A stretch of DNA of 64,000 bases, taken from Paramacrobiotus metropolitanus. Lineage: Eukaryota; Tardigrada; Eutardigrada; Parachela; Macrobiotidae. Under the pieces are notes generated by a model. The model was not told the DNA's origin and searched no databases. It saw only the letters and a list, made by a program, of their open reading frames with translations. Below are positions 1-64,000 of the stretch, in pieces. The translations under genes were made by a program, and so were the position numbers. The stretch covers positions 1 to 64,000 of the forward strand of contig NW_026570443.1 in NCBI RefSeq assembly GCF_019649055.1, given 5' to 3'. The first letter of the stretch is position 1; each line of letters starts with the position of its first letter.

Positions 1-13
1 GTTGATTTCCGGT

Positions 14-1415
14 TCATAGACATCGGCGTATTGCATATGTCCGAGTCGAACACCTTTCTTCAGCACCTTTGTTTGGTGAGTCGTGTTCTGAATGTTTATC
101 AGGCCGTGTCGTTTTGTCGGTCGGATGTCGATCTTGGCTTCGATTGGCCGGATAGGTCGGACTACTCGTTGTAGGGTAGAGAAGTAAATTGGTCTTCTCA
201 GGTCCATTGGTTTGGCCGTCCGTACCTTTATCGAACATGTTGACCATGCTGGGAGAGACTCGCTCGCTGTTAAAACAACTTGTCGGTCTAATGCTTTTGT
301 CTCTATGTGGGGATCCAGCCTTAGGTGGTGGACTTCTGGGCATTTGTTGTCCAGGTCCCTCCTCGATCGTCATTTACTTTTGTAGCTCGTGCTTTCCATG
401 TGTTTGAAATGCTCCGACTTCTGTTGGTCGGTTAAGTTAGCCAAGTCGGTTGTTCGTTGACAACTGCTGGACAGCTAGTTGGAGGAATGAAATCGTCTTC
501 CTCCGGTTTTACTCCTCGAATTCCCACAAAGCAAGTTGGTCCAAGTTCCTCCTGTTGTTCGGAGTCGACTGGCTTCGGTTGTTCAGTTTGTTCCGGTTGC
601 TCGACTATAAATTCTTGTGTGAACTATAGTCCGCAATGCCGTAGTTAATGTCGGACATCGTAGGTCGGTTCTTCATCCTCCGATGACGAATCATCCGAGT
701 CGTTTATGCTCGGTTTATCCGTCTTACAGTGTCGGACTGACAGATCGAATTCCTCGTCGTCTTCTTCCTCGGATTCTTCCGAAGGTCGGTTATCGGAGTC
801 TGTGTCCGCCGAGTCACTCGTACTCTGTATATCCGAGTCGTCCGACTGGTAATCTTCGTTTTCGACGGTTGTTCCGTCTTCCTGTCCAACTTGCGGTATA
901 TTGCCGATTTCGACCTGTGGTCGTTTCGGCTTGGTCGACTGCTCCGTCGGTTGGGTAGGTCGATTTGCTTCATCCTGATTCTCAAGGTCGGTTGGCTGTG
1001 AGCCTATGTCGCTCAGCCATCGGATGCTCGTCTGTTGGGGCTTCCGAAAGCGGTCTACCTTCCGTTCCTGTTGCGGAGGCGACGGTGACGACGGTCTGTC
1101 GTTCGACCAAGTCAGGTCGTGATGAGCCTTTATGGCCCGTACCACTCCGTCAATGTTATCCTTGCAGATGGTACACTGATAAGGTTTATCAGTTTCTTCC
1201 AGGATTACGTCGTCCTGGGGTTTCGGTGGGCTACTCGCGAAGTGCACTGTGGTCGGAGTATGCTCTTCTATTGGGGGTAATGGGTCGGGTACGTATCGCG
1301 TTATAGCGGTGTCTCCGCTATACCGTTGCCAGAATGCGGTCGTTGACGATTCTCCGTGCAACTGAACTCGCTGCATGTAGGCAAAGAGTTGAAAGCCTAG
1401 TTCCTGGCAGGGCAT
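14..1415 (-). mobile_element. Element 1, acidic spacer region downstream of the protease
   Basis: Acidic Glu/Asp/Ser-rich low-complexity coding remnants (for example a run of EESEEEDDEEFDL) and a CTIC-type cysteine pair. Element 2 has a similar acidic Ser/Asp/Glu stretch between protease and reverse transcriptase. No catalytic motif is seen. Broken. Confidence 0.5.
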
Positions 1416-1599
1416 TTCTAAAGGTCGTGGGACGGGAGTCCGTATTCCATGTACTGTCGATGGATCGGAATTCGTTCATCTTCCCATTCCCATGCTTCGT
1501 CCTCTATGTCATTCATGAGGGCGATTACAGGTTCACACATTTGTTGTGCGTCCCGTATTTGCTCGTAAGTTACCGCTCCGTTCTGTCGCAGAGTGGTCA

Positions 1600-2350
1600 C
1601 CATCTCTAACGTCCGTTGGTCGAGAAAGTGTCGAGCTCCGAGAACCAAGTTCGGTACCTTTGTTGTACCTCTTCTAAGTTCTGAGCATCCGCTTCAGCGG
1701 ATGCCTCTGGTATCGGGATAGACTTTAGTACTGTCTTGGCCGGTCGTAGTGTGCCGGTGTTTTTCCGTCCTTCGTACGCTTCAATGGCGTTGTGCAGTTT
1801 AAGTTCCTCGATCAGAGTCCGGTTGTTATTCCGGCAGTCACGGCAAATTCGCGAAGGGTCCGACGGGTGATCAATCCGACTTATCCTTGCTTCACTTGGT
1901 AACTCGCCCGATGCCTCTGGTATCAGGATAGACACTACCGTCGTTCCTACCGGTTGTTCCGTTGTAGGGATCGGTGTTAAAACGAAGGTGAATTTTGAAT
2001 GCAGGTAGTCGCATCCGAGCAGTACTGGGATGTCCGCTTCAGTCGGCTGGACGTGGAATGTATGGTGGCTAGTAAAGCCCTGCATCGTCACAGGTGCAGT
2101 ACAGCAATGAGACACCATAAAGGCGACTTGTCCGCCTACACCAAGTATTTTGGTGTAATGTCCGAGGTTCCATTGTTAAACCGTTCCTCTCGCAAAACCG
2201 TTGTTCGATGAGTGAAGTCTCCGCTCCGGTATCCAACATCGCCATTGTGGGCGTGGATCCGACTTGGATTTCGTGTGTCCAAGCTCGAACTGTTTTCGGT
2301 TTCTTATGCGTTCCCTTCTCAAAGGTTACTTCCGTATCGTTGGTTTGATG
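1600..2350 (-). mobile_element. Element 1, retropepsin-like protease region
   Basis: After a VSLIPIKP motif the minus strand shows aspartic-protease features and then HTFHVQPTEADIPVLLGCDY, matching HSFYVRPKCDDVQVLLGFD in element 2. The VLLG(C/F)D motif is the second half of a retropepsin fold. Two IPxPEAS linkers follow, as in element 2. Broken fossil. Confidence 0.7.
1685..1704. repeat. Perfect 8-bp-arm hairpin with TTCA loop
   Basis: Arms GCATCCGC and GCGGATGC flank TTCA on the plus strand (TGAA on the element's sense strand). It lies inside a coding remnant next to an IPIPEA linker. Confidence 0.8.
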
Positions 2351-3344
2351 GGAATTAGTGACACCGGTCCGTGGTCGGCTGGCTGTTGAGTTGAACTTTG
2401 TGTAAGTTCGACTCCGACTTCACCCGCTTCCTGTACCTCAGGTCGGTTAGCTACTCCGTCCTCCGGTAATTCGGCGGTTCGGAACCGTTGTGCCTGAGCC
2501 AGTATCCGTTCTTCTATTGAGGTGTCTGTTGGCCTCAATTTTGACCACATATAGTCGAGGTTCAGGAATGTTCGAGAACTGGCTATCGTTCTAACTGGTC
2601 GCTCTTTTGGCTGGAAGAGGTCCGCTTCTCCTGGCCGAGAGTAAACGGGTACCTGTGCTCCCAATGGGACCGTTTCCCATTCTTCGACTTCTCCTTCCGA
2701 TTCTTCGGTGAGGTCGATGGCTGCCATTGTCGCAGCGTATCTATCCGTTGCGCGTCCGGATGATACATTGGGGAAGTTTCTGTTGCCCCGGTGCGTGAAT
2801 CGGCGTCCCGGTCCTCCGCGTCTTGGGCATCGTCTGGCCTGCTCGGTTGAGTTTATCCTCACCGGCAATCCGGTCCAACTTCCGTGGCCGGGCCGTTCTA
2901 CGTCACTTTGTATGACGGACGGCGCAGTCGCTTTGTTCGCGCTGCTTAGGTCGGGCAATTTCTGCGTTCCGACCTCCGACGTTCCAGCTTCGAGTCGAGG
3001 GGCTGGGTCGGTCGCCTCGAGTGCCTGTTGCATCCCGGGCCACGCTTCGACGGTGCCATTGTTGGCGTACACGCCGAGCTGAGCGGCTAACTTCCGAGCC
3101 ATCTCCGCCTCCTTTGTGGAGGTCGATATTGCTTTTAGTCCTCACCGGAGCTGTTTTCGTTCAGTCCGAGTAGTTGGAGGATGGTGGCTATCTGTTGGTA
3201 ACCTTCCTCCATCGTCGTGGAAAGTTCAGTTCGTTCCGGGAAGTAAGCGGCTGGTTAGTGGGGTTATCCTTGTCCGGTGGTTCGGTCGGATGTTGGAGGT
3301 CGAATGAGTCACCGGAGCTCATCGACCTTGGACGTTTCCGGGAG

Positions 3345-4064
3345 TTACTCCGAGCCGGCCCATTGTTGGGTGGCGTCGAGTTTAGCGACTGGCGGGGCGG
3401 CAACGGTTCTCTGTATGCCGGGAACCTTGTTGGTTCCCACCGCCATTGTTGCGGTTTCCGCCATTCCCTGGCCGGGCGACCGGTTTCTGTTACCGGGGCT
3501 ACCCGAGCCTCCTGCCTGTTGGCGTTGGCGCGGCGGTGGTACGACGTCCTTCCAGAAGGGATTCGCCGAGCCTACCGGGCCATTTGTCGAGTATCGGCGG
3601 TACCAGTCGTCGTACCACCGAAGGTTCGGATTGTTATCCGAGCCATAGATGCAGCGCGACTCGTCATGGTTGTTGAACATGCAGTGCCTGCATCGGAAGG
3701 TCTTGTCCTTCGTCCACTGGAAGAAGGCTGCCTCCATCTTGTCGACGTATGATGTTCCTTGCCGAGCACTTTGTTGTGCCTGGGGGTCGGTTGCCTTGTG
3801 GGCCGCCGCCTCCGCCGCGGTTAGAAGTTCCCACGGCCGCGATTCCCGCCGCCGCGTCCTTTTCCGCGACCATAACCTCCGCCGCCGTATCCTTGTGGAG
3901 GATACTGTCCGTATGCGGAGTACCCTGGTTCGAGTTCTGTCCGTAACCAAAACCTGTGTTGTTTTGGTTACCGCCCGAGCTATAACCTGGGCCGCCGTAG
4001 TTGTTAACGGGGCTCCTGTTCCAGGCGCTGGGGGGTCAGATTCGCTGCTGCCACTCCTGCCCAA
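3345..4064 (-). mobile_element. Element 1, nucleocapsid-like region
   Basis: Arg-rich and Gly/Pro-rich, with a single zinc knuckle CRHCMFNNHDESRC (CX2CX4HX4C). Element 2 has the same spacing, followed in both by a Pro-Asn-Leu stretch and an aromatic segment, so the two regions are homologous. Confidence 0.7.
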
Positions 4065-4897
4065 GTCGGTTGCTGGACTGGTGCTTGTTGCACCGGTGGC
4101 GTCGGAGCCGGATTTAGTTGTCCGTACTGTGCCGTTGGAGTCTGGTATCCCGGCATCATGTGGGGCTGATATCCGGTCTGTTGCGGTATCGCCGGAGGTG
4201 GAGTCGGGACAGGTGCGGGTGTTGCTGCCCGAACTCTGGCGTAGTCGCTGTCACGCGATTTCCGCACCTCATACATTTCCTTGCCGTTAACGAAGTCCCG
4301 CAGATAGTCACGGAACTCGATCGGCGTCGCCGGCATCCTGATTTCCAGGGCCTCCCGCAGTTTGGGTTCATGGATGTTCTCCCGAAGATGATATAGTATC
4401 ATCTGGTCGGTGACGGTGGGGACTTGGGACTTCATGAACATCATCGCGTCGTAGTATTGTTCCGGCGTTTCTTCGCCGAAACGGAATATCCGCTTGTTTA
4501 TTCGGGATATCATGTTCACTTCCTTGTTCTTGTCCGCAAATCGCTGTTCAAATTTGGTCAGCCATAAGTTGACTGGCCAGCCGCCAATTGGTTCTCCAGC
4601 GGCTTCGAGGGTATGCCAATGCTCCGCTTGGCCATCTAGTTGGGCCACCAAGTCGGCCATGAAGGTCTGGTCGTCTTCGTACCATTGTTGGGCTTGACGA
4701 TACAGGCTTCGAATCTGCTTAAGCCACCCATGAAGTTTGGTGTGGTCCCCGTCGAACGGCGGTAAAGGTTGTCGACGTCCGTGGGTCATTGCGCGGATCA
4801 AGGCAACGTGCGCCGGATCCTGTGCCAGAGGAATCGGATTTGCCGCCGGCGCAACTTGTTGTGCAGCCGGGGCGGGTGGTGGGTTAGCATTTGGCAT
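4004..4897 (-). mobile_element. Element 1, Gag capsid-like region
   Basis: About 300 residues. The central part (DGDHTKLHGWLKQI ... then ADKNKEVNMISRINK ... EETPEQYYDAMMF) has the pattern of the Ty3/Gypsy retrotransposon Gag capsid domain: a conserved Trp, a helical array and a QYYDAM-type motif that is also present in element 2 as QYYQAM. The C-terminal part is Pro/Gln/Ala-rich. This is a fossil; its upstream and downstream parts lie in other frames. Confidence 0.75.
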
Positions 4898-7692
4898 GTG
4901 ACCTTGTTGGTCTTCGTACGCCTCCTGTTGGTAGGCTTCATCGTAATGGCCGTTGTATCCGTCCTGTTGCGGATACCGAGCCTGAGCCTGGTCTGTGTGA
5001 CGAGGCTGTTGGGGCTGTCCTCCGTACTGATTCTGCGGTGGAGGTGGCGCTCGATTTTGTCTCGGCGCCGACGGATAAAATCCACTTGGCTGATCGTAGA
5101 CTCTTCCGTACCGGTCGGGCTGTGTCCCTGAGCCGGCATCCGACTTTGTGTAGGTCGGTATGGAGGTCTCCGACCTTGCTGGTCGGAGCTATCTTCTCCA
5201 TTTCTTCCGTCCTGCTGCTGGTCAGCCGTGTTGAATGACCGAGCTCGCCCGCGCTCGGAGTCGAACTGCGGGTTTTGACGGAGCAGGTTCGGATTGGAAT
5301 TCGTCCGTGGTGGGCGATATGCCTCCATGCCAGGTCGTGGTGGCTGGATTGGGAGACGTTCAGCATCCGTTGTCCGATCTCCTCTGGTATTGGGTACCGG
5401 CGCGTACGTTGTTGTCCGCGTCGCGTACGAGGTGCTGGTATATGCACCGGCAGACGTCGTTGTCGCCACGTTCGTCGTTGGCACTCGTGGTGCCGCGGTC
5501 GACGTGTTGTGTTCCGGTTCCGGAGCACTCGGTATTGTTGGGGGCTGTGGGATTGTTCCCACGCTCGGGTCGGTTGTTACGACTCCGACGAAGTAGGAGG
5601 TGTTGTTCTCCTTCTTCGCCATTTCTTGGGTCGGGTTGATTCCCCACAGGATGTCACTGATTGTTCGTGACGGCTGTTGATCCTGTGCTATGGACGTCCG
5701 GTATGAAGGAGGTTCAACCCGACTTCGCTCCTGGTATGGAGGAAGCTTAACCTGGCTTTGTTCCAGGTGTGAGGAAAGTTCGACCTGGCTTTGTTCCAGG
5801 TGTTTCTTTTCCTCCCTCAGACACCGTGTTTCCGTGTCCATCTCGTCCATTTGCCGCATCATGTCTGTGAGGTTGCGGGCGGCCTGTTCGCCGAATTCGT
5901 ACAGCTCGGTTTCACGAGCCTCAAGGTAAAGGATGCGGCTGTGTTGCGCCTCGTTTACCTTGTGGGCCTCGTTCAGATTGTGCTCCAGTTGTGCTCGGAG
6001 TTTCTGTTCCTCCTTGAGGACCTTGTTCAGTCCGTGGACCTGGTCGGCTAGCTGGGCGTTTGCTTCCACCAGGTCGACATCGGCTGTCCTTTGGTTAGGA
6101 AAGCCCATGTCCCGAGCATTCTCGTCAATGAACCGACGTCCCATTCTGACGAAAAGGAGTTCTATCTCCGACTCGAGTTCGTCGACTCGTTGTGTCAGTC
6201 GGTCGATCTCGTTATCGGCCTTCTTTAGCTCCACCACGTATCTATCGACTTCGTTTCGGTAGACCTCGGCTTCTTCATTGGCCGTGTTGAGTTGCTGGTG
6301 GAACGCTCCGGCTGCTTGTTCCGACTCGACCAGTGCGGTCTGAACATCGGCCAGGTCTTTCTGTGCTTCTTCGAGCGCTTTGTTCGCTCCGGTGAGTTCT
6401 CGATTTAACTCGTGGACCGCTTCCATAGATCGATCCAACATGCCCTTGAGTGTAGTGGCTTCATCGATGTCGTGCCGACACGGTTGGTCGGTACGCTTCA
6501 ATATGGCGTTGAGCCGGTCGATTTCCCGTTGTTGGGTGGCGATGCCCTTGTTGGCATCAGCCATATCTCGTTCCCATTTCCTCCGTTCGAGTTTATGGGT
6601 GTCCTCCGAGTTTCGGAGGGATCCTTCTGCCGAGTCGACGATTTTGTCCGCCAAAACGATCTGTGTGATCAGTTTATGGCATCTCGCTCGGAGTAGGTCG
6701 AGATCGTTGATCTTTTCGGGCGGTGTTGCCGCGATCCACTTCTTGGCCGTGTATTCGAGTGCGCTGGCCTGGTAGCCAAGGCTCTCCTTATCGGACTTAG
6801 GTGGTGTTGTGAAGAATCCGTCCGCACTACTCGGTCTTGATGCATTTGTCGCCTCAAAGACTTCGTTCGTCGGTGACGGAGTACTGCCGAGTTCGCCCGT
6901 TTCGAACATCGGTGGTGACGATCTAAGTGTCTGGTCGACAGGTCGACTTTGTGTCGCCTTAGTCGACTTCACCGTTTGTTGAGCTTCGGTTGCTCGAGTC
7001 GAGTCGCTTCCGGTTGGCGAAGGTCGGCTCAACGGTGAAATTATCCGTTCGTTGGGTGCCGGCATGTTAGTCGGCGATCCGGCTGGATGAGGACCGCTTC
7101 GTGGCGGTGCCTCGGAATCTTTGGTTCCTGCCGGTGATTTAGTTGGCTGGACGGCCGCATCCGACTTTGTGTCGGTTGGTTGCCGTTCCAGGCTAGTCGG
7201 TTGCTTGTTACCGACTTCCTTTTCTCCGACCTCTGTGGTCGGCGTCTGTTGACCGACCTTGGAGTTTGGCGAAATCCTTCCGACCTGTGTGATCGGTTGG
7301 ATGTTGCCGACTTCTGTTGTCGGTTTCTCCATTCCGTTCGAGGTCGGTTGTCCGACCTCTTTCGTTAGTGGTAGGTCGACCTTCGGTTGGTCGACTTCGT
7401 TTACTGAGGGCTGGTCGACCATTTGTTGGTCGGCTTCCCTAGTCGGTGATTGTTTACCGACTTCTTTGATCGGAGATTTTCGCTCGACCTGTGTGGTCGG
7501 CGATTTCCGTCCGACTTGGTTAGTCGGTATGTCCATGTTGGACGAGGTCGGCTTCGGCGCTTCTTCCGTCCTGTTGGGTGATTGCCGTCCGAGCTCGGTG
7601 GCTTTTGTAGCCGTTACCGAGTCTGGAGCTCCGTGTGAGCTCGACTGTTGGTCGGCATGAGACAATGTGGTCTCTGCCTGCAGCTGTTCCAC
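4798..7692 (-). mobile_element. Element 1, N-terminal coiled-coil protein region
   Basis: A long reading frame (about 960 residues) with a Pro/Thr/Ser-rich N-terminal third made of 9-residue repeats of the form xxVGxxxPx, a long heptad-rich central coiled coil, and a Tyr/Thr/Pro-rich C-terminal third. Its position before the capsid-like region matches the 694-residue coiled-coil reading frame of element 2, so the pair is probably homologous. I recognise no enzyme motif. The role (Gag-related structural protein) is inference. Confidence 0.7.
7195..7550 (-). repeat. 27-bp in-frame minisatellite with dyad symmetry, element 1
   Basis: CCGAC starts at 7226, 7253, 7280 and 7307, exactly 27 bp apart, encoding 9-residue units. 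Several units carry the inverted repeat CCGAC-N7-GTCGG (for example 7226-7242 and 7307-7323). Further, less regular copies extend to about 7550. Confidence 0.8.
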
Positions 7693-7989
7693 ATCCCCCC
7701 GGTCGGGTGGGACGGGGCTGCTACGTCAGCTGGGGCTTCCAGGAATGTTTTATCCCTGGCGTCCTCAAAACTGTCATCCGAAGTTGGATTCGAGTCGGCA
7801 AGGAGGATGCGTTCGTTGCGTCTCTCCTTTGCCTCGGCCGACTTAGTCGAGTCGGTTGAGGACGGTTGACTTTGTCCTGACCGGCGTACCGGAGTGAGTA
7901 CTTCCCGGTCATGTTCGCACGCCGAGAATAGTCGGTGTTGAACTTTCTCGCGTACTGATCTTCTCGAGGATTCGACATTGTTGTCAAGT

Positions 7990-9250
7990 CAGGTCGGCTC
8001 TGGTGGAGCCTTACGAATTTTATTGGTTAGAAAGGAAAAGTCGAACAATCTTCTGTGTGAAGATGTTCGGTGAAGTCAGGATCGTCTTTTTGTTCAGGAA
8101 CTTCCGAGGGTCGGGAACGTCCGGTGAGATGTTGTTGTTGTTGTTGATGTGTCTGTTGGTGACTCAGTACACAGGGTATTAGTATACAGTACAATGGTAC
8201 AGTACAGTACGTTATAGTAGTACAGTATAGTACGTCCTATATTACTGTGCTGACCAGTGTGACGTAACAGGTTAAGTGGTCTTGCACTTCTGCCTACGTC
8301 ACAGAATGCGAGCCGCGTGCAAAATTTGCAAAAAACGATGAATCACGCCTATGTTAAGCTATGGGAACTTTCCCTGCACGCTGATTGGCTGCCTCTTAAG
8401 TACTGATAAACGGTCGTTATGACGTCACAAGGAAGTTCGAGAATTTTCGCGCTATTTCCCGTTAGAAAAACAAATTATTTTAGGTCGGCTAGAAAGTTTA
8501 TCTAGTCGGATTTTGAAGTTTTTAACCGTTAGGAATTAGTTTTATTAATTAAGAAAATTTTCTGGTGGTCAAAACACCGTTAGAAATTAAAATGAAGAGA
8601 ATTTCCGACCTGTTGCCGGTTAGCCTTTGTCTAACTGTCTAGACAGGTTCGTTGACCTAGCAGGTCGGTTCTCGACCAAAAGCAAAATTCCGAGTCGGTT
8701 TCTCCGTCAGAAATTACTTTTTAACCGATGAAAATTTTAAACTTACGGCTAGAAATAGTTTTCTACCGTTAGAAAGTAAAAAGCCGACCTAGTTGCGGCT
8801 AAAATCGACCTATAACCGTGACTTTACCAGTGTCGGTGTCGGTGTCGGTTCCGGTCGTTTTCCTCCGTCCGAGGTCGGAAATCCGTCGTTTCCGAGTTGA
8901 AAATCGCCGTTAAAGTTGCGGGTCGCTGTTCAAAGCGAAGGTCCCCGTATTATAGGATTAATCCGTTCGCGCTGCAGACTCTCGTTCGAGTCTGGTCCGT
9001 CAGTTGGGAGTGTGCTCTTCGATGTGGAAGAGGCCGAGAAAACTGTGCTCACCAGCTGGGTGAGAATCACTTCAGTGATCCTCGTTGTTCCTCAGCTGTA
9101 AGACGATGCGACCGTTCTGATCGAAGTCAAGGCAGAGATTGCTTCAGCAATCTATCTGACAGTGACTTTCGGGTTCTTCACGAGTTCTCCGTAATTTGAG
9201 CCTTCACCGTCTCCTCAAAGATTCCGTGGGAAAGAAAACCAGACGATCTG
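7990..9250 (-). other. Structured leader of element 1
   Basis: About 1.25 kb without a convincing reading frame. It has GTCGG/CCGAC motifs from 7991 to 8880, a GTACAGTA-rich simple stretch at 8165-8245, a short TTG repeat near 8130, and five small inverted repeats clustered at 8975-9153. Position between LTR and first reading frame makes it the untranslated leader. Confidence 0.6.
8975..9153. repeat. Cluster of five small inverted repeats, element 1 leader
   Basis: 8975-8994: arms CAGACTC/GAGTCTG. 9015-9032: CTCTTC/GAAGAG. 9048-9064: CTCACC/GGTGAG. 9066-9079: ATCAC/GTGAT with loop TTCA. 9136-9153: AGATTGC/GCAATCT with loop TTCA. The TTCA loop recurs at 1685-1704 and in the LTR at 9556-9575. 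A packaging or dimerisation role is only inference. Confidence 0.75.
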
Positions 9251-9257
9251 CTTACCA
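9248..9257 (-). other. Possible primer-binding site of element 1
   Basis: Directly inside the LTR end the minus strand reads TGGTAAGCAG, the TGG expected to pair with a tRNA CCA end. The tRNA cannot be named from this sequence. It resembles the TGGTAGCAGAG of element 2. Confidence 0.4.
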
Positions 9258-9637
9258 TGTAACAGGCAAGCGCGAGGAGATCACGAGTGTGCTTTATTGA
9301 CAAATAAAGGGAACAATGCTGCGTAATAGCAGGGAAAGCAAAACAAAGCACTGATGGCTAAGCAAGCAAGTGAATGCTAGAAAAGCTCTTGAGCGTTCGT
9401 CAAGGCGTGAAAGAAGCAACTGGCGGCAAGCACGTGCTGTGTGCCATCAGCTGTGTGATGATGCGCAGACTGGACTCAATCCAACGCGAGCGTACGCTGA
9501 GTCATACAGCGAGAGAGGGACGAGAGAGCAAGTATGCTCAGTGTGTGCGCCGCATATATCCGCTTCAGCGGATATGAGTGCAGTGCAGCAGCACACGTAC
9601 GTACAGCGAGAGAGGCGATATGGCAAGCATGAGTGCA
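9258..9637 (-). repeat. Probable 5' LTR of element 1
   Basis: The right boundary is inferred from the receptor gene: homology of its last exon to its two paralogues stops at about 9638. From there the minus strand starts TGCACTC and ends CTGTTACA at 9258, giving TG...CA termini and 380 bp, close to the 359 bp of element 2. A minus-strand AATAAA lies near the 3' end (about 9290). An inverted repeat with 8-bp arms and a TTCA loop (plus strand) lies at 9556-9575. The partner LTR is outside the window, so boundaries and target duplication cannot be confirmed. Confidence 0.6.
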
Positions 9638-10807
9638 GTACGTCCATGGTGGGCCGTATGCACCAGGCGCAGTCATGTGCCTCTGACAGGGCTGGCAGCA
9701 CTTCCATTTGGATATTTTTTTGGATCTGTGGCAAGTTCCTCCACATCTTTTGCCACACATAACGCAATTGTTCCCGATAATCGGCACCCATAACAAGGTA
9801 AATCACCTGCAGCAGCGAAAGTAACACAATATGTTATGGGGGCCGGTTCATTTTCCAGTGGGTTCGTTTTCTCTGCGTAATTTTGGCGCTACTGCAACTG
9901 CTCTTACCGGATTCATCGCATAACCCATGACCTGCACGTTTCCCAGAACCAGTGGTACCACTGGGCCTTTGGCAAGGTTCGGTGCCATCGCCAGAACAAT
10001 CGGCCACATTAAATAGCACGCAAGATTAAAAAGAAAGGCCACGAAAACCATATTGGCTTTTCGCAGTTTCCGCCTCTTGTGCTCCTCGCTTCTGTCCGGC
10101 ACTAGTCCTCTTCTCCGCTTGAGGTAGTCGGCTAACATCTTTCTGTACACCAGAATATAACAGGCGGTCCCCGCGGCCAGCGGGAGGTAGTACCCGGCAG
10201 TCATGGTCAACTGGCCGAAAGCATCTTTTGGCAGCAGCCCACACTTTCCCATGGGAAGCGCCGGGTAATCCACACCCATACTGAAGCAGCCTAGTGACGC
10301 AAGACAAGTTGAACATATCCAGATGACGGCCAGAGTTGCATTCTGCCGGCGCCCACTGGAGAAGGCGCGGTACTTGAAGGGCAGGCAGAGCGCCACCATG
10401 CGGTTGCCGGCAATGTAGGTCTCGATCCAGTTGCTGCTGTAGCGGCAGCTCATTTGGATCCACATGGTAATGCTGCAGTACAACGGATTTGTTGTCCAGT
10501 GATTGACGACTTTCCCGTAAGTCGACAGTGCTCCCATCGGATAGCAGATCAAGCACAGCGCTGTGTGGGCGATTAGGCAGTGGCCAATTAACAGGCCGCA
10601 TCCGGTACGCAAACGCCGACTAGCCAGAATCAAACAAGCCATCACGATATTCAGCACCGCGCCGCTGTATGACTGCAGGAACACTGTTATTGCCCATGCG
10701 ATTACCGTGTCGGCCGATATCTCTAATAAAACCCTGGTTTTGTTGACAAGCAGCAGATCTGTGCCGTTTGTGGAGGTATTCATGATGAACACTTTGGCGG
10801 TTGTCAT
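9447..10807 (-). CDS. Rhodopsin-like 7TM receptor 1, C-terminus LTR-derived
   Basis: Two exons, 9908-10807 and 9447-9806, with a 101-bp intron (GTAAG donor, CTGCAG acceptor) in phase 0. The junction creates the TM7 motif NPVIY, the class A NPxxY signature. N-terminus with several N-glycosylation sequons (NTS, NGT, NKT); seven hydrophobic segments; conserved Cys before TM3. The DRY position reads GNR (AGNRMVALCLPFKY), and TM6 has CYLMWP in place of CWxP. Predicted 419 residues. The last ~63 residues (9447-9637) come from the LTR of element 1 and replace the SGSLxGS tail of the two paralogues. It is probably a plasma-membrane orphan receptor; the ligand cannot be inferred. The start at 10807 matches an internal Met of receptor 2. 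Confidence 0.8.
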
Positions 10808-10917
10808 GAAATTGCAATGCCGAATAGTGCTCTGGAAGATTCATTGCCGCGCACTTCGTCTCAATGATTTCAGAGAATGTTATGAAGAAACCGAGTTCCG
10901 TTAAATCAGTGTATTGA

Positions 10918-11130
10918 TCGCACGTGCATAATAATTACGACTCGGAATTAGTGACATATGCAGTATAAGCTGCTGGATGTGCAGGATATCATGTTCAGCA
11001 TATCCAAGAAGCTAACCTTACGGAAATTTAATGCGGCGGTTTCCCAGACAAGAGATCAATGACTGCAAAACGGCAGCGCCAGCCATTCGCTGAATTCCGC
11101 TCAGAATCCCTAAATGCGGATTATACGTTA
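10918..11130 (-). repeat. Duplicated upstream region, copy A (receptor 1)
   Basis: Shares GCACGTGC, AAGCTA(A/C), TTACGGAAATT and GCGGCGGTTT(C)CCCAGAC blocks with 14170-14370, and weaker matches with about 11690-11950, 16320-16510 and 17290-17420. It lies just upstream of a receptor start, so it probably holds promoter sequence carried along in the tandem duplication. Confidence 0.65.
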
Positions 11131-11214
11131 CTGGTCTGGGGTTTGGACATTCGTTCATGCTATCTCCTAGTTTTCTTTATAACCACGTTATTTATCGGAT
11201 CGGACGTGGGTCAA

Positions 11215-11610
11215 AGATTTGCCAGCAAGGTAGGTCTCGATCTATTTGCTGCTGAAACGGTAGTTCATTGGGATACACATGGTGACGCTTCAGTACAACG
11301 GATTCGTTGCTCACTGATTGACCGCTTTCCCGTAAACCGCCGGGGATTTCACCGGACAGCAAAACGCAAACAGCATTGTGTGGGTAGATTAAATTTTAAG
11401 AGTGCCCAGTAACAGGCCGCACACCTGAGCAAATGCCGATCCTCCTATACGAAACATGCCATTAAAACGTAGAGTACCGCGCTGCATAGCTGTGCAGAAA
11501 AACTGACGTTGCCCATTCGACTCTAGTGGAGACCGAAATTTGGAAAGGCATGGGTTTTGTTGAAAACATTGCTTTGTGTCGTTGGCGGAGATGTTGACGA
11601 CATTTTGGAT
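11215..11610 (-). pseudogene. 7TM receptor pseudogene fragment
   Basis: The plus strand has degraded copies of landmarks seen in the three receptor genes: the segment for the TM3 region (GGTAGGTCTCGAT, GTACAACGGATT), the TTTCCCGTAA stretch, and the N-terminal segment near TGGGTTTTGTTGA. Frame is lost and the part encoding TM4 onward is missing. A decayed copy of the shared upstream region (about 11690-11950) lies at its 5' side. It looks closest to receptor 3. Confidence 0.75.
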
Positions 11611-11949
11611 GATGTCATAAGATATGGGAAGTGCCAGCAGTTTTCAGGATGAATTTTATCTCGACATCTGTAGAAATTACTGTGGAGAAATGAAACACGC
11701 CCACAGGAATGTAATTATCGGACGTCCGGTATTCATGGAACAGAACATCATTTGGATCGAATAACGAAATAACAATGGTGTTAACTGTGTAATCCTAGCT
11801 GGATAAGCAGACTTCTGCTGAACCAGCAAGGTAACGGTAATGGACATAATGCGGAGCTGTGTACTCGTAGTTGTCCGCACTGGTGTTCAGCTACTTACGG
11901 CGAGAATCGCAGCACCCCTTCATCGAATTCCGCTTAGCCGGCTTAGGAG

Positions 11950-12845
11950 CTCCCCCGGCGGATATACTAACACCTCACAGATACGCGTAATTTCAAAAAT
12001 CAAAAATACACTATTGCCTACCAACGGCGTTCTGGTAAAGTATCTGCATACTATTAATTGTCTTCGAAAACGGTACACAGACCGATCTCAATAGAAACAC
12101 ACCAGAAATAACACTAGATTTCTTTTGTTGGCTACATGCTTTTGCGGGTAGTTAACTGACATAACCTGCATAGAGTTCTGTCAAAGCTTGTAGCATGAGT
12201 TTAGAGCCAAGAACGGCATTATTGCTATGCGGATTTCGTTTGAATTTATTACCCTGGCAGGTTAGATATTACGTCACCTAAGATCATCCAAATCAAAATA
12301 TGGTGATGAGGTGCCAGAACGTGGAGCGAGGTGGTGGCAAAAGCCATTCTTTTTATATTTTGTATGTTTTGGAATTATCTCGAATTTTAGTCAAAAGCTT
12401 TGAGACGAGAAGTGATAGTATGGCACCTAATTTTTTGGAACGTACAGGGGTTTGCTGCTTGCAGCGGCAACGGTTATGTCGTTTTCGACTGGGAGCTCTC
12501 CCTCGATTATTAAAACTTTGGTTTTTTTTCAGTATAAGCGCTATCCAAGCATCGGAAGCAAAATAGTGCTACTAAGATGATTTGCAAACGAACAAAAAGT
12601 GAACAAACTATCCGCTTTATAACGTACCGGGTGGAAATGCGGGCAACTATAGAAAATCGACATGATTAACCCTGTTGCACCGCACATAAGCCACTTGCTG
12701 CCATCGTACGCAAGCGAATAAAATTAATCAGAAACTTAAAGTAAAGTGTATTGCACTCTTGCTGTCTCGATCTTTCGGAAAATAGGTTTGCTTCTCGAAA
12801 TAACTTGGGTAGAATGTCAATCTGGAAAATATTTCTTTGAGTTCT
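11950..12845. other. Intergenic, no gene seen
   Basis: About 0.9 kb between the receptor pseudogene unit and the 3' end of receptor 2. No supported coding, RNA or repeat feature was recognised. Confidence 0.5.
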
Positions 12846-14084
12846 TCAGTTCATACTCCCATTCAGACTTCCCGACGGCGTTGACATATGCTGCCGTATC
12901 GATGGCATGATTGGTCGCAAGGTAATAGCGGACGTAATTTGGGTTGGCAACACTTGCGTGCGGACATTTCTTTGGATCAGCGGCATGGTATTCCATACTT
13001 TCCGGCACACATACCGCAGTTGCTCCCGGTAAGCGGCACCCATAACAAGATAAATCACCTACAGCAGCAGAATTAACACATTACGTTAGCAACTGATGTT
13101 TTTCCAACGGACTCTGTTTCTGTAACTTTGTTCGCCGGCTTCCACAACTGTACTTACCGGATTCGTAGTATAACCCAGGACCTGCACGTTTCCCAAAACC
13201 AGTGGTATAAGCGGGCCTTGAACAAGGTACGGTGCCGCCGCCAGAACAATCGGCCACATTAAATAGCACGCGAGATTAAACAGAAAAGCCACGCAAACCA
13301 TATTGGCTTTCCGCAGTTTCCGTCTCTTATGCTCCTCGCTTCTATCCGATGCTAGTCCTCTTCTCCGCTTGAGGTAATCGACCAACATCTTCGTGTATAC
13401 CAGAATGTAACAGACGGTCCCTGCGGACAGCGGGAGGTAGTAGCCGGCAGCAATCGTCAACTGGCCGAAACGATCTTTTGGCAGCAGCCCACAAACGCCT
13501 ATGGGCAGCAGCGGATAACGCAGGCCTATATTGAAGCAGCCTAGTGATGCAAGACTCATTGCGCAAATCCAGATGACTGCCATCGTCAAATTCTGCCGGC
13601 GACTACTGGAGAAGGCGTGATACTTGAAGGGCAGGCAGAGCGCCACCACGCGGTTGCTGGCAGTGTACGCTTCGATCAAGTTGCTACTGAAACGGCAGCT
13701 CATCTGGATCCACATGGTGACGCTGCAGTACACCGGATCCGTCGTCCACTGGTTTAACAGTTTCCCGTAAATCGCCACGGCGCTCAGCGGGTAAGAGATC
13801 AAACACAATCCCGTATGGGCGACTAAACAGTGCCCGATTAGGAGGCCGCAGCCCCTGCGCAGGTGCCGGTTGCCCAGAATCAAACAAGCCACCACGATAT
13901 TCAGAGCCGCACCGCTGTAGGACTGCAAGAAAATTGTTATTGCCCACGCGATTCCCGCGGCGGCCGATATCGGGGCAGAAACCGTAGTTTTATTGACAAG
14001 CAGCAGTTCTGTGCCGTTTGTGGAGGTATTCATGGTGAAAATCTTGGCGGCTGTCATAAAAGTTGTAATGCAAACTGTAGACAA
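12846..14084 (-). CDS. Rhodopsin-like 7TM receptor 2
   Basis: Exons 13158-14084 and 12846-13058, with a 99-bp intron at the same phase-0 position as receptor 1; splicing restores NPVSTV-to-NPVIYLVMG continuity at TM7. 379 residues if the first Met (14084) is used; 370 if translation starts at 14057, where the sequence (MTAAKIF) aligns with the start of receptor 1. Sequons NTS, NGT and NKT; ASNRVVALCLPFKY at the DRY position; CYLMWP in TM6. The C-terminal tail ends SGSLNGSMN. No frame damage is seen. Orphan class A receptor. Confidence 0.87.
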
Positions 14085-14169
14085 TGTTCAGGAAGAACGA
14101 AGAAACATCTTAGTGTAATTCGTCTCAGTAAGTTCTGAAAATTTATAAGAAGCCAATTCCGTTGAGGCA

Positions 14170-14370
14170 GTGTAAATATGGCACGTGCGTAGTCATTAAA
14201 TACGACTTCGAAATTATAACATGCATAATAACCTGCTGGAAGTATATGACATCATATTCTGCGTACCCAACAAGCTCACATTACGGAAATTAACTGCGGC
14301 GGTTTTCCCAGACTAGTGACCAATAACTGCAACTCATATCGAATGCCGTTCAGAAACCCGAACGGCGGAA
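14170..14370 (-). repeat. Duplicated upstream region, copy B (receptor 2)
   Basis: Best match to copy A at 10918-11130: CACGTGCGTAGT, TACGACTTCG, CAACAAGCTCACATTACGG and the GCGGCGGTTTTCCCAGACTA block in the same order. Confidence 0.65.
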
Positions 14371-14994
14371 TTAATACACTGGTACAAAGTAACTGGGGAA
14401 GTAATTATTGTCCTCGACTCCACGTACACCGTTATGGATGTTCTTGAGTATAAGATGCCGGTTGAATTACGTAACCCGTAAAATCAGTACTGAGTTGGTA
14501 CTATTCTTAGGTAGCTCACATGCGATGCCTAAACAACTATACTACCTAAGAAAACGTACGCTGGAGTGCACTGGCGACCAGAGGGAAAAGCAAACGAAAT
14601 TTTCGTACATAATGTATCCTCTGTCAGTGTTTCATGTACTGTATCCTTTTGTGCTTAAACGGCAAACATGGATTGTCGTGTTCTAATTCGATTTCGGTTA
14701 CTGAAATCAGCTGTAAAATTACATCCGAGGGTCGTGTTTTCCCTCACGGACAAATTATACAACACCACCACGGATTTTCGGTGCCAATTTTTAAATTTAA
14801 AAAAGGCTCAACATGATGTTCAATAAGACGAGTCAGTATAACCATGAAAAGATTGATTTTTGGTACATCGGCAAAAGTTTTCAGAGAATTCATATGAGAT
14901 TAGAGATTCTCAATAGTCGATATTGATTCTTCTTCGAGTCGAGCGCCGGCAGAAATAACTCTTTTGCCGAAACATCGACCCTGAAATTAATTTC

Positions 14995-16202
14995 TTAGAT
15001 TGCCCGGTCCAGGCTCCCCTTTAGGCTTCCCGACTTCATGGAAGTCTGCTGACGTGCCGAAGCCATTATTTGTTGCAGGCTGTTCGCAGCGGCATCATGT
15101 TTTGGGTGCACTTGCATGCGAATTGGTATATTGATTGGCGGCAGGCCCTTCCACATTTTCCTCCAAACATAAACCAGTTGCCACCGATACTCCGAGCCCA
15201 TGACGAGGAAAACCACCTGAAACATTTTTTAACATTTTTGTCAGCTCGACCTGGTGCAATCTCGCTAGCTCCCGTTTCAACAGCGGCTCTTACCGGATCG
15301 GTGGTGTAGCCAAAAATTTGAACGTTTCCGAAAACCAGCGGCACCAGCGTGCCGTTAATCAAGTACGGAGCCGCTGTTAGAACGACCGGCCACATCAGAT
15401 AGCACAGAAGATTAAATAGAAACGCCACAAAAACCATATTGGCTTTCTGCAGTTTCCGCTGTCTGGTTCTATCGACCCTGTCTACTCGTCCCGTCAGTCT
15501 TCTGTATTTGAGGTTTTCGGTCAGAATCCTTATATACACGAGAGCGTAGCCGGCAGCTGCCGCCGCCAACGGGAGATAATAACCGGCTACAATTGTCAAC
15601 AAGCCGTAAACATCATTTTGCAGCATTCCACACACTCCAATGGGCAGCACCGGATAGTGCACCCCTAGCTTAAAACAGCCTAATGACGCCAGACACGTCG
15701 AACTGCTCCAGATTAGCGCCAAGGTGACATTTTGCCGACGACTGCTGGAGAAGGCGCTATATTTGAAGGGCAGACAGAGCGCTACCACGCGGTTGCCGGC
15801 AATGTAGGTCTCGATCCAGTTGCTGCTAAAACGACAGCTCATCTGGATCCACATGTTGACGCTGCAGTACAGCGGATTTGTCGTCCACTGATTGGTGACT
15901 TTCCCGTAAACGGCCAGAGCGCTGAGCGGATAGGAGAACGCACACAGTACTGTATGGGCGATTAAACAGTGCCCCATTAAAAGGCCGCATCCCCTGCGCA
16001 AATGGCGGTTGGCCAGAATCAAACAGGCCATTATCATGTTTAGCAATGCGCCACTGAAGCTCTGCAGGAAAACTGCCGTTGCCCATCCGATACCAGTGGA
16101 GACCGAAATTTGTGGGTGGGACTTGGTTTGGTTGACAAACAATTGATTTGTGTAGTTTATGGAGGCATTGACAATGTGCATTTTGGCTGATGCGGTAAAC
16201 AC
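14995..16202 (-). CDS. Rhodopsin-like 7TM receptor 3
   Basis: Exons 15294-16202 and 14995-15216, with a 77-bp intron at the same position as in receptors 1 and 2. TM7 reads DPVVFLVMG, a DPxxF variant of NPxxY. 376 residues. Sequons NAS, NYT and NQT at the N-terminus; AGNRVVALCLPFKY after TM3; CYLMWPVVL in TM6. The third intracellular loop is shorter and different from the other two. The tail ends SGSLKGSLDRAI. The reading frame is intact. It is the most diverged of the three functional copies. Confidence 0.87.
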
Positions 16203-16319
16203 GTAATGATAGAAGCACTTTCTAGTATGAATGATTTCAGCCTATCTCATCGCAGTTCCCTTAGACAATATTAAGAAGAAAATCGATAAGGCTAAAGGAG
16301 TATCATTATGTCACTGCGC

Positions 16320-17420
16320 CATCGTCCTTTTAGATCGAATAACGAAGTAATGACGGTGTATAATTATCTGTCGGGTATGCAGAATATCATTTCCTGCGTA
16401 TCCAAGAAGCTACTGGGAACTGCATTTAAATGTGGCAGGTTGTCGCATGTCGTTAAGTCACTTTCTACGAGAACCGCAGCGCCCACCGGATTCCGTTAAG
16501 AAACTGTACCGTCGGATTTGCCTCTCCGATAATTACAATAACAGCTAATTACTTACCGACATCTTTATGTGTACTCGTGTATCTGTAAAACATTAATTAA
16601 TCCAACCACAGAACTGGCACCAGTTCGATAAATTGTTTTTAAACGCACATACTCTTATTAGGACCATGGTCGGAACGTTTAAACCTCTTCTGTTGTAACA
16701 ATCAGCAGATTATGGTGATGGGTGCAGCAAGCTGCAAGATCATGGTAGGTGGACTGCTCGGGAATAAACCTTAGTACATCATTACATTAAGTAGGGTATT
16801 AGTGAGTTTCGAAAGCGAAAATGGCTTACACATCTTACACAAGTACAGACTCTGTACGGATGAAATGAGTAATGGCACCTTTCTAGCACTGCATTGGCAG
16901 CTCAACGGCCACTTCGCCGAAGCATTGATAATGGAGGCAATCCTTAGACTGACCAGAGAATTTACACCAGTTTCTGTATGTGATCTGTACAGGCAGCTGG
17001 TGGCAACGGTGCATTACATCCAGAATGGAATGATTGGGTAACACTTAGGGATAGTTGCGGCCAAAAGGCCGGCAAAGCTTACGAAAAATTTCATTATATC
17101 TAATGGCGTTGTATCGGGTGCGGATGTATGCTCAACGAGTGTGAGATCAGGAATACCTTTACCAGATAGTAAAGAAGGTGAACTGGGATTCAGAGAACCA
17201 AGCTGTTTGAATTTCGAAAGATCTTTTAGTCGAAAACTTAAAATGCATGATCGGCGTTTGGGTTTGGCTTCGGTTGTGCGTATAACAGCCTGTTGCATAT
17301 ACGAGTGATATCATATTCAGATGATATTCTGCATATTAAACTATCTCACTCCGCGGAAAAAAAAATTCGGCGGCTTCCCAGAACAGAGATCAGTTACAGT
17401 AATGCAAAAACGGTAGCTTT
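16320..17420 (-). repeat. Upstream region copies C and D and spacer
   Basis: 16320-16510 (upstream of receptor 3) resembles 11690-11950 and 10970-11130: GATCGAATAACGAA, AATATCAT, GTATCCAAGAAGCTA and GCAGCGCC blocks. 17290-17420 repeats GATATCATATTC and the GCGG...TTCCCAGA block, but no receptor follows it, so it may mark a lost copy. 17425-17505 is a degenerate CGGCAAAGGCAAAG simple repeat. No gene is seen between 16511 and 17290. Confidence 0.5.
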
Positions 17421-17916
17421 TCCGCCGGCAAAGGCAAAGGTAAAGTTGAAAACGGCAAACTGAAACGGCAAAGGCAAATGGACGGCAAAGGCGAAGTTGG
17501 CCGACCCACTAAATAGGTTGTGATGTCACTGATGTGTGCTAATTATGAATGCCAAAAACAGTTAAACAGCGCTAGTTAAACAGAATGCCAAAAATGCAAC
17601 TTGAAAAAGGAATTACCAAGTTTAAAAAGTTCTACACAAGCACACCAGAAAACCTGGTTTTCCTTAACATGCAATTTGATCCGCTTGGTTTTCGTCCGCA
17701 AACATCTCAGGAAAGAATCTTTTGGTAACTGATGCTGCTGAGGATACTGAAGCACGCAGGTCACATGCAGCACAGACTCAGTCCATCGATAAGGCCAAGG
17801 ATTCCATGAGCGGTCTGGGTATGTAGACGTACAGCCGATGAAACCTATCGGTCATTCAAAGCCAATTTTTCAGAAGCAAAAAGCGTACGCAGGCGTACGT
17901 GATCCGATCCGTTAGT

Positions 17917-20900
17917 TCAGGGCTGTTTAGTAGATTGTTCTTTAAGGAATCGTGGAGCAGTACCGTCATTCAAATTGACAGAGATGGCTGTTATTACTGT
18001 TGTCTTTACATCGATCTTGGCCGCAAAGCCTGACAACACTTGGACACCCTTTTCCAACAAGGCGACGGTCGACCATCCGGTTTTTCCATCAGTATTGTAA
18101 TATTCTATTGTTAATGCGGGGCTTCCTGCAGCGTCTATCCCACCGCACACATATATTTTATTTTCGACAAAGCAAGCTGCATGGTAACTTCTGGGCCGTG
18201 GAAGCGGTTCCATCTCTTCCCATGTAGCGGTTTTCAGATTCAGACGAATGCAGTCGGTTGTGGTCGTTGTACCATGGCAGTCACCGATCTCTCCGCCGAG
18301 GATGTATAAGTATCCATTTACCGCAATCATGGCAAACCTCTTTCGCCATTCAGGCAGATCCGGTAAAAACTCCCAGTTGTTGGTGGCCGTATCATACCGT
18401 AGCAGGTTGCGAAATGTCGCATAAAATATTGCTTCACCGTATTTCGCCGCTGACTGTATGGTCGTAGCAATGCTGCAACCGCGATGTTTTGTTAAAATCG
18501 TGTGCCGCCGTATTTCTGTAAAACAATTATACAGGCATTTTCAGTGTACCTATTTGTTGATGGAGGGACTGTAAGACGCACAACACGGCCCGTTGTAACA
18601 TCCAGTGCCTGAAATACACCAAAGTAGTCCCAAAAATATATCTTATGATTTACCGCAATTGGGTGGTCAGGAAAGCACGTTGGCAGGGATGACTCTGACT
18701 CACGGAAAGGATCAATGCCGGCTGTATCTTTAACGGGATTTGTCCTTTTTGTGTATGCTGTTTCTGTGCCTAACAGTGCTGACTGTAGCCAAAAATGTGT
18801 GGTAAGGTCTAAAGGTGATGGCCGCCTGAGCGCGTCTTGAACAACAAAACAGTTGGCTGACGGATCGAATATCAAAAATGCCGAGTTTTAAAGAAGCCGC
18901 CGCACACAACAAATACAATCATAACTTGATTTTTGCGTAATCCTTGCAGTAAGGCCGTTGCAGATGTTCTGTTAGTACTAACTGGATCCAAACACTGTCG
19001 GATGAGAAGGGCAAAGTTTTCTTCGATTGCTGCGTCTGCGAATGGCACAAAACCGTCAATTAATGTTACCGCTTCCGGACTCCACTGGGGGCACTGGAGC
19101 CCCGGCTGCTGGGAGGCTGGTGCTCTCGGTGATCGGCTGTGTGCGTTGACCGTGGGTCAGCGAAAAGCCGGCCGACCGGGGTCGGCGGAAGAGAGCGACC
19201 AGTGCCCTGCGCAACCGAAGGCCCCAAACAAAACCCCAAACAACCCAGTATAAGGATTGATGCAGCAGTTGGCACGGTTCCGCGGATGTATTGGTAAGGA
19301 TTTGGAGTTCCATTGAAAGTTGGTAAAATTCGGCTATCCTTATCTCGCCAGGGCAGGCGCCGTTGGGTCGCTGATGCGGTGCTTGATCCTATCGTGGTAT
19401 GGCAGCGCAATCTGGTCTTTCCATCGCAAAATTCGCTGTTGTGCAGGCTTGTTAAGCAGACGCTAGCGCAGTGTAGTCCGGTAAGGTCTCTAATTGGTTC
19501 GTCTTTGTGGTTCCCAGGTACAGGTCAGCAAACTCTCGTTGGCAGTAACACCATCCACGAGTGGAGGATAGCTGTAGGTGCCAGAGAAAACCAGGTCCGG
19601 CTTGTCGTCAGACATAGCGCAGTTGTCGTTGGCGTCCCGCCTTTTTGTCGGTGCGGCTATATCTGATGCCATGCCATGCTGGCCGAACGGAGTGCCGCCG
19701 ACATATTTGCTCTGCTTTGCCAGCCCGAGGTAATTGTAGCCGTTGCTGGAGGCCTGCATTGACGTCTGAGATAGGTGCAGCCGTTGCTGGAGGCCTCTTT
19801 CGTCGGAGAAAGGTGCGGCCTTAGGCAGAGAGCTGCCTTGCTGCGGTCGTAGTTAGGGACACGCGTTGTCCCCATATGTAGGTGCAGTTGTGGTTGGAGG
19901 CCTACCTTCCTGTTGGACACAATGCGTAGTTGCAGGTAGTGTCTGGCCATCGGAGGAGGATGTTGCCGTGGTTCATGGCCTGCCTTGCCATTTGACGTGG
20001 GTGCAGCCATAGTAAAACACCTCCCTTGCCGTCCCCGGTAGGTGCAGCCGTCGCCGTTGGCTTGCCGCCGTCGGAGGTGGGTGCGGCCTTAGTTACAGCC
20101 TGCCCTGCTGTCCGAGGTGGTGCAACCGTCAAGTTGGCTTACAGGCCGCCGGTGGGAGGGGAAGCCGAAGTTGGATCAAGACAGCCTTGCCGTCAGAAGT
20201 GGTGAAGCCGTCGCTGCTGGCTTGATGTCTGCTACAATTGACGCCGGCATAATTGTTGGCTCTGTTTCCCTTCCGTTCATGGAGGGTTCAACCGTCTTTG
20301 GTATGCCTGCATGCGGTCCGAGAAAAAACGCCGCCGCTGCTAGGCCGCTTGACTTCCGTTCGAGGAAGGTACAGCCGTCCTTCGAAGGCCTGCTTGCCGT
20401 CGGTGGAGGGCGCCGTCGTTGCTAAGGGGCCTGCCTCCCGTCCGAGGAAGGTGCAGCCGTAGCTGGTGGCCTGCTTGCCGTCGGAGGAGGCCGCCGCCGT
20501 GGTTAGGGGGCCTGTGCCGTCCGAGGAAGGTGCAGCCGTAGCTGGTGGCCTGCTTGCCGTCGGAGGATGCCGCCGCCGTGGTTAGGGGGCCTGTACCGTC
20601 CGAGGAAGGTGCAGCCGTAGCTGGTGGCTTGCTTGCCGTCGGAGGATGCCGCCGCCGTGGTTAGGGGGCCTGTACCGTCCGAGGAAGGTGCAGCCGTAGC
20701 TGGTGGCCTGCTTGCCGTCGGAGGAGGCTGCCGCCGTGGTTAGGGGGCCTGTACCGTCCGATCAAAGAACAGAGATCACTCGCGCGCACACGATCTCGAA
20801 GGAGCAGAGACAGAAAGCAATGCAGAACCAGTACGAGCACACGAACAGTGCCAAGCGCAAACAGCATGACGGCGGCCGCTTTGATCTAAGCGCCATGGCA

Positions 20901-21844
20901 GCGCGCAGCGCCACCAACAGACTCACGTAACTTGCTACACATGGGGAAAGGAGAAAGAGCGGGAGCGCATGTCCTCCAGCTAACATTAACATCAATTAAC
21001 TCGTTAACTGTCATTTATTAGTGTGACATACCGTTGATGAGTGATATTACTGCCGGCATCGATAATGATCCTATCTTTTGCTAACCGTTTAGTGGACACA
21101 TGCTGCCGCTCCCGGCATTCGGCCATTTCCAGCATTATACAACCCAGACTCCAAATGTCACTCTTCCGTCCCGGTGCTTCTACGGATTCTTGGGAAAATT
21201 TTCGCAGCATTTCCGGCGACATATAGCGCGTCGTACCGCGCAAGTGTGAGACATCCACCGAACAAGTTGAGTTTTCTTGCATTTGAACTAGGTCATCCAA
21301 ATCCCCAATCAACAGTTTTTCGAAACCGCCATTCAGGATTTGTAGAAGAATGTTCTCCGGCTTTAAATCTCCATGGATTATGCCCTTCCGGTGAAGAAAA
21401 TCCAGTCCTTCGGCTATGTATATGAATTGTGAAACGAATAATCTTTTGATAACTGCTGAGAAGATTTTCGTTTTTCTTAGCGTCTATCAAAAACGAGGCA
21501 AGGTCTCCTAAAAAAATTTTTGTGGAACATAGATTTAAAAGTAACAACGGCAAGCAACTGATATGAGTTATGTCAACTTTATGACAGTCCATTGCTAGCT
21601 CGATGGTCACTCCACCGGAAGCTTTAATAATGGAAACTTTATGATAAATTATTAGATATTCGTGACTCAGTTCCGTAAGTTTTCCAGCCCTTTCAAGGGA
21701 TTCCATCCAGCTTTTGTGGTCGTGAGCTGCTTTGCAGTGAGTACCAAACTGAATCACCTTGACTGCAAGGGCATCATCTCCTCTATAAGTACCACGTCTC
21801 GTAATTTTGGCTTTATAAACTACGCCAAACGTTCCCCTTCCAAT
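17917..21844 (-). CDS. Protein kinase-Kelch fusion protein
   Basis: Inferred exons: 21578-21844, 21032-21507, 18550-19079 and 17917-18472 (about 609 residues). Kinase lobe: P-loop IGRGTFGVVYKAK, lysine in ALAVKVI, catalytic loop HGDLKPEN (HGD for HRD), DLD in place of DFG, MSPEML for APE, DIWSLGC, and the C-lobe FALLIRQCLDP. The same exon runs on, in frame, into FVVCGGFF, the first Kelch strand; about six blades follow, including YLYILGGEIGD and KIYVCGGID. Intron 18473-18549 fits phase. Two frame discontinuities exist, near 21450-21460 and at the A5 run 18874-18878, so the gene is either slightly broken or mis-assembled. The junction at 21507/21578 is unresolved, and the N-terminal exon is not settled (a MGNKIS start near 21925 is possible). 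A signalling scaffold is plausible; the substrate is unknown. Confidence 0.65.
19080..21031 (-). other. Large intron of the kinase-Kelch gene
   Basis: A GTATGT donor at 21031 and an AG before 19079 give matching phase and continuous kinase sequence. The intron is about 1.95 kb, against 77 bp for the next intron, and is largely filled by a minisatellite array and its decayed edges. Confidence 0.6.
20367..20765. repeat. 79-bp minisatellite array
   Basis: GTGCAGCCGTAG starts at 20451, 20530, 20609 and 20688, exactly 79 bp apart, with near-identical units rich in CCGTCGGAGGA and GCCGCCGTGGTTAGGGGG. A diverged unit precedes (about 20367), and degraded units with the same CAGCCGT...GCTGG...CTTGCCGTC order extend back to about 19700. 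The period is not a multiple of three, which argues against coding. Confidence 0.9.
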
Positions 21845-23053
21845 CTAATCGGCGTGAGAATAACAGTACTGCACATTAGCACATACTCGTCGACTGCGCA
21901 ATTTGTGTTGGAAATTTTGTTTCCCATCTCAAAAAACAAAAAGAGATTGAGGATAAATTCCCTTTAGATACATACAGCAGCACCACCCTAATCATAAGCT
22001 TTCAACTCCTCGAATTTTCAGTCCTCGAAGAAAAGAAATTCCTATTTTGGCGTTGAAGTAAGCACTTTTTGTAAATCAAATGAACGAAATTAGGCTCGGT
22101 TATCAATACCGGAATGATACCGTTATCGTGGAAAGACAGATTAAACACTACCGCAAAGACTGAATAAGGAAACAACTGGCCGCGGGAATACAGTAGCACA
22201 TAGTTGAAAGTAGCATAGTGCTAAGTGTATTGAACTGTGTTCTATCCGAACCGTAACTCGTGGCATGCAATAATCTACGGGTTACTACTAAATTTTCATT
22301 GGCCACTGAGGTACCGCAATGTTGCAGGCGCTTCCGAGATATCATACCAATACGTCACAACCAAAATAATATTAGTGTCAATACGGATGAGCGCGAGCGT
22401 GTATTGAACAATCTGGCGATGTTCTACAACTACAGTAAGTGCACAACTGTAGCAGTGCGAGATTAATTCTCGCGAAGCTAAAGCACGACCAAGGTGTGCG
22501 AAAATGCGTCGGTTAGCCCTGACCGCTCCAGGAAGCCGCTCTATTTTCAATATTTTCATTGTTGTTGATACTTTGCAATGTCTTATAAAGGTATTGTAGG
22601 AAAAAAATATGAATGCTCCATACGTACTGCATTATACCGGCAATTCTACATTCGGGACACCCACCGGGCACACCCAATTGAGTATGCTTCGCCCGATTTT
22701 ATGTGGCATCTGCCAAGTTTAATTATAAGCCATTCCACCGCCACGTTTTTTTTTCCTCGCCCTGTGTGGGGCGCCAAGAACACAAATGCAGAGGCTCAAC
22801 ACAGTTCGAACATATGGTAAGATAGTTGTGCTCAACAGCCGACTAATAATATGGTTAACGATGGACAGTCTGCAATTGCGGAATGCCGACGGACAAGACG
22901 CCAGAATAAATACTAATGCCCTTACGTCGCATACCGGTTACTGTTACTGTAAGAATAAGAAGTCTAATGTGCGTTAGTCAGAGAAACAGAAAATACCAAT
23001 GCACAGCTAAAGAGTGCAAATAAAAACCTTCAGTCAGATGACCATATTTCCCT
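21845..23053. other. Intergenic, no firm gene
   Basis: Upstream side of the kinase-Kelch gene and downstream side of an F-box copy. It may contain the first exon of the former. A short plus-strand frame from 22504 ends at a possible donor, but nothing supports it as a gene. Confidence 0.45.
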
Positions 23054-24830
23054 TTAAGGACCAAACAGATCCGTGCGAGAATCGACCGGATATAAAGCAA
23101 GCCAAGGGTCTTTCGCTAATTGCAGCATAAGGTATTGCAGCCACCGTGGACATGTGCGGATCTGGTTCAGCGTTAGTCCCAAGGATTTCATGGGGGACAT
23201 GTCATGGAGATCGATTTCGGCCGGTATTTCGACGAACCTGCGAACAAAACGACTTTGGAACTTTACACAGTCTAACAGACGGATAATGAATCTTATTAAT
23301 ATTCGCTTCCAGTTTAGAATATTACACAAGTAAATCTTCAAGGAACTAAACTAAAGAAATGCGATGCTGAATGGGTTAAGGTTGAAAATTTAGCCGACGG
23401 TTTCTAGAGGGGAAAATCTACATGGTTAATAATTTGCGATACGTACAATGTAGGACTAAATGGTCGCATAGCCCCATACCCAGCATTCTGTACGCAAGCG
23501 GTGCAGTGCACTTGTACGAAACGGATATTTTGAACTCAGTCGTACAGTGCACTGCGCTGCATTCGTACTGAATGTGGAGATGTTGGGTATGCGACCATTT
23601 TGTCCTAAGCGTACTCTGGTAAGAAACAGCCCAGCGTTAGGCCAATAGGGTCTTCGGATTGGAGATATTCTCCGAGAAAATTCTCTTCCTCGACAGTGAA
23701 TGTGACCGGCAGGAATCGACCGAAGAATTCCATCGCCTTGTAGTTAACTTCTCCAAACACCTGGTCGCCTTCGCAAGGCCACCTTCCATTTTCACGCACC
23801 ACCACGGCTTTATCGATGGAGACAGTTAGAACAACCTGTCAGATCAGCAAAGAAAGATTATAAAAATGCGGATGACAGGCAGCGCCTGCGCTCTCACGGT
23901 TTTTTCACCAAAAAGCAATTTTTGCTTAAAGAGCTAAAGGTCCTATGAGTTGCAAAGGTTAAATTTTGTTAAAAAAGTTTATGCGATGATAAAACCAAAT
24001 AACCTAACCTGTGGCTGTTCGAACCACGATGAGAAGATTCCGGTGGAGAAGTGACAGCGCATGGTGACATTCTCTAGATTGACTGTCGTAACAAATGGCG
24101 CAGGACGATGGCGGCATAAATCATGCACGCACAAATGGACATTCTGCAGCGTCACCATATATCTCCTGGCACTGCTCTTGCCAACGTTGCTAGAATGGTA
24201 TAAAATCGCGGTCATCTCTTGTGCAACATCGGAGCACGTATAACGCCAAAAGAACGGCAGATCCTCCGGTTCCTCTGTCATCAGTTCTTCCCAGAGTGAG
24301 CCGGACCAGTATTCTGCCGGGGCTGCCGTTTCCGGTGGGCGACGGATAATAACATTACGGGTTTTGTCGGTTATGAAGCGTTGCAGCAGCAGTCGGCGAA
24401 AAGGCTGTTCCATCGCAGGCCAGTATACGCGCACACCACTGCCGTTCTCCATAATCGGTCGTGGGCGGGGTGTCAGCGGCATGGGCGCATACGCTTCCCA
24501 TTTGGTCAGGTCGACGATGACCGTCTTCTGGAGGTATACAGTACGGCCCGGTTGATCGCCTTCCATCGTTTGCAAACACTGCAACAAATTTTATCGGTAT
24601 ATTTGCAATCAGAACCTAATTAATTAATTAGTGTGTAATTGATCAATTCGTTGGTAATGATTATCGCCGAAGCTTTCTGCACATTTTGTCTCGATGAAAA
24701 CTTACACCGCGCAGTTAGTCAAATCGATGATATCCAGGAAGGAGAAGACGTGCAGCACACATTCTTCGGGCAAATCATGGAAAACACATGGCCCACTTCC
24801 GCTGGAGTTTTCTATAACAATGTCAGTCAT
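23054..24830 (-). pseudogene. F-box paralogue 1, frameshifted by a 5-bp insertion
   Basis: Four exons: 24706-24830, 24009-24578, 23615-23835 and 23054-23237. The F-box begins in exon 1 (DLPEECVLHVFSFLDIID) and ends in exon 2 (CKRWKAINRA), then a family-specific region (TVIVDLTKW, MVTLQNVHLC, LENVTMRCHFSTG) and a C-terminal domain ending in VDSRTDLFGP. F-box proteins are substrate adaptors of SCF ubiquitin ligases; no named substrate domain is recognised. Exon lengths 125/570/221/184 equal those of paralogue 3 except for 5 extra bases in exon 2 (around 24537-24542), which break the frame straight after the F-box. All splice sites are intact, so decay is recent or an assembly error. A MITE abuts the exon 3 donor. 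Confidence 0.75.
23446..23611. mobile_element. MITE, Tc1/mariner-like, copy 1
   Basis: 166 bp, TA-flanked, with terminal inverted repeats around TAGGACWAAATGGTCGCATA and an internal palindrome (GCAGTGCAC / GTGCACTGC). Apart from one missing end base it is identical to 56662-56828. It lies in intron 3 of F-box paralogue 1, starting at intron base +4, so bases beyond the GTA of that splice donor are supplied by the element. Confidence 0.85.
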
Positions 24831-26140
24831 TGTGTAATAATGAAATAGCCTGAGTATAACTTTCACAAATTAACGTATTCCAAATGCTTTGCATCAGATT
24901 CTCTTAAGCAAAGAAAAGTGCGAAACTAGACGGAATGTTGGAAGCAGTCCGAACAGCGTAAGTGCATTAAAAGATTAACCAAGCAATTAGCTTTACCGAA
25001 AACGATTATAAGCATCATTCCGGAACCATGGTTGCGTCAAGATCATTTGGCTGCGGTTTGATTGGCTTTGTTAGCCATTAATTACGGCGAAGATTACAGC
25101 ATTCAGATCCGTGAAGGTCACTGTTGTAATCTACTAAACACAGTACCATAGAATGTATATGCTGGCGTTCTTACCGCAAAGATACAAAGCAGGGATTTTG
25201 TTCATGGTTTCGGTTGCGCAACTTGCGATGCATAGCGTTATCGCGTAGTGATATCGGAGAAGCAGTTAGCAAGTGTAGTACCTCTTTTCTTACTGCGAAT
25301 ATATTTCCATAATTTTTAACGTTTAGATTGTAATTTCACAAAATGCGGTAACATCACAGTCCCAAAACAACAAGTCAAAGTGACAAGTCAAAGTTTCCAC
25401 AACTTTTATTTGCTTAAACGATCTCCTGCTATCTCCTCCAAGGTAAAAGTTACGTCAGACGCACTTTAAAAGACATAATACAGTTCCTTCTTGACGGTAC
25501 AACCGACGAGGCCAAAAAAACTGCATGTAGTTGAAATTTTAACGTATGCAACTGCACATTGAGTAAACGTATTTTCGGTGTGCGGCGCAAAGAGCAACAG
25601 TTTTCGGTTGCGCATTTTTTGCCTTCATTTCTTCGATTTTTATCAACTGTGTCAAGGTGGCATTAAAGCCAATTTTTCCGCATATAAATCAAATGCACTT
25701 GTGGTATTCGTACTGTGTCAACTGACGAAGATGCCAGCACGGCGCCCTGATCCACACTACACTATTGTGCATGTCATTCGGATGCTTAGTACATATGTGT
25801 GTTTGTAACTCAAGTTTGTCACCACAGCTTCGAATTTATTGTAACTCGCCGAGTTTGCACTGGCCTGACCTTTTGCTCGGCTGGCCTTGGCACATACAAA
25901 AAGATTTTGAATGCCGGTTCCCAGAGATGATACCTATGCACGGTGCTGCATGACCTTTCGTTTTTGCAGATGTAATAAGAACATACCAGGCAGAAAACAT
26001 TTTTCTTTTAGGGCAGATACGCTGCCAATGTGCTCTCTTAATACATAAAATATCTCTCTCGTACTACAGAACCAAAATCTAACTTTCATACCGCATTATA
26101 ATTATATAAATTTTTTGAGTATAAAACCTTCATTTCAGCT
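24831..26140. other. Spacer between F-box copies 1 and 2
   Basis: About 1.3 kb without a supported gene. One short stretch near 25105 (ATCCGTGAAGGTCA) recurs near 59117 in the equivalent spacer of the other F-box pair, consistent with segmental duplication followed by divergence. Confidence 0.45.
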
Positions 26141-27354
26141 CATCGCATACCGCTCCATCGCGTTGTAGTTTCCATCGCGTTGTAGTTGTGTATCTCTGTG
26201 CTTTTGGTCACCTTCATTTGGCCACCTTCCGTTTGTCCGTTCAACCAATGCCTTGTCAATGACTGTAGTCAGCATAACCTGTCAAAAGGAAATTATAAAT
26301 ACGAGAGGATGTCAGCAGCGCATTTCAGCACTCCCTGTACTTGAGCTCGCTGGGGTATGACTTTGCGGCATTATATGTACAGAGTATATGGCTAAATACG
26401 CGTGGTACGTAAACACCTGGTACAGCCGCAACGTCATTCTCCAACCGGCTCACGGAAATCAAAATTTTGCTAACTATAGCTGGTTTATTTAGAAACCCGT
26501 TTTCCCAGCTATCACCGTAAAAAGGTCACACGGTCTGATTGCTAACCTGCGTTGCACGTGGTTCGTCCAGTGTTGAGTAAATTCCAGTGGAGAAGTGACA
26601 GCGCATAGTGACATTCTCCAGACTCAGCAAATTGACAAACCGCGCCAAACGATAGTAGCGCAAATCATCGGCGCACAGATGGACGTTCTGCAGTGTCACC
26701 ATACATCCGTTAGCGTTCTTCTTGCCACAATCGAGAGATTGGTGCAGAACATCGGTCATCTCGTATTGAATATCGGAGCACGTAAAAAGCCAGCACATGG
26801 GCAGATCTTGTGGTTCCTCTTGCATCAGTTCTTCCCAGCGGTAGCATTCCCAGCGTTCTTCGGGGACTTCGGTTCCCGGTGGCCGGCGAAAGATGACGTT
26901 GCGGGTTTTCTTGGTTAGGAAGCGCCGGATCAGTCGCTTATGCCATGCGCCCTCCGCTACAGCCCAGTCGAACCGCGCTTCATTATCGTCTGGGCCATGC
27001 TGTGGACGGGGTGTCAGCGACAAGGGCAAGTACGTTTCCCATTTGTTTCAGATCAACGATTACCGTCTTCAGAAGATATACGGCGCGGTAGATGGATTTC
27101 CATCGGCAACAAACGCTGCAACAGGATGATAATAAATACATGAGAGTGATACATGATTCGCACATTTTATTAACTATCAGGTCTGTCAAAACGAAACCAA
27201 GGGTTTCTGAGTACAGATTGTACAACCACTTAGACTGCGCAATTGGTGCGATCAATAATGTCCAGGAAGGAAAAGATGTGCAATACCGACTCCTCAGGTA
27301 AATCGTGAAAGGTGCATGGCAGACTGGCGCAGCTGGCTTCCAGTGATCTTTCAG
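26140..27354 (-). pseudogene. F-box paralogue 2, pseudogene
   Basis: Exon 1 (27230-27354) encodes MTERSLEAS then FHDLPEESVLHIFSFLDII. Exon 2 (about 26550-27117) has CCRWKSIYRAVYL, MVTLQNVHLCADDL and LENVTMRCHFSTGIYS. Exon 3 remnant near 26140-26280 starts VMLTTVIDKALVER. Damage: the exon 1 donor reads CTAAGT where paralogues have GTAGGT or GTAAGT; an extra A near 27047-27052 shifts the frame after DLK; exon 3 decays into a tandemly repeated ACTACAACGCGATGGA; no exon 4 is found. It is closest to paralogue 4. Confidence 0.85.
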
Positions 27355-27499
27355 TCATTCTGAGGGGAGTTTAAAACGTTAGAAAAAACTCGGAAAATAA
27401 GAGAAAAGTCTGTTTTGTTTGATTGAAACTGCAAATGGGTAAAACAGTATGGATACCTAACCACAATAATATGCTCAAGGATGGTGAGAGAGAAGCGGT

Positions 27500-28200
27500 T
27501 ATTTTTTAGCCTTTATCCCGGATCTAGGATGCATCCTTGTCACGTTGCTGCATTCTCTGACCGAACTCTTCAATCATTATATAACAATTGAGGTGAAATT
27601 TCAGCGGAGCTGTAAGCTCCGTGAAGATTGTAATTACAATTAAAATGCAGTAAAAATGTCCAATACAAACTGCAGATAATATGCCTACGCATTCGGTGGT
27701 CCACCCGCTAATGCGTTTGTTTTGTTTCCCCCGTTTCTGCACATATTTACTGCTCAGAATTACCGCATTCGGCTGCAAAGCGTTTGAATCCGGTCACAGT
27801 GCACATGCTCTAAAGTCTAAAGTTCCTTCAAACCAGTAAAAACTTTTAAAATAGAGTTTCCTCAACTCAATATATTCATGGATATTTATTCCCATGATAT
27901 CTTCTTTCGCCATATCTCGATAAACAAATACGCTACATACAGGCTATCAAGAATTAACGATTCTACGGCATTTCGACCGTGACTTTTAGATGTATCGCTT
28001 TCGTTCCTGCACGTGCAACTGCCATGTGTGAAGACTCGAAGAGCAAATACCGCACCATGTTGGACATATGTCATTTTTTGTTCCTTCGGCATGCGAGTCT
28101 TTTGGCCCATGGTGTGAAGGTGCTATTGTTATGCTTAAAGAAATCGGGAAGAGGTTGTTTGTTCGAACCGGCGAGTCCCGATCCACTTCCTTTTTGTTTC
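27500..28200 (-). pseudogene. Degenerate gene remnant flanking F-box copy 2
   Basis: A minus-strand frame ends near 27524 and contains a hydrophobic, possibly membrane-spanning segment (VGILSAVCIGHFYCILIVITIF, split here as VGILSAVCIGHF and YCILIVITIF). Further remnants reach 28110. Blocks of it recur in the same order at 62250-63580 (for example TTACCGCATTCG, GGATATTTATTCCCATG, CGGCATTTCGACC). Both copies look decayed, and the ancestral protein is not recognised. Confidence 0.4.
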
Positions 28201-28495
28201 AACGTTAAGTTGGTTTTGGTTTTGGCCACCAACAGGCCCACCATCTCCTCACGATTGAACCGGGATCACTTTTTTATTTGATTTGTTGATATTGTTTTCA
28301 TGACGCTGTTCACTATACTCAAGCTTAATAAATATTATTCTTCTCTGATTTACTTACTTGGAATAGTGCATGTTGTTATGCGATGCGTGAAATCATTAGG
28401 TTGTTTATCCGCAAAGAATACTTAATCCAGTAAACTGAGAACGGAATAACATATGTTTTACCTTCACAGCAATGAAATCACTAACAGCCCAGATG

Positions 28496-28662
28496 CAGGT
28501 TAGGGCCATAGAGACCCATAATCCCACCCACAGCATTCCGAAGGCATGTGGCGCAGTCCGCTGTACGACTCAGCTAAAATATCCGGTTGTCGCACAAGTC
28601 CACTTGCCACATGCGTACGGATATCTGGATATGGGGTTATGCGTCTTTTTGGTCCTGAGCTG
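28496..28662. mobile_element. MITE, diverged relative of the 23446/56662 family
   Basis: 167 bp, the same length as copy 2, with matching ends (CAGGTTAGGGCCATAGAGACC and, inverted, CAGCTCAGGACCAAAAAGACG, 21 bases each of which only the outer 11 are diagnostic) and a shared internal CAGCATTC. The right end has a flanking TA; the left is TG. An older copy. Confidence 0.65.
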
Positions 28663-29066
28663 TACAATACTATAATAATTTTCCAGGACAATTTTTGTTG
28701 TAACTCCATAATTAAAGCAAGGTACAAGGGCGGACACACTACTTTAAAGTCAAAATTTAAACATTGCAAAAACAACAAAAATCTATCCTACTATGGATTA
28801 AAAGGTAACGTACTTGACATAGCCGTAGCATTTCCTTTAATATTTTAACAACCACCATATGCAGGATTTCCTGATCGTTGTGCACATTGAAAATTTGTTC
28901 ATTCTCCAGCCTTTTAATAAAATGTCAGGTTAAACAAAAAAGAACGCTTGCACGCGACACAGAACACTATAAAGCATGGTACACTGCAATAAAAGAAAGC
29001 GTGGTGCAAGACACACTAAATTTAAGAAACTTCAAGAGGGTCAACCTCCGCTAATAATGGTCCCCT

Positions 29067-32000
29067 TTAGTCTGTGTAGCACCCATCCAGCAGGTGCAGG
29101 GCCAACCGACTCAGCATGGTCACATCGAAATTGCGCAAGTCCATTCCATCCCACCACGCTACCGTGTGCTCGGGACTGAAAGCGCCGAACCTATCAACAA
29201 GTATCACTTTGAACGAGACGCATATCAGTAATTCCCCGGAACTCAGTCAACTCACATTTTAAAAAAGTGGCGAATGGGGCTCCACTCATCCGGATACACC
29301 AAGGTTTCCTTCCAGCGCGCATGCACGGCCGTCACCTTAGCGTGAACGCGCAGCGGAACGACCGGGCAGTGGTCATTGAGGGTGGATAATAAGCGTCGAC
29401 ACTGTTCCGCGGCGTTGTCCGTCGTGCGAAAGTGCAGATAAGGAATGCTCACGACCAAGGGAGACTGATCGAACCTGCCGTTATGCATCGTACCCAGCCA
29501 TGCGGCAGTGATATCGCGGAACAACCCTGCCAGTATCATCGGGGTGTTGGAGTTCAAATGGGACACGTTGTAATTAACCAACACTAGTTCGTTGCAGACT
29601 GCCCACAACTTCTGCAGCGTAGTGCACCGATAGCTGTTATCCTGATTACTGTTGCTTAGACCCAGAAACCCACTATTTGCCGTGCCATAATGATCAACAC
29701 TTTCCTTGACGACTAGGAAGTGCAGACGAATGCCCTTTCGTTCCAATACTTCACCCAAGACCAACAGCTTTAATGACACGGAGCGCGTATTCCCTCCATT
29801 ATCGAATAATGTCACCGTTCTGGTCTGTTGACCAATAGTACGATCCAGCATTGTCATGAATGTGTACTCGCATTTGTAGCTTTCAGTGTGAAATTCCCCG
29901 TTCTTGGGACTCCAAGCGTGCAGCGGACGGATATCGAGGACTATTTGACGATTACTGGCGTATTTCGGCGGAAGAAGCGCCCACAGCATGCAGACCCTGA
30001 TCGAGAAACAGGCCAATACACTCTCTCGCTGTGTGTAAGATGAGAATTCAGCTTAAAGGAACTGAAACGGTACATGGTACGAAATTAACTGGTTTTCATG
30101 AACAAAATCTTTTGATTTCGCTCACTCCCAAACAAATTTTCTTTTATGGCACTGCGTAGCCAAATGATGTGTACAATGGCGTGAGAATCATTTGTGCGTG
30201 CAATATCCGATTGGAACGTTATGAAAGAATTAAAATTCAAAAATGCGGTTCAAACGCACGGAGGCGAACCAAAAGTCACATTAGGTACTAACAGATCGTA
30301 AAATTTTGCTTAAAGACGTAAATTAATATGAACCGTGATTTGGTATAGTTTGGTTTTACATGGTTAAACCGTGGGTTGGTATAAAAATGATTTCCACGCC
30401 AATGTGCGTTTTCATGCAAAATTCGAAAGAGATCGGTCTATAATAAGACTTTTGGTGCACGGCACACCTAAATACAATTAAACTTACTAGAATTCTCTGA
30501 TAGCCGCAATTCCCCAACCGGATATTGCAAAACCGGTTGTCTTCATGGCCAGGCAAGCAGATCACTTGGCTACACATTGCCATAAGCCAATTCGAGAAAG
30601 TGGTTCTGAGGGTGAGTACGCAAAAGTTCTCGTGCATGCACACGAAGCCGGTGCCATGTAGGGTTGTCATTACGCATCGCACGCTATTGCAATGTGAGAC
30701 CGGGATCACTAGCGTTCACGTCAGTGGCGCTACGCCTGTGGCGCTACGCCTTAGGATTACGTGTCTGTGTTGTGTCTCTTCTGATTGGCTTGAGTTGTGT
30801 TAGTGGGCGCGGCATAGCACGTGCTGCACAGTGTTACACACTGTTGAATGGGCTCCACGCTTTACGATCGAGCTGCGCCGATCATTATTGATTTTCTGTT
30901 CTCCAGACTTTTCAATATTAAAAAGTCAGCGATTTACGGTGCGACGTTTGTGTTTCCGCATAGCTCGCGATCCATATCGTATCGCTCGCTTCCACGGGAT
31001 CTATTCCGTTTAGGTCTCCGTATCTGGATCACTGTTGGATCTACCATTAGATGGTAGCAGAGCCGACAGCGGTTCTCTGATTTGATTCGATTTGTGTCAG
31101 GCAAATTTGGCCTGTTATCTGACGTGTTATTTGTGACCAGTAAGGCACAGGTCTGTGTGACAGCAAAGCGCACACCACAAGCGGTGAAACTGCCTCATCG
31201 GACGTGGATCTCCAGCTTTGGTTTTCGGTACGGTATCTTCAGCGAAGAACCGTGCTGTTTCCTTAGCTGTGCAAGAGTTAAAGAGTTCAGTCGGCGGTGT
31301 TCCTCGGTGCGGAGTCTTCAGCGAAGACCTGCACTGGTGTCACCGTTACTCGGCAAGGCTTCAGCGAAGCCTAAGCCGTGGGCCACAAGCGGCGAAGCGC
31401 CAAAAGGGGCGCACGGGAAAAGACAGATCAGACTCCTCCAAACTGGAGTAGAGCGCCACTACTGTTGCTACGGCAGTCAGCCGGCACAGTAACCCACCAA
31501 AAGCGTGCGGCACAACCGTTACGGTAAAACCGGCGGCAGCGCGGGAACGGACAGTGGAAGAAGAATCTGGATCATCTGGATCGATTCTCGTGGAACGGAC
31601 GAGGAAACAGGTAGAAAACCCGTTATTAATTACGGGATTGGTTAGATGGTAAAATTCTCATTTTTCATTGGTCCGTACTGAGCTGAGCGTAGAAGTAGGC
31701 GGAGTTTTGCACACGGCGCGCATGTCTGGCCGTTGACCGTGACGTCAGGCAGATAAAAATTTTAAACGGATTAACGTGATTGGTCAGTTATCTGAGCCGT
31801 GATTGGTCGAAATTCGAACTGAATAATTTGAGCTAGCGGACCAATAGGAACGAAGTAAACAACGTAAATGGGTATTTTCCGTTGAACTCGAACTGTAATG
31901 GGAAATTCGATCTGAGATGAGATAATTGAGACGGAAAGTGACCTTTTGAGTTTAGACAAAGGAAAAGTGACCTTTGATCGAATTGAGCTTAAAAGTGACC

Positions 32001-35000
32001 TTTAGCTTGAATTGAACGGGAAAATAACCTTTTAACAGAAATTGAGCTGAAAAGTAACCTTTTGAGTTGAATTGAGCCGGAAAGTGACCTTTGAGACCAG
32101 GACAGGACTTTTGACTTCGAAAAGTGACCTTTACCGAAAAGTTGGAATTGACCGGATTGACCTATTTAAGTGACCTTTACGATTCGAAATTGACAAACGG
32201 TGACCCTTACTGAAGTGAAATTGAACTGAATAGTAGTACAGCGATATCAACAGCTGTAGGATTTCATTTCCTAATGTGTTTCGAACTGTAAAAGCTGTTT
32301 CGAAGTTTTGTCCGAAAGTGACCTTTTAGGGCAAATCTCTCGAACTTTTTATCGAAAAAGTGACCTTTACACGGGACTTAGTCGAAATTTTTCAGTCGAA
32401 AAGTGACCTTTAATAAGGACTTAGAAAAATTTCGGAGGTACAGAGTGACCTTTAGGATCATTGAATAAACCATACAATAACGTGTGTGTGAGAACAATTG
32501 GCAGGAGCGTCCAAGTTATCCGATCAACATGGACAAAGACCAAGAGGAACCGACATCCAACAGCAGTCAGGGAAGCAAAAGCTCCCGAAGCTCACAGCAA
32601 GGTGCACCAAATCCGTACAAAAAAGATTTGTACCCGTACTCACCTCCAGTTGGACATGATCGGAACACTCGAGCGCCCAAGGCATTCGAGAAGAAGGATT
32701 CACGAGGCTCTGATAGTACTTATCAGAAGGCGCTCGAGTCAGTCGCTAATCAGGAAAGCTCCAGCGACGACCAGAAGCACACTCCCGCGTCTACGGCGGG
32801 AGGCAAACCGATGAACCAGACAAAGGTCACAGGGGAGGATAAACCCACAGAAAGGGGAGCGGAACCAGTTGGAGCATCACAGCTTGATGCTACCATTAGT
32901 GGAACGAATGAGCAGGATAAAAATGTGAACCTGGCTCAAGTGGATGAGAGAAACACAAAGGTCACCGAAGAGGAACTGACTGAACTGGGATTGGATGACC
33001 TTTCACTGAATGATAAGACCGCAGGCGATGACCTTTGGTCAACTCCAATGGTCTCAGATGAATCGAATGAGTCTTACTTCACGGACGACGAAGCGACGAT
33101 GAATATGTCCTTCCAAACCGCGATGAAGGAGGCTGACCGTGCTGAAGGGATAACACCTTTCAAAGATATACCGGAGCACTTAATCGAACGGACACAAACA
33201 GGAAAGGTCATCAACGTACGACCACCGTCACCTAACAGTCCCACGTCAACTCTGAAGAGACGCGTGAAGGAGTTGGAAGAGGAACTCGAAGCCAAGGAAG
33301 GCCTGGTGACGAAGAGGAAACAGGAATATCAAAATCGGATAGGAACTCTGGATGCTCGTATCTATGAACTGGAGCAACAACAGGCCGACTTGGAAAGCGC
33401 AGCGGATGAATGGAAGATTAAATACGAGCGTCAAAAAGAACTCGCTGAAGAGTACCTGAAAATGGTAGATGACAGAGAAATGGAAGGTCATCTTGCGGTT
33501 AGCGAGTTGAACGAGAGTATGTCAGAAGAATCAGCTGAAAGGTCACGGCACTTAGCCGAATTAAAGGACGAGTGTGACCAGTTGCGTCAAAAGGTCACTG
33601 AAGCTGAAACTAAACGGGACGAATACGCGACCAAATTCGCAGAGGTCACACAACGGTTAACGACATTGGCAACGGAGACGTTCAAACTAAGGAATGACCT
33701 GAAGCTACGGGAGGAGGCTGTCAGTACTCTGCAACTAGAATCGAAAGGTCATCAGGAACGGGCGGACGAAGCTGAGAAGTTGCGCAATGATGCAATCAAA
33801 GCGATGCGAGAGGCAAGAGACATCACAGCTACTGAAGGAGAACGCCTGAAAGAAGAAATCAAAAAGGTCAACCAGGAGAATGAAAAGGTCACAGAAGACA
33901 TTGAAAAGGTCACTAAAGAAGGACTCAAATGGCAGAAGGAAGCACGGCGACTGGACACAATGGTCACAACATTGGAGCTGAAGGACAAAGAGTGGCAACA
34001 ACAGGTCGCTCAAAAGAGTCAGGAGATTGCAAAGCTGAACACTGACCTCGTCGAGATGACCACCACAGCATTGGCAAAAGATGATGAGTTGATCGCAATC
34101 AAGGATCAGCTGAGATCAGCCGCTGGGCAGTATCAGCAACTCGAAAACGAATCGAGTGAGGTGGTCGAGCACATCAAAAAGATGGAACGGGAAAATGAAA
34201 AGGTCACCCAGCAGGAGTCTTTTAAACTGCAGGAACACTTACGAAAGGTCAACCTGGAAAATTCTGATCTAAAGAGAGAAAGAGAAGAACTTCAACTGAG
34301 AACTAAACGATTGGAAGATGAGAACAAGGCGCTCCAGACGTCTAACAAGCACAAAGATGAACAACTCCTACAATATGGAGTTAAAACGGCAACAGTGGAG
34401 TCCCCTCCGCCCAGTTACAGCAAGGCGCATGAAACGGGCACGGGTAAAAGCTTCCACTTCGACATGCCGCTACGAACTGGTACTGGCAGAGGAAGTGTCA
34501 AAACGGAAAGGACGGGGAAAAGGCCAAAGATGACAAAGAGCCACCATCAGAAAGTTACCCGCATATGAGTCGAGGTGACCCTTCACAATTTCCCCCGCAC
34601 ATGGAAACAAATGTGTTCATTGATGAAGGACGACGGGACAGACCCCCCAGCCGGCAGGAGCGTCCAAGGAAATCCCGTTATGGAAAAGCGAAACGAAATC
34701 AAAGTGATGATGGAAGTAGCGAAGAAGACGATGACCAGAGAGCAGAAAATACAGCAATGCAACTGACAAAAGCACTCAACTCGATGGCCAGGAAAACACC
34801 ACTCATGACCTTTGACGGCAGTCGTGACACAGTGAGTGGGTGGACACGATTGGTGAAAGAAACCCAAAGGACTTATCAGTTGACGGACGACCAAATCATG
34901 ATTGAGATAGCCAGTGCAGTGAAAGGTCCTGCAAAAACATGGTTTGAAGGAGAAAAGGACATCGCAGCAGAAGATGGAATCGAATACTCAATAACAGAGT

Positions 35001-38000
35001 GGATGGACAAATTCAAAGACGAATACGGTGATCGAGATGAAGAAGTCTTAGGCTTACGTGAGGCCTATGCAAGGAAATTTGAACTCGGGAAAGAATCGCT
35101 TGACCAGTACTACCAGGCGATGATGCGCTTCAAGGCAAAAAGAATCATCACTGAGAAGCAAGCAGTCGGCTTCCTAATTGAAGGATGCAGAGGGGATAAC
35201 GAACTCTACAAGGCATTGCGTATACAGAAGTGCAAGACGCCAACGGATGTGAAGGACTTCTTCCGACATTGGGCAACGGGCGAAGAAAAATACAAGGCAC
35301 CAAAAGGTCAACGTAATCAGGAATACGTGACCATCCGCCAAGGCCAAGTTGAAAACGTGCCGCAACAGAGAATGGCAGCTGCGCCAGTCCAGCAGCCGGT
35401 TGAGTACCGCGTGGAGACTCCGGTCAGAGAGGTCACCGAAAAGGTGACCTTTATCGACAGTCAGACGGGACAACCGATAACATATGCGATGGTGGCGGCG
35501 ATACAGGCAGCAGCTCAAGTGAAACCAGTAGCCCAGAATGTGGCTCCCCAGAATGTAGCCCCACCCGCACCACAGAATATGGTCCCTATGAATGTCGTGT
35601 TACCACAACAAGGAGGGGGTAACGGAAACTTTGGCGGAAATGGATACGGAAATGGAAATTGGAATGGAGGTCAGGGGAACTTCCAGAATCAGGGACAAGG
35701 TCAAGGTCAAGGGAACTTCAGAGGGAATCAACAGCAAAACCAAGGGTCACGAACTGAGTTTAAGTTCCAGATGATTGACGGATGGGTGGCGAACAACGTT
35801 CAGATGTGCCAGTACTGTATGTACGGCAATCATCAGACACAGGGGTGCAAATTCGCTAACACACCACCAGAACAGAACCCGAACCTGTTTGCCTTTAACG
35901 AGTGGCAACGATTGCGCGGGCTTGGTGGTTGGCGCCAAGCGGTCGCAAATGGATATGACCTGATAACGCAATGGTATCAGGCGAAAGCAAACTTTCAGAA
36001 CCAGCAAGGCAACGGAAACTACGGAAATGGAAATGGCGGTGGCCAGAATGGCGGCTACGGCCGTGGTGGCTTCGGCCGCGGCGGCTTCAGAGGAAGGAAC
36101 AGAGGCTATGGCCGCGGAAATTTCAGAGGAGGCCAGAACAATGGAGGCGGCCAAGGCAACTACCAACATGGTGGTGGCCAGTATAACAATGGCAACGGAC
36201 AGAATCTTAACCCGGCAAACGATAACGGACAACAACAAGGAAATGTGCAAGGAAACGTGCAAGGCGTACAACAAGGTGGGGCGCCGGTTCAGGGAAACGG
36301 GCAAGATCAGTAGGCACCGGTGAGCTTACTGATCGACCCGACCCTAAACCACCGGATAAAAGGGAAAGGTCACCACTGCAGAATAGTACTGCAGTGAATG
36401 TGACCACTGCAACGGCTATATGGATGCCGTCAGCGAAAAAGCAAAGTGGACCGGCTATATGGATGCCGCAACCACAAGAAACGGCTAGATGGATGCCGCC
36501 ACAGCAAAGAGAAACGGCTATATGGATGCCGTCATCGCAAAGAGGAAATGGAACGGTTATAGGTATACCGTCACAAAGTGAAAGGTCACCGCAGAATGGC
36601 ACTGCGAGTGGAAACATCCAAGTGGATAAAAGGTCACCGCAGAATGGTACTGCGAGTGGAAATTGTCGTGACGGTAACGCGACACTGCAAAAAGTGCAGC
36701 AAAATCAAAGGTCACCGTACTGCAGCGAAGAAGTGTTAGCGCTACGACGCGCACAACGAAATGCAAAGATTCAACAGGCGCTCCTGAATCAGAAGAAACC
36801 GCAGAACGACACTGCGCAAGAGGAAAATGAACAGCACGCAAAATCCCGAAAAATTTTGGCAGAAAACGACAAGGCGAATGAGCCAAGGTGCGATTGTTAC
36901 GGGGAACCAAAGCCAAAGTTTTGGAATTGTTCAGAAGACGAAGAAGAGAAGCGAATAAGGCAAGAATGGATTAAGCAGAATATCACCGTCATTAGTAAAG
37001 ATGAAAGGTCACCTTCTGTTGGAAAAGTCCAAGTTAAAGGTCAAGGAGCGAGTGCGAATGCAAAAGGTCGCGGCGACAGCGTCGTGTTAAAAGGTCAAGA
37101 AACAGACTTGACACTGCGAACAGCGCAGCAAAAGAATGGCGAATTGGCACAACAGAACTCCGATGACTCACTTGTAGATGCAATAACGCTGCAACGGAAG
37201 GAAATCTGGCAAAAAGTGGCCTACAGACCGAATGGCAATCACGGGATGTGGATACCTGTGACACCGAAAGCAAAGCAGAAAGCAAGAATGTCACAAGAGG
37301 ACTACTGGGACATGCAACAGTTGCGAACGCAATGTGAAAGAAAGCGACTGGAAGAGTTGGTTACCGGGAAACCAGCGCAAGGGTCATCGAACCCAGTCCC
37401 AGTATTCAATCCAGAGGAATATAAGAAGACATTCGCTGACTGGAATCATTCACGTAATGCTCCACCACAGGATAAACCGCCAAATTATGGAGAAAAAGTC
37501 CCCATACAAAAGCTGACAGGCGGCGGATTTGTCATGAAGCGCAACGAAAGGTCACAGGACTTAGCGCAAAATGAACAGAAAGAATGGTCAAACGAGATGG
37601 CGCAAATGCAACAGAGTGGCGCAGTTGAAAGGTCACGGGACTTATCGGAGGCACTGCAAAAGGATGCCAATGACAAGTCACCAGCCCGAACAGACGGAAT
37701 GTCTTCACAAATTGATCAAACGAAAACGAATAATGAAGTGTCCGCGAAGGTGATCGAATGGATGACCGAAAAGGGATATGACATGGTTACATACGAAAGG
37801 TCACCAGATGAGACGAAAGATAGTGAAGAAGACGAATTGAAGCGAGCGGACCAAATAACAAGTGAAGTCATTGAGAAGCTGAGAGATAAACGAAATGAAA
37901 ATCGCAAAGAGGAACTGATCCATCAGACGATAAATGAAGTGACTAAAGGTCACATGGATAGCACAAAAGCAAATGAGCAAGTGCAGAATGTGGAAAAGGT

Positions 38001-41000
38001 CATCGGTGATAAAAAGGCTACAGAGAAGCGAACAAACAAAGAAAAACCGCGAAAATATTACGATGTTCGGACTAACGTTCCACATAGGATTGATAAGCTG
38101 AGCGAGATACTGAAAGGTCATAGCACTCCAGCAAAAGGACAAGTGCCTTCCGATATGGATCCGGGACCAGTATCGCTTATCCCTGTGAAATGTAAGATTC
38201 TCACCTTGAAGATTCAAAATGGAAAGTTACCCAAAAGAATTGAAGCGTACACACACGAAGTGAAAGTGGGAGACATAAAGGTCAACGCAATGTTGGACAC
38301 CGGCGCTGAGACGTCGCTAATCAGCAAACCGTTTTGCGAGAAGAATGGACTTCATATGCTCCCATTGCCACCCGACAGATTAGTGAAGATTAACGGAATT
38401 AGCGGAACGTCAGGATTCCTGGTGACGCACTACTGCATAGCACCAGTGACCTTAAGGAAAAAGACTAGCGAACATTCATTCTACGTCCGACCGAAGTGCG
38501 ACGACGTACAAGTGTTACTGGGATTTGACTTCTTGGAAAAGAAATTCGTACTGATGGACAATGAAGGTGAAGAAGAAAAAGAAGATGACCCAAAACCAGT
38601 TGCCAAAGTACAAGTCGGAAAGGTCACCGAACTCGCAAAACAGGAAAATGCTCAAACTGCTAATAAAACGCTAATCCCAGTACCAGAGGCACCGGGAAAC
38701 GAAAAGAAAAAGGTGACGCGAAAAGAATTGTCACCATTTGAGCAGTTGCGAACGATTCAGCAGGAGATCGAAAACACGTTAAACCGGACAATGCTGACAC
38801 AAAAGGGAAGAGAAAAGGTCATCCCAGTACCAGAGGCACCGGGAATGACGAGAGTGCAACAGAATGAGATTAGTCAACGGATAATCCCGGTACCAGAGGC
38901 ACCGGAGAAGAAAAGTGAAAGTGGAAAGGTCAGAGAAGTTAACGAAAAGAAAAAGGAACCGCTTGCGCCAGATACCGATGAGGCGATCATATTTCTCCCG
39001 GACGGGAGAAGTATGATCGCAGATGACCGTAAGCAAGGAGACACAGAAAAAGAAGGTGTTGAAAAAGCTATCCCAGTACCAGAGGCACTGGAAATAAAGA
39101 CGGCTAAAGTGGGGAAGGATAAAAAGAGTGAAAGGTTACGGGTTTTGAAGCGAATAACTGAAGAGGAACAAATGTTTACAAGTGAAATCCGCGACAGGGC
39201 ACTCGAACAGTTGAAAGGTCACCGAAAAAACAAAGAACCAGAGGTCATCGTAATACCCTCTGAGGATAAAAGCGTGACTCCAATCGAATGTGAGGAAGAT
39301 ACCACAGTACACGAAAAGGTTAAATCTCAAGCGTGTCAAAGGACATTAACTCCAGAAGAACGAGCCGGGAGTTGTCACCACGGTTACTTTGAGGATCCGT
39401 GCAGAGTGCAACCACAATGGGAATGCACGGAATGTTGTGAAAATGCCTCCCAAGATGACCTTTCAGAATGGCCAAGATGTAATGCCGCATTAGCAGACCT
39501 TAAAGGTCATGCCCAAAAGGAAGTGAAAAGCATCATGCGGACAAACGAAATGTGGAAACCAAACATCGAACGATATCATTGGAATAGATATCGAACGTGG
39601 TTGTCATGCGTGGAAAGTTTTATAATTGGAAGAGGCAGATGGCTAAACCATTGGGTGCAACGTGTGGAGAAAGGAATCCAAGATCCTCTCGATCCGGTAG
39701 CAACAGAAAGGAGATTTGAACGAGAGATAGAAGAGATGACCGAAGAAGGAGAAATGTGGGAAGAAGCGAGAGTTGACCTTTTCTGGGACTTCCGTGTGAA
39801 CCACATGTATAAAGGCAAAGGGAGAACGATCATCTTCCCGGCAGGACTTGGTACCCCTGTCTACGAATCACTCGAAGTATATTACAACGCGTTAAAAGAG
39901 GGGAACGAAAACATATTCCAAAAATACTGGAATAAATTCGAAGAAGAGATCCCCAGATTCGACGTAAAAGAGATGCGAGAACTACAGGTAACCCGGAAAA
40001 GAAGGCTACCGGGATTAATGCAAAAGAAAAAGGTGACCTTTGCACCAGATCCAGACGGAGTGGATTACCCAGAACGAGGTGGCGACACGTGGTGCATGTA
40101 TGAAACGATTCCAAATGACGAATGGGTTACCGAAGAACTGATGGCAAACTGCATCTTTGTTGGTCCTAAACGACCTAAAGGTTACGAAACAGTCCAACAG
40201 GATGAAGTTGAAAAAGGGACCGTAAAAGAAGCGGAAAAAGAGGAACCAGTTGAACAGATAGTTGAAGGAGGATCGAATGAAACGGAAGAAAGTTCAAAGT
40301 CGGCATTCGACATTGCACAGATGTTAACGGACAGAGGTGAAATGTGGAAAAGGTTCAAAGAGGAAGTTGAAAGGATATCGAACGAACAACAAAATCCAGT
40401 AACTGAGGCAAAAAACGGGGAAAGGTCACTCGCCAACGGTGAGGAATGTCCGCCGGTCGAGTTGTCCGAAAAGCCACTGTCGAGTATAGAAGAAATAAAC
40501 GAATTGGAAAAGTTAAAATCGAACGAAGAAAGGCCAAACTCCGATCAGTCAGAAAGGTCACCAACGAGAATTCGAGTAGCGAGGAGTCACCCGAGAGTCG
40601 CTGCACGAAATGGGCGAAAGGCAAAAGAAGGGGACAAACCCCTGCTCAAAAATTCGAAAGTGAAAAAACTTAGCGATTCACGGGAAAACGAAAGTGACCT
40701 TTCATCAGAAGATGAAGGAGTTGATGAGCGTCCACTCGAAAAGGCTGACAAAGGTCAAGCCACTGCACAAGAATATGAGAGCAGTAACTCCGACTCCGAG
40801 TGGACGAGTTCAAGTGATAATTCAACGACTTCGGAAGATTCAGGTGTAAGTGACCTTTCGGAGCAAGAGGATTTAATGGACTTGGATGAGGATGACGAAG
40901 TAGATGAAGAAAAAGAAAAGGATATTAAAGTCAGAAGATTGAAAGTGGAAAAGGCTAGGATGTCGAAAGACGTGATCAAAGTCTACAGTGACCAAAGAAT

Positions 41001-44000
41001 CAAATTGAAACCGTCCAATTGCACACGCGTAAAGGTCAAGATGGGAAAATACGCACCTGCCCAAAACAAGTTGATGTTTACACCGGTCCCACAAGTGGAA
41101 ACGGAAGTGCAACCATTGGCAGGAGTAACGGACCACAGAGGAAAGTACTTCGAAATCGTCATTGCGAATCACAGCAGCAAATACCGGATTGTGAAGAAAA
41201 ATCAGCTTCTTGGCTACGTTGAGCCGTATGAACATATGGAAAATGTAAAGGTCAACGCAGGGACAGTAAAGAACGTACTCGAAGACCCTGAGGTGGATGA
41301 TACAACGAAAGCTGAATTGAAAAAGATAATCGAAAACCTGAAATTGGGACCTGACCTTACCCAGGAACAGAAAAACGAGGTGTATAACGCGTTTTGGGAA
41401 TTCTGGAAAGTCTTACCGACATCCAAGAAACCGTATGGAGATGTGAAAGGGGTCACTCACGTAATCGATACGGGAGACGCGAAACCAGTTAAATGTAACC
41501 CGGCCAGAACGAGTTGGACAGGCCGTGAGTTTATAACGAAGCATATCGAAGAAATGTTGGCACAAGATGTAATTGAGCCGTCAGACGCCGAGTGGAGTTT
41601 CCCAGTCGTGCTGGCAGTAAAGAAAAACGGTGATGGAACAATGGGAACAAGATTTTGTGTCAATTACATCATGCTTAACAAGCTAACGAGAAAGAATAAC
41701 TACCCGTTACCGAACCCAGATGAACTGCTTGACGCGTGTGCAGGCAACAAATATTACGGAAAAATGGATTTACAAAGTGGATTCTGGCAGATCCCAATGG
41801 ACCCAGCGTCAATCAATAAGACGACCTTTGTAACACAAGATGGAATGTACCGGTTTAAAAGAATGCCATTTGGAGTTTGAAACGGACCAGCAACATTTCA
41901 ATTGTGTATGGATAAAGTTCTCTCGAAAGCGAAAAGAAAGGGTTGCGTTTTCGGGTACATTGACGACGTAATCTTCGCCGGAAAGACTTGGGCGATCTTC
42001 ATGCAGAATCTGCGAAATGTCTTAATGAGTCTGGTTGAAGCGGGATTCACGATTAAACCAACCAAGTGTGAATTTGGAATGAGACAAATGGGATTTCTGG
42101 GTCATATACTCAGCGAGGACGGAATTCGTATGGACCCGGAAAAGGTCACCGCGGTCTCCGAATTCAAACGGCCTCAGACTGAAAGACAATTAAGGTCATT
42201 CCTTGGACTGGCGAACTATTATCGTAAATTCATAATGGGATACGCACAGAAGACTTCCCACTTATATGAACTGCTGAGACAAGATAAGCACGTGAAAAAG
42301 GACTGGACGGCAGTACATGAAGAAGAGTTCAATAGTTTGAAGAAGTTGTTGTGTGAAGGTCCAGTACTGGCAAAGTTTGAACCCGCGAAACCGACCGTCA
42401 TTGAATGCGACGCGAGCAAAGAAGGAATCGGAGCCGTACTGTCACAAGATGGACATCCGATCGCGTACGCCAGTCGTGTCTTACATGGAGCGGAGAAAAA
42501 TTACGGTGTAACGGAATGGGAATGTCTGGCAGTTGTGTTCGCTGTCAGGAAATTCAAGCCGTACATTGATTACGCAGAGTTCACCGTAAGGACGGATCAT
42601 CAGGCGCTGACCAATCTGCTAAGGTCAGAGACGAACAAAGTTGGAATGAACCCGCGTTTGACAAGATGGGCAATGGCACTACAAGGTCACCAGTTTAAAA
42701 TTGAATATAAACCGGGGAAATATTGCGACAACGCGGACGCGTTATCAAGAGCGCCAATCGAAGGCTCGACGTGTCAAGAAGAGGAATTCGATGAGATTCC
42801 AAACTTCGAGGATTACAAGAAGGAGTTTGATACGAAGGAACCGGCAATTGAAGTTGGACAGCTGTTCCTGCAGATGGTGGAACAGAGGGAGAAACGATTA
42901 AAGGTCACTTCAGCTACGGCGAATGAGTCGGCTGAAATAGAAGCTAATGTGAATCGTGTAAAAAGTTGGTTGCCCACCGTTAGTGACTTAAAGGTCACCG
43001 GACTTGAAGTAGAGGCCGAAGTTCATAATGGAAAGGTCACTGGACTTGATAAAGCAGCGGAGAAAGGAGATGACCTTTGGGAAACGGACAAAGTTACACA
43101 AGCGTTGAACGAGTGTCCAATTAAGTTGCTGAGATTCCCAAAACAGACGAAAAAGAGGTACAAACCGCTACCGCGATGCAAGGTCATCAGAGATTGGAAC
43201 GAACTCAGTACAGCAACAGTGCGCATCGTTAACCTGCAAGGTGACGAAGAAGAGGAGGATGACTCCAATCTACAATTGCGAAACAAACAATTGAAGGATC
43301 CTCATCTGGCAATGATTATAGATGAATTGGAACATCTACCAGACGCGGAAACAAGATCGAAATTCGAAGTGCATTACCAGTTGTGGAACGGCATATTGTA
43401 CCGAGTAAAAGATAAAAATGGAAAACTTGAAAGGTCATATGTCGTACCGTTGTCAATGCGAAGAGCGATAATCCACGCATTGCATGATGAGAAAGCAGCA
43501 GGCCATTTGGGATTTGAAAAGACATTATCAGCGATCAGACTCCGATATTATTGGGATCGAATGAGTACTGACGTAAAGAATTACATACTCGCTTGTCAAG
43601 GATGTCAATTTCGCAAAACACCGAGGAAATGCCCACCCGGTAAATTGCAAGAGATTAAAGTGGGACACCCGTTCTTCCGAGTGTACGCTGATCTGAAAGG
43701 ACCATTGCTACCAACGAAGAAACGCGGATATAAATACATAGCAGTGTTCATCGATCAGCTGACGAAATATGTGATAGCGGTACCAATGAAGACGGCAACT
43801 GCCAAAGAATTCGCTAAAGTGTTCGTGAAGCACGTGATATTAGTACACGGAGCACCGCACATCCTACATACGGACCGCGGACGACACTTTACAGCTGAAG
43901 TACTGACAAAGGTCACCAATGTGTTTAAGATTAAACACACATTTGGAACGGCATATCATCCGGAAGGTCAAGGCCAAGTTGAAAGACAGATGCAGACGAT

Positions 44001-47000
44001 TGCGGATGGCCTGGCGCAGTACCTGAAAGCGGGAAACGAAAGAAAGTTTAACAAGTACCTCCCATATGTTATTTCGGCGATGAACAGAGTCGTACACGCC
44101 ACAACCGGATATTCGGCATATTATATGCTACACGGCAGAGAAATGACAATGCCGGAAGACGTGGTCACAAAAACGAATATCCCAGACGACTATGGGACTC
44201 CCGATGAATGGGTAGAGACCATGAAAAAGAACTTGACCTTTGCAGAAGAAGTGGCGAGATGTAACATTAAAGATGCTTATGAGAAAAATGCGGAAATTTA
44301 CAATAAGAAGAAATCAGAACCGAACTTCAAAGTGGGAGATTTCGTATTGATACGATTACCAAAAGACACGAAACAAGGGAAGAAAGAAAACCAATCGGAC
44401 TTTAAGTCCAAATACGACAAAGTGTGGAAGATTCTCAGTTTCCCGCGACCAAACGAAGCCGAAGTCATTGAGCAGAACCCGAAGAAGGAAGCAGACTTGA
44501 AGGTGGTTTCGATCGACCGGTTGAAACCATGGCACCCTCCATTACCAGATGAGGAAAAGGCAACAGAGCGTACTCAAAAAGATTCGGAAAAACCTTTTTT
44601 CGAACCACCTCTGCTACCCGAAACGGATAAAGCTAACGGAAAAGAAGACGAATCAGAGCGGAGTCCGAAAAATGACTCAGTCACACAACAGAAGCCATTT
44701 TTCGAACCACCTCTGCTACCCGAAATGGGAGAAGGTCAAACGAATGGGTTAAACGGAGATAAACCGAAACAGAAGCGAGGAAGGAAAAGGAAAGAGGACA
44801 AAGACTTTGAAACTGCAGTCACAATTAAGTTGAACGCAGAAGCTGGTAATTTGGCAAAAAGGTCACTGGAAAAAGATACCGAAACGAGCTCCAAAGTACC
44901 AGAGCGTTCCTCCAAAAAGGACTTGCAACAATCCTTTTTCGAACCACGCACTGCTACCGCAGATAAAGATGACCTTTTGAAACAGCGAACGGACGCTGAG
45001 ATATCAGAGCGTGACCCAAATTTTTTCGAACCACGCACTGCTACCGGCGATGAGAATGACCTCATACAAAAGAGAAAAGAGGAAATAGAGGCGGTCAAAT
45101 CAAAAGCTGAACAATTGGGCCGTGATATAGCGAAAGCAATTAACGAGCGGAAGGTTAAACAGAAGAAGAAGAAACCAACTCCTACGGACTTATTGACCCA
45201 GAAAGGCGAACCTGAGGACGCAGCCGAGAAAGAACTCCTTGATCGGATAACTAAAGGACGAGAGAACAAATAACCACATAGACATAAATAAGGGGTCACA
45301 CTTAATTAAAAATAGGAGTTGGGAAGGCAAAAAGAAAGGTCACCACTGTGCAAAAAGCTAACCTTTATTGTTTCGTTTTATAGAAGGTAAGCACAGTTAA
45401 TGGACAGATTGGAACGACAAAACTCGGATAATTCAGACTCTGAATGTATCGGAAACCCACTAAAAGCATCAACACCTATAAGAATGGAAGGTGAATACGG
45501 TTATGACACCTCATATGGTGAAGGATCAACGTCGTCAGTGGGAACGGCTCAGAATGAACCTGGAACAAGTCAAGGAGGTTACTATGGCGGCCAGGGATAT
45601 TACGTGTATCACGATCCAGGACAGCAGACGAGTTATCAGGACACGGTTAACTGGGTGCACCACGGCTCACCTGCCGGAACCCAGTATTCGGGACAAGCAA
45701 CGGTCGCCCCTTATCAACCGTATCCAGGATCGTATACCCCACCGATGGGACCACCACAAGTAATGATGGGACCGGCAAGAATGTTGATGCCGCCACCGCA
45801 ACAGACCACACCGAGTCGATTTATGGGACATGGTGGATTCAGCGGAACTCCACCACGATCACAAAGGTCATCTCCGATATTACCGCCTTTTCCGGAGACG
45901 GGAGGCTTGTCACTGTCGGATATCGGAGCGCCTCGTATGAGAACACCGCAGCAACTTGGAGCGCAGCGCCCTCATCGTAATTCGCCACACAGAGGAGGAA
46001 GGCGACCGAGAGGCATTCTACCGTCACTGGGTCCAAACTTGGACGAGACTGGACCAGATGGTTTACGGCTTACGCCTCCAGGTGAACCTTCAATACACGC
46101 ATACGCACCGAAGCTTCCTTTGGATTTGAGAGAAGACGACGCAAGCTTAAATATGATTCCGAATAAGGAGGACAAACTGACGGAAAACGACTTGGAAGCT
46201 ATCCGAGAATTTAATCGGAAATGCCGCGAACTTTATAGAATTCACATGCGAGTTGAAGACGAACACGCATGGTACGGAAAGTTAATCAGCCTGGAAGCCG
46301 TTATTAAACCATGTCATATCGCCCTGAAGGAAAAGACAAAACTGATCGAAAAAGAGCGCAGTGAATACGCGATAAAAGTTGCGTCGATGTGGCAATACCA
46401 CCCGTCGCTAAATGGTAGGCCATGGCCTTCGATCGTCGAAAAGATCCTTAGGTATCTTAAAGTGTTCCCGGAAACAAGACAGATGCATCCTACCAGCGTC
46501 ACGGGACCATCTAAACCCAGAGCTGAAAAAGATGCCCCGGTTGATGAAATGACGGACGAGGACCTTTTGGCCACAAAGCAGAGGATTGATGCCGTATTAA
46601 CGGAACGAGCAGAAAGGTCACGGGCCAGCTCGGTTGCAGGATCAGGACGTGGACGTACTAGTTCGGTCACAGAACCATCCAGTGGCACCACGAAGAGTGG
46701 AAAAAGAGTGAGATCACCGACGACAAGCCCAAAAGAAACTGACAAGAAAGGGCAGCGAACAAAGAAGCCCACAGAAAGCAAAGCAACACCAGCTGAGCCG
46801 GCAAAGCCACAGGCCCCGATTCCAGTGGGTAGAAAGAGTGTACCACCCACGCCGAAAGGAACAGAAGGTCAGATTCGATTCCCGAAGTGTAGAAGTTTCA
46901 CCGGCCAAATACACTGGGGAAGACCATAAAGAACGAAAGGTCACTGCACGAATAGTCGATAAGAAAACGAACAAAGAGATCGACTCGTATAATCCCCTCG

Positions 47001-50000
47001 CGGATAGGTCAGTTAAGGATGCCATTGGGAAAGAGTCAAAAACGGTAGTCAATGAGGCGCTACAGTTTATTCCCCCAGAAGAACGTCATAACCCAAGAGT
47101 TATCGTTCAGATGATGAAACACGTGGTATCTAAAGTTGCAACCGAAGAAGATGCATGGATCCGTATCAAAGTGGGCACAGATGATGACCACTTGGCATAT
47201 ACATACACAACGGACGGCAAACTGTTGATCAAAGAGAGAACTCGCTCAAAACCAACGGCGGATCCAGATCCGAAGAAACGATCGTCAGATGATTATGAGT
47301 CGGTCCTGAGATACACAGAGGCGACAAGCAGAAAGGTCACCCTCAGACTTTTCGCTGACAATGGAGAAGCTACGGAAACCATAACTGCGGTGATAGTTGA
47401 CCCAATAACAGGAGACCCGGTCCCATATGCCCCATGGGATGTATCAGAAGAGAGCGCCCGAAATGCGAATCAGGCAGCTATTGACCAGCTATGGGATCTG
47501 ATACCTGAAAGCGACCGAAAAGATGCCGTGGTTCAAGCAAGCACACTCATCAGCATGATGCGGCATCGAGCGGAGATCGATGGAGCACATTTCCGACTCA
47601 CAAGACGAATGGAAGATGGAACGTACAAAACGGTATTTTACGACGCTAAGAAGAACCCTTTGTGGGAGGTCGCCTCACAGGGATCTCCGAAAGAGACAAG
47701 ACACTTGGAAATTCATCCCCCGGCACAAGAAGGCGGAGCCGGAGAGACGGAAGAGGCGCAGGGCACGTCGGCAAATGTAACTGAAACAGGAGGGGCCAGA
47801 CGTTCGCTACAAAGAGTACTTGAGATTGCCCAAGGAAGTCACGAGCACCTTCAGTGTGATGAACCAAACTGTGCCCATTGTAATCCACCTGGTGACGACG
47901 AACCAGAGTCGGAAGACGAGGACCCACCTGAGGAAGAAGGCTCAGACGAAGAAACGACCGACAAGCATAAAAAGCCCTTAAAAGTCAAGTCCTCAAAAGT
48001 CAAACCGAGAAAAGCGCCCAGATTGGAAGAGGCCATGAACCGTGACAAGGTTAAGAAAGGCGATTTTCTCAAGAAACGACGGGAGGAAGAAGATAAGAAG
48101 AAACGACAGGAGGAAGAAGATAAGAAGAAGAAGAGCGGTGACGAAAGCGATAGCACAAGCACCGGGAAGAAGAAAAGAGATGAACCAGCGTCTCACGATG
48201 TTGAGATATTGGACGAGTCAGTCGGCGAAGTTGAGGAAAGGTCATCGACACCTACGACTTCAAAGAAAGTTATTAATTCGGCTACGTCAGAACCGTTAAA
48301 GCCCAAAGGAAAGGTCATAGCGGTGAAACAAGTTGTCCCCATTGTCATTTCCGCATCCACGCCAAAGGAGCGCAAGGACAAACAGATTCGTGAAAAAGCG
48401 AAACGGGAGACGTCGCGTGAATCGGAGGCATCGGAAGTGAGCCTTCCAAGCACTTCGACGGTCAGTGCAAGGTCACATACAGATTCGAAAACGACACGAT
48501 CAAGGACCACTGAGCCAAGAAGCTTAGCGGAAGCTCTGGATAAAGGGAAAAAAGCAAAGAGCGAACCCGTTAAGACCAAAGGAAAGGGCAAGACAGTCAC
48601 GAAAATCGATGCATTAGCGACGGTTAATTACACTGAACCAGATGGAGAGAGTGAACTGGACTTCACCTCGGATGAAGAATTTGATGGTCCAGATGATGAT
48701 AATTTGAACACGGTCGATGAAATAATCAAAGCGTATAACGGAGCTGAGAAGAATTTCACACGAATAAGAACAGCATCGGTGACATCCAAATTTAAAGCAG
48801 GCCTGAAGACATATTTGAAGAAACAACATCGTAGCTTCACCAAACAAAAGTTCGACGTCGTATTGGAATTCGCGCGGAACGCAGGAAAACTTATACAGAA
48901 GCACCCGAGTTTTTCGTATGAGGCCAAGTTGTTCAGACCAGCCAGTTCGGATAAAGCGCTGACAACTCCGAATGAAGCGGTCCCAATGCGAGTAGAAAGG
49001 GCAATCGCGGGAATGACAAGCCCATTAGGGTCAACGAGTCACCGGATTAGCCAATACATCAACGCAGTTTGGAACGATGGGAACGGGATGATCAAGGAGA
49101 TCGACACGGCAACCGAACGTGTACTGCCAAAGTTGATTAAACAGAATGTCCTTGCCACAACAAACGCAAATAAAGGACATCCTATCCGATACACGAGAGT
49201 TGGTTTGATACCACCGGAAAGACAGATCCACTGTCATATGTCTGACAGTCAGGATACGGAAAAGGTCACAGCCCCATTGAGCGGAGACCCGTCAACTCCG
49301 ATATTGGATCAGATCGCACAGAAAACGGCCGAAGAAGATGCGGCGAGGTTGAAATCACAAGCCCCGAAAGTGCCGAGGAAAAAAGGACCAATGGACTCGG
49401 AATCGGGAAGTGATGACGATACTACAATAACGGCTCCTTCTGGACCTGCGACAGAAAAAGACGAACAGTCGAAAGGTCCGAAGACATCTGGAACTACCGC
49501 AGAAGTTCAACCGAAAGGTCATGAGGCTTCAGACAAACGGGAGAAAGAAAAGGTCATGCTCCCGATGGATAAGGCAGCGGCAGAAGCTGAAGCGGATTCG
49601 GCGCGACAGGTGTTTCACAAATCACTGTTCATACCATTAAAGGAGGTCTTTGAGAAGGAACGATCGAAGTCGGTTGGCGATCTAAAAGGTCAAGAGACTT
49701 TGCCGCAAGAGGAGAAGAAGACAGCCGAACCAAAATCAGCGGGGTCATCATCAGGATCATTGGCAAAGCTGAGGATCGACGAAACAGCGACAGCTGACCC
49801 AACGGATTCGACATCCTCCCAGAAAAGTAGCGATACACCGGCAAAGGAGGCTACAGATTACACGTTAGGGCCGGCATTGGACGTGAATAATCGTACATGG
49901 AACGAAGTCCAAAATACGCTCCAGATGGTCAGGGAAAAGAAATGCTTGGCAGACCTGAAGAGACAAGTGGCTGAAAACTCGAAGGGGAGGTCGTCACTTA

Positions 50001-53000
50001 ACATGACTGAACGAGTTCTGAAACGAGCATATAAGGAAGGGAAGTTGGGATGTAAATACAACAAGGACAACAAAGTCATTTACTACCTTCCGAAACAGGG
50101 CCGAGCGTACGCCCAGACTTCCAATGGTATTAGAGGCCTGGAAGATAGCCATCACAGACGTGGCTTTGGACGCCATCGGAGGTACCAATGGAGCGTCATG
50201 GAATGACCTTTCAACTTCATGGCCGTCAATTATGAATTGGGAGAATTGAATATTGAGAAAGATAAGGAGTGGATTAAGAATGCCGTTGAAGCTTTGATTG
50301 CGGACGAAGTGTTCATATCAACAGCGATGGCCGGATAGATTTTCAACCGTTACCACCACCGAGAAAGAAGCAGAATGAATGTCGACAGTGTAATATGCAG
50401 CGAGTAATGAACCCTGCATATTACAGAAAAGCATAAAATAGTTCAAAACGAAAGAGAAAAGTGTTATGAAAGGTCACCTGAAAGCAGTACTAGGACTAAT
50501 AGAAAAGGTCACAGTAGTCAGAGAGTGCTGATAACGTGAGAAAGGTCACCACGTTACAGTGATAGAAAAGCCAGCAGGAGCTAGGAAAGTCTCAGCTCAG
50601 TAACGGATAGGCGTAAAAATGATAGAAAGCCTTGATAACGGATAGGAATGGAAAGGATTAACGTGGAAAGGTTACTATGATGGATTATTTTATAATTGCA
50701 GATTGAAGAAAAAAGATGGCACAAAAAGGTCAAACCCCTTCTAAACGTACAGGAATGGTGGCAGATATCGATCAGTTTACGGGCTATAATCCAAAGTGTC
50801 CGGACTGCTTAAGGAACAACAAAAAGGTTGATAAGAAATTCCCTTGCTACACTTGTATTCACAAGCTGGAAGACCCACATACCGTCACGCTTGTTGGGAT
50901 CATGGAAGCCAAACGTGGGAATTTGGACGTTTTTCGAAATCTCATAAGCGCAAGAAATTACGGCAGCATCCCAGTAGAAGAGCGAATGCTATTCGAAGAT
51001 CGTTATCGAGAAGCGATCCGGAACAATGAACCTGGTTGGGATGACACCTTGGAGCCGTTGAAATGTCCACAAACAGACGCATACCGGAAGAAATTCGAAG
51101 AAGACCAAGCGAAGATGCGTGCTCAGCAGATGGAAGACGAAATCCGCGCGAAAATTTATGCGGAAAATAAGAGAGCAAGTGAACAGGCTGCACGAGAGGG
51201 GTTGCCCATTACGTCGTCGAGTTCAACCAGACCCACAGCCAGCCTTAAGGAAGACGAAATGCAACTTGTACGACAGTCGCTCATCATACAAATCGAAACG
51301 TTAACGAAAGATCCAGCTGCTATGTCAGACGAGGTATTCAAAATGCTGTTGCGGGAGAAGAAACGACTTCAAGACGGGTTCGCGCCGGCACCCTACATAA
51401 AGAAGGAAGTCGAAAGACGTATGGATGACCTACGTAAATCTCGCCGAACCGAAAGCGATGTGCTGCAGGCATTCAGAAATTTTAAACGGGACGAAGGCTT
51501 TATACGACCACGTTCGCCCCCGCATAGAGAAAGGTCACGCGGACATTCACGAGAATATGAGCGAACTTCTGAACGACAGAGGGAAAGGTCACGCGAACAC
51601 TCTCGTGAAAGGACACGTGACTACCGCAACGAAAGGTCACGCGAACGCTCTCATGACAGAGATTACCGTGGCGGAAGAGGATGGGTGCGCCATGGAGACG
51701 AAGTTACAGAAATGAGTATTCAAAGGAAAATCGATACGGCAAAGATTTTGGCGGCGACGAGAGGACGTGAAGAAAAACGGCGTGCGGAGACGTTCCGTAC
51801 AGAACCCGAGAAGCAAGGACATCAGGTGCCGATGGGAGTTGCATTCCGGAATCGCAATGTGAGGATGTCAACACCCGAAAGGTCATGGGATAAGAGACGT
51901 GAACATACGCGAAATCGAACGCCTGACCCACAGGATAAGAGATGGCAACAGAGAGCCGCATTTTATGCGACCTTCGACTCGGGCGCAAGTAAAGGTCATC
52001 AAGCACTGAACGGGAAGATTCACCCCCAAAGTATCAGCGGGGGGAGTCAGTGGTTCACGTTGTGGATCCAATTGTGAGCGTCATACAAGAAGACGATGCG
52101 ATGGAAGGGACCAGCTCGATTGCGGAAACGTCTCAAGAGAACGTGACCCATCGACGAAATGTAATTCTGGATAGTGACCTTCAACCGGAACAACCGGCGA
52201 GTAACGAACCGTCGCAGCCTGAGTCAGGAGAACAACGTGAACTGGAAGGTCAACGAGAACCGGATAATCATCGCCAGGCTGATCAGCGACAGAACTCCAG
52301 ATTTGACAACCGACGTCCTGAAAGTATTGATATGGAATACAACACGACTGATATCGATGAGCAAACGGTCGAAATTTGTCGATACTTTGGTATTGAATCG
52401 GATTCGGTCGAAGCTAACAAAATTGGCACAATTCTGAGACAGCTGAGCCAATTCTTACTTGACTCGGGATACGCGAGAGAGATTAAACAAGGAGTCGAAC
52501 AAGGACTTTTCCGTCGGTTATTCATCCACCGCGATTCACATTGTGTTATTCACATTGTGTTAAATTGTGCCTTATGGAATTGATGTGATAAAACGGATTA
52601 AGAGATTTGATGTTTTTGAGCACACACAGACACCAGCACCGGCGACCGTCGTCTTCTCGTGGATTCGGGAGTGTGTCCAGCCTCACAGGAGCTCGGCATC
52701 CCCCCAGAGGCATGTGAGACCGGGATCACTAGCGTTCACGTCAGTGGCGCTACGCCTGTGGCGCTACGCCTTAGGATTACGTGTCTGTGTTGTGTCTCTT
52801 CTGATTGGCTTGAGTTGTGTTAGTGGGCGCGGCATAGCACGTGCTGCACAGTGTTACACACTGTTGAATGGGCTCCACGCTTTACGATCGAGCTGCGCCG
52901 ATCATTATTGATTTTCTGTTCTCCAGACTTTTCAATATTAAAAAGTCAGCGATTTACGGTGCGACGTTTGTGTTTCCGCATAGCTCGCGATCCATATCGT

Positions 53001-54942
53001 ATCGCTCGCTTCCACGGGATCTATTCCGTTTAGGTCTCCGTATCTGGATCACTGTTGGATCTAGCATTAGAGCAACAATTACGCCGATTTCCTGTTCCCA
53101 ATCCCATCATGCCGAAATTTTGGCCGTGATCCCAAATTTTGGCCGTGATAATGTAATAGGATTCGTAATGGGATCGGGAAGTGATGGGGTGATTTCCCAG
53201 TGGCCAAAAGCATGTGTGTCAGCGACAAAATTTACTGTGCGTCAATTATAACGCATAAGTTTTGCGCGCTACAAAGTCTTCTTGAACGCTGTACTATGGG
53301 GGAAATTTATAAGCAAGACCTTGAGCATTCTGGTCCTTACGGTACGCTATGCCGCTTCCACCACAGTACATTTGATTTGGTTGATAATGCAGTTCTTTTT
53401 TGTGATAGCTGCTTTTATAGCACTTATGTTTAACGAAAACAGTGAAAAGTATTTCGTAAATGTAATTCGTAAATGTAATTTTTAAAAACAACATTCGTTA
53501 AAATTCAATTTATTTTAGTCCCACTTCACGTTCACATTCCCATCCCATCTCACTTCAAAAATCAGGGTTGAATGACAATCCTAGTGCCATGTACCAGGTC
53601 AATTCCCTTAAGCTAGGACGACACAGATATCCTTTGCGCCACATGGTATGGCTTACAGTGCGTAATATTGCGATCATACAAAGCGTCGTATACAAAAAGT
53701 ACTGCAGTGTGTGGCGCAAAAACCGGATTTCTGAGTAGGACTTTCCATGCAACCTGTTGGGAACACTAAAATCGCGTAGCTGACTTACCGGCTAGTTCGT
53801 AACTGAGTGACGGTATCCAGATTGAGCAGAATATAAGCCAGGATCGGATGTGGAAGATCACTGATGCGCATTTCAGTTTTATCTGCAAAATAATCAGATA
53901 TCGCGAACATACCGCGAACCGCCAGTAGCCATTTAAGGCGGTTACAGAGTTGCAATAAAACCAAGAAATATTTTAATTTGAACCAATTCGTGCCATCCAT
54001 CTTACCAGGCTGAAAGGGTTCATTGATGGTGAGACATTGGTTCGTAAGGGCGGTACCCGCGTCTTTCGACTGCTGTTCCTGCAAGTAGCTCTGGCAAGCC
54101 TCTCTCAGTGCATCGTTGTTCCAGAACATACTACGTCCGGCTGCGTCAGTATGCACTTCAGCGCAGACAAAGACCACTGTGTCGACTCTGGCAAGCACAA
54201 ACACACGACAACCGACACCGAACGCATAATCTGCCCCCATCGGCTCGTGAATCGTGGTGCAGTGGAAGCGAAACTCGTCGTCACCGACAGACCGTATGAA
54301 CTTGCAGTTAGCATCACACGGGTCGCCGCTTCCCAGCGTCAACCAGCAAAAGCGCGCCAGGAACTTGGGCATAGAATTTACTCCACGCAACCGGTGGGCT
54401 TCCTCAAACGGGAGTATGTGTTTCCGGTACACAAGTCCGCTGGTACTGGCCAAGAAACTTGGTTCTTCGTCGGGTGCTGGGATTTTGGTGATAAACTGCG
54501 ACTTGTGCACAACACAGCGGCCAGCCGCATTGGCTGGGTTCTTGTTATATGGGGTGACAAGGAAGAGCTTGCGGCGCAGGTAGTTAATAACAGTGGTCCG
54601 TTGAAAAACCATGGGCCCCTCATCGCCAGCGCGTAGCGCAACCTGCAGCGCTGAGCGATGTGCCCAGACACTGCCCCGAAGGAAATGGTGCGGCCACAAC
54701 CGACTACAGTGAATCCACTCGGGGCGGACTGCGATCGAGTCGAAATCAACGAAAAACTTCTCGTCGTCAATATCGTGAACGTATCCCAGCCACCATTGGT
54801 CGTTATCGCGTCGCACCAGCACCGTGTTCCCGTAGTTCACTTCCCGTGTGCCCGAGTTCATCTGGCGAAAGAACCTTGCTGTTGCATTCATGGTGATGAA
54901 GGATTGGCTTTGGTTTCCTTTTTTTAAAACCAGACTAATCAC
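29067..54942 (-). CDS. F-box protein with N-terminal Tudor-like region, split by element 2
   Basis: Three exons: 53789-54942, 29256-29996 and 29067-29190. Donors GTAAGT and GTGAGT, acceptors GATCAG and TTGATAG; phases match at both junctions, giving 672 residues with no break. Residues about 30-90 (TVLVRRDNDQWWLGYVHDID, then FFVDFD) look like a small Tudor-type barrel. The F-box is made across the first junction: DLPHPILAYILLNLDTVTQL joined to RVCMLWALL. After it comes a region like that of the other F-box genes here (IVLDI, CTTLQKLW). The start may instead be the Met at 54891 (MNATARFF). Likely an SCF adaptor; the substrate is unknown. Intron 1 is 23.8 kb because it contains element 2; without it, about 1.4 kb. 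Confidence 0.8.
29997..30688 (-). other. Remainder of intron 1 of the split F-box gene (left side)
   Basis: Host intron between exon 2 and the 5' LTR. No coding or repeat feature was recognised with confidence. Confidence 0.6.
30693..31051 (+). repeat. 5' LTR of element 2
   Basis: 359 bp, starting TGTGAGACC and ending CATTAGA, immediately followed by the primer-binding TGG. It matches 52713-53071 at all but one base (31043 versus 53063). It contains a direct repeat GTGGCGCTACGCC at its start. No AGGTCA motif is present. Confidence 0.95.
31052..31062 (+). other. Primer-binding site of element 2
   Basis: TGGTAGCAGAG directly follows the LTR and is complementary to the 3' end of animal initiator methionine tRNA (...CTCTGCTACCA), from knowledge of that tRNA. 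The match stops after 11 bases. Confidence 0.6.
31228..31378 (+). repeat. Three leader hairpins sharing CTTCAGCGAAG
   Basis: Hairpin 1 (31228-31255): inner arms TCTTC/GAAGA, outer ACGGT/ACCGT. Hairpin 2 (31307-31334): GTCTTC/GAAGAC, outer GTGC/GCAC. Hairpin 3 (31351-31378): AGGCTTC/GAAGCCT, outer CGGC/GCCG. The loop is AGC each time. The outer stems differ in sequence yet remain paired. Confidence 0.8.
31939..32451 (+). repeat. Leader array of AGTGACCTTT motifs
   Basis: Eleven exact TGACCT hexamers in 513 bp, most within AGTGACCTTT, plus near-matches (ATAACCTTT, GTAACCTTT, GTGACCCTT). All are in the same orientation and irregularly spaced about 20-90 bp apart. The leader before 31939 has none. 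Confidence 0.9.
32484..34568 (+). CDS. Element 2 ORF1, coiled-coil protein
   Basis: 694 residues. Ser/Lys/Gln-rich N-terminus, then a continuous heptad-rich coiled coil from about residue 255 to 640 (RRVKELEEELEAKEG onward), then a short basic tail. No enzyme motif. It is placed like the coiled-coil region of element 1, upstream of Gag, and its stop overlaps the next start by 4 bases (ATGA), suggesting coupled or re-initiated translation. Probably a structural protein of the element; that is inference. Confidence 0.85.
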   Translation: MCENNWQERPSYPINMDKDQEEPTSNSSQGSKSSRSSQQGAPNPYKKDLYPYSPPVGHDRNTRAPKAFEKKDSRGSDSTYQKALESVANQESSSDDQKHTPASTAGGKPMNQTKVTGEDKPTERGAEPVGASQLDATISGTNEQDKNVNLAQVDERNTKVTEEELTELGLDDLSLNDKTAGDDLWSTPMVSDESNESYFTDDEATMNMSFQTAMKEADRAEGITPFKDIPEHLIERTQTGKVINVRPPSPNSPTSTLKRRVKELEEELEAKEGLVTKRKQEYQNRIGTLDARIYELEQQQADLESAADEWKIKYERQKELAEEYLKMVDDREMEGHLAVSELNESMSEESAERSRHLAELKDECDQLRQKVTEAETKRDEYATKFAEVTQRLTTLATETFKLRNDLKLREEAVSTLQLESKGHQERADEAEKLRNDAIKAMREARDITATEGERLKEEIKKVNQENEKVTEDIEKVTKEGLKWQKEARRLDTMVTTLELKDKEWQQQVAQKSQEIAKLNTDLVEMTTTALAKDDELIAIKDQLRSAAGQYQQLENESSEVVEHIKKMERENEKVTQQESFKLQEHLRKVNLENSDLKREREELQLRTKRLEDENKALQTSNKHKDEQLLQYGVKTATVESPPPSYSKAHETGTGKSFHFDMPLRTGTGRGSVKTERTGKRPKMTKSHHQKVTRI
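34565..36313 (+). CDS. Element 2 Gag (capsid plus nucleocapsid)
   Basis: 582 residues. Capsid-like domain at about residues 75-235 (PLMTFDGSRDTVSGW ... ITEWMDKFKDEYGD ... SLDQYYQAMMRFK), the Ty3/Gypsy Gag pattern. After a Pro/Gln/Asn-rich linker comes one zinc knuckle, CQYCMYGNHQTQGC (CX2CX4HX4C), then a long Gly/Asn/Gln/Arg-rich tail with RGG-like repeats (GRGGFGRGGFRG), an RNA-binding type of sequence. It overlaps ORF1 by 4 bases. Confidence 0.88.
   Translation: MSRGDPSQFPPHMETNVFIDEGRRDRPPSRQERPRKSRYGKAKRNQSDDGSSEEDDDQRAENTAMQLTKALNSMARKTPLMTFDGSRDTVSGWTRLVKETQRTYQLTDDQIMIEIASAVKGPAKTWFEGEKDIAAEDGIEYSITEWMDKFKDEYGDRDEEVLGLREAYARKFELGKESLDQYYQAMMRFKAKRIITEKQAVGFLIEGCRGDNELYKALRIQKCKTPTDVKDFFRHWATGEEKYKAPKGQRNQEYVTIRQGQVENVPQQRMAAAPVQQPVEYRVETPVREVTEKVTFIDSQTGQPITYAMVAAIQAAAQVKPVAQNVAPQNVAPPAPQNMVPMNVVLPQQGGGNGNFGGNGYGNGNWNGGQGNFQNQGQGQGQGNFRGNQQQNQGSRTEFKFQMIDGWVANNVQMCQYCMYGNHQTQGCKFANTPPEQNPNLFAFNEWQRLRGLGGWRQAVANGYDLITQWYQAKANFQNQQGNGNYGNGNGGGQNGGYGRGGFGRGGFRGRNRGYGRGNFRGGQNNGGGQGNYQHGGGQYNNGNGQNLNPANDNGQQQGNVQGNVQGVQQGGAPVQGNGQDQ
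36374..36816 (+). repeat. Two hairpin families at the start of the pol region
   Basis: Family A, 7-nt loops: 36374-36396 (arms CACTGCAG/CTGCAGTG, loop AATAGTA); 36590-36606, 36638-36654 and 36800-36816 (arms CGCAG/CTGCG, loops AATGGCA, AATGGTA and AACGACA). Family B, 9-nt loops: 36412-36430, 36452-36468, 36481-36498, 36514-36532 (arms ACGGC/GCCGT or shorter, loop TATATGGAT or TAGATGGAT) and 36553-36571 (arms ACGGT/ACCGT, loop TATAGGTAT). Confidence 0.85.
36394..45273 (+). mobile_element. Element 2 pol region (protease, RT, RNase H, integrase)
   Basis: An 8.9-kb coding region with about one break. A long, charged, repeat-rich N-terminal part has no recognised domain. Protease near 38270-38560 (MLDTGAETSLI, then VLLGFDFL). 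Four IPVPEA(P/L) linkers follow (38670-39100), then Cys-rich and acidic stretches. Reverse transcriptase about 41440-42250 with a YIDDV active-site box. RNase H about 42380-42700 (ECDASKEGIGAVLSQDG, RTDHQALTNLL). Integrase about 43460-44260: HHCC zinc finger, catalytic core (YADLKG, HTDRG, QGQVERQ). The C-terminal part has FFEPPLLPE and FFEPRTAT repeats. Domain order PR-RT-RH-IN is that of Ty3/Gypsy. Confidence 0.9.
38677..39091 (+). repeat. Four inverted repeats with loop ACCAGAGGC
   Basis: 38677-38695 and 38824-38842: arms CCAGT/ACCGG (one mismatch). 38887-38905: CCGGT/ACCGG (perfect). 39073-39091: CCAGT/ACTGG (perfect). They encode IPVPEA(P/L). Element 1 has the same loop on its sense strand at 1907-1927 and 1697-1717. 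Confidence 0.8.
45400..46929 (+). CDS. Element 2 ORF downstream of pol, 509 residues
   Basis: Gly/Tyr/Pro/Gln-rich N-terminal half (GGYYGGQGYYVYHDPG, PPMGPPQVMMGP), a more ordered middle (about residues 260-370: ENDLEAIREFNRKCRELYRI) and a basic Ser/Thr/Pro tail. No recognised domain, signal peptide or membrane segment, so it does not look like an envelope protein. It overlaps the next ORF by about 90 bases in another frame. Confidence 0.75.
   Translation: MDRLERQNSDNSDSECIGNPLKASTPIRMEGEYGYDTSYGEGSTSSVGTAQNEPGTSQGGYYGGQGYYVYHDPGQQTSYQDTVNWVHHGSPAGTQYSGQATVAPYQPYPGSYTPPMGPPQVMMGPARMLMPPPQQTTPSRFMGHGGFSGTPPRSQRSSPILPPFPETGGLSLSDIGAPRMRTPQQLGAQRPHRNSPHRGGRRPRGILPSLGPNLDETGPDGLRLTPPGEPSIHAYAPKLPLDLREDDASLNMIPNKEDKLTENDLEAIREFNRKCRELYRIHMRVEDEHAWYGKLISLEAVIKPCHIALKEKTKLIEKERSEYAIKVASMWQYHPSLNGRPWPSIVEKILRYLKVFPETRQMHPTSVTGPSKPRAEKDAPVDEMTDEDLLATKQRIDAVLTERAERSRASSVAGSGRGRTSSVTEPSSGTTKSGKRVRSPTTSPKETDKKGQRTKKPTESKATPAEPAKPQAPIPVGRKSVPPTPKGTEGQIRFPKCRSFTGQIHWGRP
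46838..50206 (+). CDS. Element 2 ORF downstream of pol, 1122 residues
   Basis: Two ordered-looking parts (about residues 40-290 and 655-830) separated by a highly charged Lys/Glu repeat (DKKKRQEEEDKKKK) and Ser/Thr-rich segments. A CDEPNCAHCNPPGDD motif lies near residue 340. The C-terminus is a helical basic segment. No known domain is recognised. A 1.1-kb-scale accessory protein after integrase is unusual for Gypsy elements. No membrane segment is seen. Confidence 0.75.
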   Translation: MYHPRRKEQKVRFDSRSVEVSPAKYTGEDHKERKVTARIVDKKTNKEIDSYNPLADRSVKDAIGKESKTVVNEALQFIPPEERHNPRVIVQMMKHVVSKVATEEDAWIRIKVGTDDDHLAYTYTTDGKLLIKERTRSKPTADPDPKKRSSDDYESVLRYTEATSRKVTLRLFADNGEATETITAVIVDPITGDPVPYAPWDVSEESARNANQAAIDQLWDLIPESDRKDAVVQASTLISMMRHRAEIDGAHFRLTRRMEDGTYKTVFYDAKKNPLWEVASQGSPKETRHLEIHPPAQEGGAGETEEAQGTSANVTETGGARRSLQRVLEIAQGSHEHLQCDEPNCAHCNPPGDDEPESEDEDPPEEEGSDEETTDKHKKPLKVKSSKVKPRKAPRLEEAMNRDKVKKGDFLKKRREEEDKKKRQEEEDKKKKSGDESDSTSTGKKKRDEPASHDVEILDESVGEVEERSSTPTTSKKVINSATSEPLKPKGKVIAVKQVVPIVISASTPKERKDKQIREKAKRETSRESEASEVSLPSTSTVSARSHTDSKTTRSRTTEPRSLAEALDKGKKAKSEPVKTKGKGKTVTKIDALATVNYTEPDGESELDFTSDEEFDGPDDDNLNTVDEIIKAYNGAEKNFTRIRTASVTSKFKAGLKTYLKKQHRSFTKQKFDVVLEFARNAGKLIQKHPSFSYEAKLFRPASSDKALTTPNEAVPMRVERAIAGMTSPLGSTSHRISQYINAVWNDGNGMIKEIDTATERVLPKLIKQNVLATTNANKGHPIRYTRVGLIPPERQIHCHMSDSQDTEKVTAPLSGDPSTPILDQIAQKTAEEDAARLKSQAPKVPRKKGPMDSESGSDDDTTITAPSGPATEKDEQSKGPKTSGTTAEVQPKGHEASDKREKEKVMLPMDKAAAEAEADSARQVFHKSLFIPLKEVFEKERSKSVGDLKGQETLPQEEKKTAEPKSAGSSSGSLAKLRIDETATADPTDSTSSQKSSDTPAKEATDYTLGPALDVNNRTWNEVQNTLQMVREKKCLADLKRQVAENSKGRSSLNMTERVLKRAYKEGKLGCKYNKDNKVIYYLPKQGRAYAQTSNGIRGLEDSHHRRGFGRHRRYQWSVME
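50207..50715 (+). other. Element 2 short intergenic segment
   Basis: About 0.5 kb between accessory ORFs with four AGGTCA/TGACCT motifs and no long frame. It may be a spacer or leader for the next ORF. Confidence 0.5.
50716..52077 (+). CDS. Element 2 ORF with Cys pairs and an RS-like domain, 453 residues
   Basis: The N-terminal CPDCLRNNKKVDKKFPCYTC (two CX2C pairs) suggests a small zinc-binding module. A helical middle follows, then a strong Arg/Glu/Ser repeat (residues about 270-330: RERSRGHSREYERTSERQ and so on) resembling the RS/RE domains of splicing factors. A role in RNA handling is inference. It overlaps the next ORF by 28 bases in another frame. Confidence 0.75.
   Translation: MAQKGQTPSKRTGMVADIDQFTGYNPKCPDCLRNNKKVDKKFPCYTCIHKLEDPHTVTLVGIMEAKRGNLDVFRNLISARNYGSIPVEERMLFEDRYREAIRNNEPGWDDTLEPLKCPQTDAYRKKFEEDQAKMRAQQMEDEIRAKIYAENKRASEQAAREGLPITSSSSTRPTASLKEDEMQLVRQSLIIQIETLTKDPAAMSDEVFKMLLREKKRLQDGFAPAPYIKKEVERRMDDLRKSRRTESDVLQAFRNFKRDEGFIRPRSPPHRERSRGHSREYERTSERQRERSREHSRERTRDYRNERSRERSHDRDYRGGRGWVRHGDEVTEMSIQRKIDTAKILAATRGREEKRRAETFRTEPEKQGHQVPMGVAFRNRNVRMSTPERSWDKRREHTRNRTPDPQDKRWQQRAAFYATFDSGASKGHQALNGKIHPQSISGGSQWFTLWIQL
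52050..52583 (+). CDS. Element 2 last ORF, 177 residues
   Basis: Acidic, Gln/Glu/Arg-rich N-terminal half, then a short ordered part (DIDEQTVEICRYFGIESDS, TILRQLSQFLLDSGYA). No recognised family. It ends about 130 bases before the 3' LTR. Confidence 0.55.
   Translation: MVHVVDPIVSVIQEDDAMEGTSSIAETSQENVTHRRNVILDSDLQPEQPASNEPSQPESGEQRELEGQREPDNHRQADQRQNSRFDNRRPESIDMEYNTTDIDEQTVEICRYFGIESDSVEANKIGTILRQLSQFLLDSGYAREIKQGVEQGLFRRLFIHRDSHCVIHIVLNCALWN
52713..53071 (+). repeat. 3' LTR of element 2
   Basis: Same 359-bp sequence as 30693-31051 apart from one base. It is followed by GCAA, the target duplication. I see no clear polypurine tract just upstream, only AGAGG beside a C6 run. Confidence 0.95.
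53076..53788 (-). other. Remainder of intron 1 of the split F-box gene (right side)
   Basis: Host intron between the 3' LTR and exon 1. It contains a 20-bp tandem pair (CAAATTTTGGCCGTGAT type, about 53110-53150) and a possible MITE at 53612-53745. No gene is seen. Confidence 0.6.
53612..53745. mobile_element. Possible MITE-like inverted repeat
   Basis: Imperfect terminal inverted repeats built on AGATATCCTTTGCGCCACA and its inverted partner (TGTGGCGCAAAAACCGGATT), about 130 bp overall. Target duplication is unclear, and it may be a separate family from the 167-bp MITEs. Confidence 0.4.
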
Positions 54943-55059
54943 AAAACTTCGCTGGACAACCGATGGTTACGGACCAGTGATACTAACTTAATTTCAAGCA
55001 GGTGTTATGTGAGCTAAAGCTCTGCAGAAGGGGGACAAAGCGCTGAGCTAGAGTAGTGC

Positions 55060-55803
55060 CAAGGCAGATCTCAATACAGGCAACCCCACTGAGGGCGGGA
55101 TTTGCAGTGACGAAAGCGCTAGAGTAGCCCTAATTGCCGAAGAACACCGTAAAAGCGAGAGTTTTTTAAGCTTTTCAAAGCTTTTTTTGTGTTTCTTTAG
55201 TCGTTTTCACTCTTTTATTGCAATTGGGATTTTATTTCTAATATAAAATAAGCAATGGGAAGAAGCAACATGATTAAGTATGGTGCGGCAAGTTGCGGCT
55301 GTTGGCAACTTGGTTTCTACCGGTATACGGCAAAATTATTACTGCACGACTTGGTTTTATTGATTTATTCCAACGAAACTTTTCAAACTCTAAGAAAAAA
55401 ATGAAGCAGATACTGAACTGAACAATGTGAAAACTAAAGAACTAATTGATAATAATTTTCATGGAGAATACCGAGATATAATCACGCATCGGTGATTTAA
55501 TATGTACAGTTGCACACAGTACCGCACAGTGCACACTGCATTCGATTCGTATGGGGAAAATTATTAAAAAATAGTGGGAAATTGATTTTAAGTCATGCAC
55601 GTTACACATTTAAAGGTTTTTTATTTATAAAAATAGAGGAAGTTAATACGCATATTTTGCAGTTCGAATCCCATTCAACAGAAACACAAAACGGGGAGCA
55701 AACCGACTTTTCCCAGTATTTTACTATAGCCGCGCTAATATGCGAGCTACTCTAGTGATGAGGTAACGAGTCAGTGGTATTGCCTGTATTGAGATCTGCC
55801 CTG
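55060..55803. mobile_element. Non-autonomous hAT-like DNA transposon
   Basis: 744 bp. Ends CAAGGCAGATCTCAATACAG and, inverted, CAGGGCAGATCTCAATACAG; the inverted similarity continues imperfectly for about 80 bp. Flanked by GTAGTGC on both sides (55053-55059 and 55804-55810), a 7-8 bp duplication of hAT type. The interior is AT-rich with no transposase. Confidence 0.8.
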
Positions 55804-55810
55804 GTAGTGC

Positions 55811-57165
55811 GTAGACAGTCGTCAGCGCGCAAGTCCGAATAAGACTGAGGAGGCCAGTAGTACGGTGAGCAAACGAGCAGTGCTATGCCACACTGCCAAA
55901 CCGAGTTAGTGGAACTGCTGGCCACTGGAGAAACGGCAAAGCGGGAAACGGCACAGGCACGCAATGTTTATTGGCTAATCAACAGGTGCAAGCTGAGCTG
56001 CACCGTGCTGCAGTAAGCACTGGGCAACAATTCAAAACAACCTGTTTAAGGCCGTAGCGAGGTCCGAGAGGGGGGGCGCGACAACCTCAAAATGGCTGAG
56101 TGACAAAAGCCAAGAAAAATTCTTAAAAAATTGAAGCAAATGATAATTGCATATACTTGCAATCCATTAGGAAAAATTTGGCGTTGATGGAATGAAAAGA
56201 TCCATTTAGATTTAAAATCAATATGCAGCGGAAGTACAGAAAGTACAGTGCGCAGTGCCTCAGACAACCGCAGTCACTACAATGATATTGCGCTAAAATT
56301 TCCGAAAAAAACTGTAAACGACGTATAAAGTGTGCAGATCAGTCCGATCGGAAATTTTTAGCGCAGAGGTAAAAATAAGGGGTGCAGCTAACACACAGCT
56401 TACAGAAAATGAGAATGCTGCGGTTAAGCTATTTCCACCCTCGTTGGCCGCGGGAGCAGAGACAGTACAGTCTGTATTTGAGGTGTAATGGGCAGATACA
56501 GTATCTGTCCTCTGTCGGCAAGTAGCATGGTGCAGAACCATATTTTTATCAGAGTTGTGTCTTGCGGATACTTAACTGACAGTTCGACTTGAAGGGCAAC
56601 AGAAGAAATAATGCGAATGGGCCAAAAATAAAATCGAGGAATCCGGACTGTTTGCAAGCTACAATGTAGGACTAAATGGTCGCATAGCCCCATACCCAGC
56701 ATTCTGTACGCAAGCGGTGCAGTGCACTTGTACGAAACGGATATTTTGAACTCAGTCGTACAGTGCACTGCGCTGCATTCGTACTGAATGTGGAGATGTT
56801 GGGTATGCGACCATTTTGTCCTAAGCTGTAAATGTCAAAACTCAAAACAAATGGTCTGTATTATACGGAACGTCAGCCGCGAAAATGAAGAGGCTCTGTA
56901 CGGTATAAAATAAAATAAGATAAAGTTTTCTTCAGTAAACGAAATTAAAAAGCTAGCGTGTCAGGATGGATTATCATTTGTCAGCACTGACAGGACGCCG
57001 AGACAAGCAGGAATGCCATTACGGTACTTCGCATTCCGGAAGGCTTCTGACAAGAAAAAACTCAAAAAAGCCCTTTTGGGGCCTGCTAGTCCGAGAAACG
57101 GAATTCACAAATACGCTCTCCGAAAAGGAAAATGCAATCTACAACCAGCCGACCATCTTTTTCCT
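55811..57165. other. Intergenic region with one MITE
   Basis: No supported gene in 1.35 kb. It contains the MITE at 56662-56828. Confidence 0.5.
56662..56828. mobile_element. MITE, Tc1/mariner-like, copy 2
   Basis: 167 bp between TA dinucleotides, with ends CAATGTAGGAC and, inverted, CAGCTTAGGAC. By eye it is identical to 23446-23611 except one terminal base, so both inserted recently. No coding capacity. Confidence 0.88.
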
Positions 57166-58823
57166 TTAGCATCCGGACAGATCCGTGCGGATGTCGACAG
57201 GATAAATAGCCAGAGCAGGGTCTTTTGCTAACTGCAGCATAAGATACTTCAGCCACCGTGGGAATGTGCGAACCTGGTTCAGCGTTAATCCCATGGATTT
57301 CATGGACGACATGTCGTCGAGTTCGATGTCTGCTGGCAGTTCGACGCACCTACAAATTAACAATGCCCAATTAGAATTGCACGAGATATGTAACAGATTC
57401 ATTGTGAACGCTACTCGAAAGCGTAATTTGGCCACTTCTGTGTATTATATAAGCAGTTTCTAGCAGTAAATATAATCTGGTGCATTTTACAAAGGAGCCC
57501 ATAAGGCCTAGAAGGGAAAATCTAAGCGAAAATTACTAAGTTTTATTACTCGGTTAAAAAGAGCGCCAGTGGCAAGCGGATCGGTTCTTCTGATTGCAGA
57601 TGCTCCCCGAGGAGTTTCTCCTCCTCCACATTAAAGTCAACTGGCACGAATCGGCTGAAGAATTCCATCGCCGCGTAATTAACTTCTCCAAACAGCTGAT
57701 CGCCTTCGCAGGGCCACTTTCCATTTTCGCGCAGCACCACGCCTTTATCAATGGAGACAGGCAAGACCACCTAACATCCAAGAGATATAATACAAATACG
57801 GATCAAAGGTCGCTCCATCGCAATTGTAAATTAGATTGCTATTATGCCGCAAAGTTTCCGGTTATGCAATTACAAAGGAATACTGCAAAGGTCACATTTG
57901 TTAGGAAGTTTATACGTTGATAAAGATAAAACAACGCTAACCTGCGCCTGTTCGAACCACGATGAGAAGAATCCCGTGGAGAAGTGGCAGCGCATGGTAA
58001 CATTCTCCAGGTTAATCCTCGTGACCAGTGGCCCGGGACGATGGTGGCATAAATCATGAGCGCACAGGTGGACATTCTGCAGTGTCACCATGCAACTCAC
58101 TGCATTATTCTTTTCATTGGCGGAAAAATGGTATAAAAGTGCGGTCATCTCTTGTATAACATCGGAACATGTATAGCGCCAGAAGAACGGCAGATCCTGC
58201 GGTTCCTCTGCCATCAGTTCTTCCCAAAGTGAGCCGTACCAAGATTCTTTGGGAGCTTTCGTTCCCGGTGGGCGACGAAAAATGATATTACGGGTCTTGT
58301 CGGTTATAAAGCGTTGCAGCAGCACTCGGCGAAAAGGCTGTTCCATCGCGAGCAAGTATGCTCGCGCAGGACTACCATTGCCGGTAAAATGTGGCGGGCG
58401 GGGCGTCAACGGCATGGGCGAATATGTCTCCCATTTGGTGAGGTCGACGATGACCGTCTTTTGAAGATATATAGCACTGTTGATGGCCTTCCACCGCTGA
58501 CAAACCCTGCAAAAAAGCTGTATCATCATAAATGCATACAAAATTGCTGCTTAAATGGATAAAATTTAAATTAACTAAATTTTATTTTTTTTAAAAATTA
58601 CTGCACCAATATAACCATAAAAGTAAATAAGGCTTTTATAAATTTGGTATGGATTAAATGCAAGTCTTCTGGGCGATCTTTTTTTTCTAAAAACCTACAC
58701 TGCGCAGTTAGAAAGATCGATGATATCCAAGAAAGAGAAAATGCGCAACACGCATTCTTTGGGTAAATCGTGGAAGACACATAAGTCGCCTTCACTGTTG
58801 TTTACCAGTTCCATGTCAGTCAT
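57166..58823 (-). CDS. F-box paralogue 3, intact
   Basis: Exons 58699-58823, 57942-58506, 57550-57770 and 57166-57349 (125/565/221/184 bases, 364 residues), with phases matching at every junction. Start MTDMELVNN. The F-box spans the first intron (DLPKECVLRIFSFLDIIDLS, then CQRWKAINSAIYL). Middle region: TVIVDLTKW, RPPGTKAP, DLPFFWRYTCSDV, MVTLQNVHLCAHDLCHHRPG, LENVTMRCHFSTG. Exon 3 starts VVLPVSIDKG. Exon 4 (CVELPADIELDDMSSMKSMG) ends DIRTDLSGC. Probably an SCF substrate adaptor; the C-terminal two thirds is a family I cannot name. It is the intact counterpart of paralogue 1. Confidence 0.88.
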
Positions 58824-60321
58824 CTTGTAAAAACGAAATTATTTGCTAACTGGTAGAAAGATGAATGAAGACGTGCGAAATGTTGCAAACCTATTCAACT
58901 GGTTAAAAATAAAAAAGTGTGAAACTTCTAATATCGCGAAAGCATAATGAGATAAACGAAGACGGTGGTCGCATGCCCAAGCAACTGTCAGCAACAAATC
59001 AATGCTACGTTTGGCTTTAACCCGGAACCACAAATACACCAAGGGCAAAACCGGCAGCATTGTTCGACAGATTTCAATAAATTTAAATTCAGACGAAAGA
59101 CTGCAGCACAAGCATCCGTGAAGGTCATCATTATTTTTTGCCCAACGTGGGTTCATAACGTACCTAGGTACCTATGTAACGCATCATTTGCGCAACGCTT
59201 CTGCGAATGTGCTATTACTGCATAACAATATTGGGCGTGGCAGACCAAAACAACTTCTTAAGCAAAAGCAAAATTTTTTAATCTTTGGTATCGAGTATCA
59301 GAAAAAACAGCGACAGGAGCAATGCTCTGATCTGTTCAGTACAGGTATATATACATACATACTTCTTAAGTATATAAACTATAAAGTTCATAAAATTCTA
59401 TTCATCGCGTCGCGAATGCACAACGACAAACCGCATTGTGTGAAACGCACACCACAGAAAACCTATAAACTGATCTTTTGTATTAAACGAATTTTGTGAT
59501 AATTCATCGCTCAGTCGTATGAGTGGCAGTTACCAAAATGCCAAGAATGCGTTGGTTTGACCAGTCTTAAGGTTTACAAAAAACTTGTACTGTAGTCGTA
59601 ATCCTGGTTGTTTTTATTTCAATGTTGTAGTCGCCGTCGATACATAAATAACGATAGCAAGATTTTTTGTCAAGGCCAGCGTGAGCTGCTACAGCCAGCC
59701 TTGCAATGTTGCTTTACTTAGTAAACAGTAAGTAAACCGGCAGTAAACAGTAGCCTAATATTAAATAGTAAATAAACAGTAAAGTTTTTTGAGAACAGTA
59801 ACAGTAAAAGTAAGTAAAGATTTCGGGCTGACAGTAAACAGTAAGTAAACAGTAAAGGAAAATTTTTAGTTTTGTTACTACGATTTTTATTGGAATTTAC
59901 AGAGATTTCAACCGAAAATTGCTTGTTACCTTCGCGCTTCGCGCGAAATTTGTCTTGTTGTAGCGAAATTTATTGCCAAAATCCAAATGAGCAAGACTGA
60001 CGTGTAGTAGGTGCACTGCGCAGTGTGCACTCATGCCAATACAAACCCGACATGTTGCAACAAATTACAACTGTATGAGTATTTTTATTATAAGAACTAG
60101 CAGCTCATCGCATGCGCTTGGTGAGCCGTGTCAGAGTATGCTAAAAAGGGTACAAAAATCCATATTAATAGATTATTGAAATTCTGCAAATAATTGCGAG
60201 GTTTGTCGATCAGATCAAATTAATCTACAACGTTCAGATACAACCTTAAAAAATTAAATCATTAAATTAAATTAAAAAATTAAATTATTGTTAGTCAGCT
60301 GCTAAACTCTCTCTCGCTTGT
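58824..60321. other. Spacer between F-box paralogues 3 and 4
   Basis: About 1.5 kb. Contains a CAGTAAA-type simple repeat at 59720-59860 and an AAATTAAATT AT-rich stretch at 60245-60290. No gene was recognised. Confidence 0.55.
59720..59860. repeat. CAGTAAA-type simple repeat
   Basis: Irregular tandem copies of AACAGTAAGTAA and CAGTAAA, about 140 bp. Confidence 0.8.
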
Positions 60322-62096
60322 TTAATAGTAAGGCAGATGCATGTGGTAGTCGACAGGATGAATGGCAATTGACGGATCTTTCGCTAATACCAGCATGAGA
60401 TGTTGCAGCCAACGTGGGAACGTCCGCACTATGTCCAGCGTTAATCCCAGGGATTTCATTGGGCGAAATTCATGCAGGTTGACATTTGCCGGCATTTGAA
60501 CGCAACTGGAAAGTAACAAAGGCACTTTAGGTATTTAATCAGAATCTTTTACTAAGGTACTAGTTGGCAACATCATCCCCAATCCACGCTTCACGTCTAC
60601 AGCCTTTTACAAATTATGAAAATTGCCCTGCTAGCTTGAGCAATGATAGGAATGTCAATGCACACCTTAAAGAAATTTAAAGTACTTCTGTACAATAAAC
60701 GTCTCAGCTGGAAAGAATTACTTGTTGAAAAAGCGCGACAATATCCACCCAACCGGCTCCTCTGATCGTAGCTTTTCTTCCAGGATTTTTTCATCGTCTG
60801 CTGTAAGTGCAGCGGGCAAGAATCGGCTGAAAAACTCAAACGCCTTGTAGTTTGTAGCCCCGTGTATTTGGTCACATTCATTTGGCCACCTGCCGTCTCT
60901 CCGTTCAACCACGGCCTTGTCAATGACTGCTGTCAGCATAACCTGGCACACGGAAACTATATATTTTTTTTAGAAACTGTAGCGACGGTCACAATTTAAA
61001 CTAGAGTACAAAGGATGTAAACGTCAAACCACCACCGTCGGTCTGCATACTGCTTTTAGTGCAGTAGCAACTATGGCTTGTTCCTGTTATAATAACGCTA
61101 TAAAGTATAAACTGCTGCAATGCTAATATGTAAACTGTCGTTGTTTCACCTCAAACATGTTTTTCTGTGTACTCTTTATAAAGGTCACACGGTTTTGGAA
61201 ACTGACCTGCTGTGCATATGGTTCATCCAACGTTGAGTAATATCCGGTGGAGAAATGGCAGCGCATCGTGACATTCTCCAGACTGAGCAGGTTGACAAAC
61301 CGCGCCAGACGATAGTAGCGCAAATCATCGGCGCACAGATGGACGTTCTGCAGTGTCACCATACATCCGTTAGCGTTCTTCTTGCCACAATCGAGAGATT
61401 CGTGCAGAAAATCGGTCATCTCGTATTGAATATCGGAGCACGTAAAAAACCAGCACATGGGCAGATCTTGTGGTTCCTCTTCCATAAGTTCTTCCCAGCG
61501 GGAACATTCCCAGCGTTCTTCGGGGACTTCCGTTCCCGGTGGGCGGCGGAAAATGACGTTGCGGGTTTTCTTGGTTAGGAAGCGTCGGATCAGCCGGCGC
61601 CGCCATGCGCTCTCCGTTAAAGCCCAATCCAATCGCGCTTCCCTGTCGTCAGGGCCGAGTTGAGGACGGGGTGTCAACGACAATGGCAAATATGACTCCC
61701 ATTTGTTCAGATCAACGATGACCGTCTTCTGAAGGTATAAATCTCGGTAGATGGATTTCCATCGGCGACATACCCTACCTCGGAATTGCATCATTATTAG
61801 GTACCGTCTATATATGCACCAAGAATCGTTTACGAGTACATTATTAATAACACACATCCTTCTTAGCGATATCAAAATGTTTAGATAAATATACAAAATT
61901 TTCCACATTTGGTTAGCCACAAATTCCGTCAAAACGAAGTTGATTATGAAGCAAACTTTTAAAAAACCTACACTGCACAGTTGGTGCGATCAATAATGTC
62001 CAGGAAGGAAAAGATGTGCAATACCGACTCCTCAGGCAAATCGTGAAAAACACACGGGTGACCCGCGCCGTTGTTTTCCAGCGACCTACCAGCCAT
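60322..62096 (-). CDS. F-box paralogue 4, intact
   Basis: Exons 61972-62096, 61207-61774, 60722-60942 and 60322-60505 (125/568/221/184 bases, 365 residues), with phases consistent throughout. Start MAGRSLENNG. The F-box DLPEESVLHIFSFLDIIDRT continues in exon 2 as CRRWKSIYRDLYLQKT. Then VDLNKWESY, SLTPRPQLGPDD, RPPGTEVPEERWEC, DLPMCWFFTCSDIQ, MVTLQNVHLCADDL and LENVTMRCHFSTG. Exon 3 starts VMLTAVIDKA; exon 4 reads CVQMPANVNLHEF and ends HMHLPYY. Clearly the intact sister of pseudogene paralogue 2, sharing near-identical exon 2 stretches. Confidence 0.88.
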
Positions 62097-62249
62097 GCTT
62101 AGGTGAGCTGAAAACCTTAGAACACTCTGGAAAAAATATCAAGATTTCTATTCTGTCTGACAGAAAATTTTAAAAGGGCAAGACAGTTTTTACACCGCGT
62201 AGCCGCATTGCACTACGAAAAACTTCTCAAAAATTCGAGGTATTTTTTT

Positions 62250-63600
62250 CAGATTTTATACCGGATCCAGGATGCACCGACTACCGAGCTTACATTGCTG
62301 CCTTCTTTAACTGACCTCGGTAAATAGCAACCTCTTGACAAAAACTTCCCGGCATCTGGAAGATCCGTGAAGGGCGCAATTATATTTCAAATACAGCATG
62401 CCCCACAATAAATGCCGGTAAATTGTGGTAATACACCGTCCAGCGTCCATCGGTATAGTATGTCCAATTACCCAACCGCTATCGCAGTCGTACTTACAAT
62501 TTTTATTTGTCCACTGTGCATACAATACAGAAAACACCATAATACAATAGCAAAAAAATCTCGTTCAATTTATCAGCGCCTTCCATAGTGCCCAGCACTG
62601 ACGTCGCATTCCCTCGTTGTATTTCTATCGACAAGCGCTGGCGTAGAAACTCATGCGAACGTCCAGTGTGCTGCCGTAGTCTTTTACCCAATTCCTTGAC
62701 AATAGCGATTGCCGATGGTCCCTATGCGCCAAGCGTTTCGAAAGCGATTGGGACAAAAATATAGCGGCCATTCAGGTAGAAATACAGTCTGGATTTCTTC
62801 TCTTCGGCTTGTACGGCGGCTGCTCCCGCGGTGGTGGAAGTGGCCTTGACATGTGACGCTGCCACTGTTTTACACATGTCACGTCCCACGCAAGACACAA
62901 CCACATTTCCAGGCGAAGGTTGTACAGCCGTCTGGGCGACGATCCGTTGTGTGAGATGTTCCGCGCGGCTCGAGTTTCGCGGGTACACCTGCGGATACAA
63001 ACCTCCTGCAGATGATGCTGTTAAGTCCACCGTGACGTGGATGCCGACCAGCGGAGAAGGCGCAAGACAGCCCGTGATAGCCTTATCCATCAACAGGTTT
63101 GTGGCATTTATTACACTCGTGCGGATCACAAATCATGCGCCAAGGCGTAAACCGACGCTGATTTTCAAGGCGTCGTCGTCCAGCAGGTTACCAATGTGGG
63201 CCGAAGGCAAGGCATTTACCGCAGTCGTTGTGTTTGATGCTTTTTGCGTGCGTATTTACATACTCAGGATTACCGCATTCGACAGTAAGTCTGTCAGCTT
63301 TCGGATCCAGTTACAGTACACATGCTCTCGAGTTTCTTTTATCCAGACACAATTTTTGGAAAAATACGTTCCTGTAACCAGGTACCCTGGATAGTGGATA
63401 TTTATTCCCATGGTAAGTCCTTCACCATATCTCCACAAACAAATATCGTTCACTGCTGCCGCAGGCTAACAATAACTACCGATATTGCCACGGCATTTCG
63501 ACCACGACCTTTAGGCTTTTAGCTATCGTATCGCTTTCATCGTTGCACGTGCACTGTCGTGCAGCTCTCATGTGTGAAGATCCAAATTGTGCGATGCGTG
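62250..63600 (-). pseudogene. Degenerate gene remnant flanking F-box paralogue 4
   Basis: The counterpart of 27500-28200, interrupted by the LINE remnant. Minus-strand pieces such as FSKNCVWIKETREHVYCNW and LTDLLSNAVILS recall the remnant on the other side (NAVILSSKYVQ). The ancestral gene is not recognised; hydrophobic segments suggest a membrane protein. Confidence 0.4.
62560..63130 (-). mobile_element. LINE (non-LTR) ORF2 C-terminal remnant
   Basis: Minus strand: AASHVKATSTTAGAAA, RYIFVPIAFETLGA, then in another frame VKELGKRLRQHTGRSHEFL and QRLSIEIQRGNATSVLGT. This order is typical of the conserved C-terminus of reverse-transcriptase proteins of some animal LINEs (family knowledge). A frameshift separates the two parts (around 62690-62730), and the polymerase domain is missing: a 5'-truncated dead copy. 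It interrupts the segment that is continuous at 27.6-27.8 kb. Confidence 0.7.
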
Positions 63601-64000
63601 AAATAATTACGTCGATTATTTGTCCGTAAAAGAATATTTAACGCGTAACTTAAGAACTGAATCAACATATTTTTGCTTTACAAATCACAATATTTGCCAA
63701 GTACTGTACACTGACAACCGAGTGTAAAGTAATTATCCATACGACTATCATAAGGATAAGCAAAACAGAGTGCAAAAATTTCACGTCTTTAGAGTAGTTT
63801 ATGTGCGAATCATAATTTTTGTCATATTTTTTCTTATCTTCGTCCATTCAGTAATCAACGAATGGAATGTAAAAAGTCTAACCATAAATGCAGCTGGCTT
63901 TACCTAAAAGACTTAGAAGGGGCTGCCTGGCTTCGCATCACACATACCGTATTACCCTAATAACATTAAATACACATTTGAACAGTACAATTTGTATGCG
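63600..64000. other. Window end, no gene seen
   Basis: AT-rich sequence without a supported feature. Confidence 0.5.

Follow-up and report, generated by a model that had tools for sequence, protein, structure and literature searches.

Element A, a Ty3/gypsy-type LTR retroelement in the genome of an animal, probably a tardigrade, carries the hexamer AGGTCA across most of its interior, far more often than its codons predict, on both strands and in every usable frame. The hexamer is conserved in close relatives beyond neighbouring synonymous positions. Furthermore, sister elements of the same genome carry different words, a feature not contained in the preliminary description of this DNA. The sequences are consistent with a lineage-specific protein, most likely encoded by the element, that reads the dispersed word as an address on double-stranded DNA, a reading to which we give an even chance.

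The dispersed hexamer in element A

Element A spans 22.4 kb (30692-53063) of the 64-kb window, the whole stretch of DNA that was analysed. It is classified by its LTRs and by the Pfam domain order of pol, namely protease, RT, RNase H and integrase. The 5' LTR (30692..31043, 352 bp) and the 3' LTR (52712..53063) are identical and, like all ORFs of the element, lie on the plus strand. Directly inside the 5' LTR, a putative primer-binding site TGGTAGCAGAGC (31052..31063, plus strand) was read from the sequence; it resembles tRNA-Met primer-binding sites, and the same word is present in the leader of relative E. ORF1 (32484..34568) encodes a coiled-coil-like protein of 694 aa with weak Pfam matches only. 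The gag-like ORF (34565..36313, 582 aa) has no Pfam match, and one CCHC zinc knuckle, CX2CX4HX4C, was found in it by eye. Pol 1 (36394..41880) contains the aspartic protease (aa 622-715) and the start of the RT (aa 1744-1827), while pol 2 (41902..45273) supplies the RT remainder, RNase H and integrase; the pol 1 frame of A stops within the RT, and other copies have longer open frames. Three accessory ORFs follow at 45400..46929 (509 aa) and 46838..50206 (1122 aa), both without Pfam match, and at 50716..52077 (453 aa). The last ORF (52050..52583, 177 aa) also lacks a Pfam match.

Between 31052 and 52712, 80 AGGTCA and 32 TGACCT were counted, giving 112 sites or about one per 200 letters, close to the roughly 100 claimed in the preliminary description. 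AGGTCA is the commonest strand-collapsed hexamer of A, for which a first-order Markov model expects 11.2 copies. The remaining 41.6 kb of the window contain 16. The host flanks, said earlier to hold few sites, are indeed at background (0.43 per kb over 32.4 kb of the window), as ten 10-kb stretches of other contigs contain 0.30 per kb. Both the leader and each of the counted ORFs contain sites, the ORFs with 17 in ORF1, 8 in the gag-like ORF, 31 in pol 1, 17 in pol 2, 3, 11 and 7 in the successive accessory ORFs, and 2 in the last ORF. In total, 96 sites are located in ORFs and 16 in non-coding DNA. The consensus over the 112 sites is AAAGGTCA[C/T], and the word of the A family in probe form is AAAGGTCAC. 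When started from enriched hexamers, motif discovery by EM returned AAAGGTCA for A, C and D, and AGGTCG for F; in E, and in a first run of A, it was pulled towards purine-rich coding bias.

The density is highest in the leader, where a non-coding array (31939..32451, minus strand) consists of 11 TGACCT in a single orientation, opposite to that of most coding copies, at 18.9 per kb across 31901-32483. Part of this array lies in tandem units of 30 and 43 bp (31962-32092 and 32340-32424). The LTRs are free of the motif, as described before, although their length is 352 and not 359 bp; this absence alone is not significant, since about 1.8 sites would be expected per LTR at 5 per kb. Taken together, the LTR and the following 857 bp (1.2 kb) contain no site, with a Poisson P of about 0.002. 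The spacing of sites in A shows neither helical phasing nor evenness, with a gap CV of 1.02 and no period of 10-11 bp.

In the proteins of A, KVT occurs 20 times and KGH 8 times, compared with 2.3 and 0.6 in shuffled proteins, which would fit repeated peptides (KVT, KGH, ERSP and the like) as the source of the word. Such a coding coincidence is ruled out as the cause. The codon-preserving shuffle proposed earlier as a check yields a mean of 18.4 and a maximum of 31 sites in the ORFs of A over 500 shuffles, against the 96 observed. The sites are also found in the non-coding leader and in five reading frames: sense sites number 23, 31 and 22 in frames 0, 1 and 2, confirming the reported use of all three coding frames, and antisense sites number 0, 5 and 15. 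Antisense frame 0, the empty one, would read TGA, a stop.

The sense strand holds 76 of the 96 coding sites, a bias that would suit a signal on the transcript for packaging, export or splicing control. However, codons alone predict this bias (14.8 sense against 3.6 antisense sites). Relative to the codon-preserving expectation, sense and antisense sites are similarly enriched, with 5.5x and 6.1x in A, 5.9x and 6.2x in B, and 4.1x and 4.3x in D; the antisense value is lower in C (5.7x and 3.7x, the latter on 11 sites). As the leader array of A is antisense throughout, an RNA-level signal, one of the readings offered in the preliminary description, is disfavoured and appears barely plausible.

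Conservation in close relatives

Relatives B, C and D are 91, 82 and 74.5% identical to A. Although identities in gag and ORF1 first suggested D as an outgroup, the pol tree places A, B, C and D together in a single clade with a support of 0.997. All four are rich in AGGTCA when compared with 200 codon-preserving shuffles each, the null also used for the words of the other families: 84 sites against 16.0 in A, 91 against 15.5 in B, 70 against 13.3 in C and 69 against 16.6 in D (z 14.6-20.7). Hexamer sites of A are kept at 100 of 112 positions in B, 75 of 99 in C and 17 of 25 in D, while all hexamers are kept at 60, 32 and 15%, respectively. In the codon alignment, the corresponding values are 85/94, 63/90 and 32/64, compared with 59, 29 and 9%.

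Four-fold sites allow the motif to be compared directly with its synonymous neighbours, the second check proposed earlier. Within motifs, 83 of 86 are kept in B, 65 of 71 in C and 35 of 42 in D (97, 92 and 83%), whereas those at most 15 nt from motifs are kept in 297 of 354, 189 of 298 and 58 of 132 cases (84, 63 and 44%). Together with the shuffles, this supports the original proposal that the constraint acts on nucleotides rather than on protein or frame.

The same comparison bears on a passive spread of the word without function, through biased mutation, gene conversion or short tandem duplication. The tandem units of the leader, a few repeated coding units in A and the inter-site distances, which favour multiples of 3 (224 against 101 and 103 in seven pieces of A-D), are in line with this idea, and in-frame duplications may be the ancestry of part of the site set. 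Tandem arrays of A hold only a minority of the coding sites, most of which lie outside them. The preferential retention of four-fold sites within motifs argues against passive spread, as does the expectation that a mutational process should affect host flanks, LTRs and element E equally. We therefore consider it very unlikely.

Words of related families

The word of E and Y is AGATC[AG], that of X is AGATC[AG] with additional AGCTC[AG] in the leader, and that of F is A[AG]GTCG, whereas AGGTCA is largely absent from E, X and F. Element F is an A-related element on the minus strand at 1..9000 of the window (its right end is approximate, and the contig start cuts it), in which A[AG]GTCG replaces AGGTCA both in ORFs and in the DNA 5' of the first ORF. 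These words were chosen after viewing k-mer tables, so that the following z values are partly post hoc: AGATC[AG] reaches 71 against 34.9 shuffled in E (z 7.2), 33 against 13.2 in Y (z 6.3) and 30 against 17.6 in X (z 3.2), and A[AG]GTCG reaches 45 against 20.0 in F (z 7.6) and 90 against 41.8 in three further F copies (z 10.4). AGGTCA counts are 12 against 7.5 in E, 7 against 5.0 in X, 1 against 2.9 in F and 3 against 5.7 in the further F copies.

In the leaders, defined as DNA upstream of the first ORF and thus without codon constraint, AGGTCA and AGATC[AG] number 11 and 2 in A (1440 bp), 8 and 2 in D, 3 and 18 in E, 1 and 22 or 2 and 20 in the Y copies, and 1 and 12 or 3 and 12 in the X copies, which contain a further 9 and 13 AGCTC[AG], respectively. 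The F leader (1308 bp) has seven AGGTCG, two AAGTCG and one AGGTCA. Leader sites point one way in A (11 of 11), D (7 of 8) and mostly X, and are mixed in E and Y.

E and D are equally similar to A, yet E retains 6 of 49 AGGTCA sites of A and D 17 of 25. Decay of a dead copy is ruled out as the cause of this loss by the 98% identity between the LTRs of E. Aligned to E, the 49 sites read AGATC[AG] in 15 cases, AGGTC[AG] in 7 and neither in 27. The third base is A in E at 23 of 48 A sites, compared with 42 of 227 other xGGTxx positions (Fisher P 5e-5). AGATC[AG] sites of E are kept at 15 of 16 positions in L034 and 11 of 13 in L036 when A/G swaps are tolerated, while hexamers overall are kept at 57 and 53%, and AGGTCG in F is modestly conserved (20/24, 16/24 and 14/24 against 56-59%).

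The motif class matches the pol tree of nine copies. The classes are not clean, as Y also has AGGTCA (11 against 3.3, z 4.6), AGTTC[AG] is enriched in E (z 4.5), Y (5.8) and X (4.4), and AGCTC[AG] is enriched in the further F copies (z 4.1); in the ORFs of X the latter is not significant (14 against 10.0). AGATGA is enriched in E (z 4.6), Y (2.2) and X (3.4) as well. It was rejected as part of the E word, since its conservation (8/13, 3/5, 5/10 and 2/9 against 57, 39, 53 and 35%) is inconsistently above background.

The main rival of an element-encoded reader is a host nuclear receptor, one of the readings raised in the preliminary description. In this case, the element would have collected NR4A sites for expression in certain cells, and the sister families would have collected sites for other host factors. 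The consensus of A matches the letters of the NBRE exactly, and the host genome contains 63 zf-C4 stretches. One report describes the NBRE, AAAGGTCA, as an NR4A site bound by a monomer or homodimer (PMC7901948). Monomer binding would fit the irregular spacing and free orientation of the sites. The different words of the sister elements are left unexplained unless several host factors are involved: as the families share one genome, a single host factor should produce one word in all of them. To our knowledge, neither E nor F carries a word that is familiar as a receptor half-site. Moreover, it is odd for promoter recruitment that the LTR and first leader of A lack sites while 19 kb of coding DNA carry them. 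A host nuclear receptor is thus rather unlikely.

Candidate readers and known systems

The hexamer would serve as a double-stranded DNA address across most of the element interior, maintained in the element by selection and recognised by a protein that binds DNA sequence-specifically and with a preference that varies by element lineage. The most likely reader would be the element's own protein acting on its own family, and binding would keep the chromatin of 22 kb accessible or oppose host silencing. A different role on DNA is conceivable, in which a protein of the element, for instance Gag or integrase, would coat or condense the 22-kb cDNA, retain it in the nucleus, or direct new insertions to older copies. 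The near whole-length distribution on both strands and the presence of Gag and integrase throughout A-E would suit such a role; the absence of the word from the LTR and first leader, and from 30 bases on each side of the insertion site of A in the window, speaks against it, leaving it clearly unlikely.

For the element-encoded reader, one candidate is the product of ORF 50716..52077, which has an N-terminal CX2CX12CX2C (C4) motif and an RS-rich stretch. This ORF evolves fast and has relatives in B-E and close 3' of the X and Y1 pol copies. Its C4 finger does not track the motif, as that of C, an AGGTCA element, is partly E-like, and the product is thus only a candidate. The segment of ORF 36394 at aa ~1205-1260, in which A and D agree and E differs, was rejected because X, which has another word, is A-like there. 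The ORFs of A downstream of pol have no Pfam match at E 0.1, and its non-pol ORFs contain no DNA-binding domain above the Pfam cut-off. Two single-sequence fold predictions, with a mean pLDDT of 36 and 47, were too poor for a fold search.

Several known systems share features with this arrangement. Bacterial USS/DUS are short words on both strands and in all frames, under selection or drive, that serve DNA uptake by cells. They resemble the scattered word of A and differ in this cellular function; we know of no retroelement equivalent. NR4A/NBRE response elements share the 8-mer AAAGGTCA. However, NBREs lie in gene promoters, the sister families deviate from the word, and we know of no whole-element NBRE arrays. 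In Drosophila gypsy, likewise an LTR retroelement, the leader, which separates the LTR from gag, contains a cluster of Su(Hw) sites read by a host zinc-finger protein. The leader array of A is a putative counterpart, but gypsy has a single confined cluster, whereas A has more than 100 sites over its interior and sister families with a different word. The insulator-like zinc-finger array suggested earlier holds in so far as a zinc-finger-like array for a dedicated protein comes closest to the family comparison, and fails in that the sites are not confined to a leader cluster.

A further likeness is to VANDAL21 and VANDAL6 of Arabidopsis. According to two reports, these have short family-enriched words that are rare outside the family and differ between related families; the words are mainly non-coding, derive from tandem repeats, form same-orientation arrays and change rapidly and jointly, and are read by VANC anti-silencing proteins that act on DNA methylation (PMC5735166, PMC10398659). 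A, E, X, Y and F likewise show one word enriched in one family and other words in related ones, and rapid joint change is shared; same-orientation arrays in non-coding DNA may be a further parallel, being seen in the leaders of A, D and largely X, with mixed orientations in E and Y. In contrast, VANDALs are plant DNA transposons with a known reader, whereas A is an animal LTR retroelement with a reader at candidate level, and its sites lie mostly in ORFs, in all sense and two antisense frames. A six-frame search of the host genome gave no match to PF00145 (C5-methyltransferase) at E 0.001, with positive controls that were all prokaryotic, and Piwi-family matches are present. If the reading is correct, the system would offer a test of how large elements remain active in an animal whose genome gave no match to the C5-methyltransferase domain. 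It would make a DNA-binding protein and about 100 coevolving sites observable in one genome, and would show that coding sequence of about 19 kb can carry an overlying DNA-level code that changes between families. We tentatively propose, at slightly below even probability, that one lineage of giant LTR elements in animals carries a near whole-length self-address running through its genes in all usable frames, and that an element-encoded reader changes the word between families, with dozens of sites rewritten together and the proteins kept. Family-specific self-recognition of the VANC type, described in DNA transposons of plants, would then extend to retroelements of animals.

Architecture of element A and its dispersed word

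Element A (window 30692-53063) is a complete LTR retroelement of the Ty3/gypsy type, with two identical 352-bp LTRs enclosing a 1.4-kb leader, a coiled-coil-like ORF1, a gag-like ORF, pol, and four more ORFs. The Pfam domains of pol follow the order protease, RT, RNase H, and integrase; the frame is broken within RT in the window copy, and other copies show longer open frames. The four ORFs beyond pol have no Pfam match at E 0.1. No clear target-site duplication was found, at most the three bases GCA being common to both sides. On the sense strand of the ORFs (32484-52583), the splice-donor-like words AGGTAA and AAGTAA occur once and twice, respectively, versus 7.5 and 10.3 expected from a codon-preserving shuffle, as if the transcript avoided splicing.

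Elsewhere in the window, three similar ORFs lie in tandem at 9848-16202 (minus); two were scanned, and both belong by their 7tm_1 match to the rhodopsin-like receptors. Four minus-strand ORFs, similar to one another on visual inspection, flank A on both sides (23979-24587, 26526-27029, 57870-58541, 61123-61932); of three scanned, two gave no more than an NPR3 match below threshold, and the third gave none. A 79-bp tandem repeat of five copies (92% matches) occupies 20356-20761.

A contains 112 copies of the word AGGTCA/TGACCT, and the remainder of the window 16. The consensus of the sites in A is AAAGGTCA[C/T], and EM seeded with enriched hexamers returned AAAGGTCA in A and in its relatives C and D. 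Across the genome searched (169.8 Mb, 533 contigs), AAAGGTCAC is found 19,414 times, versus 3,461 for the reversed control. The ORFs of A hold 96 sites, versus 18.4 in a codon-preserving shuffle that retains each protein and its codon set (maximum 31, 500 runs). This bears out the claim of the preliminary description that the constraint lies on the nucleotides, not the protein. The freedom from frame and orientation claimed there is likewise observed, as coding sites occupy all three sense frames and, on the antisense strand, the two frames in which the word introduces no stop. Enrichment is of similar size on the two strands in A, B, and D, with antisense somewhat lower in C; a role of the word in RNA is disfavoured by this strand symmetry. 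Spacing in A is irregular (CV 1.02). Directly before ORF1, the leader contains a non-coding array of 11 sites in a single orientation (18.9 per kb); sites are absent from the LTR and from the leader's first 857 bases. In a separate genome piece (L012:5774-6075), five sites cluster close to a weak match to the LTR (7025-7198, 67%) and may be what is left of a leader.

Conservation of the word in relatives B, C, and D

The related elements B, C, and D lie on contig C1, were compared in pieces, and are 91%, 82%, and 74.5% identical to A. The aligned AGGTCA hexamers of A are retained at 100/112 positions in B, 75/99 in C, and 17/25 in D, against 60%, 32%, and 15% for all hexamers of A. This places AGGTCA second of 182 hexamers in B, second of 132 in C, and second of only three with enough counts in D, and the hexamer outranking it overlaps AGGTCA each time. 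Codon alignment gives 85/94, 63/90, and 32/64 versus 59, 29, and 9% (ranks 2/121, 1/100, and 3/30).

A comparison set beforehand as capable of refuting the preliminary description asked whether motif sites are more conserved than neighbouring synonymous sites, and this is the case in all three relatives. Identical four-fold synonymous positions number 83/86 (B), 65/71 (C), and 35/42 (D) within motifs, 297/354, 189/298, and 58/132 up to 15 nt away, and 1525/1934, 947/1572, and 244/675 elsewhere. Passive spread of the word is disfavoured by this conservation.

Other words in related lineages

Element E, also on contig C1 (about 96-120 kb), matches A as closely as D does (74.4% identity). It retains AGGTCA of A at 6/49 sites by hexamer alignment and 6/78 by codon alignment, and carries instead AGATCA (2.6 per kb) and AGATCG (2.4 per kb). 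Four-fold identity between A and E is 18/36 in motifs, 77/192 within 15 nt, and 429/1042 elsewhere, so that A's motif sites enjoy little or no protection in E. At A's sites, the third base in E is A in 23/48 and G in 22/48, and other xGGTxx words changed to A in 42/227 (P 5e-5 against 23/48). Judged as whole words in E, 15 of the 49 sites are AGATC[AG], 7 are AGGTC[AG], and 27 are neither, so a large part of E's own set occupies new positions. The two LTRs of E share 98% identity across 354 bp or more, so the loss of AGGTCA predates its insertion. Genome-wide, GAGATCRTC occurs 2,367 times, versus 920 for the reversed control.

Two further relatives, Y (copies L034/L043 and L036/L044) and X (copies L035/L041 and L037/L042), also differ from A. 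Y has AGATC[AG] and retains E's sites at 15/16 and 11/13. X has AGATC[AG] and AGCTC[AG]; retention of E's AGATC[AG] (5/10 and 6/10 vs 39 and 35%) is weaker than in Y. The window begins with element F (1 to about 9000, minus, cut by the contig start), which carries A[AG]GTCG, counted as AGGTCG and AAGTCG. AGGTCG reaches 4.1-5.2 per kb in this and three further F copies, compared with 0.13-0.19 in host DNA. Its conservation among F copies is in modest excess over background (20/24, 16/24, and 14/24 vs 59, 56, and 56% for all hexamers; 15/23 and 13/23 vs 50% in further comparisons); AGTCGG is retained at 16/21, 17/21, and 16/21.

All comparisons are within one genome, using long stretches of B, C, D, and E and shorter segments from two copies each of X and Y and from three additional copies of F. 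Tested against codon-preserving shuffles, every lineage shows an excess of its own word, the words of E, X, Y, and F having been picked after viewing k-mer tables. In A-D, none of the other five of six word classes tested exceeds z 3.3. Specificity is looser in E, Y, and X, where AGTTC[AG] (z 4.5, 5.8, and 4.4) and AGATGA (z 4.6, 2.2, and 3.4) are also enriched. Y retains some AGGTCA (z 4.6), the additional F copies show a degree of AGCTC[AG] enrichment (z 4.1), and AGCTC[AG] in the ORFs of X is not significant (14 vs 10.0).

The split is clearer in leaders, where letters carry no protein constraint. With strands summed, AGGTCA counts are 11 in A, 8 in D, 3 in E, 1 and 2 in Y, and 1 and 3 in X; AGATC[AG] counts are 2, 2, 18, 22 and 20, and 12 and 12; and AGCTC[AG] counts are 4, 2, 3, 4 and 3, and 9 and 13. 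The F leader has 7 AGGTCG and 1 AGGTCA. In an unrooted pol tree (834 columns, nine copies), A, B, C, and D form one group (0.997), X comes next, and E and Y follow, indicating that the word changes with element lineage; F stands outside it, as the F sequence examined has no RT or integrase.

Candidate readers and known systems

Enrichment on both strands alike, frame freedom, and irregular spacing suggest a reader, a hypothetical protein recognising the word, that would contact double-stranded DNA as a monomer or loose unit. The best rival is a host nuclear receptor reading A's word, because AAAGGTCA is the NBRE of NR4A receptors and the host has 63 stretches with zf-C4 domains. However, such a receptor leaves the words of other families unexplained unless further host factors are invoked. 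As families in one genome bear different words, readers would differ by family and would most simply be element-encoded.

From sequence comparison, the C4-motif ORF at 50716 is a candidate reader because it evolves fast and has relatives in B-E and close downstream of the X and Y1 pol copies (identity to A: C 65%, X about 50%, Y1 46%, E 45%). Its finger does not track the word. ORFs 45400 and 46838 may be dispensable for AGGTCA, since D has the word and its fetched pieces (L009, L016, L017) hold no significant counterpart of either. In the ORF at 36394, residues about 1205-1260 (KKKVTFAPD...), within an otherwise fast-evolving linker, show strong conservation among A-D and in one X copy and are altered in E, less so in one Y copy; the A-like state in X, whose word differs, rejects this segment as the reader.

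Such binding might keep element chromatin open or counter silencing. If so, the opponent may be other than DNA methylation, as no C5-methyltransferase domain was found in the genome, a result that does not prove absence from an intron-bearing animal (positive controls 10/14, all prokaryotes). Piwi-family matches in the host genome number 57 stretches.

In the mostly open-access literature, titles and abstract beginnings among the matches listed describe no such word-bearing retroelements. VANDAL transposons of Arabidopsis have family-specific words, mostly in non-coding tandem repeats, bound by their own VANC proteins (PMC5735166, PMC10398659). The present elements are not filed as a member of this system. 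They resemble it in word specificity and turnover, but differ in being LTR elements, with A's words mostly in coding DNA and a putative reader.
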